Shown here piece by piece: positions 1-64,000 of a DNA stretch of 64,000 bases. The position numbers were made by a program, and so were the translations under genes. The DNA is from Lepus europaeus (Eukaryota; Chordata; Mammalia; Lagomorpha; Leporidae), in contig NC_084834.1 of NCBI RefSeq assembly GCF_033115175.1, positions 13,117,294-13,181,293 on the forward strand, read 5' to 3'. Each line of letters opens with the position of its first letter. The stretch's first letter is position 1. The notes under the pieces were generated by a model. That model was given only the letters and a program-made list of their open reading frames with translations, searched no databases and was not told where the DNA came from.

Positions 1-876
1 GAAATACCCGTGGCGATGTGAGATCAGGCGGAACAGTGTGCTGGTTATTATAATAATTCACTAGTACTGAGTACCTCCTCTCTGCCAGATTCATCACTGT
101 GTGCACTAAGAGCTGCAGTGATCCCAGCACACGGATGAGCAAACCGCACGCACAATTACATCGTTCATGCCACCCAGTTCAACAAGTAAGTGGTCTCCAA
201 ACTCCAAAAAGTTTCTAGAATAGGGAATGAAAAGGTAAATTTATCGTGGCACAAAAATTCTTGGAATCCATGCAAACCAGCGGCATTCAAAACGTTCATG
301 GGATTTTGTATTTGAAAGAAACTGGGCATGGGTTTCAAAATTTTTCACACCCAAACGAACATGTTTTCCTTGAGCTTTGTGGGGCCTCTTCCTAGTGTGG
401 AGGCCACAGAAGCCACTGTGAGGTCTGAACAAGGTGACCAATGGGGCGAATAGGTGGTGAGTGCAGCATTTTGGGACACTTAAGTTTGGTAAGAGTGCAC
501 GGGAGGTCTGGATGGAAATGGACCAGTTCCGTGTACTTTTGTTATGAGAGCAGAGCGGTAGTTGGCAGTGGACGGAAGGGTGAGAGCAGTTACCCTGTCT
601 TTTCTGAACCTTCCTCTAAGCCCCAAGTGAGGCAGATTGTTCCTTCCCCAGCACTGCTCTGTCTTTGAATTTACTGAACTGTATTGTAATGATCATGTTC
701 TAGGAGTATGATGAACATGTTAGACCTGAGTATTTTTCCCCAAAGTCTATCAGAATATGGACTGTCTTGTAATTTCTCTGAAATTCAGCATCTAGCCCTG
801 GTGCATTGCTGAGCATCCAAAATATGTAGGGGGAGCTTGTGTTGTGGTGTAGTGGGTGAAGACAGTATCTGTGAAG
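1..876. other. unassigned non-coding sequence left of the gap
   Basis: I see no convincing exon, RNA gene or recognisable repeat here. The open frames are short and carry no family motif. The segment ends at the assembly gap, near a SINE-like phrase (gtgttgtggtgtagtgggtg, 838-857) that could be the start of an old C-SINE cut by the gap. Confidence 0.5.
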
Positions 877-1076
877 NNNNNNNNNNNNNNNNNNNNNNNN
901 NNNNNNNNNNNNNNNNNNNNNNNNNNNNNNNNNNNNNNNNNNNNNNNNNNNNNNNNNNNNNNNNNNNNNNNNNNNNNNNNNNNNNNNNNNNNNNNNNNNN
1001 NNNNNNNNNNNNNNNNNNNNNNNNNNNNNNNNNNNNNNNNNNNNNNNNNNNNNNNNNNNNNNNNNNNNNNNNNNNN
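877..1076. other. assembly gap (200 N)
   Basis: Exactly 200 consecutive N. The round number suggests a placeholder gap and not a measured size. Any open frame crossing it is meaningless. Confidence 0.99.
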
Positions 1077-1609
1077 AGTGTTTGGCTTTCTATGCCTGAG
1101 AAACTCTCATGGGCTTTTTAGCCCAATCCAAATGCCTTAAGGGATGATTCTGAGACCAGAGTGCTGTTTTGGACATCTGTCATTCTATGAGTCTGCTGTG
1201 TATCCCGCTTCCCATGTTGGATCATTCTCTCCTTTTTGATTCTATCAGTTAGTATTAGCAGATACTAGTCTTATTTATGTGATCCCTTTGACACTTAATC
1301 CTATCATTATGATCAATTATGAACTGAAACTGATCACTTTGACTAGTGAAATGGCATTGGTACCTGCCACCTTGATGGGATTGAATTGAATCCCTGGGCA
1401 TGTTTCTGGCTCTACCATTAAGGGTAAGTCCGTGTGAGCATGTCCCATATTGTACATCTCTTCCCTCTCTTAATCCCACTCTTATATTTAACAGGGATCA
1501 CTTTTCAGCTAAATTTAAACACCTAAGAATAATTGTGTGTTAATTACAGAGTTCAAAAATGGTATTAAGTAGAACAAAAAAAAAACCACTAAAAGGAATA
1601 AAATACTAA

Positions 1610-3600
1610 GTTGTTCCTTGACAATCAGGGCAAGGGCTGATCAAGTCACCGTTTCTCATAGTGTCCATTTCACTTCAACAGGTTTTCTTTTACATGCTCA
1701 GTTAGTTGTCACCGATCAGGGAGAACATATGATATTTGTCCCTTTGGGACTGGCCTTTCACTCAGCATGATGTTTTCCAGATTTCTGCATTTTGTTGCAA
1801 ATGATTGGATTTCATTTTTCTTAATGCTGTATAGTATTCTATAGAGTACATATCCTATAATTTCTTTATCTAGTCTTCTGTTGATGGGTATTTAGGTTGA
1901 TTCCATGTCTTAACTATTGTGAATTGAGCTGCAATAAATATTGAAGTGCAGACAGTTCTTTTATTTGCCAATTTAATATCCTTTGGGGTAAACTCCAAGG
2001 AGTGGGATGGCTTTACCGTGTGGTAGGGCTATATTCAGGTTTCTGAGGAATCTCCAAATTGTCTCCCATAGTGTATTTACCAGTTTGCATTCCAACCAGC
2101 AGTGGATTAGTATGCCTTTTTCCCTACATCCTCACCAGCATCTGTTGTTAGCTGGTTTCTGTATGTAAGCCATTCTAACCAGGGTGAGGTGAAACCTCAC
2201 TGTGGTTTTGATTTGCATTTCCCTGATGGCTACTGATCCTGAACATTTTTTTTCCATGTGTCTATTGGCCATTTGCATTTCCTCTTTTAAAAAATGTCTA
2301 TTGGCACATCTCTTAAGTGGGTTGTTTGTTTTGTTGCTGTGGAGTCTCTTGATCTCTTTGTAGATTCTGGTTATTAATCCTTTATCAGTTTATAATTTGC
2401 AAATATCTTTTCCCATTCTGTTGGTTGCCTAGTCACTTTCCTAACTTTTTCTTTTGTAGTACAGTAACTTCTCAATTTTATGAAATCCCAATTGTTAATT
2501 TTGGCTTTGACTGCCTGTGCATCTGGGATCTTTTCCAAGAAGTCTTTGCCTGTGCCTGTATCTTGCAGGGTTTCTCCGATGTTCTCTAATGATTTGTTGG
2601 TGTCGGGTCATGTATTTAGATCTTTAATCCATGTTGAATGGATTTTTGTGTAAGGTGTAAGGTAGGGGTCTTGCTTCATGTTTCTGCACGCAGAAATCCA
2701 GTTTTCCCAGCACCATTTATTGAATAAACTGTCCTTGCTCTAGGAATTGGTTTTAGATACCTGATCAAATATAAGTTGGCTAGCCAGCGCCGCGGCTCAC
2801 TAGGCTAATCCTCCGCCTTGCGGCACCGCACACCGGGTTCTAGTCCGGATCGGGGCACCGATTCTGTCCCGGTTGCCCCTCTTCCAGGCCAGCTCTCTGC
2901 TGTGGCCAGGGAGTGCAGTGGAGGATGGCCCAAGTTCTTGGGCCCTGCACCCCATGGGAGACCAGGAGAAGCAACTGGCTCCTGCCATCAGATCAGCGCG
3001 GTGCGCCGGCTGCAGCGCGCCAACTGCGGCGGCCATTGGAGTGTGAACCAAAGGCAAAAGGAAGACCTTTCTCTCTGTCTCTCTCACTGTCCACTCTGCC
3101 TGTCAAATATATATATATATATATATAAAAGTTGGCTGTAGATGTTTGGGTTGATTTATGATATTTCTCTTCTGTTCCGTTGGTTTATCCATCTGTTTCT
3201 GTACCAGTACCATGCTGTTTTGATGACAACTGCCCTGCAGTATGTCCTGAAATGTGGTATTGTGATGCCTCTGGCTTTGTTTTTGTTGTACAAGATTGCT
3301 TTAACTATTCAAGGTCTCCTGTGTCTCCATATGAATTTCAGCATCATTTTTTCCAGATCTGAGAAGAAGGTCTTTGGTATTTTGATTGGTATTGCATTGA
3401 ATCTATAAATTGCTTTTGGGAGAATGGACATTTTGATGATACTAATTCTTCCAATCCATGAGCATGAAAGATTTTTCCATTTTTTGGTATCCTTTTCTAT
3501 TTCTTTCTTTAAGGTTTTGTAATTCTCATTGTAGAGATCTTTGACATCCTTGGTTAACTTTATTCCAAGGTATTTGATTGTTTTTGTAACTGTTGTGAAT
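1610..3600 (-). mobile_element. LINE-1 fragment, ORF2 3' region, antisense
   Basis: Read on the minus strand this is the end of a mammalian L1 ORF2 and its flank. On the plus strand the familiar reversed L1 phrases appear in order: 'ttgatgggtatttaggttga', 'agcagtggattagtatgcc', 'gtttctgtaccagtaccatg', 'atttgattgtttttgtaact'. Frames are broken, so the copy is dead. A younger C-SINE interrupts it at 2782-3128, with the L1 sequence resuming on the other side. Outer limits are approximate. Confidence 0.8.
2782..3128 (+). mobile_element. C-SINE inserted in an L1
   Basis: A near-consensus lagomorph C-SINE: tRNA-like head (gccagcgccgcggctcacta), body with 'ggatggcccaagttcttggg', a CT-rich stretch, then an (AT)n tail in place of a simple A tail. 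It is flanked by the direct repeat aagttggct (2773-2781 and 3129-3137), the target-site duplication. It is younger than the L1 it interrupts. Confidence 0.92.
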
Positions 3601-3924
3601 GGGATTTATCTTAGAAGTAGAAAAGACTACTTTAAGTCAATTGAAATCAGGATCTTTTATCAAGTAAAGTAAAATGAGAAAATTGTATATGATGTGTATG
3701 ACACAGTGCAAAATAGCTGAAGACTAAAATATTAATAAAACTGAACAATTAAACAAAAAATAAGTAAATGCAATAACTGAAAACTTTCCTTGTTGTCTCT
3801 CCAGTAGAAAATATAACTGAGTGCAATAATTTTTTTTCAGACACTGAAAATATTTCCTTGGAGATGGTTTGTTTCATTTTATTTTTTGGCATCTCTCAGA
3901 TTCTTTCAGGTATATTTTTTAGTT

Positions 3925-4160
3925 GTATCCATTTATTGCTTTGAAAGACAAAAAGTGAGGACTCTCATCCTCTAGTTCACATCCCGAATGCCACAATGAT
4001 CAGGACTGGTCCTGGAAAAGGTGAGAACTAGGTCTCTCATGTAGGTGACAAGGATTCTACGGTTTGAGCCCTCACTACTGCACTCAAAAGTGTGCTTGAA
4101 CAGGAAGCTGGTGTCAAGAGCTGAAGCTGGTTATTGAATCAAGGCACTGTGGTATGGACA
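3925..4160 (-). mobile_element. old SINE-like element, minus strand
   Basis: Decayed match to the reversed C-SINE layout: a 'gaaagacaaaaagtgagg' start, the 'tctctcatgtaggtgacaagg' middle, and a 'gagccctcactactgcact' end. Divergence is high and the borders are uncertain. Confidence 0.4.
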
Positions 4161-4280
4161 TAGGTTTCCTGATCATCAGGCCAAATATCACTTTCTCATT
4201 CGTATCTATGTTGTTTATATCTACTTTTCTCTTCCCTTTATCTTTGGTGAGTACAATGCACTTTAGAAAATGTGTGTAGC

Positions 4281-6328
4281 TTGATAATAATCTGGTGGGC
4301 TTTAGGCCTTGTAAGTTAAGAGGCCCAGACCTATCTATCTCTTCACATGGGGTATATCCTAAGGGAGGTCTGAACCTCCTAGGGGAAGGCACTCTGTTGA
4401 CTTTCATTACTTGGCTGGCCTGGGAGGAGAGCTGGCCAGGTCAAGGAGGGGGCATCTCTAACAAGAAATTTACAGTTCTGCCTGCAATGTTGCTGACCCT
4501 ACTTGACCATACACTCAGCTGCAGTGGTCACTTTGGAAGTTGGGCTGAGTGAAGGGCTTTTCAGCTTAGAGCCAATAAGATCTGTGGCTCTGACCTGGGC
4601 ATCCTTCGACTCCAGGGCAGGTCCATTTCCAGTGATCCAACTCTTGGCAGAGCTGCCAGGGCTCTTCACAAGCTGACTTCTGCTGAAGCCCAGGCTTACC
4701 ACATTGAAAGCCACTGCAGTGGACTGGCCTGTTGGGTCTCCTTGAGGGCAGATCACTGTACAGATCAGCCATTAATAGGCCTGCCACCCATTGCTTCTGA
4801 TGCCGAGCTTTCTTTTCCTCCTGGTTTGTGTTAAAGCAGACCAGAGGATGCAAGTCAAGGGAGTACCCGTTTCCCATCTCTAATCTTCGGTGGCCTGAAC
4901 TACAAGTCTATAGTCACAGGCATGTTCTGTAGTAGTTTTTCTAAGGTAGACAATGCCCATGAGGAAAATTATATTCTCACTTTAAAACTTTCTTTCCCTT
5001 TGGTCTGAAAGGGAGGTTTTTTCTACTTACTGTATACTTCGCTGATGGCGAAGTGAATCTAGCTATGAGATTATTATTTAAGTTCTTATTTTGGCTATGC
5101 TATTACAGAAAAATGTTAGCCATCTCTTTCATAAGGTCTAAAGATTAAATTGTGCATCCTACAGATTCCTTCATAATAGAATTAGTTTCCTACCTTGAAG
5201 AGAATAGAGAAATGAAAGAACAAGTTGGGCTTAGAATAGAGAAATGAGGGAGCAAGTCCTAGATCGCTTGCTGACAATAGCAATATCACATGAATACTTA
5301 GCAAACCATTTCAACCATTAGATAACAACTTAAGAAAACATTTACCAGAAGGTCCAATGCCTTCTATAAATTTTAAGAATCATGTATTTGGAAACACCTC
5401 TTAAATATCTAACATGGTGTAGTTTGTTTAACCAGTAAACTTAAGCACAACCATCTAAAATGTTTTTAGTTTCTTTCTACCAACACGTTTAAAACATATG
5501 ATACACAGATTCAGGTCACACAAATTAAAATGTATCTTTGATTGATTTTAGAAGCCCCTTATATCAGGTTCTATTTGCCTCTCAATCAGAAAAATTACTT
5601 GTAGCTTAGACAGCACCTTTCTTAGCTCCTCTAATAATGACTTTGTCCTTTGTTCTAGACCATGTCTAGCACACTTGGGCCTCATTCCTTTGTAATCATA
5701 ACCTCTACCACCAATGGCTCTACTCCCAACCTGTGTGTACTGATGGTCCTCTTCCCCACTTAATGCTGTATAATTGTTCAAACCTGGTCAATGCCACTCT
5801 TAGGATCATTGGTTACTATCCTCACTCTGTCTTTTATGACCTTGTCTAAATATGAGCAGAGTCGGCAAACTTGGAAGGCTTCCATAGCCTTGGCAACTCA
5901 TGACGACAGCCTAGGGTGGTTACTGGCGCCATAAACTAGAGTGTCAATTTGTTGGGTCAACAACAGGAGCCACTGTGCACTTGCTCCTCATGTGGGATCT
6001 CTATCCTTAATGTGCTGTACATTGTGATTTAATGCTATAACTAGTACTCAAACAGTATGTTTCACTTTGTGTTTCTATGTGGGTGCAAACTGTTGAAATC
6101 TTTATACTAAATTGATCTTCTGTATATAAAGAGAATTGAAAATGAATCTTGATGCAAATGGAAGGGGAGAAGGAGCAGGAGAGGGGAGGATTGCGGGTGG
6201 GAGGGAAGTTATGGGAGGGGGAAGCCATTGTAATCCATAAGCTGTACACTGGAAATTTATATTCATTAAATAAAAGTAAAAAAAAAAAACACTCTTTAAA
6301 GCATTGTAAAAAAAAAAAAGAAAAGAAA
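4281..6328 (+). mobile_element. 5'-truncated rabbit-type LINE-1 with target-site duplication
   Basis: About 2 kb of L1 3' region ending in the lagomorph L1 3'UTR signature: a G/A-rich tract near 6150-6220, the phrase 'aagccattgtaatccataag', the polyadenylation-like 'cattaaataaaagt', then A-rich tracts. The whole insert is bounded by a 16-bp direct repeat agaaaatgtgtgtagc at 4265-4280 and 6329-6344, so both ends are well placed. It carries no intact ORF2; most of it is 3'UTR. Short open frames inside it are not genes. Confidence 0.85.
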
Positions 6329-6344
6329 AGAAAATGTGTGTAGC

Positions 6345-7558
6345 AACTAAACTTATAATTTGGGTTAGGCAACCCCTAAATTGTCTCTCAATGATCCCCA
6401 TCTTCTGGTATGTATTTCCTTTTTTAATACCATTCCCTTGAGTGTAGTCTTTGCCTTTAACGAATAGTATATGACAAAAAGTTAGATTTCAGTTTTGGCA
6501 TTGCATTACCTAATGAATGTAAATTTTGTCTTAGGTATCTTTTCTTGTTCTCAATCTCATTTTTTTGAGGAAAAAAAATCAACAACATATGGTGAGCTTC
6601 ATTCCAGAGAACCCCAGTAGGAAAATCTATTTGATAATCACACAATGAGAATATGATACTGGCAATTGTCATATGAGTGAAGCTCAAAATAGATCCTCCT
6701 ACAGGAAGACTTTGCTGATGGCAGTCCCAGGCTACAAAGTATTGCAACTTATGAAATGCCTTGAGCTAGAGTACTTGCCCAAGCCTAACAAATATTCCAC
6801 AATCCACAGGAATAGTGATATAATAATATTTGTTCTTTTAAACTACTAAGTTCTGAGGCAATTCTTTTACATGCTGAAGTAGACAATAGTAGTCTGCCAA
6901 AAGAGGTATCTACCATGAATCAGAATATGACCTTATTTAGAATCATGTCTACAGGTGTAATAGAAGTAAAGACTGACTTGACATCATCTTGGATTGGATT
7001 GGGCCTTTAATCTGTTAGGTATACTTATAATAAGACATGACCACATAGAAAACATGATATAAAAGTGGATGCATAGATTTAAGTAGTCAAAGAAAATGAA
7101 GAGTGTTGGTCATCACCAGAAGCTAGAAGACAAGCTCAGAGCCCCTGGAGGTAAAATCATCTTGGAATTTTGTCTTCTAGAACCATGAGGATAAATTTCT
7201 GTTGTTTCTAAATCACTGAGTGTGTGATATTTTCTTACAGAAACCCTGGGAAACTAACACAGCAATAGACAAATAGTCCTTAGATTGAAAAAATGACATT
7301 TCCTATAAAAATTTATGAAATAAGGAATTTAAGCTTGCCAAAATTTTTACTGTAATATCTCAAAGATAATGAAAGTGAAAAGATGCAAAGAAACTAATAG
7401 TACATAATAATTGAAACTCATTAACTTGTGGTAATGAGAGAAAATTGCTACTTGCTCTTACATTTAAGTTATAAAATAATATTTTACCCATTAAAACAGT
7501 AATTTAACATCTACTCAGAGCCCAAATGTCGGTTGCCACTTATACTTAGCTCAATGAA

Positions 7559-7561
<3 letters not shown>
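6345..7561. other. non-coding stretch containing an ancient repeat
   Basis: No exon found. The part from about 6940 to 7262 is an old interspersed repeat (listed separately); the rest is unassigned AT-rich sequence. Confidence 0.5.
6940..7262 (+). mobile_element. ancient mammalian interspersed repeat, family not assigned
   Basis: Ends with 'ataaatttctgttgtttcta' and 'gaaactaacacagc' (7190-7262). This resembles a common old mammalian repeat whose consensus ends in a similar 'taaatttctgttgtttaag ... aaactaatacag'. A reverse-oriented relative is at 20230-20540. The family name is from memory and not certain. Confidence 0.5.
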
Positions 7562-7617
<56 letters not shown>

Positions 7618-7634
7618 GAAAGAGAGAGAGAGAG
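7562..7634. repeat. compound microsatellite (TA)n(CA)n(GA)n
   Basis: Uninterrupted TA dinucleotides to about 7598, then CA to about 7617, then GA to 7634. A three-part compound tract of this kind is likely polymorphic. Confidence 0.97.
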
Positions 7635-8556
7635 GTAAGAGATTTTATATCTACCAAGGAAATGTGAAATTCAAATTCAATGTACTTCTGTGACTTGTCT
7701 TAATATGCACTGTTTTGCAGTATTTTGCCATTGGATTTTTTGCTGTCCAATCAGCAGATCTTGTTTTTTATGGGCTGCACTCAATATCAGGCATAGGAGA
7801 CATGGGAATTGGGTATATCAGATTCTGTTGTCTTAAGAGTTTTAGATGTGATTACTTTCCATGACATGCTCTCATCCAAAATGTTTAAGGTAAAAAAAAA
7901 AAAAGTCAGAATTGACTAACGGTTGATTAACGGTAGTGGTAGAAAATGGCTTTACCATATCCACTACATTCCACTGCCATCACCCAAAGTCTGTGGGGAA
8001 ATATGTGGTTGGCCAGAATTTCCCATAGAACCTGTGTCTGGATATTTATAGCAACATTTACACTATCTAGATGAGGGTAGTAGCAGAAATCCAAAATTAG
8101 TGCAATCACTGCCAACTTTTGTTCCTTTAGTTCTCCCCTTTTTTAAATCATTTTAAGTTTGAAATACCTGCAATATTTCTATTATCCTTGGTAAATCCTG
8201 TATACTAAAACAATTACATTGAAAACAAATTCAGAGAAAATATGAAAAAAAATGAAATCTTTAGCTAAAATAACACAAAGAAAAATATTTTAAAATATAA
8301 ATGAAGTATTTTATTAATGAAATAAAAAATAAAATAAAGGAATATTAAATATCACTTTATAGATTTTGTGTATAGTGATAAAACAAAAAAAAAACCTACA
8401 AGAGTCTAGCTTCCATTGTTATAAAAAATAAAGAATAGTTAAATATTATAAAAATAATAGTGTTTACATTGTTCCCAACTCTTTACTCAATTCTATATGA
8501 AGTTTACTATACCAAAAATTAAAAATCAATTTGTTATTTGTTTGTGATACCCCAAG
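7635..8556. other. unassigned AT-rich non-coding sequence
   Basis: I see no exon, RNA gene or clear mobile element. The section at 8220-8460 is very A/T rich. Confidence 0.5.
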
Positions 8557-8570
8557 CTCATATGCTTTTT

Positions 8571-8898
8571 TTTTTTTTTTTTTGGACAGGCAGAGTGGAT
8601 AGTGAGAGAGAGACAGAGAGAAAGGTCTTCCTTTGCTGTTGGTTCACCCTCCAATGGATGCTGTGGCCGGCGCACCGCGCTGATCCGATGGCAGGAGCCA
8701 GGTGCTTCTCCTGGTCTCCCATGCGGGTGCAGGGCCCAAGCACTTGGGCCATCCTCCACTGCCTTCCCAGGCTATAGCAGAGAGCTGGCCTGGAAGAGGG
8801 GCAACAGGGACAGAATCTGGCACCCCAACCGGGACTAGAACCCGGTGTGCCAGCACCGCAAGGCAGAGGGTTAGCCTGTTAAGCCACGGCGCCGGCAA
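8571..8898 (-). mobile_element. C-SINE, minus strand
   Basis: Young C-SINE in reverse: T tract, 'ggacaggcagagtggatagt', GA-rich stretch, body, and the reversed head ending 'aagccacggcgccggc'. It is flanked by the direct repeat ctcatatgcttttt (8557-8570 and 8899-8912). Open frames on both strands here are SINE artefacts. Confidence 0.93.
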
Positions 8899-8912
8899 CT
8901 CATATGCTTTTT

Positions 8913-9938
8913 ATGAAACAAAAAGTTTAGATTCTGATAAAGTTAAATAACTGCAAATAGTTTATTCAAGAGCTAATTCCAAAAAGTACTGTGACAGTGT
9001 GGCAGAGATTTTCTAGGAAGAAAGAAGAGGTAAGAAAATATGGGCCCATTTGTGGGTTGCTGTAGTGGGAAATGAAGGTATAATATTCCATAGCCTTACT
9101 GAAAAAATAACTAGAACTAAAATGGATCTCATAGCTATCTAATTGAAGACAGAGGAAACCTTAGACAAAACATTTGATGGTTATACAAATGTCTCCATCT
9201 CAGAATGGTAGTCCTCACACTGTTCAGAGAACAGTGAGACAAGATAGAACCTTAAGTTAATACTACAAGCATATGAATTAGAAGATCTGTATAAAGAACA
9301 AAAACTAAGAATTTGTTATAGAAGATCTGATACTGGCTATTTGGAAAATCTTCACCAATAATGCTATCTTGGACCCAAATCTAAGGAATGAGTATAAGTT
9401 AATAGACCCTATTTGTTGGAAAGTAATGAAACAATTACTTTAGACAAAAAACACGAAAATCCTTACAGAGAAAGAGCTTGGTGCACAGAAAGCATCAGAA
9501 GCAGTATTAATGGAGCACAAGGAAGGCAAAACTAGATGAAGAAGAAAATATAGTCCAGGGACAAAGTATTCCAGGCCTGGGTATAATACTGTAAATAGTA
9601 AGGATGCATTTTAAGCACACTGTGTGATGACCAGATAAAAATGATCATTTACAAAGTCTCTTTTTGGGGAAAGGATTTCATGGGTAGGCTGTGAAGCTAT
9701 ACTTGGAAAAAGAAGAAAGAGTGATGGTCAGGAAATATAGGAGGCTATTTCTGGACACTAAGAGGTATCGGTAACGAACATGAAAGTAGCAAGAAGTTGG
9801 TATTTTTAAAGCACATTCGAGGTTTTAGAAGGAGAATTTGTTAATAGCACAGGCTTGTTATGAGAAACACTAAGTGATGCTTGATAGCTTATGTTCTGTG
9901 ATCCTCCATGGATGGTATTAAATTTCATAAAAAATATT
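8913..9938. other. unassigned non-coding sequence
   Basis: No exon or recognisable repeat seen. A-rich, with no long open frame. Confidence 0.5.
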
Positions 9939-9955
9939 GAAGATAAACCATTCAA

Positions 9956-10286
9956 AGCCAGCGCCGCGGCTCAATAGGCTAATCCTCCGCCTTGCGGCGC
10001 CGGCACACCGGGTTCTAGTCCCGGTCGGGGCACCAGATTCTATCCCGGTTGCCCCTCTTCCAGGCCAGCTCTCTGCTGTGGCCAGGGAGTGCAGTGGAGG
10101 ATGGCCCAAGTGCTTGGGCCCTGCACCCGCATGGGAGACCAGGAGAAGCACCTGGCTCCTGCCATCGGATCAGCGTGGTGCGCCGGCCACAGCGGCCATT
10201 GGAGGGTGAACCAACGGCAAAGGAAGACCTTTCTCTCTGTCTCTCTCTCTCACTATCCACTCTGCCTGTCAAAAAAAAAAAAAAAA
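9956..10286 (+). mobile_element. C-SINE, plus strand
   Basis: Near-consensus C-SINE with a pure A tail. The direct repeat gaagataaaccattcaa (17 bp) flanks it at 9939-9955 and 10287-10303. The long perfect duplication and clean tail suggest recent insertion. Confidence 0.95.
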
Positions 10287-10303
10287 GAAGATAAACCATT
10301 CAA

Positions 10304-10969
10304 GCATTGGAACTCTAAAATTTTTATCTCAAGATCATATGTCCATTAGTAACATCCAAGTTCTATATCTAACTGGCAACTGTCTCACAGTCACCTTGAA
10401 ATAATTAAATGCAATATTGATTTCATCATTTTTTAACTCATTGTTAAATATTCCTGTCTTGGTAGGTGTGCCTTGTATTGACACTGAATTCTCTTTCCAA
10501 ATTTCACCCTTCTTGAATATTCTCACTTCTGTCCTATATGAGAATAGAAGGAGAAAACTCTTAGCTTTTGCCCTTAATATCATCAGAGATATTTAACATC
10601 AAACACTCCTCTTGGTTACAGCGAAAGTGTAAAGGAGGGCCCCTTGGCCATGATGGTGTATGATGCATAGAAAAGCACAGTAAGATCTTGAGAATTACTT
10701 CCCTTGAACGTATATAATTAAATTTCAATTTGGATAGCTTTTTATAAACTTATTTAAGGAATAATTTAAAAGGTTCATAGTGTAATATATCACGGATAAT
10801 GCTGTCGGGTATTTTTGAAATGTGATATATTTATTCAATGCCTTTTTTAATGATTTCATTGAAATACTGTATACATAGCAAGAAATTCACATAAGCAAAC
10901 AGATATGCAAGTTTTTGTCCTTTGAGCACACTATTGAGTTTCCACATGTAGAAATTTGAAATTAGACCC
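10304..10969. other. unassigned non-coding sequence
   Basis: No exon or clear mobile element identified. It leads into the L1 fragment that starts near 10970. Confidence 0.45.
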
Positions 10970-11213
10970 CTTTTTTCCACCCTACACAAGTATCAATTCA
11001 CAGAGGATCAAGGATCTAAACTTAAGGCCTGAAACAAGCAAGCAGCTAGAGGAGCACATAGGTGACATGGTGCAGACATTAGCCGGGGCAAAGGCTTTTG
11101 GATTAAAACCCCAGAAACACTGGCAATAATAACAAAAATAGACAGATGCGATTACATCAAGTGAAAAACCTTCTGCTCAGCAAAGGAAAAAAAATAACAA
11201 AATGAAGAGGGTG

Positions 11214-11564
11214 TTCGCTGGTGCCGTGGCTTAACAGGCTAATCCTCCACCTTGCGGCGCCGGCACACCGGGTTCTAGTCCCGGTTGGGGCGCTGGATTC
11301 TATCCCGGTTGCCCCTCTTCCTGGCCAGCTCTCTGCTGTGGCCCGGGAGTGCAGTGGAGGATGGCCCAAGTGCTTGGGCCCTGCACCCGCATGGGAGAAC
11401 AGGAGAAGCACCTGGCTCCTGGCTTCAGATCAGCTCGATGCGCCGGCCGCAGCGGCCATTGGAGGGTGAACCAACCGCAAAAAGGATGGCCTTTCTCTCT
11501 GTCTCTCTCTCTCACTATCCACTCTGCCTGTCAAAAAAAAAAAAAAAAAAAAAAAAGGAGAGAA
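11214..11564 (+). mobile_element. C-SINE, plus strand
   Basis: C-SINE with a long A tail, flanked by the direct repeat gaagagggtg (11204-11213 and 11565-11574). It sits directly against the older SINE that follows. Confidence 0.9.
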
Positions 11565-11574
11565 GAAGAGGGTG

Positions 11575-11930
11575 CCACAGTTGTGGTGCAGTGGTTAAGC
11601 TACTGTCTGTGATATGGGCACCAATCTAGTCTTGGATGCTCCACTTTCTATCCAGCTCCATACTAATGCACCTGGGAAAACAGAAGAAAATGGCCCAAAT
11701 ACTGGCACCCTGTCACACATATGGAGTCACCTACATGGCATTAGGCTCCTTGTTTATGCCTGGCCTAACCCATGATCATTGCAACCATTTAGTAGTGAAC
11801 CACCAGACAGAAACTCTGTATGTCAATCTCTCTCCTTCTGTATGTGTACATGTGTGTGTTTGTGTATGTATCTCTCCATCTCACTCTATATCTCTGCCAT
11901 TAATTCGCCCAAATAAATAAATATAAAAGA
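11575..11930 (+). mobile_element. older diverged SINE, plus strand
   Basis: Same layout as the C-SINEs but with many substitutions: 'gttgtggtgcagtggttaag' head, 'gaaaatggcccaaatactgg' body, a CT/GT-rich stretch and an 'aaataaataaatataaaag' tail. Confidence 0.75.
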
Positions 11931-12770
11931 GTGAAGAGGCAACAGTAGAAAATATTTACAAACTGTGCATACAATAAATATATAGGATATATAAAGAGCT
12001 CAAGAAGCTCCATAACAACAAAACATATAACCCATTTAATAAATGTGCAAAGGTTATGAACAGACATTTTTCAAAAAATGAAATACAAAAGGCTGACAGA
12101 CACATGAAGAAATTCTCATGATCATTAGTCAGCAGGAAAATGCAATAAAAGCCACAATGCGGTATCAACTCTCTTCATTTAGACTGAATTTTATCCAAAA
12201 ATCAAACAATGACTAATGCAGGCAAGCTTTTAGAGAAAAAAGGTGCCCTAATACATAGTTATTGGAAATGCAAATTAGTACAACCATTTTGGAAAACAGT
12301 ATAGAGATTTCTAAGAAACTAAAAATAGATCCTACCATATGATCCAGTTATCCCAAAGGAAATAAAATTGGAGTACAAAAGAGATACCTGCACTACCATG
12401 TTTATGGCAGCTCAGTTCACAACAGCTAAGATATTGAATCAACCTAGATGTCCATCAACTAATGACTGGATAAAGAAATGTTGTTTATATGCTCTGTGGA
12501 ATATTAAGCAAATGAATTCCTGACATTTGCAACAAAATGGATGAAACTTGAGATCATTATTCTAAGTGAAATAAGTCAGACCCAGAAACACAAATAACAT
12601 GTTTTCTCTTATTTGTGGGAGTTAACATAAAAGACAGTATAAAAATTGTGTGGATGTCATGTCATTTTCTATGTAGTTATAAATATTGCTTAACTCAATC
12701 ATATCACAGAAATGGTAATGCAAGTTTCTTTCCCATACTGAAAAAAAAAAAAGAAAGAAAGAAAGAAATG

Positions 12771-13109
12771 AAGAGAGGAGATGCTGTCCTATGAGCCAGA
12801 TAATTATTTTGCTTTCCTAAATTAGTTAATTAATCTTGTCAAAAAATTTTCAAATAAATCCTATTTACCCGACTAAGATACTCCAAAAACATAAAATTAC
12901 TCAGAATCTAGATCTGAGTTAAATTGATCCTATCATGTTAACAAAAATCCTGTTTTTTAATATTTGAATAACGTGAAACCATAAGTGACCTTTCACTGAC
13001 TCAAGTGACAAGTATCAATGTCATTGTCAATTTTCCAAATCCATATTTGTTGTGTTAGCTGAATTGTAAATAACAGAGAGTTAGCACTTGCTCAATATGT
13101 AGTTAATAA
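12771..13109. other. unassigned non-coding sequence
   Basis: AT-rich sequence between two L1 pieces, with nothing recognisable. Confidence 0.45.
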
Positions 13110-13256
13110 GAATTAAGGAAGGGGAGAGGGAGCGGGAAAGGGGAGGGTTGTGGGTGGGAGGGAAGTTATGGGAGGGGGGAAGCCAATGCAACCCATAAGC
13201 TGTACTTTGGAAATTTATATTCATTAAATAAAAGTTTAATAAATGAAAAAAAAGAA
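13110..13256 (+). mobile_element. LINE-1 3' end stub
   Basis: Only the last part of a lagomorph L1 3'UTR: G-rich tract (13118-13178), 'aagccaatgcaacccataag', 'cattaaataaaagtttaat', short A tail. It closely parallels the end of the L1 at 4281-6328. Confidence 0.85.
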
Positions 13257-15354
13257 TTAAGTTCTGCAAATCTTGAAAGTTTTATTATTTAAAAAAACAT
13301 TCACTAGTACACATCTCCCTCATCTGGAGATAGGGGAACAGAGGAAGTTCCAAAGCCCCTGCTCTCTGAAATTGGCACTGAGTGCACATCAGGCTGAAGA
13401 AGAGAGAACTATTTTGAAAACCAATTAAAATTCTTTTTGGCATTTAAGAGATTTGTTTTGAATGTGAAGAAACTTTAAAGCGGTATAAAATTGAGTGTGC
13501 TTTAAGTAGGAATTGTGGGTTCTGAAATGCTGAGGAACATTAGTATTGACAGAATGATTTTACAGAAAGAAAAAGGAATCGCCTGGCGTCAAAAGCAGGA
13601 AGCTCTTCCCAGGATTGGATTTGAGTAAGAATGTGAGTTTAAGGCTGCTTGCACTAATCACTTCAGTCACACAATCATTCACTTCAGACAACCTGTTTGA
13701 CTGGCTCTTTGACCTTATTATCATGATGTTTGACTAAATTGATTCAACAATTCAGTCGAAATGGCAGGACCACAAACAGTTTTAGGCTCTGCAAATGCTA
13801 CCTATAATTTCAAGTCAATGGACAGCATTCACTGTGAGCACAGGGTCTGTATAATGTAATAATTAGTTTAAACCTTTTCTCCTCTCCTAAACCTGCTAAT
13901 CCTGCTCTTCCCCTTTCCTGGCAAGAGATCACTTTGATTCCTACTTCAGAGAGAACATAAACCAAACCACTCTATTAATACATGCCACTCACGCAAATCC
14001 TAACTGCCAGTTACAGATTCTTTTGACAAGTATCCTTGACTTTCAGAGACCTCAATATGCTTACACCCTGATAACTGTATTTTTTATTGTTATTGTTGTC
14101 ATTGTTTTCATTTCAAATGTGGAATGTGAATTGCATTCAGCAGAACACTCTTGAAGAAAATATTATATTACTATAGTTCCTAGATGACTACTAGAATAGG
14201 ATTCTTTTCTGAATCCTATTTCCTTCTGGACTATATTTCATTTTGCTAGTAAGACATTTCTCTATTACTTTCTAAAAACTTGGACATAGTGATTCTTTGA
14301 ATATGGAATGATATAATAATTCTATTTGATTTTTAACCATGAAAGAAGGAAGGAAGAAAAAGATAAAAGTAATTAAAATTTTTTATCATTTTATTACATA
14401 CGATTTCTTTAGATATGTCCAAGCAGCTTTGTGAGGAAAAAGGCTAAAAATGTACTGATAATCCGCACAGATAAAATTTGCAAAATGCAACTTTAAGCTC
14501 TAAGATCTTTGTTTCAGTACAGAGTTTAAAAGGCTATAATTCTTAGCTGCTTTTTAGAAAGATCAGTAGTAACTAATACAACATTTGTGTGATTTCAGCA
14601 TAATTTGGATTCAGTCAGAGAAATACTTTTTTTTTCTTATTCATGATAGAAAGTAATGTACAAGGAAGAAGATTTGAATATAATCGGCTGGATACTGTAA
14701 TAGGTTGGTTACAATCTGCAATCTAAATAACAATATTGTAGCTGCAGTGGTAGCTCCCTTGTTCAGAGGAATGCCAACCAGCTCTTAAATAAAGGTAACA
14801 ATGGAGTTCATCAGATCATCCTAACAACACAAAATGCATGGCCTGTTCTACAGAATTATCTCTGTAGAATTTACTTAACCAATCACAGGTATATTTGTTT
14901 TGCATTTGAGAATGCTCATACTTTAATAGGAATGGATCAGGGATGGCATGAATAGTAAATACTCAGAAATGGTCACTGCCTTCATATGTTAAAAAGTCAC
15001 AGGATTCAATGAATGGAGGAAAGATAGTTCTGTCTGTTTTGGTTTGGTCTCCTCTTTATGTTTTCCAGAGCATAAATACAAAAATACTAGAATTATTGAT
15101 TATAAAGCAAATAAAAAAAAAAAAACCTCTAACCATAAGCCAAAACAAAACATAAACAAGCACATAAATTAGCCTTTAAAAGCAGCTAGTTGTATTTCCT
15201 GCTCCTCATCTTAAAGAAGTTAATGATGTTTATTTATTACCATGAATTAGGAGAAAAAAATTTTCTTTGCCTCTCTTTCTCAACTCTCTTTATTCCTGTC
15301 CACTGGAAAGGAGAGTTTGGTATTAGTAGTCTGTCGGAGATACAGTAACAGAAC
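13257..15354. other. unassigned non-coding sequence
   Basis: About 2.1 kb of single-copy-looking, AT-rich sequence with no exon, RNA gene or repeat I can name. Confidence 0.45.
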
Positions 15355-15369
15355 AGAACTAATATTTGC

Positions 15370-15400
15370 TTTATTTATTTATTTATTGACAGGCAGAGTG

Positions 15401-15431
<31 letters not shown>

Positions 15432-15708
15432 AAAGGTCTTCCTTTACCATTGATTCACCCCCACAATGGCCGCTGCAGCCAGCGCACCATGCCGATATGA
15501 AGCCAGGAGCCAGGTGTTTCTCCTGATCTCCCATGTGGGTACAGGGCCCAAGGACTTGGGCCATCCTCCACTGCACTCCTGGGCCACAGCAGAGAGCTGG
15601 CCTGAAAGAGGAGCAACCGGGACAGAATCCGGCGCCCCGACCGGATTAGAACCTGGTGTGCCAGTGCCACAGGCAGAGGATTAGCCTATTAAGCCGCAGT
15701 GCCAGCCC
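15370..15708 (-). mobile_element. C-SINE, minus strand
   Basis: Reverse C-SINE with a (TTTA)n tail remnant, a GA microsatellite (about 15408-15432) and the reversed head ending 'aagccgcagtgccagccc'. An imperfect direct repeat (agaactaatatttgc / agaactagtatttgc) flanks it at 15355-15369 and 15710-15724. Confidence 0.9.
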
Positions 15709-15724
15709 AAGAACTAGTATTTGC

Positions 15725-16721
15725 ACCAATATTTGGTTTGACCTCTGCCTAAAACTGTTTTGGAATTAGCGCTTTTTTTCATCTATAAATAAATAATAAA
15801 AATGTCCATCTAGCTGATCCAGACACAATAAAATATATATGAAAATCTTTTTTATGACATGAAAAACAGTAAATTCATAAGGATAATCTTAACAAATATT
15901 TTTTTTTAAACTGAAGTACAAAAATATACTCTTGAAAAATGCCTTGAAATTAGATTGGGCATTCCTATATCTATCTGCTTTGTTTTATTTTATTTTTTTC
16001 AGAGTTAGGACCTATGCAATAAATGCAATTTGACTGCAGGTTTCACTCCTGAGTTAATGATGATTGTTTTCCTCAAATACAAAGGAAAATAAGAATCACA
16101 TTTCCTAATATTTATCATCCATGGATCGAACTTACTTATTTTGCTCAGCTGATTTTCATAAAACTTCTGACTAAGAAAATAATCTATATTACTTTGTATT
16201 AAATGTAAAATTCTAGCAGTCAGGGGCACCTAAATTAGAATAGCATCTCTACCTCTTACAATGTTTAAGTCATGCAGCAATTATTTAACTTCAGTAATGC
16301 TCTTAATTAACCTTGATACTTACCATGCAAGGTTGTAAAAATCAACTATAAAAATTATATAATATTTACATATTTATATCAAAATATAACATTATATACC
16401 ATAAACAGATAAAATTTTTATGTATCAGTTTAAAATTTTAAAAGCAGAGAAAACTTTTAAAAATAACAATTTAACAAAAGAGAAGATAATCTTGAGGGGG
16501 ACAACAAATAGAAAACAGATAAAACTGGCAGAAATAAAGCTGATATTATGATCTGACTTCCAATATTTCACAAGTTCTATCAAACTGAATAAATTTACGT
16601 GAATTATCCCATTCTTTCCAAGTTTCAATTCCCTAATATAAAATGAGATATTGAATTAAGTAAATGTGTGATCACTCCTTGTAGCTTCATGAATCTAAGA
16701 ACCCAGATCTACTCTTAAGAC

Positions 16722-16761
<40 letters not shown>

Positions 16762-19018
16762 CTATTTTGATTACATGAGGAGGGTGTCTCCATTTAACAG
16801 ATGAGCAGACTCCCCTGAAATCTTAAGCACTTACTTCAGTTCACAAAAAAGCAGTGATCAGCAAAGTTTCCTTTCAAAAAGTCAGTTAGTATTTTATCCC
16901 TCATGGCTCCAAGAATTTCTGTGGCAACTACTCAACTGTGTTATTGGAACACATTTTGTGTGCTTATTTGTATTTTGCATAATTTTAAATTATATCATTA
17001 AATATCATTTTAAAAACCTTTTTCTTCAACCATTTAAAAATGTTAAATAGACTCTTAGTTCATTGACCACACAAAATAAATGGTGGGTTGGGCTTGGACT
17101 GCAGGCTACAGTTTCATGGCTCCTGCATGCAGCATTAATGGTAGAACTTTAATAGATTGTGGATGTTCTTTGTCTAGAGGAAAAGTATCAAATCAAGGAC
17201 TTCATTTTTAAAATTATTGAATATGCATATTTCAGCAGTATATTTCTGGAAGTATCTTTACCTTCATAATAGGTGAAAGATGAAAAGAAATAGCAAAATG
17301 TATGTTTTTGCTAAAACTAAACAGTTGATTCATTTTCTGGAAGAGATAGTATAAGAATGGCAAAGTAAAAAGAAAAGAAAAATGGTGGAAACAATTTTTT
17401 GCATTTCTAGGTACATATATTGTGTTAACTCTGATAATGATTTTGAGGTCTATATCAACATGCAACCACATATTACTACATGCTAAAACGCTGATAATAA
17501 TAACTACCAACACCACAGCAGTATCAAAATATTTGTAGATCTTGGGAAAACTGCACAAACTACTATTTTCAATTACTCAAAAGAGAAAAGCAAACTTTCT
17601 GATGATAGTAGTTAGCAAATTGTTTTCATAAAAGAAGAAAAAGGAGTAATATAATTTTTGAAATAGGCAGAATTAAGTGCTAACTAGGAATATGGCAACA
17701 CAGTATTCTATTCCAGTGGCTTATTACCATAACAGGTTTAATTTGTAAGAGAGAAAAACTTTAGAATGTATTTATAAATGAATGGATTTTGTTCTCTTTT
17801 TTTCCAATATGATTTTATGGTTGTTAGCTTTTTTCTTATTTATACAGTAGGTCAAAAGAGAAACCCATACCACGAGGAATGCTCTTTATCCCCCATTGAA
17901 ATAGTGTTGATATAATCTTGATAGCAGAGAGTATTACAGTTTAGTTCTTTTCTCTACATTTTTTTTCATCTAAATCAATTATCTGTCCTCAAAACTGCAA
18001 TGGAAAATCAAATTCCTGACTTCATGTTGCCACATTAGAACTATTGTCAACTACATATCATCACACGGAAACCTACAGCTTGCTGCACTGATTGGGTAAA
18101 GTTCACACTGACAGTGCTAGACAATGCGCTATTTTAAATTATTCTACACTGTTTGCAAAAATCCTGACTTTGACACCTGATATAATGGAACACTGGCATA
18201 GCTTTCTGATGTGTGAATGTCACTGGCTGTTTTGACCTGACAGAAATCCCACATAAAAAATAAAGTTAAAACAAATGTTTTGTTTGAAGGAATTCTTTTA
18301 CCCAAATGTGAATTATTTTTCCTCATTCTTTATGTGTATTCTGTTTTTGACTCTTGTATGCAGCAGTCGTGGTATATTTTCACACTTTGGTTACATAAAC
18401 TGTTGTAGAAAATTGATCATTTTCTTATTGTGAATGCAATAATTCTTATATCACATACCTTGATTTACATTTGACTCCTGATGTTGTAGACAATCTGAAA
18501 GATGAAAGGAATAATGTGTTTGGTCTGTAGTTCTGAATCCCTCATCCACTGTTTATGTTACTAAACATAGAACTTACCAGGGGAATGGAATGCTTTGTGG
18601 GGAATGCAATATTGGTGTGATACAGGCTTGTCAGAGAACTTGCACAATGGAAAAGCTATTGCACACCATTGGAACATGGTATTTATAGAGTTTGGCATCT
18701 GTACCCAAAACAACAGGATGCACAACCTAGCTCCATCCACATAATTTTATGAATGTTATGCAATGTCACTAGGATTCTAATTACTTAACCTAAAAGATAA
18801 TTGATGATAGTATCGAATCCATAGCGTTGTGATGATTCTCATATATGTGATCAAATATAATAATATTTTGAAAGTTTGTAGTTGAAAACCCCTTCCACTT
18901 GCTCTTTCATTGGATTTAACCAAGAAACATAATCTAAAATAAAGGATTACATAAATGTCAATCAAAATATTAATTGTAACTATTGAGTTAGTATCTAATT
19001 AAATCACACATGCAAGGT
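15725..19018. other. unassigned AT-rich non-coding sequence
   Basis: No exon, RNA gene or clear interspersed repeat identified in this 3.3 kb. It contains an (AT)n microsatellite at 16723-16758. Confidence 0.45.
16723..16758. repeat. (AT)n microsatellite
   Basis: Uninterrupted AT dinucleotides, about 18 copies. Confidence 0.95.
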
Positions 19019-19265
19019 ACAGCGTTGTGGCATAGTGGGGTAAGTACTGCCTGCAATATCAAAATCTCTTAAGGACACTGGTTCAAATCTTGGCTTCTCC
19101 ACTTCCAATCCAGCTCTCTGCTTATGGCCTAGGAAAGCAGTGGAGAATGGCCCAAGTAATTGGAGGCTCTGCACTCCCATGGGAGATCCTGATGAAGCTC
19201 CTGGTAGGCTCAACCCTAACCATTTGCATTTGCAGCCATTTGGGAAGTGAACCAAAGGATGGAAG

Positions 19266-19308
<43 letters not shown>

Positions 19309-19335
19309 TTTCAAATAAAAGAAAATAAATTTTGA
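19019..19335 (+). mobile_element. older C-SINE-like element with (CT)n tract
   Basis: Diverged SINE: 'cagcgttgtggcatagtggg' head, 'gagaatggcccaagtaattg' body, a long (CT)n run at 19267-19306 and a 'tttcaaataaaagaaaataa' tail. Confidence 0.8.
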
Positions 19336-22236
19336 GAAAAGAAGCTATCAAAACCAGAGCATATGTGCCCTAAATATGAAGCCTAAAATAAACTGATCCT
19401 CTCTCCAAATTGGATTGGATCCCTGTGATTGGCCTGCAAAACTGAAAATACAAACGTGGTATTGAAAGTCTTCCGCAATCCAAACAGAAGCTCTCAAAGG
19501 ATGGAAGGGTGAAATCAATAGGAGATGCCAGAGACACAAAGACTGATAAAAAGGAAGCAGTCAGTAGTGGGAGCATTCTCTGTTTGAAGGAAAGGACAAA
19601 CCAGTAGGAGACCAGAGCTTGTGAAAGCAGAAACTTTTACATTGTGATGGCAGAAAATATGGCTCAATAGTAGGTCTATTCTTAGCTCAAATATTGTTCA
19701 CCCTCAACAAATAGCACCTAGATAGAATGTCCTCAAGAGGATAGATTTTGGGGAATTTCCTTCTAGATGGATTCAGATAGGCAAATTGTGTTTAGGAAGA
19801 AAACAGTAAATATTACCCAGTTTCAAAAAAGGAACAATTTAATTTATCCATTCATTTTGAAAGTTTTCCTTTTTGGTGCTGTAAACTTTTATTAAATACC
19901 ACTACAATAGAATGACTAACCCTACATGATTCTGTAAGAATAAACATTACTTGGCATTCCTAAAATATAAAATAATTTATTGAAGAAGTTCCAATATACA
20001 CAAACTCTGAATACCTTTCCAGAAGGAAAATTAGTGTTCTATACTTAACTCTGAGGGGTTGAAGTTTGCATATGTGTACAATGGGCGTGTTGAATTAGAG
20101 CATACAAGTGCAACAAGAGTAATAAGGTAGAAAAAAATCAGCCTCACATGCAGCTGACACCAAAAATTTTTCCTAAAAAGCCCAGTGCATTTCTTGACTT
20201 CTAAGAACAAAAGCTGAGCATAGATATGTATCTTAATTCAGGTTGCTATAACAAAATGACATAAACAGAGGGTCTTAAAAAACATGCATGTGTATCTTAT
20301 AGTTCAGAGGTAAGAAGTCTAAAATGAAAGTGCCAGATTCACGTTAGATCATGACTGGACTTTGGGTCTCCAGAAAGTCAGCTTTACTGAGTCCTCACAT
20401 GTGGAGAGCAGAGAAAGAGGAAGCTCTCCTATTTCTTATATTGGCATAATCCCATTCATGAATGCTCCACCTTTGTGCTGGATCCTAGATCAAGAAGATC
20501 TTATTTTAAAGTGGACCACCCATGGCTATCGTTTTTTGGAGGACTGGAGTTCACCAAAGCCACTAGCAAAGAGTAATGATAGTTTGAGGATTTTCATTCT
20601 TTAGAAGAACTATTCATACTTCTAGTTAAGTTGTGAAAATCATTCAGATCAAGATTTTAGATTGTATCTTTCCATTGTTTTAAGTAAAATGAAGGATATC
20701 TCAAGTGTTACATACTGGGATTCATCCTAGTTTGATATATTAAAGATTTGCTTTCTTTCATTTGGAAAATAAAAGAGATGTGTAGAACTTGTGCTTTCAA
20801 TTTTTGCCTCATGCCATAATTTTCACAGTTTTGCATAGACTATATATTAAAAGCCCATTAATACATTAATATGTATTAAAATTTGTCTAGAAAAGAGATT
20901 GACTTATCAGAACTTTAAGTTGTGGGTCTCATGAGACAAACAATAATTAGAGTATAGAATTGGACTCAAGGATTACTTAAATAAAAAAATAACTCATGTA
21001 TCCCCACTAGGAGAGCTTGAGTGAAGAAGCTATTTCAGGGTGGAATGCCTGACGGTGCCCTGGGTGGCCAGGACTCTGCTCCCCACAAGGGCCTGCGTGA
21101 GACGTGAGCCTTTGGCACGTGGCTTCCCCCGCATGGGGACTGGTGAGGTGCTGAGTGGCAGCCACAGCTGCCAGCAGGTTTGGCATGTTCTCAGACACAC
21201 TGGCTCATACAGAGTTTGTGTTAGGCCTTCCAGGAGCTGGGGTTCTGTGATTTTGCTGACTGTACTCAACACATCTGCGTGGTCTGTCACGGCCTGGGCA
21301 TGGTTGTAGGCACTGGCACAGCAGGAGTGGGGAAGGTTCCTCCTGCAGCTCCTGTCAGAGCAGATGTCAGTCAGGATCCATGATCAAGGACCAAACCAGG
21401 TGGTTCCGTGTGGGACACAGGTGTCTTCATGGACATCTCAATTGCTAATACCCAGCAGTAGCAGAGGATCTTTGAGAATTTCTTGGGTTGCCAGCAATTT
21501 AAAAATGAGAGAGGAAAGCAATGACTGTACATGTACTCTGTGAACATCAGTTGGTAGGATGGCTCTGGGTCTCTAACACTCTGCAGCACTCCCTCAGCTA
21601 GTTAGCTGTGAGGGGCTCCCGAGAGGGCCCAAGTAGGAGGGAAGTGTAACAGCAGACTATGGCCCCAGTGCTCTTGAGAATCACAGGCTATAAAACTGAC
21701 AGAGAAATGAAGTCTCTTTTCATGATCTAACATCGTGGGCGAGAGATTCTAGATTACAGCAACTCATGACATATATGGCCCAATCATTTAAAAAATGCAG
21801 ACCACTGATGTTTACTCATATGAGGATGGTAAGTATGGAAAGGGGTGGAATCTGGTTGAAATTGATCACATCTTTTTTTTTTTGTGAGGTGTAAAAATCT
21901 AGTTGGAGGCAGATTTTAGGAGGCCTTATACTTTACAACGGAAATAACAAGTCATCAATGTGTAGTGCACTGAGGGATCTTGGTCTTCTAAGCTAGGCAA
22001 TGGGTTATTACTTCTGTTTGCGTTGAAAAGGTCCTCTGCCTAGGTACCTGCTTTATGCAGTGCCTCCCCAGAGAGAGCACACCTGATGCTCACTCCCAAG
22101 TCACAGCTCTCTTGCTTGCAGAAGCCCCAGGAGAACTTGAGCTGTCCACGGTGGTGTACCCACACTGACAACAAGGCATGTTTGATCATACCTGTCACCA
22201 TCAGCCTGATGTATATTGAAATTTTTCTCTGCCTAG
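19336..22236. other. non-coding sequence upstream of the first recognised exon
   Basis: Probably intronic, because the first recognised exon needs an upstream exon that supplies one base of a split codon. I could not find that exon here. The part at 20230-20540 is an ancient repeat in reverse. The GC-richer section at 21030-21600 has no frame I recognise. Confidence 0.45.
20230..20540 (-). mobile_element. ancient mammalian interspersed repeat, minus strand
   Basis: Contains 'caggttgctataacaaaatg' and 'ttatagttcagaggtaagaa', the reverse of the family seen at 6940-7262 (common consensus phrase 'gctataacaaa' followed by 'tctcacagttctggagg'). Heavily diverged. Confidence 0.45.
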
Positions 22237-22416
22237 GGTATGAATGTCCATATGCTATTCAAGCAAGCTACCATCGAGCTGCTCTTCATAATCATGAACC
22301 GGGGAAGTCCACCTCCACCCTGAGCATGGAGGATCCTGTTCTGGACATCTTGTCTTATGGAGGGATCCAGTTCGTTTTGAAGCCCAGGCACGTGGCTGAA
22401 AGGCCGCGCCGCTGCG
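22237..22416 (+). CDS. exon: end of RA-like region (ARHGAP20-like)
   Basis: A 180-bp exon between a pyrimidine-rich acceptor (tttttctctgcctag) and a consensus donor (gtaagt), phase 1-1. The frame reads GYECPYAIQ... near the start and ...IQFVLKPR near the end. In ARHGAP20 the Ras-associating region closes with a similar 'YPYGIK' segment and a 'QFILKP' segment before the RhoGAP domain, so this is assigned to the same place. RA-like domains bind Ras/Rap-type GTPases; whether this copy does is unknown. The split glycine codon at its left edge needs an upstream exon ending in one base, which was not found. Confidence 0.7.
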
Positions 22417-22776
22417 GTAAGTCTAATTTCCAGCAGGGTTCTGCTCTCTGCTCATCCATGCATTCCTGAGAAAAAATTCATGACAGAGAGCTGTTCTCTA
22501 TGAGGGAGGAGGTGTGCATAAGTACAGGGACCCCCACCACGCTGCTCCTCTCAGAAAGGAACCCACTGCAACATTGTTGAGAAATCAACTGTAACAAATA
22601 CTCACCAAGAACCAGGCTTAGAGAAACTGTTCAAAATCAGAACCCATCTCACTTCCAGGAGGATTGTGGTGGTTCTTCTACATTAGAACTTTTGTCTCCT
22701 CTGGATACCCTGAGCATTTGCTCCATAAAATAATGCATGCACAATCCTATGTGTCTCCAGAGAGAAGTTTCTTGGG

Positions 22777-23075
22777 GCCTGGCATCATGGTACAGTGGGT
22801 TAAGCTGCATCCTGCAATCCACATCAGAGCATTGGCTTCAGTCCTGGCTCTCCCAGTTCTGATGAAGCTCGCTGGCTTTATCAGAATGTGCCCGGGAAGG
22901 AAGCAGAAAATGGCCCAAATACCTGGGTCCTTTGTCTCGCATGTGGGAGACCCAGGTGGAGTTCTAATCTCCAGCCCTATCCCTGGTTGTTGTGGCCATT
23001 TGAGAAGAGAACAGAGTGATGAAAGATGTCTTTCTCTGTGTGTTATTCTGTATTACAAATCAATCTTTACAATGA
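22777..23075 (+). mobile_element. older SINE in intron
   Basis: Diverged C-SINE-like layout: 'ggcatcatggtacagtgggt' head, 'gaaaatggcccaaatacctg' body, short CT stretch. It lies in the intron after the RA-end exon. Confidence 0.75.
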
Positions 23076-24609
23076 AGAGCATCAGGTGTGAAGGCCTGGA
23101 AATGAAGACTAACCATTCCAGAGGTTACCCCTGAATCTGGAGTGAGAGCAGGAAGTAATCAGTTTACTGCATGCCTTAGACTTACCTTATATGGAAGATC
23201 TCCAGCTTGGTGAGAAACTGTGGCGTTGAATTTGGATCTCTTCTGGCTTGGGCTGAAGTGGCTAGGGGGTTGCTTCCTGAATTGATCTCTTCATTATGCC
23301 CATGGCATGCTGACTTTCTCCAGGCTTCAGATGCATATCTAGACCAGACATGGACTGAACAGTTACGATCAGGGATGTTTCAGCTTTTTGCTTTCCATTC
23401 TCTCCCTACTTGTCAGTATTCTTTTGAGAGACCTTTCTCTGAAGAACAGTTTTTAGTAAGGTGGGAAATATTGTGGCAAGAATATAATAATTTCCACTGT
23501 GAATGGTGTTTGTACTTTTCTTGTTGTGAGGATATTCTGTGAGTTCTATAGCTTATAAATGTGTTTTTGGTTGTAACTTGTGAGCATATAGTAATATTCT
23601 ATAAATGTTGCTCCTATACAAGATTGTAAATCTTAACTTTTTAAACATCTACAACCCCCATTTGGGCAAGAGAATGCCACCACCAGAAGTATCGCCAGGA
23701 CTGTCAGAAAGGCTCAGTGGTTTTGAAGTGAGCTGGTTGAATTACACAACGTGTCTCATGGAAAATGGCTGCTGTTTCCATTGGTCACAGAAGCAGCATG
23801 CGCTCTCACTAAAGAATGTACCTTATGAAAGCCTCAGCTAAGCACCAAAAGTATTTTTGTTTGAGAAAGATTGTAATGGCACTCATCTCTCTTTGTTCCC
23901 ATATGTTCGGATGTATAGATTCATATCAAGGCATGGAGCATGATGCTTAATTGCTTAGCCGTGTGACAACTAAGTAGTGGATTATGTCCCAATAGTTTTT
24001 TAAATAATGAAATCAGGTGAGTCTTAGGTGCACCAGGTTGCACACAAGTTAAACCATGTATTCTTGCCTGTTTTAAACAAAAAGTTGGATATGGTAGTAT
24101 GTATGAGCAGCCTCCTGCATTTGAGATGGCATTTGCTTTTTTCTTGTCTCCTTTTAAAATGGTGGAATTTTGAATGCTTGGTGTTGGATTTCTTTGTGAC
24201 TGCATGCTCTCTGGAGAGTACTAACTAACCAGAAAGAGAATGGAGATAAAGTTTACTTTAGGGTGAGGAAACTGATGTGTCGGATCCTTTACACCATTTG
24301 ATTGTAAATGATTATAGAAGAAAGCAATTTTCTTCAGGGTTGTGATAACTTGTGTGCCATGCTGAGTAATACATTATATTAGTGCAGTGAGGTGTAGATA
24401 GCATCATTCTTATACAAGTTGAGTCAAAGGGAAGTCCCAAGAATTGACTAACTGGGCTGGCTGATGAAGTGGCACATCTTGGAGCCTATCCTGGCTTCCT
24501 CAATGATACAGCACCATGAGGATTGCCCTCCGTTGTTTGTCTGATGGTGATGCATTCAGGGGCCCAGAAATGCCAAGAAGATGGCTGATGAAAGATATTT
24601 GGGGAGGGG

Positions 24610-24927
24610 GCCGATGGTGTGGCACAGCGGGTTAAAGCCCTGGCCTGAAGCGCTGTCGTCCCATATGGGCACCAGTTCTCATCCCGGCTGCTCCTCTTCC
24701 GATCCAGCTCTGTGCTATGGCCTAGGAAAGCAGTAGAAGATGACCCGAGTCCTTGGGCCCCTGCACCCATGTGGGAGACCCAGAAGAAGCTCCTTGCTCC
24801 TGGCTTTGGGTCGGCATAGCTCTATCCATTGTGGCCATCTGGGGAGTGAACCAGTGGATGGAAGTCCTTTCTCTGTCTCAACCTCTCTCTGTAATTCTGT
24901 CTTTCAAATAAATAAAATGAATCAAAA
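24610..24927 (+). mobile_element. C-SINE subfamily element in intron
   Basis: SINE with head 'ggccgatggtgtggcacagc', body 'gatgacccgagtccttgggc' and tail 'tttcaaataaataaaatgaa'. It belongs to the same older subgroup as the elements at 28520 and 28857. Confidence 0.85.
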
Positions 24928-25679
24928 AAAACCAGATTGTTTTTGGCAATTTCCCCTATCTGTCTATCACACTGCACCTTGACTCCTCTGGTGCCTTTTA
25001 TGATATTCAGCATAAATGGGTCATTTAAGAAGAAAAGTTTAGGTGCCTTCTTAAGAAAACGTGCACAGCTGAGCAGTAGATATTCCAAACTCATGTTTTC
25101 TTTGGTGATTCTCTTGTCTGTGGAAAATTCTTCTTCAGCATTCACCTGGCAGAGCTTGATGGGTAGCTAAAATATAGTCTGTATAGCTTGGCAGGGTGGC
25201 ACAAGGAACAAGGCCCCATGGGATCCTGCCACTCGTTTGGGAACCAAGTGAAGAAGGTGGAATCAAGTCACCTGGGGAACAGGTTAAGCTTTGTAACCCT
25301 GAAGAGCGAGGGAGGGAGGCAGAGGCTGGTGGAGTGATATCAGGGAGCTTGTGTCATGAAGTGCAGATCTCTTTGATGGGAGTGAGTTGCTGGTGGTTGG
25401 GCATTCAGACTACCAAACAGGAAATCTCATAGGGAAAGGTGACTTAGCATGAAGTAGATTATGAGACTCCACTTAGTTTGAATGTCAACTGTATTTTTTA
25501 GCTTTTCAAATGAGTTCTGACACCTGACTCCACTGGGTAAACTTCAGAGGATGTGTACAACTCAATGTGAGGTGTCTCATTATGCAAAAAAAATAAAAAG
25601 CAAAAACTGTAGGTAGCACTGCCAGAATTGAACCTGAGCAGCTTCCTCAAGTCTTTATATTTCATTTCTGGTTGATTAA

Positions 25680-26095
25680 TTGATTGTTTGATTTGAGAGA
25701 CCATCACACACATGCCCAAGAGAAGGAGGGAGGGATGGAGGGAGGGAGGGAGGGGGAGAAGGGAGGAGAAGGGAGGAGAGAGTTGAGATGAGTTTCCTAT
25801 CCTCTGATTCACTCACTAAATGTCAGCTGTGGCCATGGGCCAGGGACAGAACTGGAATCTGGTATTTATATCATGTCTCCTTTATGACAGGCAGGGCTAG
25901 AGCTGGAATTTGGGAACTTATTCCATGTTGTGCTTGTTAGAGGTAGGAACCCAAATTTGTTAGCCATGCATAGTGCCTCAGAGGGCCTGCATTTGCAAGA
26001 AGCTGGAATTGAGAGCCAAAGATGGACATCAGGTCCAGATACTCTGATATGAGCCTAGGGCATCTTAACAATTAGGCTAAACACCTGATTCTAAC
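25680..26095 (-). mobile_element. old SINE, minus strand, with (GGGA)n tract
   Basis: Reverse SINE-like body ('agctggaattgagagccaaa', 'atcttaacaattaggctaaa') preceded by a purine tract rich in GGGA at about 25725-25780. Strongly diverged. Confidence 0.5.
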
Positions 26096-26271
26096 TGCCA
26101 GCTTATAGGAAACTGGGAAGAAAAGTTCATGAACGTCACGTGGATGGAACTAGCCAATTTCAGATCGTAAGCTCTTGTGCACCACAAATGGAGCAGTTTC
26201 TGTCTTTTCTAAGGGTGGAAACAGAATCTGTCATTGATCCTCCACAGCTAATGGTCTCACTTTCTCCTCAG

Positions 26272-26408
26272 GCTTTCCCACGAACTGGCTGTCTTGCTGG
26301 GGCATTACCAGAAGCCATAATGACGTGCCCCAGGACGCCGCTCCTGCTCTTTCAGTGCCAACATTCCTGAGAGTGTCTGGTGTGGAGGACCTGATGCTCA
26401 CGCTTTGG
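26272..26408 (+). CDS. exon: linker before RhoGAP domain
   Basis: A 137-bp exon with acceptor 'tttctcctcag' and donor gtaggt; phase 1 in, phase 0 out, 45 full codons with no stop. The split codon with the previous exon gives Gly, followed by FPTNW...SCWG. In ARHGAP20 the matching place has an Arg-rich stretch and an 'I(I/N)WAFW' motif, which the NW..CW here mirrors. It ends ...EDLMLTLW, the position where RhoGAP family members start the domain (the 'LPxPVLDML' helix in ARHGAP20), but here it is poorly conserved. A second GT four bases downstream (26413) would break the frame with the next exon. Confidence 0.65.
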
Positions 26409-27620
26409 GTAGGTACCATTTTGATCTTCTGAAGCCCTCCTGAGGAGTGAGCGTTCTGAGGGGTTGGTGTCATCATCCAAAAGTGTTTCCGATGAGGCCA
26501 TCATTTGTCAGTCCCTGGCTTTGGCTGACATGCCTTCTGAACGTGACCTCAAAGAAGAGCAGTCAGATCCGTTATCGTGGTCTTACTTGAAACGCAACAG
26601 GAGAAACAACCGTTCCGTTTATTCTGCTGGTTTCAGCGATGTTACCCAGTCACCTGCTCACACACAGCAAAAGGAATGTTTCTGAATCTCTTTGAGTCGA
26701 CATCCCCCATGTTCCCCTTTTAGCCTCTTCCTTGAAGTGTTCCTTCATTTCCTTTTTGTCTAGATGACTCGAACTTATAACTCAAGGTCCCTCACTGTGG
26801 GTGTGGTTTGTATTTCAGATGATTAGATGGATCATCTGCCATTTATTTATCCTTCTATCATAAGAAATTGTGTCAGAGGAAAGCCACAGAATGTGGCCTG
26901 TGTTATTTCCCGGGAGGGCATTTGAGAGTTGGCACATTGATTGTCCAGCACATCTACACGCACTATGCTAGATGTAGGGCATTTTATGCTAGGTGGGGAG
27001 GAATGTATCAAGTTAGTTCCATGCTAGATGGTGGCCCAGCCCTTGCAGCATTCACAAGTTGAAGGAGTTGCTAGGATCCTCATCACTGTGACATCATTCA
27101 TGGATAAAAGGAAAGCTTGAGTAAGGTAATGTACTATGCCCAAGGTCTCATGAAAAGTAAGGGACCTAATAGGTGACAAATTCCTGGAGATACCTGACTG
27201 TGACACTCCTGTTCCCCTCTTGGCATGAAGATGGGGCAGAAGGACATGGAAGTCAACAAGTGTGGCAATGAGATTTTCCTAGTTGGGCAAGGTCATCAGT
27301 ACTAGGAAATAATGAGAACAGCGTGGTGAAACAGGAGAGAGTGATTCACTGAAAGCTTGAAGCAGAGAAGTTTGGTTTAAAAGTTCCATTCCTTGAGAAT
27401 GAAAATAGGTTAAAGCCAGCATTCAAAACAATTTAGTGGGTGGACACAGATCAGAGGGATGGGTCGAACATGTATTTAGAGACACTGAAACAAATTTTCT
27501 TCTCTCACTTCAGCTCCTGCTGTATTAGTTCACATATTCTTCTTTACAGGGGCTAGCTTTTGTTCTGGGCTTGTGGATATGAAATGTCCTTTAATTAGCT
27601 TTCCTTTTTCTTTCCCACAG
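26409..27620. other. intron before the arginine-finger exon
   Basis: About 1.2 kb. No mobile element or further exon recognised. Confidence 0.5.
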
Positions 27621-27782
27621 GAGTTGATCCGCCTTATCAAGCAGAAAGGGCCAAAGACAGAGAATATTTTTCAAAAAGTTGGTGACCTAAAGTCATTTAT
27701 AGCCCTGAAGGAAAGATTCAATACAGGAGATAGAGGCGACTGGGGCAATGAATCGCCACTTGTGTTAGCAACACTATTAAAG
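27621..27782 (+). CDS. exon: RhoGAP domain, finger-loop region (arginine replaced)
   Basis: A 162-bp exon (54 codons), acceptor 'ctttttctttcccacag', donor gtaggg, phase 0-0. It encodes ELIRLIKQKGPKTENIFQKVGD and onwards to ...LVLATLLK. This aligns with the RhoGAP core 'GPxTxGIFR', which carries the catalytic arginine finger. Here the finger codon (27672-27674) is CAA, Gln; CGA to CAA is a CpG-type transition. The helix ALKERFNTG corresponds to the family 'ELKExLNSG', whose lysine is kept. RhoGAP domains speed GTP hydrolysis by Rho, Rac or Cdc42. Without the finger this copy probably cannot, though it may still bind a GTPase. Confidence 0.8.
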
Positions 27783-28519
27783 GTAGGGGGATTCTGGCAT
27801 CATCTATGCACAATATGGAAGCTGTGTGATGGGTTTCATTCCTCGTGACATCTCAAGAAGAGTAATAGGCCTAATCAGTTAAGCGCCTGAGAAACTGAAA
27901 AACACATCAGAATGTCCAGGTTGTAGGCAGCTACTCCCTTCATTGGACAGACTCTGCTTGTTAGATAGCTTTCCCCAGTCTTCAGACTCCATGCTTGCTG
28001 TCCTCATCTGAATGCTCCGTGCAGAATTATGCTAGCATAGTTCCTAATAATTGCCCAAGCATCTTCCAAATAAACCCTGGTTATTCATATAGAATTTTGG
28101 CCAGTACAAATCTCCTGCGTTTGCCAGATTTGACAGTGTCTTCCTAATGACATCAGAGTTTCCCAAAGAAACTTTATTTGAAATTTTGAAAACAAATCTA
28201 GGTGTTTTCCACAATAAGCAAACATTGCTTTTAAGATGAATTACACATACACATAAATGCCAAGAAAATTCCATTCTTTCCATTGTCATTCTTTCCCCTG
28301 TCTCTTATGCCTTTGCTTCACACGTGGTATCAGGACTCTGCTATTTGGAGCTGCCTTCATTTTGACTACTGTTGGCATCTTATGTTCATTTCCATTGTAC
28401 TTAAGCCAATACTCATAGTTATAGTTACATAGCAACGAGCCCCAGCACAAAGCTCAGCTTGTAAATCTGACTTTGAAAGTGTTGCAGCAGGCAAAGCTAC
28501 GTTAGAAGTTTTAAAATGT

Positions 28520-28795
28520 TGGGCCTGTGTTGTGGCATAGCAGGGTATGCTGGGGGTTGGAATGCTGGCGTCGTATATCAGAGCACCAATTCGAGTCCTG
28601 GCTGCTGTGCTGCTGATCCAGCATCCTGTCAATGCATCTGGGAAGGCAGTGGAAGATGGCCAAGGTACTGAGGTTCTTGCCTCCCATGTGAGAGGCAAGG
28701 ATGATGCTCTTGGCTTCAACCAGGGTCTGAACTGGATTTTGGAGCCATTTCTTTATGTAGGATCTCTCTCTGTCTCTCTTCCTCATTCATGAACA
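28520..28795 (+). mobile_element. older SINE in intron
   Basis: Head 'gggcctgtgttgtggcatag', body 'gcagtggaagatggccaagg', CT stretch at about 28765-28785. Plus strand, diverged. Confidence 0.75.
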
Positions 28796-28856
28796 GTGTG
28801 TGTGTATGTGCATGTGTGTCTCGCTCTCTGTGCCTCTGCCCATTGAGCACAGAATT

Positions 28857-28900
28857 TTCTTTTTTTATTTATTTGAAAGTCAGAATTACAGAGAGAGGAG

Positions 28901-28940
<40 letters not shown>

Positions 28941-29203
28941 CCTCCATGTGATGGTTCACTCCCCAATTGGCTGCAATGGCCAGAGCTGCACCAATCTGTA
29001 GCCAGGAGCCAGGAGCCTCCTCTGGTTCTCCCACGTGGGTGCAGGGGCCAAAGGACTTGGGCCACCTTCCGCTGCTTTCCCAGGCCATAGCAGAGAACCT
29101 GGCTGGAAAAGGAGCAGCCAGGCCTCGAACCCGTGCCCATACCATATGGGATTCCGGCACTTCAGGCCAAGGCATTAACCTGCTGCAAAACAGTGCCAGC
29201 CCC
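28857..29203 (-). mobile_element. SINE with (GA)n tract, minus strand
   Basis: T-rich start, 'gaaagtcagaattacagaga', a GA run at about 28903-28938, body with 'aaggacttgggccaccttcc', and reversed head ending 'acagtgccagcccc'. Confidence 0.85.
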
Positions 29204-30269
29204 GAGCAAAGAATTCGAAAAACCAAGGTGGTGCAAAATACACATGTATTTCAAAGTTATATGGTAAAATCACAAGTATCCAGGTTCATTTCTATGAGGG
29301 AAAATTGAATTGTTGGTATTTTCAACAGCTTGAAACAAAAATCTGGTAATGTCGTAATCACTACAAAAAGTATCCTTACATTCTTCGAAACACTCATTAC
29401 ACTTGCTCTTTCCTTACCCTCCATCAATGCTTGGCCACATGTTAAATGGTTACACTTCTGTAATGACTTACAGGCCCACACGTACATCACTCAATCATAA
29501 AAATATACACTAGGTTAGACAGTCACATGTTTGTGTTGTTTGTGTTGTACATGAAGTTGATGTCATTTTCCAACAAGATATAGGGTTTACCCCTCTGAGG
29601 ACTTTGGAGTCTGATTTTTGATAAATACCATGTGAATCACCTGGAGAGTTGGTCCAGGCTAAAAATAAATGCAATCATCGAGTTGAATTTGCCATTGAGC
29701 TACCTAGAAGCAGAGGTACAACAGCAAATCATCTTCACATATTCTCCTTGGCTCACAGTGTGGCTTCCACAACATGCCCCGTCTATTCATCCTGCAGCAC
29801 AGGGAAAGCCAAGAGAGGACACATACCCCACATGCATGGAAGTAAGTACTCAGCAGACAAAGCTACTCCTGAACCATCCCAGACTTCCACATCATTCAGA
29901 GCTCCACACATCTTGGACATACTCCTTGGGAAACAGTCGAAGGCTGTAACTACAGTGGGAGAGTATTGGACACGAGTGACATAGTCAAGGTATAAGAGGG
30001 CTTGGATTTTGTCCATTTTCTTCACTGTTCTATCCCCAGTAGTCCAAACTGGATATGACATAAATGACTATTGAAGAAATACTAGAATGAGCGAGCAATG
30101 TCTGGATTATGAACACAACACTTACTGAGAGGCATTTCCTACACTCACTGCTATTTAAACGTGTCATGGGCCATATAGTAAGACCAGTGGAAAGAAAGCT
30201 AGCAACGGGATATGAACTGGAAATATAAATCCCACCATCGTCTGGTTATATTTGTGAAGAGTTGATCAA

Positions 30270-30612
30270 GGGCAGCGCCGTGGCTCACTAGGCTAATCCT
30301 CCGCCTGTGGCGCCAGCACACCGGGTTCTAGTCCCGGTCGGGGTGCCAGATTCTGTCCCAGTTGCCCCTCTTCCAGGCCAGCTCTCTGCTGTGGCCAGGG
30401 AGTGCAGTGGAGGATGGCCCAAGTGCTTGGGCCCTGCACCCCATGGGAGAGCAGGAGAAGTACCTGGCTCCTGCCATCGGATCAGCGCAGTGTGCCGGCC
30501 GCAGCACGCTGGCCGCGGCGGCCATTGGAGGGTGAACCAACGGCAAAGGAAGACCTTTCTCTCTGTCTCTCTTTCTCACTACCCACTCTGCCTGTGAAAG
30601 AAAAAAAAAGAA
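30270..30612 (+). mobile_element. C-SINE, first of a tandem pair
   Basis: Near-consensus C-SINE with an interrupted A tail that runs straight into a second C-SINE. The left flank agagttgatcaa (30258-30269) is the target-site duplication shared with the right end of the second copy. Confidence 0.92.
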
Positions 30613-30927
30613 GGCCGGCGCTGTGGCTCAATAGGCTAATCTTCCACCTAGCAGCGCTGGCACACTGGGTTCTAGTCCCAGTCGGGGTGCCAGATTCTGT
30701 CCCGGTTGTCCCTCTTCCAGGCCAGCTCTCTGCTATGGCCCAAGTGTTTGGGCCATGCACCCTGTGGGAGACCCGGAGAAGCACCTGGCTCCTGGCTCCT
30801 GATCAGCGTGGTGCGCTGGTCGCAGCGCACTGGCCGCAGCGGCCATTGGAAGGTGAACCAATGGCAAAGGAAGACCTTTCTCTCTGTCTCTCTCTCTCAC
30901 TGTCCACTCTGTTTAAAAAAAAAAAAA
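30613..30927 (+). mobile_element. C-SINE, second of a tandem pair
   Basis: Begins directly after the first copy's A tail (ggccggcgctgtggctcaat) and has its own A tail. The repeat agagttgatcaa follows at 30928-30939. The body lacks about 25 bp present in the first copy (the 'cagggagtgcagtggagg' part). Confidence 0.92.
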
Positions 30928-31284
30928 AGAGTTGATCAATGAGCTAGTGAAAAGGAAAGTCGAATGAGGCTATTAGGAGAGTATTTTGCCCCAGGGAACA
31001 GACATAGTCAAAATGTCCAGTCCTTACTTCCTATTTTATGTGAGTACACGTGTGTATATTTAGTTCATTTGGTTCGGAACCTTTGCTGCTAAGACTTAAA
31101 AGGATTAGTCTGAAATCAAAATGTGAAGTATGTATGTTTACATGTCCTCAGTGCATAATATGATTTAGGATGACCCATAAGCAGATCTGTCAGTTTGTAC
31201 TATTTTACTAAAATATAGGCAAAGAAGACTATAGAGATTTGTTTTATATGTTTGAATGGCAGAGTGATAGAAAGAGACGCGTAT

Positions 31285-31539
31285 GGGTCTGGCAGTGTAG
31301 CGCAGTGCATTTACCTACTGCCTGCAACACAGACAACCTATATGTGCACTGATTTGAGTCCCAGCTGCTTGCTTCTGGTTGAACTTACCACGAATGGACA
31401 TGGGAAGGCAGCAAAAGATGGCCCAAATACTGTGGTCCCTGCCACTCACATAGCAGAGCTGGGTGGAGTTCCTGGCTTGTGGATTCAATGTGGACATTTG
31501 CAGAGTAAATTCGTGTATGGAAGATTTCTCTCTGTTTCC

Positions 31540-31578
<39 letters not shown>

Positions 31579-31612
31579 TTTCAACTCCATCTTTTACATA
31601 AATAAATAAGCT
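31285..31612 (+). mobile_element. older SINE with (TC)n(TG)n
   Basis: Head 'tctggcagtgtagcgcagtg', body 'agcaaaagatggcccaaata', (TC)n at 31540-31561, (TG)n to about 31579, tail 'acataaataaataag'. A CA run follows at 31621-31636. Confidence 0.75.
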
Positions 31613-31639
31613 TACAATAACACACACACACACACATGC

Positions 31640-31920
31640 TCATACAGAGATATCAATCTTACACATGTAGGTTCACTCCCCAGTTTTTTGCAGTGGCCCA
31701 GGTTGGGCTGGGCCAACCTGAAGCCAGAACCCAAAACTTGTTTCAGGTCTCTGAAATAGGGCAGAGCCCCAAGTACTTGGGCAGTTACCCACTGCTTTCT
31801 CAGGCACTTCAGCAGTGTGCTGAATCAGAAGTAGAGCAGCCAGGAATTGAAGGGACCCTCTGATATGAGTTGATGGCATCCCTGGCAGCAGATAAATCCA
31901 CTATGCCATAATAACTACCC
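31640..31920 (-). mobile_element. older SINE, minus strand
   Basis: Reverse layout: 'gtaggttcactccccagttt', 'ccaagtacttgggcagttac', 'gtagagcagccaggaattga', 'tatgccataataactacccc'. Diverged. Confidence 0.65.
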
Positions 31921-32199
31921 CCCAAAAGATGATTGAGACAATAAGATGAGGTTTTTCTTCCCTTCCAAAACTTCTCAGACTCTGAGAAGTCAGAAGAAAG
32001 TCAGAAGAAATTGAAGCACCTGTTTCTGCATGTACACAATGGTGGGAATGAGAGGCCAAACTCTATGGAGGTCACAGTTTGAGCGTCTAGAGAAAAAGCG
32101 GAGATTAAATGAAATATTGCAATTACATGTTTTCTTTGTAACTTCTCCAGTCTATACTTGCCAACAAATTGATATAACTTCTTTTTTAATCTCTATAAG

Positions 32200-32306
32200 G
32201 ATTGCCTTCGAGCCTTTCCTAACACCCTGTTTTCAGCTGACCTCTATGATCAGTGGCTGAATGTTCTTGATGAAGGCAATGACGAGGAGGCCAGAGACAT
32301 CCAGAG
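32200..32306 (+). CDS. exon: RhoGAP domain, middle helices
   Basis: A 107-bp exon, phase 0 in and 2 out, acceptor 'ttaatctctataag', donor gtgatt. It encodes DCLRAFPNTLFSADLYDQW... and ends ...EEARDIQ plus two bases of an Arg codon. RhoGAP family members have 'KDFLRxxPxxLxxxxLYxxW' here, and the fit is close, including the Leu-Arg, Pro and Tyr-x-x-Trp positions. The Lys of 'LK-D' comes from the previous exon. It codes the helices that build the Rho-binding groove. Confidence 0.82.
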
Positions 32307-33031
32307 GTGATTCTATATAATTGGTACTGTACTCCAGACATGCCTCAGAAAGCAACCGACATAGTCTGAGAAAAAGATTCTCTTCTGCTCTCGAGCATGA
32401 ACCACTAAAAGAGTGCACATTGTGAAGAGGGTTCTTGTAGTCCCACACACCACAGCCAGAATCAGAAGACATGTAGACTCTACCATTGTCATTGAGTTCT
32501 TATTTCTCCCCAAATAGTGTTGTTATCGAGTTGTTGATATTGTACACATTCTGAATGTATGACATTGGTGGGGAGGAAGCCTGCTGGTGTCAGAGACATG
32601 GTACAAGAACAGTTGACCACGGGTCTGACCGTCATATTGTCAGGAGCAACTAAGTGGAGATCTCTGTGTGTGCTTATGGAATTGAAGTCAGTCAAGCACT
32701 TTTGTATACATTCATGCCTGGGATGTGTTTGTTCCATCACTACTTTAGACTCTTGGCTTGAGGCAGCATTCTTGCACTATTACCTTTCAAAGAAGGGCAA
32801 TGCTTTCAATTAATTGCTGTTGAATTTCCTCAGTAAGCTCTCACCTGAGAACATTCTGTAACACAACATCTGTTTTTAATATACCTGTGTTCAATTAGAT
32901 ATTGACAGAGTTATCCCAAGTGAAAACACAGCAAAAAATCATAGGAATTTTTTTAAGACTTACAGCTCCTTTTGTCTGTATTTTCATTGGATTATGTGAC
33001 TTGTTATAAGACTCCATTTTTTTGTGTTTAG
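32307..33031. other. intron within RhoGAP domain
   Basis: 725 bp with nothing recognisable; the flanking exons join in phase 2. Confidence 0.55.
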
Positions 33032-33227
33032 GCTTTTAGCCCATCTGCCCAGAGCTAACGCAGCTGTCCTAAGACACTTGTTTTCATCATTATATGCAAT
33101 CTCACGTAATGCATCATACAATCAAATGACTACATCAAAGTTAGCTTTGTGCATCACCCCGAGCCTTCTGTGTGTCTGGCGATCTACTTCAACAAGCCCA
33201 GCCCTCGAAGGCGAATTGAGGAGAAAG
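33032..33227 (+). CDS. exon: RhoGAP domain, 'LP.N...L' to C-terminal motif (Asn replaced)
   Basis: A 196-bp exon, phase 2 in and 0 out, acceptor 'ttttttttgtgtttag', donor gtaatg. It encodes LLAHLPRANAAVLRHLF..., the strongly conserved RhoGAP 'LLxxLPxxNxxxLxxLF' helix, then NQMTTSKLALCITPSLL, matching the family 'NxMTxxNLAxxxxPxLL'. The conserved Asn of 'NLA' (catalytic-site residue in p50RhoGAP and others) is Lys here (AAG, 33138-33140). The end, SPALEGELRRK, matches the 'SPELENEFTKK' type end in ARHGAP20. With the lost arginine finger this makes two active-site changes. Confidence 0.85.
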
Positions 33228-33307
33228 GTAATGAGGTACCCTGTTTGTATGTGTTGAGGAGCACAGTCCCATTGGGAAAGTGAAAGTCAGGATTTGCATT
33301 CTGATGA

Positions 33308-33342
<35 letters not shown>

Positions 33343-34408
33343 GTGAAGACTTCCATTTTACAGTGTCAGGTCACTTATTCTGTATTGGGAATTGTGGAAG
33401 GGTGGGGTGTTATGCAGGAAATTGATAGCAGTGAGTTACTTCTTTCCTATGTAGGAAACAGAAGAGTGATATGACTTAAACATGGAGAGAGAAGAAGCTC
33501 ATGTAACATGATAGAAGGAAACCAAGTTTTGGTAGTTGGGCAATCTAAGGTGCAATTCTGTCTCTGTCACTGAGAGCCATGCAGACTTGAACCAAGTTTT
33601 CTTCATGGCTTCCTGAGCTGAGTGATGGCAGTGGTGATAATAGTGGTCAGTAGTGGTCAGCAGTGACACTGCCTTATGTGCTTGGGCAAGATGAGCACAC
33701 TTCTCCTTCCACCAGTGACCTTCATCCACCTGCTGTGGCTCATTCAGAGAAATGTTTGTGTACAATTTCATCTCTGCTACTGGAATGTGAAGGTGAATCA
33801 AGGTTTCTGGAGCATTGTAGTGGGCCCATAACATCTCCAGTATACTCACAGCTCTTCTCAAGCTCATGCAGAATGTAATGCTGGGTTGAGGCAGAGCCAT
33901 GCTGGTGGAGAGACTTCAGCTAACTAAGCAAACAGTTTCTTTGCACTGACTCCTTTCACGTCAAAGGATCCACAAAGAAACTCTGCTTCTCAAGCTTAAG
34001 ATAATTCACTTGAGAAGCACATTTCACATGTGTTCTTCTCTCGAGTACTTGACATGTTTTAGTGTGGAATGATTACATCTTCACTTCAAACATCCTGCAT
34101 AGGTTAACTGACAGTTATCCTATTTTTGCCAAAGAAGCAAGTGATATCAAAATATTAGCCATTTAACTAGGCCACAAGATATGTTGGTCTTCTAATGAGA
34201 AGTGTTTTTGGACAAGGTACATAGTATTCTTGAAAGTGTAACTGTCATTTAGGAGATAAAATTGGTCGTATGTGTTAATGTCAAGTGCAAATTTTTGTTA
34301 GAATCCAGAATTTCACATTTTTGTGATGTTCACAGTTCACATAGGACTTGTGCTCCTAAACAGACCAAGTGGAAAAGAGCACCCCATGTCCACCCTTTTG
34401 TGTCACAG
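33228..34408. other. intron near end of RhoGAP domain
   Basis: About 1.2 kb with no exon recognised. It includes a 29-base T run at 33311-33339, possibly the tail of a reversed retrocopy, though no SINE body follows. Confidence 0.5.
33311..33339. repeat. poly-T tract
   Basis: 29 consecutive T. Long enough to be length-polymorphic. Confidence 0.95.
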
Positions 34409-34559
34409 ATTTCCCTTGTGGAGTTTATGATTGCAAGTTATCCCAGAATATTTGGAGATGACCAGAAGTCTAAGAAGAGCTGTATGAATTCCAAAAGAAA
34501 CTTTGGAGAGAGTAGCCGGCAAGTCATCGCCACTGCGGGGCAGAGTGCTGCCGGCCTAG
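34409..34559 (+). CDS. exon: end of RhoGAP domain and start of tail
   Basis: A 151-bp exon, phase 0 in and 1 out, acceptor 'cacccttttgtgtcacag', donor gtgaga. It encodes ISLVEFMIASYPRIFGDD, matching the last RhoGAP helix ('SLLIQFLIENxxRIFGEE' type in ARHGAP20), then a Lys/Ser-rich stretch ending ...AGL plus one base. From here ARHGAP20 would continue into a long C-terminal region. In this gene the next phase-compatible exon I can find is the first repeat exon at 41574. Confidence 0.82.
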
Positions 34560-35460
34560 GTGAGAGTTCCCTGAGGTGGGATCTTAGGGCCAGCGTGCCA
34601 GGTTCTCTGGGAGAATTTCACTGCTTTGCTAAGAACCAGACTGCAAGCCTGCCAGGTGTCACGGGAGAAGCTCGAGCGATGTCCTGTAGCTCAGGGCTAA
34701 CCCCAAGAATAATGCCACCCCTCCCATGACGCCACCTGCTCTGTCTTCACAAGGGTAGCGCAGATCAGGAGGTTTTATGGTGTCCTGAGACCAAAGGACA
34801 GATAAGATGATGTACTTGACTTACCACGCCACTGTTGCAAATAATGTGTGCATCGGAGAGATCATGTGTTGATATAGTCTACGGATCCATTTTCTAACCA
34901 AATTTAAGTGTAGCCCTTACAAATGAGTGCCTCTTGTGCTGAGGAAACATGGACTTCAAGTAGTATGTGACTTGGCTGCTAAACATATTCAGATGAATGC
35001 ACACTTTTTCATAATAGGTATTTATGATACAACCAGAAACAGTGTGTGCATAGACAAGTTCATACTTTGAAATGCATTGCAACATACACTTCCTGAATTA
35101 CTCTCTCACACATAATCAGTGTGTTCCTGTTGAAGCATCGGCGAGACTAGCAACACTACCGGTTGTCTTTCTCTCCCCTTGGTACTCTGTGGTAGCTGAC
35201 ACATCCCAAGTCCCAGTGCTCTTTGAAACCCTTTGAAAGGGAACAGTGTTAGGGATGAACAGAAAAGACCTCATGTTCTTCCCAGTGTTCCAAATTTGGT
35301 GCCTTCATGTACCAACGTGTCATCTTTATATGTTGTATACATAAATAGTACTCAAAGTTAAAAAGAAAAACCTCAGAATAAATATAGGATAGGGATTTGT
35401 TTTGCTCAAGAAAGTAGTACATCTATAAAACATTTTTTTCATTAATTGTTCTTTCATAAG

Positions 35461-36345
35461 CTGGTCTTCATGATGTCTCAGAAACTGCAAGACAATCTCC
35501 AATATGAGTCAATGATGTTATTCTATCCTTGGCTCCCTGTGGAAAACTGATGGGTACTTTTCCAAAGTACAAGATTCTTCATTTAAATGATTTCAAGAAT
35601 TAAACCTCAAACTTTTAATTCAAAACAAGAATTGGTTTGATTCACAATGATTATTCAACTTGGGCATCATTTTCTCAGAGACATACTTCGATACACTTAG
35701 TTTGATAATGTCTCAGAACTTATGCAACCCACATTGGGAGCAAATGATATTTACATTTCAAACAAATTCTTCTCCTGCAATCAGATACTGGAAAGTGACT
35801 GAAAATATACTAACACTACTTTTGTTTTCTCTTCAATGGACAAGATGACACTGTCACCGGAGTCTGAACCCATTAAAGGTATGGTGTCTGGCCAGAACTT
35901 TCCAGTGGAGACAGAAGTCAAGCCTGAGCTTGTAAAGGGACCACCTGTGTCTTCTGTCTTCGCAATCTGCGTTACTGAAGAGTACCAAGAGCGTGCTTCC
36001 TTTAAATGTCCCTAAATTTCCTTTCACCTAACGCTAAAGGATAGTTTATAAAAGGTTTGCACCTTGTTATCAATGTGCTTGAAATCTTCAGTTTCTTTCC
36101 TGGAAGGCTAGAATTCCTTGGTAGAAAATTGCCCATGAGGCACCTACCCTAAGACAAACATTTTTGAATCCAGTTATTCTGTAACTGTCTCATAGTTGCA
36201 AAATTCAATCATTGATTTTCAAGGTAGATTTTCAGTATCTCTGTCCTTATCCTTTTTGCACCTCTTAAAGTCATTCCCATGTTTTGTATATAAGTGGAAT
36301 TTAAATAAAAACAAAACACCTGAAATGAATTTAGAAAGGAATTTT
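35461..36345 (+). repeat. diverged tandem module, copy A
   Basis: Shares order and wording with copies B and D: 'gtctcagaaactgcaag' (about 35474), a 'tcttcaatgga' block (about 35831), 'ctgtcttcgcaatctgcgtt' (about 35955), and a block at about 36080-36345 ('cttcagtttctttcctggaa', 'tgcccatgaggcacc', 'cctgaaatgaatttagaaa') that is closely matched at 38650-38945. The frames are broken by stops, so it is treated as non-coding. Confidence 0.55.
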
Positions 36346-37185
36346 CTTGCTCAAAATATTCAAATGGCCAATAGACAGGTGAACAAAGGCTCAGGATCGC
36401 TAGTCTGCAGGGAGATGCAAATCAAAGCCACAATGATTTTTCACTTCAGCCCAGGTAGAATGGCTATCATCCAAAAATCAAAAAGCAATAAATGCTGGTG
36501 ATGATGTGGGGAAAAGGTACCCTAACCCACTGCTTGTGGGAATGTAAACTAGTAGAACCATTATGGAAGACAGTATGGAGATTCCTCTGAAATCTGAAAG
36601 TAGATCTACCATATGACTGAGCCATTCCACTCCTGGGAATTAGCCCAAAGAAAATGAAATCAGCGTGTGAAGTGTCATCTGTACCCCCATGTTTATTGCA
36701 GCTGAATGCACAACAGCTAAGATGTGGACTCAACCCAGATATTCATCAACTGATAATGGAATTAAGAAAATGTGGTATATACACACTATGGAATACTCCT
36801 CAGCCATAAAAAGAAAAGAATGAAATCCTGTCTTTTGCACAGAAATGGGTACAAGTGGGAACCATTAAGCCTGATGATACAAGCCAGTCCCGAAAAGACA
36901 AATATATTTATTTTCTCTGCTATGTGGCAGGTGATGTAGAATACAAAAAAATACTTAGGAATAAAACAGATACTTTGTGATATGATTGTGCTTTTTAGGC
37001 CTTGTGTATACTTCTGTGGAACTGTAGTCTTCCTACTTTGTTACTTGTTGACTATATGGTTAGTGATAAATTAAGCCTGTGACTGTAGAGTGGACTGAAA
37101 GCTTTTCTTTGTAAAAATTAAAGGAAAAGTAGGGAAGAAAAGAGGGGGTTGAGAGAGTGAGAGGGGGAGGGGGGAATTATGATTC
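36346..37185 (+). mobile_element. LINE-1 3' fragment, plus strand
   Basis: Sense L1 ORF2 end: 'atggccaatagacaggtgaa', 'gagatgcaaatcaaagccac', 'cactgcttgtgggaatgtaa', 'gtggtatatacacactatgg', then a G-rich 3'UTR start ('gagggggaggggggaattat'). It splits module A from module B. Truncated, no intact frame. Confidence 0.88.
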
Positions 37186-37298
37186 CCTTCTTAGAACTGT
37201 AGCTGTGAAATACATGAAATCTGTTCTCTCTATATTAGTAACAATTCTAAAGATGATTCAGTTTGTGCAGTGGGTTCTCATCATATCTAGTTTCCTTT

Positions 37299-37336
37299 TC
37301 TTCAGTCTAACACTCTCCCAACTGAGCTATTTTGGC
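37299..37336 (-). pseudogene. tRNA-Phe(GAA) 5'-half fragment
   Basis: On the minus strand these 38 bases match the 5' half of eukaryotic tRNA-Phe: acceptor strand GCC.AAA, D-arm TAGCTCAGTTGGGAGAG, then GTTAGACTGAAGA with the GAA anticodon. By my memory of the mammalian gene there are only two differences, and both are CpG-type transitions (GCCG to GCCA, AGCG to AGTG). The 3' half is missing; an 'aaagg' remnant follows. The homologous module D lacks it, so it was inserted. Confidence 0.7.
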
Positions 37337-37602
37337 TGCCCCCAGTATGTTTTCTTTTTCTTTTCTTCATGAGGTCTCAGAAACCTCAGGAAAATCCCCT
37401 TTATGAGTACATGAAGTTGAGATTTCAGAGTTGATTTTACTTGTATCTTACACTGAGATGAGTCTGTTTTCTGAACATATTCTAAGACAGCTTTAGATTT
37501 TTCCACAGTGGAATCAGTAAAACCAACATGAGAATCTGACCCAATGTCACAGAATGTGACTGACCCAAACCCTCCACTTGGCAAAAAGGCTATGCCTTCT
37601 GA

Positions 37603-37861
37603 CGGGTACCCTTATCCCCTGGCCGCCGTCCCTCCTGTGCTGAGTGCGTTGGGTGGTGTGCCCCACCCGTGTGCCCCGTCTGCCCCTTTTGCTGGGGTGG
37701 GGGGGAGCGTAGGCATGCTGGTCGGTCTGCCGGTCCCCGCGGTGGGGACCAGGCGCTGCTCTTTAGGCCCTACCGCGGCCCGCACCTCCCCCCTCCGTGT
37801 CGGGGGAGGATCCCGGTGGGCCAGGCTGTCGGTCCATCGCTCGTTTTGGGGGCCTGTGTGC
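37603..37861 (+). pseudogene. inserted fragment of 45S pre-rRNA 5' external transcribed spacer
   Basis: A 259-bp, strongly GC-rich block in AT-rich surroundings, bounded by an 11-bp direct repeat atgccttctga (37592-37602 and 37862-37872). Its content resembles the mammalian 5'ETS as I remember it: 'gggtacc', a G run near 37692-37710, 'ccccgcggtgggga', 'ctaccgcggcccgc', 'tcgggggaggatccc' in the same order. The homologous module D has no such block at this point, so it is an insertion. There is no A tail, so it may be a tailless retrocopy. The match is from memory and needs alignment. Confidence 0.65.
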
Positions 37862-37991
37862 ATGCCTTCTGAACCTTGTCTTCTGAGTTACTGAAGAGAA
37901 CAACCGGCGTGGTTCCTAAGCATGCACTTGAATCTTCCTTGCACTGCCTTGAACATCTGCTACAAACCAACTTGCCAAAATGTATAATTTT

Positions 37992-38066
37992 CCTAACTGG
38001 AATTGAACTCCTCCATTGATAACTCTCTTGCTAGAGAATGACCAGTGTGACCACTAAACTAAGGCA
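37992..38066 (-). pseudogene. possible tRNA-derived segment
   Basis: On the minus strand: an A-box-like 'tagtttagtgg', a possible anticodon stem with 'tctct...agaga', and a B-box-like 'gagttcaattcc' at roughly tRNA spacing. The acceptor stem pairs only partly. The homologous part of module D (about 39360-39440) is further decayed. It could be a very old tRNA pseudogene or chance. Confidence 0.3.
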
Positions 38067-38399
38067 ATGGTTTTGACTTCATATTTTTCTTGACTTGGCT
38101 TCCATGGGAACACTGACTATGCAGTTTGCCTTTATTTTTCTTGTGCTTCTATTTCTGGAAGGAAAATTACAGTTCAAAATGACATCCAAGGACAAAAAGG
38201 AAACATCTAAGAGAGAATTTAGAATAGGAATCTTTTTTTCTTGAGCAAAAGTAAGTTCACCCAGCATTTTCCCATAATGCACGTTTGCATGTGTCTCCTT
38301 TCATGTGCTTGTATCATATTTGGATTCAGAATAACTTCATTACCAGTTATCTGATGTTGAGAAGGGTCTGCTGTTGGAAAAGACACTATGATAGGTTTT

Positions 38400-38525
38400 G
38401 TTTTTCCTTCAACATGAAAGTTCACACTTCACTTGGAGTGTGGCACAGTGTAAGATGTGGTGACTGAACAAAATCTTCCACTGGCAAATAATGCCGAGCC
38501 GGAGCTGGCCAGGGCCCACATCTGT
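38400..38525 (+). repeat. diverged tandem module, partial copy C
   Basis: Only the 'ccttcaacatgaaag ... tgtggtgactgaacaaaatc ... cttccactggcaaataatg' part is recognisable against B and D. Borders uncertain. Confidence 0.35.
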
Positions 38526-38635
38526 CTTTTGACCTCTTCATTCTGAACACTGGATGTGTCCAGTTAGCAGAATTACTTAGGATTTCATTTTATGTTCTCT
38601 ACCCATCTTTTAATGTGACATTAAGAGCTTCTTTT

Positions 38636-39500
38636 TCACAAATGTTTGAGTGTGTGTTTCCTAACTAGCTTGACGTCTTCAGTTTCTGCCTTGGAAGGGC
38701 AGATTCCCTTGAAAGAAAATTGCTGATGAGGCACAAACACTGAGACAACCATTTGCTTCTGCTGGCATTGTGACTGTTTCACAGTCGTACACCAAATCAG
38801 CACTTTCCAGGTTGCCAAGATTTTCATTTTCTGTATCCTCACACATTTGCAACCTCAAATCGTAACTCCAGTGTTTTGTAGAATAGTGCTACTCCAATAA
38901 AAATAATATACCTGCAATGAATTTAGAAAATCTTTTGTTTGGCTCCAAAAGAATTCTGTCTTTGCATCTTGTACTCATGATATGTATTTCCCTCTCCTTT
39001 TCTTCACGAGGTCTCAGAAACCTCAAGGAAATCTCCATTATGATTGCCGTGACCTCTGATACGGTCTGTTTTCCAAAGCTATCCTAAGACAGCTATAGAT
39101 TTTTCTTCAATGGATTAAATAAAATCTTCCTGGGAATTGGACCGAGTGTCTGGGAGTGTGACTGGCACAAACACTTCCTTCACTGGGCAAGGAGACCAAA
39201 ACTAAGCATGGAATGAGCCCACCTATGTCATTTGTCCTCTGTCTTCTGAGTTACTGAAAATAACAGTTGCCAGGGTTTTTTAGGATTTTATCCCATCTTT
39301 CCTAAAATTCCTTGAAACCTCCACAAGAACTAACTTGCCAAAATGGTTGAGCAATTTTCCTAACTTGGATTGAAGTCGTCTTTTGCTGTGCAGCAGGGAT
39401 TAAAATGCCTAGATAGTGAGTCACCCTTGTTGTCTCTATGCCAAGACAGTGGGTTAGCAAAGTAGCACTTTTTCCTTGGCTGTCACTGGGATACTGGCCA
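38636..39500 (+). repeat. diverged tandem module, copy D
   Basis: Its left part (38650-38945) matches 36080-36345 of copy A ('cttcagtttctgccttggaa', 'tgctgatgaggcac', 'cctgcaatgaatttagaaaa'). Its right part (39001-39500) matches copy B. D carries neither the L1, the tRNA-Phe fragment nor the 5'ETS fragment, so it serves as the empty-site comparison for all three. Confidence 0.6.
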
Positions 39501-40459
39501 CTTCCCTAATTACAGGATCTTTTCATTGCATCTATGCCTATCCTCTTTTTTTGTGAAAGGGGAAGGGCAATTCTCAGCACAGAAATGACCTGAGGAAGGG
39601 CCCATCTGTATAGAGTCATAGGAATTGGTTCCATAATCACTGGAATCATCAAGGCTTGCCAGTAGGACAAGGAGGAGGTCAACGTTGTCTCTCTCAGCAC
39701 CAAGAACAAGGTCTTGGCTGTCACACTCTCCGGCAAGACTGAAACTGAACTCTCGGTGCACCAGAGATATACAGATAAAGAAACCCATATTCAGCTCAAG
39801 CCCAACTTCTATCCTTATGAACTGCAGCATACTATACCACTGGGACACTCATAGACACAGTTACCATTGGTGAACATTGGTGAACGCTGAGAGACTAGAC
39901 GCCTAGAGCAGCTTAACTCCAACCAAAGCAAAAATCCAAGTGATAACCCTGCATATGTCTAAACCATGAACTCTTTTCAATAAAAACTTATTCATAAAGA
40001 GGAGAAATGAAGAAACATTTCTATGCCCAGACATGCTTTTCTCTGACAACTGAGATACTGAATTAAAGAGATGGCATGGTGGTTTTGCATTTTCACCTTT
40101 CATCCCTAAATGCTTGGAGCCATCCATCAAATACTGAATTTACCAAATATATGAGGGCAAGGCTAATGACAATTGAGGTTTTCAGTTGCAGTGAAGGAGG
40201 GAAAAGATTAATTCACAGAGACTGTCACCATGATCCCTACTAAGAAAGTGAACTGGGCATCATATTGTACTTTCTTGGCTCCCTAGCACAACAAATAGGC
40301 AAATGATAGTTAAAAGAAATTTCATTACATCTGTGGCTTACAGTGTTATCTTCTGAAAAGGGATGCACTAATTGAAACATGGAACGAGTGGGTTCTGCAA
40401 TCCTGCCTGAGACACTCTTATTATTTGTTTTCAATGGAGTTTGAAACCCAACATGACAA

Positions 40460-40760
40460 TTTTTTTTTTTTCGCCTCGGCTGGTCTCAGAACCCCGGGAA
40501 ACGTGTCCACAACGCATGGCTGTTGCCTGAAGTGAAGTCATGGATTTGATCTCTGCTGCTGGAATGAGAGTGTTCTTAAAGCATGCCTAAACACTTTGAG
40601 ATTTGTCTGAGGTGGAGTACATGAACCCAACATGAGACTCAAAGAGTGCCAGGAATGGGACAGGCCCCAATCCTCCAGTAGGGAAAAAGGCCGGACCCAA
40701 ACAGCTGTGCGGCCACGCTTGCCTTCTGCCCTGTGAGTGAGCAGAGAGGAGATTGTGCTG
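40460..40760 (+). repeat. diverged tandem module, copy E (GC-richer)
   Basis: A T run, then 'ggctggtctcagaaccccgg', later 'gaacccaacatgagactc' and 'caatcctccagtagggaaaa', parallel to B ('aaaaccaacatgagaatctg', 'aaccctccacttggcaaaaa'). It is the last and most GC-rich of the decayed modules, close to the array. Confidence 0.45.
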
Positions 40761-41069
40761 CAGCTGCCTAAGAATTTCCCCCATGTCTCCCACATGCCGG
40801 GAGCGTCAGCGAGGGAGGGACATGACTAAGCATGGGCTGAACACGGCTCATGAGAACTGGGGCTGGCAGTAGTGTCCTGCAGGGACCAGAGAGTTCCTAG
40901 AGGTGTACTCACCTGGCCCCTCAGAGGAGACTGTGGTCTGGGTGAAATAAGGTTCTATCTTTGCTCCCACTGGAACACCAAGGTGGCACTTGCAAGTTCC
41001 TGCATCCTTTCACTTCACATGCCCTTTAACTTTCCCGTTTGTTGCAAAGTGATTCCTTCTCAAGAAATA

Positions 41070-41573
41070 AGTGCCTCTGCTATCAAGCTGTGATGGAACC
41101 GTGGATATGTGCCGAGGAAGGATGTGTCTCCTGGTTAAAGAGTGCCAGAATGCTAGTCAGGTTAACCGAGACTGCAAATTGTACTTCCCATTACACCTAG
41201 AGCTTACATGCACCACTACTTACATGAGGGTCTCCACTTGGCTTGAGCACTATAGATCATTAACGTGGCAAAACACACTGGAGAGTGGGATGAAACTAAA
41301 GCATAAGTGGCCCAACGTAGGGGGAAACTCGACACCGGCCATGGCACCTCCGCACCATGGCCCTGGTACCACCAGTTTCCATTCTCAGGGATACATTGTG
41401 GCCTAGGCACACACCAGTGCTGTCTCCGCACTGACCTAAGAACCCATATTAGGCATGAGGAAGTGTGGTGCTGGGAGAACTTTTCTCTGCCTGGTCCTCT
41501 AGGCAGAAACAGGTATGTTGCTGAAAAGACCCTTACTCAGACCAAGTATGCTATGTCTCTTCTTCTTCCGCAG
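41070..41573 (+). repeat. decayed partial 918-bp unit at the left edge of the array
   Basis: From about 41406 the sequence is alignable to the end of the 918-bp unit ('gcacacaccagtgctgtctc', 'gtggtgctgggagaac', 'ctgaaaagacccttactcag', 'accaagtatgctatgtctct'), but with many differences and small indels. Weaker matches reach further left ('gaggaaggatgtgtctcctgg' at about 41115 against the unit's 'ccaggaaggatgtgcttcctg'). This is the non-homogenised flank of the array. Confidence 0.65.
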
Positions 41574-41657
41574 ATGCCGAGCCTGACAACCGAGAACCAG
41601 TGCCGGACGTGCCACAGCCAGGCGTGAATATGAATGCTGAAACCAAGCCCCGCCACG
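41574..41657 (+). CDS. first (diverged) repeat exon, 28 residues
   Basis: An 84-bp exon with acceptor 'tcttcttcttccgcag' and donor gtaggg, phase 1-1, compatible with the 34409-34559 exon upstream and with every repeat exon downstream. The frame reads DAEPDNREPVPDVPQPG... and ends ...ETKPRH. It is clearly related to the 30-residue repeat (DTAEPGTREPLPDVPP...), with REP.PDVP shared, but two codons shorter and different in the second half. Likely the entry repeat that escaped homogenisation. Its 3' end lies at the sharp border between diverged and near-identical sequence. Confidence 0.7.
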
Positions 41658-42485
41658 GTAGGGGCCCGGGTGTCTTGTGTCCTCTGCCCCTGGGTGCCCG
41701 CGGGGTTGCCGGAGCTCCTGGAGCGAGAAGGGGGCTTTCCTAGTCCCTCCGGGACCGGGAAGCGGTCGCCCAGCGACTCCTGGTCCCGAACCCCTGGCCA
41801 GTGCTCTGGAGCTGCGGTGGCATCCTCGGCTCTCTGCCAGGAAGGATGTGCTTCCTGGCAGAGAGAGGGGCCGCGGTGCGAGTCGGGTGCTCCGACACGG
41901 GGCCGTGTGTGCTCCCGGGTTCTCAGCTTGGCTGCACGCTGCCTGGGCCTGTGTGCAAGGCGTCCGTTTCTCCCCGCTGGGGTCTCCTAACCCGTCCGGG
42001 AGGGGGCTATGCTTCCTGTTCCCCACGTCTGCTCCTGCCATGGCCCCGTCCGGTGCAGCAGTCCCACCAGCATGCCTTGAGTTGCCACGCAGGCTGCGAG
42101 TGCAGAAGGCTCCCGGGACCTGGCGTGGAGTGCCCCACTGCCCCTGGTGGCCCAGTGTGCGCAGGGGACTTAGGCGCGGGCACGCCGCGCTCCGCAAGGA
42201 TGGTCCTCTGGGCCTCTGCTTCTCCTGAGATGTCCTTGCCCCGGCCCCTCCCCGGCCCGGCCCTGGTGCCTGCCTTCAGTTTCCCTTCGGTGGGATTTTT
42301 TGTTGCGTAGGCACACGCCCGTGCTTCTCCTTACTGACCTAGGTACCCACGTTAGGCGAGGGGAGATGTGGGGCTGGGAGAACCTTTTCTGCCTGATCTT
42401 CTAGGCGGAGGCAGGTGTGTTGTCTGAAAAGACCCTCACTCAACTCAGGCCAAGTATGCTATGTACTCTCTCTCTTCTTCCGCAG

Positions 42486-45400
42486 ACACGGCGGAGCCCG
42501 GCACCCGGGAACCTCTTCCGGACGTGCCGCCTTCGCGCACGGATGCGCCCGACGTTTGCACCGAGCCCGACCACGGTAGGGGCCCGGGCGTCTTGTGTCC
42601 TCTGGCCCTGGGTGCCCGCGGGGTTGCCGGAGCTCCTGGAGCGAGAAGGGGGCTTTCCTAGTCCCTCCGGGACCGGGAAGCGGTCGCCCAGCGACTCCTG
42701 GTCCCGAACCCCTGGCCAGTGCTCTGGAGCTGCGGTGGCATCCTCGGCTCTCTGCCAGGAAGGATGTGCTTCCTGGCAGAGAGAGGGGCCGCGGTGCGAG
42801 TCGGGTGCTCCGACACGGGGCCGTGTGTGCTCCCGGGTTCTCAGCTTGGCTGCACGCTGCCTGGGCCTGTGTGCAAGGCGTCCGTTTCTCCCCGCTGGGG
42901 TCTCCTAACCCGTCCGGGAGGGGGCTATGCTTCCTGTTCCCCACGTCTGCTCCTGCCATGGCCCCGTCCGGTGCAGCAGTCCCACCAGCATGCCTTGAGT
43001 TGCCACGCAGGCTGCGAGTGCAGAAGGCTCCCGGGACCTGGCGTGGAGTGCCCCACTGCCCCTGGTGGCCCAGTGTGCGCAGGGGACTTAGGCGCGGGCA
43101 CGCCGCGCTCCGCAAGGATGGTCCTCTGGGCCTCTGCTTCTCCTGAGATGTCCTTGCCCCGGCCCCTCCCCGGCCCGGCCCTGGTGCCTGCCTTCAGTTT
43201 CCCTTCGGTGGGATTTTTTGTTGCGTAGGCACACGCCCGTGCTTCTCCTTACTGACCTAGGTACCCACGTTAGGCGAGGGGAGATGTGGGGCTGGGAGAA
43301 CCTTTTCTGCCTGATCTTCTAGGCGGAGGCAGGTGTGTTGTCTGAAAAGACCCTCACTCAACTCAGGCCAAGTATGCTATGTACTCTCTCTCTTCTTCCG
43401 CAGACACGGCGGAGCCCGGCACCCGGGAACCTCTTCCGGACGTGCCGCCTTCGCGCACGGATGCGCCCGACGTTTGCACCGAGCCCGACCACGGTAGGGG
43501 CCCGGGCGTCTTGTGTCCTCTGGCCCTGGGTGCCCGCGGGGTTGCCGGAGCTCCTGGAGCGAGAAGGGGGCTTTCCTAGTCCCTCCGGGACCGGGAAGCG
43601 GTCGCCCAGCGACTCCTGGTCCCGAACCCCTGGCCAGTGCTCTGGAGCTGCGGTGGCATCCTCGGCTCTCTGCCAGGAAGGATGTGCTTCCTGGCAGAGA
43701 GAGGGGCCGCGGTGCGAGTCGGGTGCTCCGACACGGGGCCGTGTGTGCTCCCGGGTTCTCAGCTTGGCTGCACGCTGCCTGGGCCTGTGTGCAAGGCGTC
43801 CGTTTCTCCCCGCTGGGGTCTCCTAACCCGTCCGGGAGGGGGCTATGCTTCCTGTTCCCCACGTCTGCTCCTGCCATGGCCCCGTCCGGTGCAGCAGTCC
43901 CACCAGCATGCCTTGAGTTGCCACGCAGGCTGCGAGTGCAGAAGGCTCCCGGGACCTGGCGTGGAGTGCCCCACTGCCCCTGGTGGCCCAGTGTGCGCAG
44001 GGGACTTAGGCGCGGGCACGCCGCGCTCCGCAAGGATGGTCCTCTGGGCCTCTGCTTCTCCTGAGATGTCCTTGCCCCGGCCCCTCCCCGGCCCGGCCCT
44101 GGTGCCTGCCTTCAGTTTCCCTTCGGTGGGATTTTTTGTTGCGTAGGCACACGCCCGTGCTTCTCCTTACTGACCTAGGTACCCACGTTAGGCGAGGGGA
44201 GATGTGGGGCTGGGAGAACCTTTTCTGCCTGATCTTCTAGGCGGAGGCAGGTGTGTTGTCTGAAAAGACCCTCACTCAACTCAGGCCAAGTATGCTATGT
44301 ACTCTCTCTCTTCTTCCGCAGACACGGCGGAGCCCGGCACCCGGGAACCTCTTCCGGACGTGCCGCCTTCGCGCACGGATGCGCCCGACGTTTGCACCGA
44401 GCCCGACCACGGTAGGGGCCCGGGCGTCTTGTGTCCTCTGGCCCTGGGTGCCCGCGGGGTTGCCGGAGCTCCTGGAGCGAGAAGGGGGCTTTCCTAGTCC
44501 CTCCGGGACCGGGAAGCGGTCGCCCAGCGACTCCTGGTCCCGAACCCCTGGCCAGTGCTCTGGAGCTGCGGTGGCATCCTCGGCTCTCTGCCAGGAAGGG
44601 TGTGCTTCCTGGCAGAGAGAGGGGCCGCGGTGCGAGTCGGGTGCTCCGACACGGGGCCGTGTGTGCTCCCGGGTTCTCAGCTTGGCTGCACGCTGCCTGG
44701 GCCTGTGTGCAAGGCGTCCGTTTCTCCCCGCTGGGGTCTCCTAACCCGTCCGGGAGGGGGCTATGCTTCCTGTTCCCCACGTCTGCTCCTGCCATGGCCC
44801 CGTCCGGTGCAGCAGTCCCACCAGCATGCCTTGAGTTGCCACGCAGGCTGCGAGTGCAGAAGGCTCCCGGGACCTGGCGTGGAGTGCCCCACTGCCCCTG
44901 GTGGCCCAGTGTGCGCAGGGGACTTAGGCGCGGGCACGCCGCGCTCCGCAAGGATGGTCCTCTGGGCCTCTGCTTCTCCTGAGATGTCCTTGCCCCGGCC
45001 CCTCCCCGGCCCGGCCCTGGTGCCTGCCTTCAGTTTCCCTTCGGTGGGATTTTTTGTTGCGTAGGCACACGCCCGTGCTTCTCCTTACTGACCTAGGTAC
45101 CCACGTTAGGCGAGGGGAGATGTGGGGCTGGGAGAACCTTTTCTGCCTGATCTTCTAGGCGGAGGCAGGTGTGTTGTCTGAAAAGACCCTCACTCAACTC
45201 AGGCCAAGTATGCTATGTACTCTCTCTCTTCTTCCGCAGACACGGCGGAGCCCGGCACCCGGGAACCTCTTCCGGACGTGCCGCCTTCGCGCACGGATGC
45301 GCCCGACGTTTGCACCGAGCCCGACCACGGTAGGGGCCCGGGCGTCTTGTGTCCTCTGGCCCTGGGTGCCCGCGGGGTTGCCGGAGCTCCTGGAGCGAGA

Positions 45401-48400
45401 AGGGGGCTTTCCTAGTCCCTCCGGGACCGGGAAGCGGTCGCCCAGCGACTCCTGGTCCCGAACCCCTGGCCAGTGCTCTGGAGCTGCGGTGGCATCCTCG
45501 GCTCTCTGCCAGGAAGGGTGTGCTTCCTGGCAGAGAGAGGGGCCGCGGTGCGAGTCGGGTGCTCCGACACGGGGCCGTGTGTGCTCCCGGGTTCTCAGCT
45601 TGGCTGCACGCTGCCTGGGCCTGTGTGCAAGGCATCCGTTTCTCCCCGCTGGGGTCTCCTAACCCGTCCGGGAGGGGGCTATGCTTCCTGTTCCCCACGT
45701 CTGCTCCTGCCATGGCCCCGTCCGGTGCAGCAGTCCCACCAGCATGCCTTGAGTTGCCACGCAGGCTGCGAGTGCAGAAGGCTCCCGGGACCTGGCGTGG
45801 AGTGCCCCACTGCCCCTGGTGGCCCAGTGTGCGCAGGGGACTTAGGCGCGGGCACGCCGCGCTCCGCAAGGATGGTCCTCTGGGCCTCTGCTTCTCCTGA
45901 GATGTCCTTGCCCCGGCCCCTCCCCGGCCCGGCCCTGGTGCCTGCCTTCAGTTTCCCTTCGGTGGGATTTTTTGTTGCGTAGGCACACGCCCGTGCTTCT
46001 CCTTACTGACCTAGGTACCCACGTTAGGCGAGGGGAGATGTGGGGCTGGGAGAACCTTTTCTGCCTGATCTTCTAGGCGGAGGCAGGTGTGTTGTCTGAA
46101 AAGACCCTCACTCAACTCAGGCCAAGTATGCTATGTACTCTCTCTCTTCTTCCGCAGACACGGCGGAGCCCGGCACCCGGGAACCTCTTCCGGACGTGCC
46201 GCCTTCGCGCACGGATGCGCCCGACGTTTGCACCGAGCCCGACCACGGTAGGGGCCCGGGCGTCTTGTGTCCTCTGGCCCTGGGTGCCCGCGGGGTTGCC
46301 GGAGCTCCTGGAGCGAGAAGGGGGCTTTCCTAGTCCCTCCGGGACCGGGAAGCGGTCGCCCAGCGACTCCTGGTCCCGAACCCCTGGCCAGTGCTCTGGA
46401 GCTGCGGTGGCATCCTCGGCTCTCTGCCAGGAAGGATGTGCTTCCTGGCAGAGAGAGGGGCCGCGGTGCGAGTCGGGTGCTCCGACACGGGGCCGTGTGT
46501 GCTCCCGGGTTCTCAGCTTGGCTGCACGCTGCCTGGGCCTGTGTGCAAGGCGTCCGTTTCTCCCCGCTGGGGTCTCCTAACCCGTCCGGGAGGGGGCTAT
46601 GCTTCCTGTTCCCCACGTCTGCTCCTGCCATGGCCCCGTCCGGTGCAGCAGTCCCACCAGCATGCCTTGAGTTGCCACGCAGGCTGCGAGTGCAGAAGGC
46701 TCCCGGGACCTGGCGTGGAGTGCCCCACTGCCCCTGGTGGCCCAGTGTGCGCAGGGGACTTAGGCGCGGGCACGCCGCGCTCCGCAAGGATGGTCCTCTG
46801 GGCCTCTGCTTCTCCTGAGATGTCCTTGCCCCGGCCCCTCCCCGGCCCGGCCCTGGTGCCTGCCTTCAGTTTCCCTTCGGTGGGATTTTTTGTTGCGTAG
46901 GCACACGCCCGTGCTTCTCCTTACTGACCTAGGTACCCACGTTAGGCGAGGGGAGATGTGGGGCTGGGAGAACCTTTTCTGCCTGATCTTCTAGGCGGAG
47001 GCAGGTGTGTTGTCTGAAAAGACCCTCACTCAACTCAGGCCAAGTATGCTATGTACTCTCTCTCTTCTTCCGCAGACACGGCGGAGCCCGGCACCAGGGA
47101 ACCTCTTCCGGACGTGCCGCCTTCGCGCACGGATGCGCCCGACGTTTGCACCGAGCCCGACCACGGTAGGGGCCCGGGCGTCTTGTGTCCTCTGGCCCTG
47201 GGTGCCCGCGGGGTTGCCGGAGCTCCTGGAGCGAGAAGGGGGCTTTCCTAGTCCCTCCGGGACCGGGAAGCGGTCGCCCAGCGACTCCTGGTCCCGAACC
47301 CCTGGCCAGTGCTCTGGAGCTGCGGTGGCATCCTCGGCTCTCTGCCAGGAAGGATGTGCTTCCTGGCAGAGAGAGGGGCCGCGGTGCGAGTCGGGTGCTC
47401 CGACACGGGGCCGTGTGTGCTCCCGGGTTCTCAGCTTGGCTGCACGCTGCCTGGGCCTGTGTGCAAGGCGTCCGTTTCTCCCCGCTGGGGTCTCCTAACC
47501 CGTCCGGGAGGGGGCTATGCTTCCTGTTCCCCACGTCTGCTCCTGCCATGGCCCCGTCCGGTGCAGCAGTCCCACCAGCATGCCTTGAGTTGCCACGCAG
47601 GCTGCGAGTGCAGAAGGCTCCCGGGACCTGGCGTGGAGTGCCCCACTGCCCCTGGTGGCCCAGTGTGCGCAGGGGACTTAGGCGCGGGCACGCCGCGCTC
47701 CGCAAGGATGGTCCTCTGGGCCTCTGCTTCTCCTGAGATGTCCTTGCCCCGGCCCCTCCCCGGCCCGGCCCTGGTGCCTGCCTTCAGTTTCCCTTCGGTG
47801 GGATTTTTTGTTGCGTAGGCACACGCCCGTGCTTCTCCTTACTGACCTAGGTACCCACGTTAGGCGAGGGGAGATGTGGGGCTGGGAGAACCTTTTCTGC
47901 CTGATCTTCTAGGCGGAGGCAGGTGTGTTGTCTGAAAAGACCCTCACTCAACTCAGGCCAAGTATGCTATGTACTCTCTCTCTTCTTCCGCAGACACGGC
48001 GGAGCCCGGCACCCGGGAACCTCTTCCGGACGTGCCGCCTTCGCGCACGGATGCGCCCGACGTTTGCACCGAGCCCGACCACGGTAGGGGCCCGGGCGTC
48101 TTGTGTCCTCTGGCCCTGGGTGCCCGCGGGGTTGCCGGAGCTCCTGGAGCGAGAAGGGGGCTTTCCTAGTCCCTCCGGGACCGGGAAGCGGTCGCCCAGC
48201 GACTCCTGGTCCCGAACCCCTGGCCAGTGCTCTGGAGCTGCGGTGGCATCCTCGGCTCTCTGCCAGGAAGGATGTGCTTCCTGGCAGAGAGAGGGGCCGC
48301 GGTGCGAGTCGAGTGCTCCGACACGGGGCCCTGTGTGCTCCCGGGTTCTCAGCTTGGCTGCACGCTGCCTGGGCCTGTGTGCAAGGCGTCCGTTTCTCCC

Positions 48401-51400
48401 CGCTGGGGTCTCCTAACCCGTCCGGGAGGGGGCTATGCTTCCTGTTCCCCACGTCTGCTCCTGCCATGGCCCCGTCCGGTGCAGCAGTCCCACCAGCATG
48501 CCTTGAGTTGCCACGCAGGCTGCGAGTGCAGAAGGCTCCCGGGACCTGGCGTGGAGTGCCCCACTGCCCCTGGTGGCCCAGTGTGCGCAGGGGACTTAGG
48601 CGCGGGCACGCCGCGCTCCGCAAGGATGGTCCTCTGGGCCTCTGCTTCTCCTGAGATGTCCTTGCCCCGGCCCCTCCCCGGCCCGGCCCTGGTGCCTGCC
48701 TTCAGTTTCCCTTCGGTGGGATTTTTTGTTGCGTAGGCACACGCCCGTGCTTCTCCTTACTGACCTAGGTACCCACGTTAGGCGAGGGGAGATGTGGGGC
48801 TGGGAGAACCTTTTCTGCCTGATCTTCTAGGCGGAGGCAGGTGTGTTGTCTGAAAAGACCCTCACTCAACTCAGGCCAAGTATGCTATGTACTCTCTCTC
48901 TTCTTCCGCAGACACGGCGGAGCCCGGCACCCGGGAACCTCTTCCGGACGTGCCGCCTTCGCGCACGGATGCGCCCGACGTTTGCACCGAGCCCGACCAC
49001 GGTAGGGGCCCGGGCGTCTTGTGTCCTCTGGCCCTGGGTGCCCGCGGGGTTGCCGGAGCTCCTGGAGCGAGAAGGGGGCTTTCCTAGTCCCTCTGGGACC
49101 GGGAAGCGGTCGCCCAGCGACTCCTGGTCCCGAACCCCTGGCCAGTGCTCTGGAGCTGCGGTGGCATCCTCGGCTCTCTGCCAGGAAGGGTGTGCTTCCT
49201 GGCAGAGAGAGGGGCCGCGGTGCGAGTCGGGTGCTCCGACACGGGGCCGTGTGTGCTCCCGGGTTCTCAGCTTGGCTGCACGCTGCCTGGGCCTGTGTGC
49301 AAGGCGTCCGTTTCTCCCCGCTGGGGTCTCCTAACCCGTCCGGGAGGGGGCTATGCTTCCTGTTCCCCACGTCTGCTCCTGCCATGGCCCCGTCCGGTGC
49401 AGCAGTCCCACCAGCATGCCTTGAGTTGCCACGCAGGCTGCGAGTGCAGAAGGCTCCCGGGACCTGGCGTGGAGTGCCCCACTGCCCCTGGTGGCCCAGT
49501 GTGCGCAGGGGACTTAGGCGCGGGCACGCCGCGCTCCGCAAGGATGGTCCTCTGGGCCTCTGCTTCTCCTGAGATGTCCTTGCCCCGGCCCCTCCCCGGC
49601 CCGGCCCTGGTGCCTGCCTTCAGTTTCCCTTCGGTGGGATTTTTTGTTGCGTAGGCACACGCCCGTGCTTCTCCTTACTGACCTAGGTACCCACGTTAGG
49701 CGAGGGGAGATGTGGGGCTGGGAGAACCTTTTCTGCCTGATCTTCTAGGCGGAGGCAGGTGTGTTGTCTGAAAAGACCCTCACTCAACTCAGGCCAAGTA
49801 TGCTATGTACTCTCTCTCTTCTTCCGCAGACACGGCGGAGCCCGGCACCCGGGAACCTCTTCCGGACGTGCCGTCTTCGCGCACGGATGCGCCCGACGTT
49901 TGCACCGAGCCCGACCACGGTAGGGGCCCGGGCGTCTTGTGTCCTCTGGCCCTGGGTGCCCGCGGGGTTGCCGGAGCTCCTGGAGCGAGAAGGGGGCTTT
50001 CCTAGTCCCTCCGGGACCGGGAAGCGGTCGCCCAGCGACTCCTGGTCCCGAACCCCTGGCCAGTGCTCTGGAGCTGCGGTGGCATCCTCGGCTCTCTGCC
50101 AGGAAGGGTGTGCTTCCTGGCAGAGAGAGGGGCCGCGGTGCGAGTCGGGTGCTCCGACACGGGGCCGTGTGTGCTCCCGGGTTCTCAGCTTGGCTGCACG
50201 CTGCCTGGGCCTGTGTGCAAGGCGTCCGTTTCTCCCCGCTGGGGTCTCCTAACCCGTCCGGGAGGGGGCTATGCTTCCTGTTCCCCACGTCTGCTCCTGC
50301 CATGGCCCCGTCCGGTGCAGCAGTCCCACCAGCATGCCTTGAGTTGCCACGCAGGCTGCGAGTGCAGAAGGCTCCCGGGACCTGGCGTGGAGTGCCCCAC
50401 TGCCCCTGGTGGCCCAGTGTGCGCAGGGGACTTAGGCGCGGGCACGCCGCGCTCCGCAAGGATGGTCCTCTGGGCCTCTGCTTCTCCTGAGATGTCCTTG
50501 CCCCGGCCCCTCCCCGGCCCGGCCCTGGTGCCTGCCTTCAGTTTCCCTTCGGTGGGATTTTTTGTTGCGTAGGCACACGCCCGTGCTTCTCCTTACTGAC
50601 CTAGGTACCCACGTTAGGCGAGGGGAGATGTGGGGCTGGGAGAACCTTTTCTGCCTGATCTTCTAGGCGGAGGCAGGTGTGTTGTCTGAAAAGACCCTCA
50701 CTCAACTCAGGCCAAGTATGCTATGTACTCTCTCTCTTCTTCCGCAGACACGGCGGAGCCCGGCACCCGGGAACCTCTTCCGGACGTGCCGCCTTCGCGC
50801 ACGGATGCGCCCGACGTTTGCACCGAGCCCGACCACGGTAGGGGCCCGGGCGTCTTGTGTCCTCTGGCCCTGGGTGCCCGCGGGGTTGCCGGAGCTCCTG
50901 GAGCGAGAAGGGGGCTTTCCTAGTCCCTCCGGGACCGGGAAGCGGTCGCCCAGCGACTCCTGGTCCCGAACCCCTGGCCAGTGCTCTGGAGCTGCGGTGG
51001 CATCCTCGGCTCTCTGCCAGGAAGGATGTGCTTCCTGGCAGAGAGAGGGGCCGCGGTGCGAGTCGGGTGCTCCGACACGGGGCCGTGTGTGCTCCCGGGT
51101 TCTCAGCTTGGCTGCACGCTGCCTGGGCCTGTGTGCAAGGCGTCCGTTTCTCCCCGCTGGGGTCTCCTAACCCGTCCGGGAGGGGGCTATGCTTCCTGTT
51201 CCCCACGTCTGCTCCTGCCATGGCCCCGTCCGGTGCAGCAGTCCCACCAGCATGCCTTGAGTTGCCACGCAGGCTGCGAGTGCAGAAGGCTCCCGGGACC
51301 TGGCGTGGAGTGCCCCACTGCCCCTGGTGGCCCAGTGTGCGCAGGGGACTTAGGCGCGGGCACGCCGCGCTCCGCAAGGATGGTCCTCTGGGCCTCTGCT

Positions 51401-54400
51401 TCTCCTGAGATGTCCTTGCCCCGGCCCCTCCCCGGCCCGGCCCTGGTGCCTGCCTTCAGTTTCCCTTCGGTGGGATTTTTTGTTGCGTAGGCACACGCCC
51501 GTGCTTCTCCTTACTGACCTAGGTACCCACGTTAGGCGAGGGGAGATGTGGGGCTGGGAGAACCTTTTCTGCCTGATCTTCTAGGCGGAGGCAGGTGTGT
51601 TGTCTGAAAAGACCCTCACTCAACTCAGGCCAAGTATGCTATGTACTCTCTCTCTTCTTCCGCAGACACGGCGGAGCCCGGCACCCGGGAACCTCTTCCG
51701 GACGTGCCGCCTTCGCGCACGGATGCGCCCGACGTTTGCACCGAGCCCGACCACGGTAGGGGCCCGGGCGTCTTGTGTCCTCTGGCCCTGGGTGCCCGCG
51801 GGGTTGCCGGAGCTCCTGGAGCGAGAAGGGGGCTTTCCTAGTCCCTCCGGGACCGGGAAGCGGTCGCCCAGCGACTCCTGGTCCCGAACCCCTGGCCAGT
51901 GCTCTGGAGCTGCGGTGGCATCCTCGGCTCTCTGCCAGGAAGGATGTGCTTCCTGGCAGAGAGAGGGGCCGCGGTGCGAGTCGGGTGCTCCGACACGGGG
52001 CCGTGTGTGCTCCCGGGTTCTCAGCTTGGCTGCACGCTGCCTGGGCCTGTGTGCAAGGCGTCCGTTTCTCCCCGCTGGGGTCTCCTAACCCGTCCGGGAG
52101 GGGGCTATGCTTCCTGTTCCCCACGTCTGCTCCTGCCATGGCCCCGTCCGGTGCAGCAGTCCCACCAGCATGCCTTGAGTTGCCACGCAGGCTGCGAGTG
52201 CAGAAGGCTCCCGGGACCTGGCGTGGAGTGCCCCACTGCCCCTGGTGGCCCAGTGTGCGCAGGGGACTTAGGCGCGGGCACGCCGCGCTCCGCAAGGATG
52301 GTCCTCTGGGCCTCTGCTTCTCCTGAGATGTCCTTGCCCCGGCCCCTCCCCGGCCCGGCCCTGGTGCCTGCCTTCAGTTTCCCTTCGGTGGGATTTTTTG
52401 TTGCGTAGGCACACGCCCGTGCTTCTCCTTACTGACCTAGGTACCCACGTTAGGCGAGGGGAGATGTGGGGCTGGGAGAACCTTTTCTGCCTGATCTTCT
52501 AGGCGGAGGCAGGTGTGTTGTCTGAAAAGACCCTCACTCAACTCAGGCCAAGTATGCTATGTACTCTCTCTCTTCTTCCGCAGACACGGCGGAGCCCGGC
52601 ACCCGGGAACCTCTTCCGGACGTGCCGCCTTCGCGCACGGATGCGCCCGACGTTTGCACCGAGCCCGACCACGGTAGGGGCCCGGGCGTCTTGTGTCCTC
52701 TGGCCCTGGGTGCCCGCGGGGTTGCCGGAGCTCCTGGAGCGAGAAGGGGGCTTTCCTAGTCCCTCCGGGACCGGGAAGCGGTCGCCCAGCGACTCCTGGT
52801 CCCGAACCCCTGGCCAGTGCTCTGGAGCTGCGGTGGCATCCTCGGCTCTCTGCCAGGAAGGATGTGCTTCCTGGCAGAGAGAGGGGCCGCGGTGCGAGTC
52901 GGGTGCTCCGACACGGGGCCCTGTGTGCTCCCGGGTTCTCAGCTTGGCTGCACGCTGCCTGGGCCTGTGTGCAAGGCGTCCGTTTCTCCCCGCTGGGGTC
53001 TCCTAACCCGTCCGGGAGGGGGCTATGCTTCCTGTTCCCCACGTCTGCTCCTGCCATGGCCCCGTCCGGTGCAGCAGTCCCACCAGCATGCCTTGAGTTG
53101 CCACGCAGGCTGCGAGTGCAGAAGGCTCCCGGGACCTGGCGTGGAGTGCCCCACTGCCCCTGGTGGCCCAGTGTGCGCAGGGGACTTAGGCGCGGGCACG
53201 CCGCGCTCCGCAAGGATGGTCCTCTGGGCCTCTGCTTCTCCTGAGATGTCCTTGCCCCGGCCCCTCCCCGGCCCGGCCCTGGTGCCTGCCTTCAGTTTCC
53301 CTTCGGTGGGATTTTTTGTTGCGTAGGCACACGCCCGTGCTTCTCCTTACTGACCTAGGTACCCACGTTAGGCGAGGGGAGATGTGGGGCTGGGAGAACC
53401 TTTTCTGCCTGATCTTCTAGGCGGAGGCAGGTGTGTTGTCTGAAAAGACCCTCACTCAACTCAGGCCAAGTATGCTATGTACTCTCTCTCTTCTTCCGCA
53501 GACACGGCGGAGCCCGGCACCCGGGAACCTCTTCCGGACGTGCCGCCTTCGCGCACGGATGCGCCCGACGTTTGCACCGAGCCCGACCACGGTAGGGGCC
53601 CGGGCGTCTTGTGTCCTCTGGCCCTGGGTGCCCGCGGGGTTGCCGGAGCTCCTGGAGCGAGAAGGGGGCTTTCCTAGTCCCTCCGGGACCGGGAAGCGGT
53701 CGCCCAGCGACTCCTGGTCCCGAACCCCTGGCCAGTGCTCTGGAGCTGCGGTGGCATCCTCGGCTCTCTGCCAGGAAGGGTGTGCTTCCTGGCAGAGAGA
53801 GGGGCCGCGGTGCGAGTCGGGTGCTCCGACACGGGGCCGTGTGTGCTCCCGGGTTCTCAGCTTGGCTGCACGCTGCCTGGGCCTGTGTGCAAGGCGTCCG
53901 TTTCTCCCCGCTGGGGTCTCCTAACCCGTCCGGGAGGGGGCTATGCTTCCTGTTCCCCACGTCTGCTCCTGCCATGGCCCCGTCCGGTGCAGCAGTCCCA
54001 CCAGCATGCCTTGAGTTGCCACGCAGGCTGCGAGTGCAGAAGGCTCCCGGGACCTGGCGTGGAGTGCCCCACTGCCCCTGGTGGCCCAGTGTGCGCAGGG
54101 GACTTAGGCGCGGGCACGCCGCGCTCCGCAAGGATGGTCCTCTGGGCCTCTGCTTCTCCTGAGATGTCCTTGCCCCGGCCCCTCCCCGGCCCGGCCCTGG
54201 TGCCTGCCTTCAGTTTCCCTTCGGTGGGATTTTTTGTTGCGTAGGCACACGCCCGTGCTTCTCCTTACTGACCTAGGTACCCACGTTAGGCGAGGGGAGA
54301 TGTGGGGCTGGGAGAACCTTTTCTGCCTGATCTTCTAGGCGGAGGCAGGTGTGTTGTCTGAAAAGACCCTCACTCAACTCAGGCCAAGTATGCTATGTAC

Positions 54401-57400
54401 TCTCTCTCTTCTTCCGCAGACACGGCGGAGCCCGGCACCCGGGAACCTCTTCCGGACGTGCCGCCTTCGCGCACGGATGCGCCCGACGTTTGCACCGAGC
54501 CCGACCACGGTAGGGGCCCGGGCGTCTTGTGTCCTCTGGCCCTGGGTGCCCGCGGGGTTGCCGGAGCTCCTGGAGCGAGAAGGGGGCTTTCCTAGTCCCT
54601 CCGGGACCGGGAAGCGGTCGCCCAGCGACTCCTGGTCCCGAACCCCTGGCCAGTGCTCTGGAGCTGCGGTGGCATCCTCGGCTCTCTGCCAGGAAGGGTG
54701 TGCTTCCTGGCAGAGAGAGGGGCCGCGGTGCGAGTCGGGTGCTCCGACACGGGGCCGTGTGTGCTCCCGGGTTCTCAGCTTGGCTGCACGCTGCCTGGGC
54801 CTGTGTGCAAGGCGTCCGTTTCTCCCCGCTGGGGTCTCCTAACCCGTCCGGGAGGGGGCTATGCTTCCTGTTCCCCACGTCTGCTCCTGCCATGGCCCCG
54901 TCCGGTGCAGCAGTCCCACCAGCATGCCTTGAGTTGCCACGCAGGCTGCGAGTGCAGAAGGCTCCCGGGACCTGGCGTGGAGTGCCCCACTGCCCCTGGT
55001 GGCCCAGTGTGCGCAGGGGACTTAGGCGCGGGCACGCCGCGCTCCGCAAGGATGGTCCTCTGGGCCTCTGCTTCTCCTGAGATGTCCTTGCCCCGGCCCC
55101 TCCCCGGCCCGGCCCTGGTGCCTGCCTTCAGTTTCCCTTCGGTGGGATTTTTTGTTGCGTAGGCACACGCCCGTGCTTCTCCTTACTGACCTAGGTACCC
55201 ACGTTAGGCGAGGGGAGATGTGGGGCTGGGAGAACCTTTTCTGCCTGATCTTCTAGGCGGAGGCAGGTGTGTTGTCTGAAAAGACCCTCACTCAACTCAG
55301 GCCAAGTATGCTATGTACTCTCTCTCTTCTTCCGCAGACACGGCGGAGCCCGGCACCCGGGAACCTCTTCCGGACGTGCCGCCTTCGCGCACGGATGCGC
55401 CCGACGTTTGCACCGAGCCCGACCACGGTAGGGGCCCGGGCGTCTTGTGTCCTCTGCCCCTGGGTGCCCGCGGGGTTGCCGGAGCTCCTGGAGCGAGAAG
55501 GGGGCTTTCCTAGTCCCTCCGGGACCGGGAAGCGGTCGCCCAGCGACTCCTGGTCCCGAACCCCTGGCCAGTGCTCTGGAGCTGCGGTGGCATCCTCGGC
55601 TCTCTGCCAGGAAGGGTGTGCTTCCTGGCAGAGAGAGGGGCCGCGGTGCGAGTCGGGTGCTCCGACACGGGGCCGTGTGTGCTCCCGGGTTCTCAGCTTG
55701 GCTGCACGCTGCCTGGGCCTGTGTGCAAGGCGTCCGTTTCTCCCCGCTGGGGTCTCCTAACCCGTCCGGGAGGGGGCTATGCTTCCTGTTCCCCACGTCT
55801 GCTCCTGCCATGGCCCCGTCCGGTGCAGCAGTCCCACCAGCATGCCTTGAGTTGCCACGCAGGCTGCGAGTGCAGAAGGCTCCCGGGACCTGGCGTGGAG
55901 TGCCCCACTGCCCCTGGTGGCCCAGTGTGCGCAGGGGACTTAGGCGCGGGCACGCCGCGCTCCGCAAGGATGGTCCTCTGGGCCTCTGCTTCTCCTGAGA
56001 TGTCCTTGCCCCGGCCCCTCCCCGGCCCGGCCCTGGTGCCTGCCTTCAGTTTCCCTTCGGTGGGATTTTTTGTTGCGTAGGCACACGCCCGTGCTTCTCC
56101 TTACTGACCTAGGTACCCACGTTAGGCGAGGGGAGATGTGGGGCTGGGAGAACCTTTTCTGCCTGATCTTCTAGGCGGAGGCAGGTGTGTTGTCTGAAAA
56201 GACCCTCACTCAACTCAGGCCAAGTATGCTATGTACTCTCTCTCTTCTTCCGCAGACACGGCGGAGCCCGGCACCCGGGAACCTCTTCCGGACGTGCCGC
56301 CTTCGCGCACGGATGCGCCCGACGTTTGCACCGAGCCCGACCACGGTAGGGGCCCGGGCGTCTTGTGTCCTCTGGCCCTGGGTGCCCGCGGGGTTGCCGG
56401 AGCTCCTGGAGCGAGAAGGGGGCTTTCCTAGTCCCTCCGGGACCGGGAAGCGGTCGCCCAGCGACTCCTGGTCCCGAACCCCTGGCCAGTGCTCTGGAGC
56501 TGCGGTGGCATCCTCGGCTCTCTGCCAGGAAGGGTGTGCTTCCTGGCAGAGAGAGGGGCCGCGGTGCGAGTCGGGTGCTCCGACACGGGGCCGTGTGTGC
56601 TCCCGGGTTCTCAGCTTGGCTGCACGCTGCCTGGGCCTGTGTGCAAGGCGTCCGTTTCTCCCCGCTGGGGTCTCCTAACCCGTCCGGGAGGGGGCTATGC
56701 TTCCTGTTCCCCACGTCTGCTCCTGCCATGGCCCCGTCCGGTGCAGCAGTCCCACCAGCATGCCTTGAGTTGCCACGCAGGCTGCGAGTGCAGAAGGCTC
56801 CCGGGACCTGGCGTGGAGTGCCCCACTGCCCCTGGTGGCCCAGTGTGCGCAGGGGACTTAGGCGCGGGCACGCCGCGCTCCGCAAGGATGGTCCTCTGGG
56901 CCTCTGCTTCTCCTGAGATGTCCTTGCCCCGGCCCCTCCCCGGCCCGGCCCTGGTGCCTGCCTTCAGTTTCCCTTCGGTGGGATTTTTTGTTGCGTAGGC
57001 ACACGCCCGTGCTTCTCCTTACTGACCTAGGTACCCACGTTAGGCGAGGGGAGATGTGGGGCTGGGAGAACCTTTTCTGCCTGATCTTCTAGGCGGAGGC
57101 AGGTGTGTTGTCTGAAAAGACCCTCACTCAACTCAGGCCAAGTATGCTATGTACTCTCTCTCTTCTTCCGCAGACACGGCGGAGCCCGGCACCCGGGAAC
57201 CTCTTCCGGACGTGCCGCCTTCGCGCACGGATGCGCCCGACGTTTGCACCGAGCCCGACCACGGTAGGGGCCCGGGCGTCTTGTGTCCTCTGGCCCTGGG
57301 TGCCCGCGGGGTTGCCGGAGCTCCTGGAGCGAGAAGGGGGCTTTCCTAGTCCCTCCGGGACCGGGAAGCGGTCGCCCAGCGACTCCTGGTCCCGAACCCC

Positions 57401-60400
57401 TGGCCAGTGCTCTGGAGCTGCGGTGGCATCCTCGGCTCTCTGCCAGGAAGGGTGTGCTTCCTGGCAGAGAGAGGGGCCGCGGTGCGAGTCGGGTGCTCCG
57501 ACACGGGGCCGTGTGTGCTCCCGGGTTCTCAGCTTGGCTGCACGCTGCCTGGGCCTGTGTGCAAGGCGTCCGTTTCTCCCCGCTGGGGTCTCCTAACCCG
57601 TCCGGGAGGGGGCTATGCTTCCTGTTCCCCACGTCTGCTCCTGCCATGGCCCCGTCCGGTGCAGCAGTCCCACCAGCATGCCTTGAGTTGCCACGCAGGC
57701 TGCGAGTGCAGAAGGCTCCCGGGACCTGGCGTGGAGTGCCCCACTGCCCCTGGTGGCCCAGTGTGCGCAGGGGACTTAGGCGCGGGCACGCCGCGCTCCG
57801 CAAGGATGGTCCTCTGGGCCTCTGCTTCTCCTGAGATGTCCTTGCCCCGGCCCCTCCCCGGCCCGGCCCTGGTGCCTGCCTTCAGTTTCCCTTCGGTGGG
57901 ATTTTTTGTTGCGTAGGCACACGCCCGTGCTTCTCCTTACTGACCTAGGTACCCACGTTAGGCGAGGGGAGATGTGGGGCTGGGAGAACCTTTTCTGCCT
58001 GATCTTCTAGGCGGAGGCAGGTGTGTTGTCTGAAAAGACCCTCACTCAACTCAGGCCAAGTATGCTATGTACTCTCTCTCTTCTTCCGCAGACACGGCGG
58101 AGCCCGGCACCCGGGAACCTCTTCCGGACGTGCCGCCTTCGCGCACGGATGCGCCCGACGTTTGCACCGAGCCCGACCACGGTAGGGGCCCGGGCGTCTT
58201 GTGTCCTCTGCCCCTGGGTGCCCGCGGGGTTGCCGGAGCTCCTGGAGCGAGAAGGGGGCTTTCCTAGTCCCTCTGGGACCGGGAAGCGGTCGCCCAGCGA
58301 CTCCTGGTCCCGAACCCCTGGCCAGTGCTCTGGAGCTGCGGTGGCATCCTCGGCTCTCTGCCAGGAAGGGTGTGCTTCCTGGCAGAGAGAGGGGCCGCGG
58401 TGCGAGTCGGGTGCTCCGACACGGGGCCGTGTGTGCTCCCGGGTTCTCAGCTTGGCTGCACGCTGCCTGGGCCTGTGTGCAAGGCGTCCGTTTCTCCCCG
58501 CTGGGGTCTCCTAACCCGTCCGGGAGGGGGCTATGCTTCCTGTTCCCCATGTCTGCTCCTGCCATGGCCCCGTCCGGTGCAGCAGTCCCACCAGCATGCC
58601 TTGAGTTGCCACGCAGGCTGCGAGTGCAGAAGGCTCCCGGGACCTGGCGTGGAGTGCCCCACTGCCCCTGGTGGCCCAGTGTGCGCAGGGGACTTAGGCG
58701 CGGGCACGCCGCGCTCCGCAAGGATGGTCCTCTGGGCCTCTGCTTCTCCTGAGATGTCCTTGCCCCGGCCCCTCCCCGGCCCGGCCCTGGTGCCTGCCTT
58801 CAGTTTCCCTTCGGTGGGATTTTTTGTTGCGTAGGCACACGCCCGTGCTTCTCCTTACTGACCTAGGTACCCACGTTAGGCGAGGGGAGATGTGGGGCTG
58901 GGAGAACCTTTTCTGCCTGATCTTCTAGGCGGAGGCAGGTGTGTTGTCTGAAAAGACCCTCACTCAACTCAGGCCAAGTATGCTATGTACTCTCTCTCTT
59001 CTTCCGCAGACACGGCGGAGCCCGGCACCCGGGAACCTCTTCCGGACGTGCCGCCTTCGCGCACGGATGCGCCCGACGTTTGCACCGAGCCCGACCACGG
59101 TAGGGGCCCGGGCGTCTTGTGTCCTCTGGCCCTGGGTGCCCGCGGGGTTGCCGGAGCTCCTGGAGCGAGAAGGGGGCTTTCCTAGTCCCTCCGGGACCGG
59201 GAAGCGGTCGCCCAGCGACTCCTGGTCCCGAACCCCTGGCCAGTGCTCTGGAGCTGCGGTGGCATCCTCGGCTCTCTGCCAGGAAGGGTGTGCTTCCTGG
59301 CAGAGAGAGGGGCCGCGGTGCGAGTCGGGTGCTCCGACACGGGGCCGTGTGTGCTCCCGGGTTCTCAGCTTGGCTGCACGCTGCCTGGGCCTGTGTGCAA
59401 GGCGTCCGTTTCTCCCCGCTGGGGTCTCCTAACCCGTCCGGGAGGGGGCTATGCTTCCTGTTCCCCACGTCTGCTCCTGCCATGGCCCCGTCCGGTGCAG
59501 CAGTCCCACCAGCATGCCTTGAGTTGCCACGCAGGCTGCGAGTGCAGAAGGCTCCCGGGACCTGGCGTGGAGTGCCCCACTGCCCCTGGTGGCCCAGTGT
59601 GCGCAGGGGACTTAGGCGCGGGCACGCCGCGCTCCGCAAGGATGGTCCTCTGGGCCTCTGCTTCTCCTGAGATGTCCTTGCCCCGGCCCCTCCCCGGCCC
59701 GGCCCTGGTGCCTGTCTTCAGTTTCCCTTCGGTGGGATTTTTTGTTGCGTAGGCACACGCCCGTGCTTCTCCTTACTGACCTAGGTACCCACGTTAGGCG
59801 AGGGGAGATGTGGGGCTGGGAGAACCTTTTCTGCCTGATCTTCTAGGCGGAGGCAGGTGTGTTGTCTGAAAAGACCCTCACTCAACTCAGGCCAAGTATG
59901 CTATGTACTCTCTCTCTTCTTCCGCAGACACGGCGGAGCCCGGCACCCGGGAACCTCTTCCGGACGTGCCGCCTTCGCGCACGGATGCGCCCGACGTTTG
60001 CACCGAGCCCGACCACGGTAGGGGCCCGGGCGTCTTGTGTCCTCTGCCCCTGGGTGCCCGCGGGGTTGCCGGAGCTCCTGGAGCGAGAAGGGGGCTTTCC
60101 TAGTCCCTCCGGGACCGGGAAGCGGTCGCCCAGCGACTCCTGGTCCCGAACCCCTGGCCAGTGCTCTGGAGCTGCGGTGGCATCCTCGGCTCTCTGCCAG
60201 GAAGGGTGTGCTTCCTGGCAGAGAGAGGGGCCGCGGTGCGAGTCGGGTGCTCCGACACGGGGCCGTGTGTGCTCCCGGGTTCTCAGCTTGGCTGCACGCT
60301 GCCTGGGCCTGTGTGCAAGGCGTCCGTTTCTCCCCGCTGGGGTCTCCTAACCCGTCCGGGAGGGGGCTATGCTTCCTGTTCCCCACGTCTGCTCCTGCCA

Positions 60401-63400
60401 TGGCCCCGTCCGGTGCAGCAGTCCCACCAGCATGCCTTGAGTTGCCACGCAGGCTGCGAGTGCAGAAGGCTCCCGGGACCTGGCGTGGAGTGCCCCACTG
60501 CCCCTGGTGGCCCAGTGTGCGCAGGGGACTTAGGCGCGGGCACGCCGCGCTCCGCAAGGATGGTCCTCTGGGCCTCTGCTTCTCCTGAGATGTCCTTGCC
60601 CCGGCCCCTCCCCGGCCCGGCCCTGGTGCCTGCCTTCAGTTTCCCTTCGGTGGGATTTTTTGTTGCGTAGGCACACGCCCGTGCTTCTCCTTACTGACCT
60701 AGGTACCCACGTTAGGCGAGGGGAGATGTGGGGCTGGGAGAACCTTTTCTGCCTGATCTTCTAGGCGGAGGCAGGTGTGTTGTCTGAAAAGACCCTCACT
60801 CAACTCAGGCCAAGTATGCTATGTACTCTCTCTCTTCTTCCGCAGACACGGCGGAGCCCGGCACCCGGGAACCTCTTCCGGACGTGCCGCCTTCGCGCAC
60901 GGATGCGCCCGACGTTTGCACCGAGCCCGACCACGGTAGGGGCCCGGGCGTCTTGTGTCCTCTGGCCCTGGGTGCCCGCGGGGTTGCCGGAGCTCCTGGA
61001 GCGAGAAGGGGGCTTTCCTAGTCCCTCCGGGACCGGGAAGCGGTCGCCCAGCGACTCCTGGTCCCGAACCCCTGGCCAGTGCTCTGGAGCTGCGGTGGCA
61101 TCCTCGGCTCTCTGCCAGGAAGGGTGTGCTTCCTGGCAGAGAGAGGGGCCGCGGTGCGAGTCGGGTGCTCCGACACGGGGCCGTGTGTGCTCCCGGGTTC
61201 TCAGCTTGGCTGCACGCTGCCTGGGCCTGTGTGCAAGGCGTCCGTTTCTCCCCGCTGGGGTCTCCTAACCCGTCCGGGAGGGGGCTATGCTTCCTGTTCC
61301 CCACGTCTGCTCCTGCCATGGCCCCGTCCGGTGCAGCAGTCCCACCAGCATGCCTTGAGTTGCCACGCAGGCTGCGAGTGCAGAAGGCTCCCGGGACCTG
61401 GCGTGGAGTGCCCCACTGCCCCTGGTGGCCCAGTGTGCGCAGGGGACTTAGGCGCGGGCACGCCGCGCTCCGCAAGGATGGTCCTCTGGGCCTCTGCTTC
61501 TCCTGAGATGTCCTTGCCCCGGCCCCTCCCCGGCCCGGCCCTGGTGCCTGCCTTCAGTTTCCCTTCGGTGGGATTTTTTGTTGCGTAGGCACACGCCCGT
61601 GCTTCTCCTTACTGACCTAGGTACCCACGTTAGGCGAGGGGAGATGTGGGGCTGGGAGAACCTTTTCTGCCTGATCTTCTAGGCGGAGGCAGGTGTGTTG
61701 TCTGAAAAGACCCTCACTCAACTCAGGCCAAGTATGCTATGTACTCTCTCTCTTCTTCCGCAGACACGGCGGAGCCCGGCACCCGGGAACCTCTTCCGGA
61801 CGTGCCGCCTTCGCGCACGGATGCGCCCGACGTTTGCACCGAGCCCGACCACGGTAGGGGCCCGGGCGTCTTGTGTCCTCTGGCCCTGGGTGCCCGCGGG
61901 GTTGCCGGAGCTCCTGGAGCGAGAAGGGGGCTTTCCTAGTCCCTCCGGGACCGGGAAGCGGTCGCCCAGCGACTCCTGGTCCCGAACCCCTGGCCAGTGC
62001 TCTGGAGCTGCGGTGGCATCCTCGGCTCTCTGCCAGGAAGGGTGTGCTTCCTGGCAGAGAGAGGGGCCGCGGTGCGAGTCGGGTGCTCCGACACGGGGCC
62101 GTGTGTGCTCCCGGGTTCTCAGCTTGGCTGCACGCTGCCTGGGCCTGTGTGCAAGGCGTCCGTTTCTCCCCGCTGGGGTCTCCTAACCCGTCCGGGAGGG
62201 GGCTATGCTTCCTGTTCCCCACGTCTGCTCCTGCCATGGCCCCGTCCGGTGCAGCAGTCCCACCAGCATGCCTTGAGTTGCCACGCAGGCTGCGAGTGCA
62301 GAAGGCTCCCGGGACCTGGCGTGGAGTGCCCCACTGCCCCTGGTGGCCCAGTGTGCGCAGGGGACTTAGGCGCGGGCACGCCGCGCTCCGCAAGGATGGT
62401 CCTCTGGGCCTCTGCTTCTCCTGAGATGTCCTTGCCCCGGCCCCTCCCCGGCCCGGCCCTGGTGCCTGCCTTCAGTTTCCCTTCGGTGGGATTTTTTGTT
62501 GCGTAGGCACACGCCCGTGCTTCTCCTTACTGACCTAGGTACCCACGTTAGGCGAGGGGAGATGTGGGGCTGGGAGAACCTTTTCTGCCTGATCTTCTAG
62601 GCGGAGGCAGGTGTGTTGTCTGAAAAGACCCTCACTCAACTCAGGCCAAGTATGCTATGTACTCTCTCTCTTCTTCCGCAGACACGGCGGAGCCCGGCAC
62701 CCGGGAACCTCTTCCGGACGTGCCGCCTTCGCGCACGGATGCGCCCGACGTTTGCACCGAGCCCGACCACGGTAGGGGCCCGGGCGTCTTGTGTCCTCTG
62801 CCCCTGGGTGCCCGCGGGGTTGCCGGAGCTCCTGGAGCGAGAAGGGGGCTTTCCTAGTCCCTCCGGGACCGGGAAGCGGTCGCCCAGCGACTCCTGGTCC
62901 CGAACCCCTGGCCAGTGCTCTGGAGCTGCGGTGGCATCCTCGGCTCTCTGCCAGGAAGGGTGTGCTTCCTGGCAGAGAGAGGGGCCGCGGTGCGAGTCGG
63001 GTGCTCCGACACGGGGCCGTGTGTGCTCCCGGGTTCTCAGCTTGGCTGCACGCTGCCTGGGCCTGTGTGCAAGGCGTCCGTTTCTCCCCGCTGGGGTCTC
63101 CTAACCCGTCCGGGAGGGGGCTATGCTTCCTGTTCCCCACGTCTGCTCCTGCCATGGCCCCGTCCGGTGCAGCAGTCCCACCAGCATGCCTTGAGTTGCC
63201 ACGCAGGCTGCGAGTGCAGAAGGCTCCCGGGACCTGGCGTGGAGTGCCCCACTGCCCCTGGTGGCCCAGTGTGCGCAGGGGACTTAGGCGCGGGCACGCC
63301 GCGCTCCGCAAGGATGGTCCTCTGGGCCTCTGCTTCTCCTGAGATGTCCTTGCCCCGGCCCCTCCCCGGCCCGGCCCTGGTGCCTGCCTTCAGTTTCCCT

Positions 63401-63689
63401 TCGGTGGGATTTTTTGTTGCGTAGGCACACGCCCGTGCTTCTCCTTACTGACCTAGGTACCCACGTTAGGCGAGGGGAGATGTGGGGCTGGGAGAACCTT
63501 TTCTGCCTGATCTTCTAGGCGGAGGCAGGTGTGTTGTCTGAAAAGACCCTCACTCAACTCAGGCCAAGTATGCTATGTACTCTCTCTCTTCTTCCGCAGA
63601 CACGGCGGAGCCCGGCACCCGGGAACCTCTTCCGGACGTGCCGCCTTCGCGCACGGATGCGCCCGACGTTTGCACCGAGCCCGACCACG
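42486..63689 (+). CDS. 24 tandem repeat exons, 90 bp each (30 residues each)
   Basis: Exon starts are 42486 + 918k for k = 0 to 23: 42486, 43404, 44322, 45240, 46158, 47076, 47994, 48912, 49830, 50748, 51666, 52584, 53502, 54420, 55338, 56256, 57174, 58092, 59010, 59928, 60846, 61764, 62682, 63600; each ends 89 bases later. The acceptor is a strong pyrimidine tract (ctctctctcttcttccgcag), with a branch-site-like 'ctcaac' about 55 bases upstream; the donor is gtaggg. Phase is 1-1, so any number can be joined. Each encodes DTAEPGTREP, then LPDVPPSRTD, then APDVCTEPDH: eight Asp/Glu against two Arg, seven Pro, one Cys. The tail is expected to be disordered and strongly acidic. Only two of the 24 copies carry a base change. 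I do not recognise this repeat from a known protein. Splicing of all copies is inferred. Confidence 0.7.
42748..42783 (+). repeat. perfect inverted repeat in each repeat intron (first homogeneous copy shown)
   Basis: Arms of 15 bases (ctctctgccaggaag / cttcctggcagagag) with a 6-base loop (gatgtg or ggtgtg). The same element lies in every complete unit, including the intron after the diverged exon, and recurs each 918 bp to the right edge. The arms are identical in all copies read; the loop holds the main A/G variant. In RNA it would form a stable hairpin about 170 bases into the intron. Confidence 0.9.
47076..47165 (+). CDS. repeat exon 6, synonymous variant
   Basis: Same exon with Arg codon 8 changed from CGG to AGG (47096-47098). 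The protein is unchanged. It is one of only two exon variants in the array. Confidence 0.7.
49830..49919 (+). CDS. repeat exon 9, Pro-to-Ser variant
   Basis: Same exon with CCT to TCT at 49874-49876, giving ...PDVPSSRTD in place of ...PDVPPSRTD. This is the only amino-acid change among the 24 copies. Confidence 0.7.
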
Positions 63690-64000
63690 GTAGGGGCCCG
63701 GGCGTCTTGTGTCCTCTGGCCCTGGGTGCCCGCGGGGTTGCCGGAGCTCCTGGAGCGAGAAGGGGGCTTTCCTAGTCCCTCCGGGACCGGGAAGCGGTCG
63801 CCCAGCGACTCCTGGTCCCGAACCCCTGGCCAGTGCTCTGGAGCTGCGGTGGCATCCTCGGCTCTCTGCCAGGAAGGGTGTGCTTCCTGGCAGAGAGAGG
63901 GGCCGCGGTGCGAGTCGGGTGCTCCGACACGGGGCCGTGTGTGCTCCCGGGTTCTCAGCTTGGCTGCACGCTGCCTGGGCCTGTGTGCAAGGCGTCCGTT

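Follow-up and report, generated by a model that had tools for sequence, protein, structure and literature searches.

A 64,000-bp stretch of Lepus europaeus DNA (the window) contains a tandem array whose unit is one 90-bp exon plus one 828-bp intron, repeated with a period of 918 bp downstream of the RhoGAP exons of an ARHGAP20-like gene. The array is far beyond chance, and we interpret it as an intron-containing coding VNTR in the predicted tail of that gene; to this explanation taken in full, including the amplification mechanism and the GAP-dead role set out below, we assign a probability of roughly 0.7. The features on which the argument draws are as follows.

22237-22416, + strand: exon for the second half of the RA domain, phase 1-1; 98% match to hare P0005 residues 99-160, with AG/GT splice sites.
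26272-26408, + strand: linker exon at the expected place of the RhoGAP domain start, phase 1-0; 100% match to hare P0005 residues 160-205.
27621-27782, + strand: RhoGAP exon A, phase 0-0, with Gln replacing the arginine finger; 98% match to P0005 and a TAGAP/ARHGAP20 match.
32200-32306, + strand: RhoGAP exon B, phase 0-2.
33032-33227, + strand: RhoGAP exon C, phase 2-0; Pfam RhoGAP in the frame starting at 26601 (1e-14).
34409-34559, + strand: RhoGAP exon D, phase 0-1.
41041-41573, + strand: intron end before E1, a diverged homologue of the array intron (by matches to the unit) and the single-copy edge of the array.
41574-41657, + strand: E1, a divergent founder exon of 84 bp, phase 1-1, encoding 28 residues, 27 of them as in P0005.
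41642-64000, + strand: homogenised 918-bp array, continuing beyond the window end.
42486-63689, + strand: R1-R24, 24 exons of 90 bp, each with an 828-bp intron.

By sequence, the gene belongs with the ARHGAP20-like genes of lagomorphs, relatives of human ARHGAP20. Its annotated relatives are ARHGAP20-like, the nearest named proteins coming from hare and rabbit, and the best PDB match of the RhoGAP domain was 3msx (ARHGAP20, 2e-42), the next match reaching 2.2e-11. TAGAP was rejected as the nearest relative because 3msx lay far ahead, although TAGAP itself was absent among the PDB matches; P0001 carries a TAGAP-like name from its source. A preliminary description of this DNA had placed six RhoGAP exons upstream of the array, and six exons were indeed found, but only four belong to RhoGAP, the other two being the second half of RA and the linker, which was located by comparison with P0005. 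Pfam scans of the three + strand frames of 11600-41601 returned RhoGAP alone, while Pfam RA is present in P0005, P0006, P0007, and P0008. P0005 residues 1-98 (PH domain and first half of RA) had no match in the window and may sit upstream, and a search for an upstream RhoGAP start with ARHGAP20/TAGAP letters gave nothing beyond the listed exons. The terminal exons of P0001, P0005, and P0006 had no convincing match in the window; the P0005 tail showed a weak likeness at 35845-35889 (8/15 residues). A terminal exon past 64000 would be predicted to resemble GDLMLPWSTN, with which P0006 and P0007 end.

The earlier label of a RhoGAP-type gene holds for the RhoGAP exons and for the closeness to ARHGAP20, but not for the catalytic arginine, which is replaced. 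The arginine-finger site is Gln in all eight copies reaching it (the window, P0003, P0005, P0006, P0007, P0008, P0010, and P0012) and Arg in 3msx, P0009, P0014, and P0015. RhoGAPs without an arginine finger are described as inactive in PMC8305018. Because the catalytic arginine is Gln, GAP activity of the predicted protein is unlikely. The gene family is fast-changing and probably GAP-dead.

The 24 near-identical 90-bp exons reported previously were all recovered by their common acceptor and donor strings, each exactly 90 bp long and starting at 42486 + 918i (i = 0 to 23); the exon at 41574, however, is 84 bp long and divergent. That exon and intron are repeated together, with splice sites and frame kept, and that the array leaves the window, likewise proved correct: R24 occupies 63600-63689 and is followed by 311 bases of intron before the window ends at 64000, so that the copy number is at least 24. 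Self-identity at a lag of 918 was 99.35% (41501-64000). The array is absent from the Tandem Repeats Finder listing because the longest period there is 500, an Rfam search gave nothing at gathering scores, no higher-order repeat was seen in the array, and neither AATAAA nor ATTAAA occurs in 41642-64000.

Every repeat exon has phase 1-1, and the upstream exon chain arrives at the array in phase 1 on the same strand; joining the six upstream exons, E1, and the repeats produced a stop-free reading of 1059 residues with matching phases, which agrees with the frame compatibility first proposed. The claim of good splice sites also stood: with an approximate scoring matrix, the repeat acceptor outranked 99.9% of 2857 AG sites and the donor 97.2% of 2210 GT sites in bases 20-41500. 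The openness of a single 90-bp exon is weak evidence alone, since phase 1 is free of stops in 65% of all 90-bp windows taken from the unit. Each predicted repeat comprises 30 acidic, proline-rich residues with a net charge of -6. Two other coding layouts were rejected: a continuous ORF across units, because although 918 is divisible by 3 there are at least three stops per unit in all six frames, and a single-exon coding minisatellite of the mucin type, because the repeats are separated by 828-bp introns, with splice sites at each copy.

Automatically annotated proteins from outside the window support the coding reading: P0005, P0001, and P0010 share its exons or tail repeats, and P0001 and P0010 use the same junctions. 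Lepus europaeus P0005 follows the window one exon after another as far as E1 (99.5% over 205 residues), after which its model stops with a different tail, and the hare P0001 model joins exons B-D to E1 and two 30-residue repeats, the repeat having 26/30 residues as in the window. Rabbit RHG20 isoform X4 (P0010), of the same gene family, has twelve tandem 26-residue repeats behind an equivalent RhoGAP; because its end matches the read-through of the window introns after E1 (19/21 residues) and R1 (18/21), at least the last P0010 copy is followed by an intron. Nine tail repeats of 29 or 42 residues are found in another family member, rabbit LOC103350841 isoform X7 (P0012), a sister paralogue in which the core motif REP[LV]PDV is absent. 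Both rabbit proteins differ from the window in repeat sequence, length, and number and lie on other tree branches. The motif occurs 25 times in the window model (E1 and R1-R24), 12 times in P0010, three times in P0001, twice in P0006, and once each in P0005 and P0007. A reading that continues through the exon D donor supplies an alternative end, like that of rabbit P0008 (34406-34672, 88%), whose model thereby stops before E1. According to PMC10632439, where repeats are nearly identical the junctions in an annotation can stem from the aligner, and the predicted repeat-repeat junctions of these models can be artefacts of this kind.

The array has a diverged, single-copy edge. The homogenised array begins at about 41642, and only the last ~16 bases of E1, together with its intron, lie inside it. 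Upstream of E1, 41373-41573 is ~80% identical to unit 710-918, and 41041-41172 aligns to unit 198-331 with a score of 33 vs a shuffled maximum of 20 in 30 shuffles. Between the array and this single-copy edge we counted 38 AT-to-GC and 12 GC-to-AT differences (p 0.0003, in 326 columns retained for their local identity and on an assumed direction). A possible decayed earlier exon near 40.8 kb gave a signal too weak for a claim.

One alternative, unlikely though deserving of serious weight, has the gene stop upstream of E1 or shortly after it, which would make the array an intronic or 3' macrosatellite that is seldom if ever included by splicing; its exon-like pieces would be remnants kept by homogenisation and not by selection. 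Such an early end would suit the models that stop in this region (P0008 before E1, P0005 after E1) and the seven AATAAA between exon D and E1 (35377-39979), but the annotation includes two spliced repeats in P0001, whose model ends early in the array, and twelve in P0010. The unit has CpG-island composition (67% G+C, CpG o/e 0.68 vs 0.24 upstream), as a macrosatellite might, and across R1-R24 the exon shows no less variability than the intron (2/90 and 8/828 variable positions, respectively), which gives no sign of present constraint on the repeats; all 24 copies nevertheless keep their splice sites and open phase, the core is conserved in paralogues, and E1 and the repeat differ with a synonymous excess (over 13 core codons, 6/10.7 synonymous vs 3/28.3 non-synonymous sites; Fisher p 0.008).

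Expansion of a few true units by the assembler is highly improbable. The 23 complete units, all of 918 bp, are 99.8% identical (mean pairwise difference 0.177%, maximum 0.65%), the 200-N gap at 877-1076 of the window marks a scaffolded assembly, and the L. europaeus P0001 model has two repeats only, all of which would fit such an error; yet only 34/253 unit pairs are identical and 219/253 differ, the ten variable positions in R1-R24 are scattered so that units differ singly with no block repeats, and rabbit P0010 has its twelve repeats in an independent assembly. Exon copies are identical in 22/24 cases, the other two being R6, with a silent change, and R9, in which one Pro is replaced by Ser. 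Variant 279A is present in 9/13 of units 0-12 vs 0/11 of units 13-23 (p 0.0006, the variant having been picked after the pattern was seen), and distance along the array did not correlate with divergence (Mantel r 0.07, p 0.22). That the array matters as DNA, for example as a CTCF-type insulator array with coding incidental, is scarcely credible, for although each CpG-rich unit (o/e 0.68 vs 0.24 upstream) has one CTCF-core-like match and a 15-bp hairpin, such a match arises in 9% of shuffled units and the tail repeats are coding in annotated relatives.

Under the preferred reading of a coding VNTR, one symmetric (phase 1-1) tail exon would have been amplified with its 828-bp intron into at least 24 near-identical 918-bp units, presumably by unequal exchange and gene conversion, and G+C-biased conversion may have brought the array to 67% G+C. 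The repeat exons would be spliced head to tail, each unit adding 30 residues to an acidic, proline-rich, and probably disordered tail that may set the number of copies of the conserved REP[LV]PDV core as well as chain bulk and charge. Because each unit brings its own intron and an exon of symmetric phase, tail length could change without breaking the gene, and because the units are so alike, copy number probably differs between alleles, the sample here being one assembly and relatives that differ in number but are not alleles. Lacking the arginine finger, the protein might bind a Rho GTPase as a scaffold or decoy, or have another role, rather than speed GTP hydrolysis; this function is a guess.

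A wider proposal is decidedly unlikely as a whole: lagomorph ARHGAP20-like genes may form a GAP-dead family in which separate amplifications of the tail exon occurred in several paralogues, giving at least 24 repeats of 30 residues in the window and, in rabbit, 12 of 26 and nine of 29 or 42 residues. Homogenisation would have given each array a version of its own, made up of a conserved core and a hypervariable patch that reads APDVC in the window and VTGVL in P0001. An arms race, perhaps one in sperm, would be compatible with rapidly changing tail length and patch; TAGAP, a related Rho regulator, is a distorter of the mouse t-haplotype (PMC6394906).

The preliminary description knew of no described gene with this layout, a statement that is not supported, since LPA KIV-2 and NBPF/Olduvai are arranged alike. 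Titin PEVK also has many small exons, each of about 28 residues of proline-/acid-rich disordered chain, but these are diverged, unlike the homogenised hare array. In PMC11462820, the LPA kringle IV type 2 VNTR of apolipoprotein(a) is a protein-coding VNTR that shares the exon-plus-intron unit and the highly homologous copies, but its unit is 5.6 kb with two exons encoding a kringle domain, in 1 to about 40 copies, whereas the hare unit is 918 bp with one 90-bp exon for a short acidic peptide. NBPF/Olduvai (DUF1220) similarly has tandem exon-plus-intron units inside a gene, of about 1.6 kb with two exons and 3-mer higher-order repeats (PMC9584774), in contrast to the single exon and absence of any visible higher-order repeat here. 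In the open-licence literature we found no paper pairing Lepus with rho GTPase-activating protein 20-like and none on repeated-exon terms, and for LOC103350841/ARHGAP20-like only papers that by title concern butterfly, cattle, and rat cells. The hare exon array itself seems not to have been described previously; it is interesting not as a new category but as a real array that is probably an intron-containing coding VNTR.

One warning follows for annotation, namely that automatic gene models truncate such arrays (P0001, two repeats). Were every repeat spliced in, the array would be a natural system in which exon copy number sets protein tail length, and a small-scale counterpart (918 bp) of LPA KIV-2 in the family of the rabbit, a laboratory species. 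It would then open the questions of how splicing keeps order across 24 or more repeats that are identical in exon and intron alike, how gene conversion makes both parts uniform while raising G+C, and why several paralogues in a RhoGAP family without its catalytic arginine amplified the same tail exon.

Six exons upstream of the array, the divergent founder exon E1 and the 24 repeat exons R1-R24 joined into a stop-free reading of 1059 residues (the window model); the exons preceding the repeats were as follows.

Exons upstream of the repeat exons, forward strand
22237-22416, second half of RA domain; AG/GT flanks, match to P0005
26272-26408, linker; AG/GT flanks, match to P0005
27621-27782, RhoGAP exon (A); AG/GT flanks
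32200-32306, RhoGAP exon (B); AG/GT flanks
33032-33227, RhoGAP exon (C); AG/GT flanks
34409-34559, RhoGAP exon (D); AG/GT flanks
41574-41657, exon E1, 84 bp; diverged homologue of the array unit

A RhoGAP domain was detected across the last four upstream exons (Pfam 1e-14, in one frame), and the best PDB chain for these exons was 3msx (ARHGAP20) at 2e-42, the next match scoring 2.2e-11. At the arginine-finger site, Gln was found in 8/8 lagomorph-type sequences reaching the site (the related protein P0003 among them), Arg in 3msx and the relatives P0009, P0014 and P0015, Ser in grey seal P0011 and Ile in Arvicanthis P0013; within the motif LLKDCLR, both Lys and Arg were retained in the window. 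The window was 99.5% identical over 205 residues to P0005, a Lepus europaeus protein annotated as rho GTPase-activating protein 20-like, with Lys for Ile after the Gln and Asn for Thr in E1 as differences, and no counterpart of P0005 residues 1-98 was found in the 64-kb window. A run of 200 N at 877-1076 marks an assembly gap, and the bases before it may not adjoin in the genome. The translation of 36670-36980 resembles the end of LINE-1 ORF2, and a lone G+C-rich patch (62% G+C, 21 CpG) lies at 37500-37900 inside an AT-rich intron.

The 90-bp exons began at 42486 + 918i (i = 0 to 23) with common acceptor and donor strings, and all 23 complete units measured 918 bp, differing pairwise by a mean of 0.177% (maximum 0.65%), with 34 of 253 pairs identical. 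Ten positions varied across R1-R24, two exonic and eight intronic. The unit had 66.7% G+C and a CpG o/e of 0.68, that of bases 1-41000 being 0.24. Each array intron carried an inverted repeat (15-bp stem, 6-base loop) at unit positions of about 262-298 (e.g. 42747-42783; -35.9 kcal/mol predicted for a 50-base piece), with variable position 279 at its loop. At 42405-42414 and in homologous units, a 10-bp stretch, out of frame as an exon, lay between an acceptor of fair quality and a donor with a higher score than the repeat exon's own.

The array set in within E1, 41642-42485 corresponding to unit positions 75-918 at 99.4%, and the preceding intron was about 80% identical to the unit at 41373-41573 and homologous to it at 41041-41172 (score 33 vs ≤20 in 30 shuffles). 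Because E1 and this intron are diverged homologues of the unit, we take E1 to be the array edge spared by homogenisation and the first duplication to predate the present copies by far. Local unequal exchange and conversion would have shaped the array, and the near-identity of units and the skew of variant 279A (9/13 left vs 0/11 right units; p 0.0006, chosen after the data were seen) fit this, despite the absence of an overall divergence trend with distance along the array. Edge-to-array changes, with direction assumed, numbered 38 AT-to-GC and 12 GC-to-AT (p 0.0003; 326 columns chosen for local identity), an excess that would fit biased conversion. The repeat exon is symmetric, and the frame is therefore kept at any copy number.

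In favour of a coding array are repeats in the tails of related proteins: hare P0001 (285 aa) comprised exons B, C, D and E1 and two 30-residue repeats, which matched the window repeat at 26/30 residues, all four differences falling within one five-residue patch (VTGVL/APDVC) and the remaining 25 residues being alike; rabbit P0010 (856 aa) carried twelve 26-residue repeats and a tail resembling window intron read-through (19/21 residues after E1, 18/21 after R1); and the sister rabbit protein P0012 had nine repeats in the same place, each 29 or 42 residues long. Also in favour are the synonymous excess between E1 and the repeat over a 13-codon core (6/10.7 synonymous and 3/28.3 non-synonymous sites differing; p 0.008) and the kept core REP[LV]PDV, of which the window model has 25 copies and which also occurs in P0001, P0005, P0010, hare P0007 and the relative P0006, but not in P0012. 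The coding reading is weakened, however, by early model ends (P0005 after E1, P0001 after two repeats, rabbit P0008 before E1 via read-through of the exon D donor); by the status of these and the other named relatives, as far as can be told, as automatic predictions; by the risk of false junctions between tandem repeats, a known error exemplified by NBPF20 (PMC10632439); by exon variability not below that of the intron across R1-R24; and by chance openness, since 65% of all 90-bp stretches within the unit are open regardless.

In a ten-row tree, the window, P0005 and P0001 clustered (93/95, below the starred level), as did P0010 with P0007 (88/93), which places the origin of the window in a hare or close relative. 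The predicted ARHGAP20-like proteins P0011 and P0013 each contain more than one RhoGAP copy in a single chain, so that internal duplication seems to arise readily in other branches of the family as well. Each repeat held 5 Asp, 3 Glu and 7 Pro (net charge -6), 24 repeats adding 720 residues to the window model. RhoGAPs without the arginine finger are reported inactive (PMC8305018); the protein may be a scaffold or decoy of adjustable tail length. The related TAGAP is described as a t-haplotype distorter in mice (PMC6394906), which may serve as a lead for the hare gene, not as evidence.

A search of open-licence papers found no published description of the hare array. The preliminary description's claim that no described gene has this layout falls, because LPA KIV-2 and NBPF already show coding tandem units of exons and introns similar to the hare array. 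What is new is the small one-exon unit with its acidic peptide, the near-perfect homogeneity across at least 24 copies, and the fact that, within a single lagomorph family, tail exons have been amplified repeatedly, in several paralogues.
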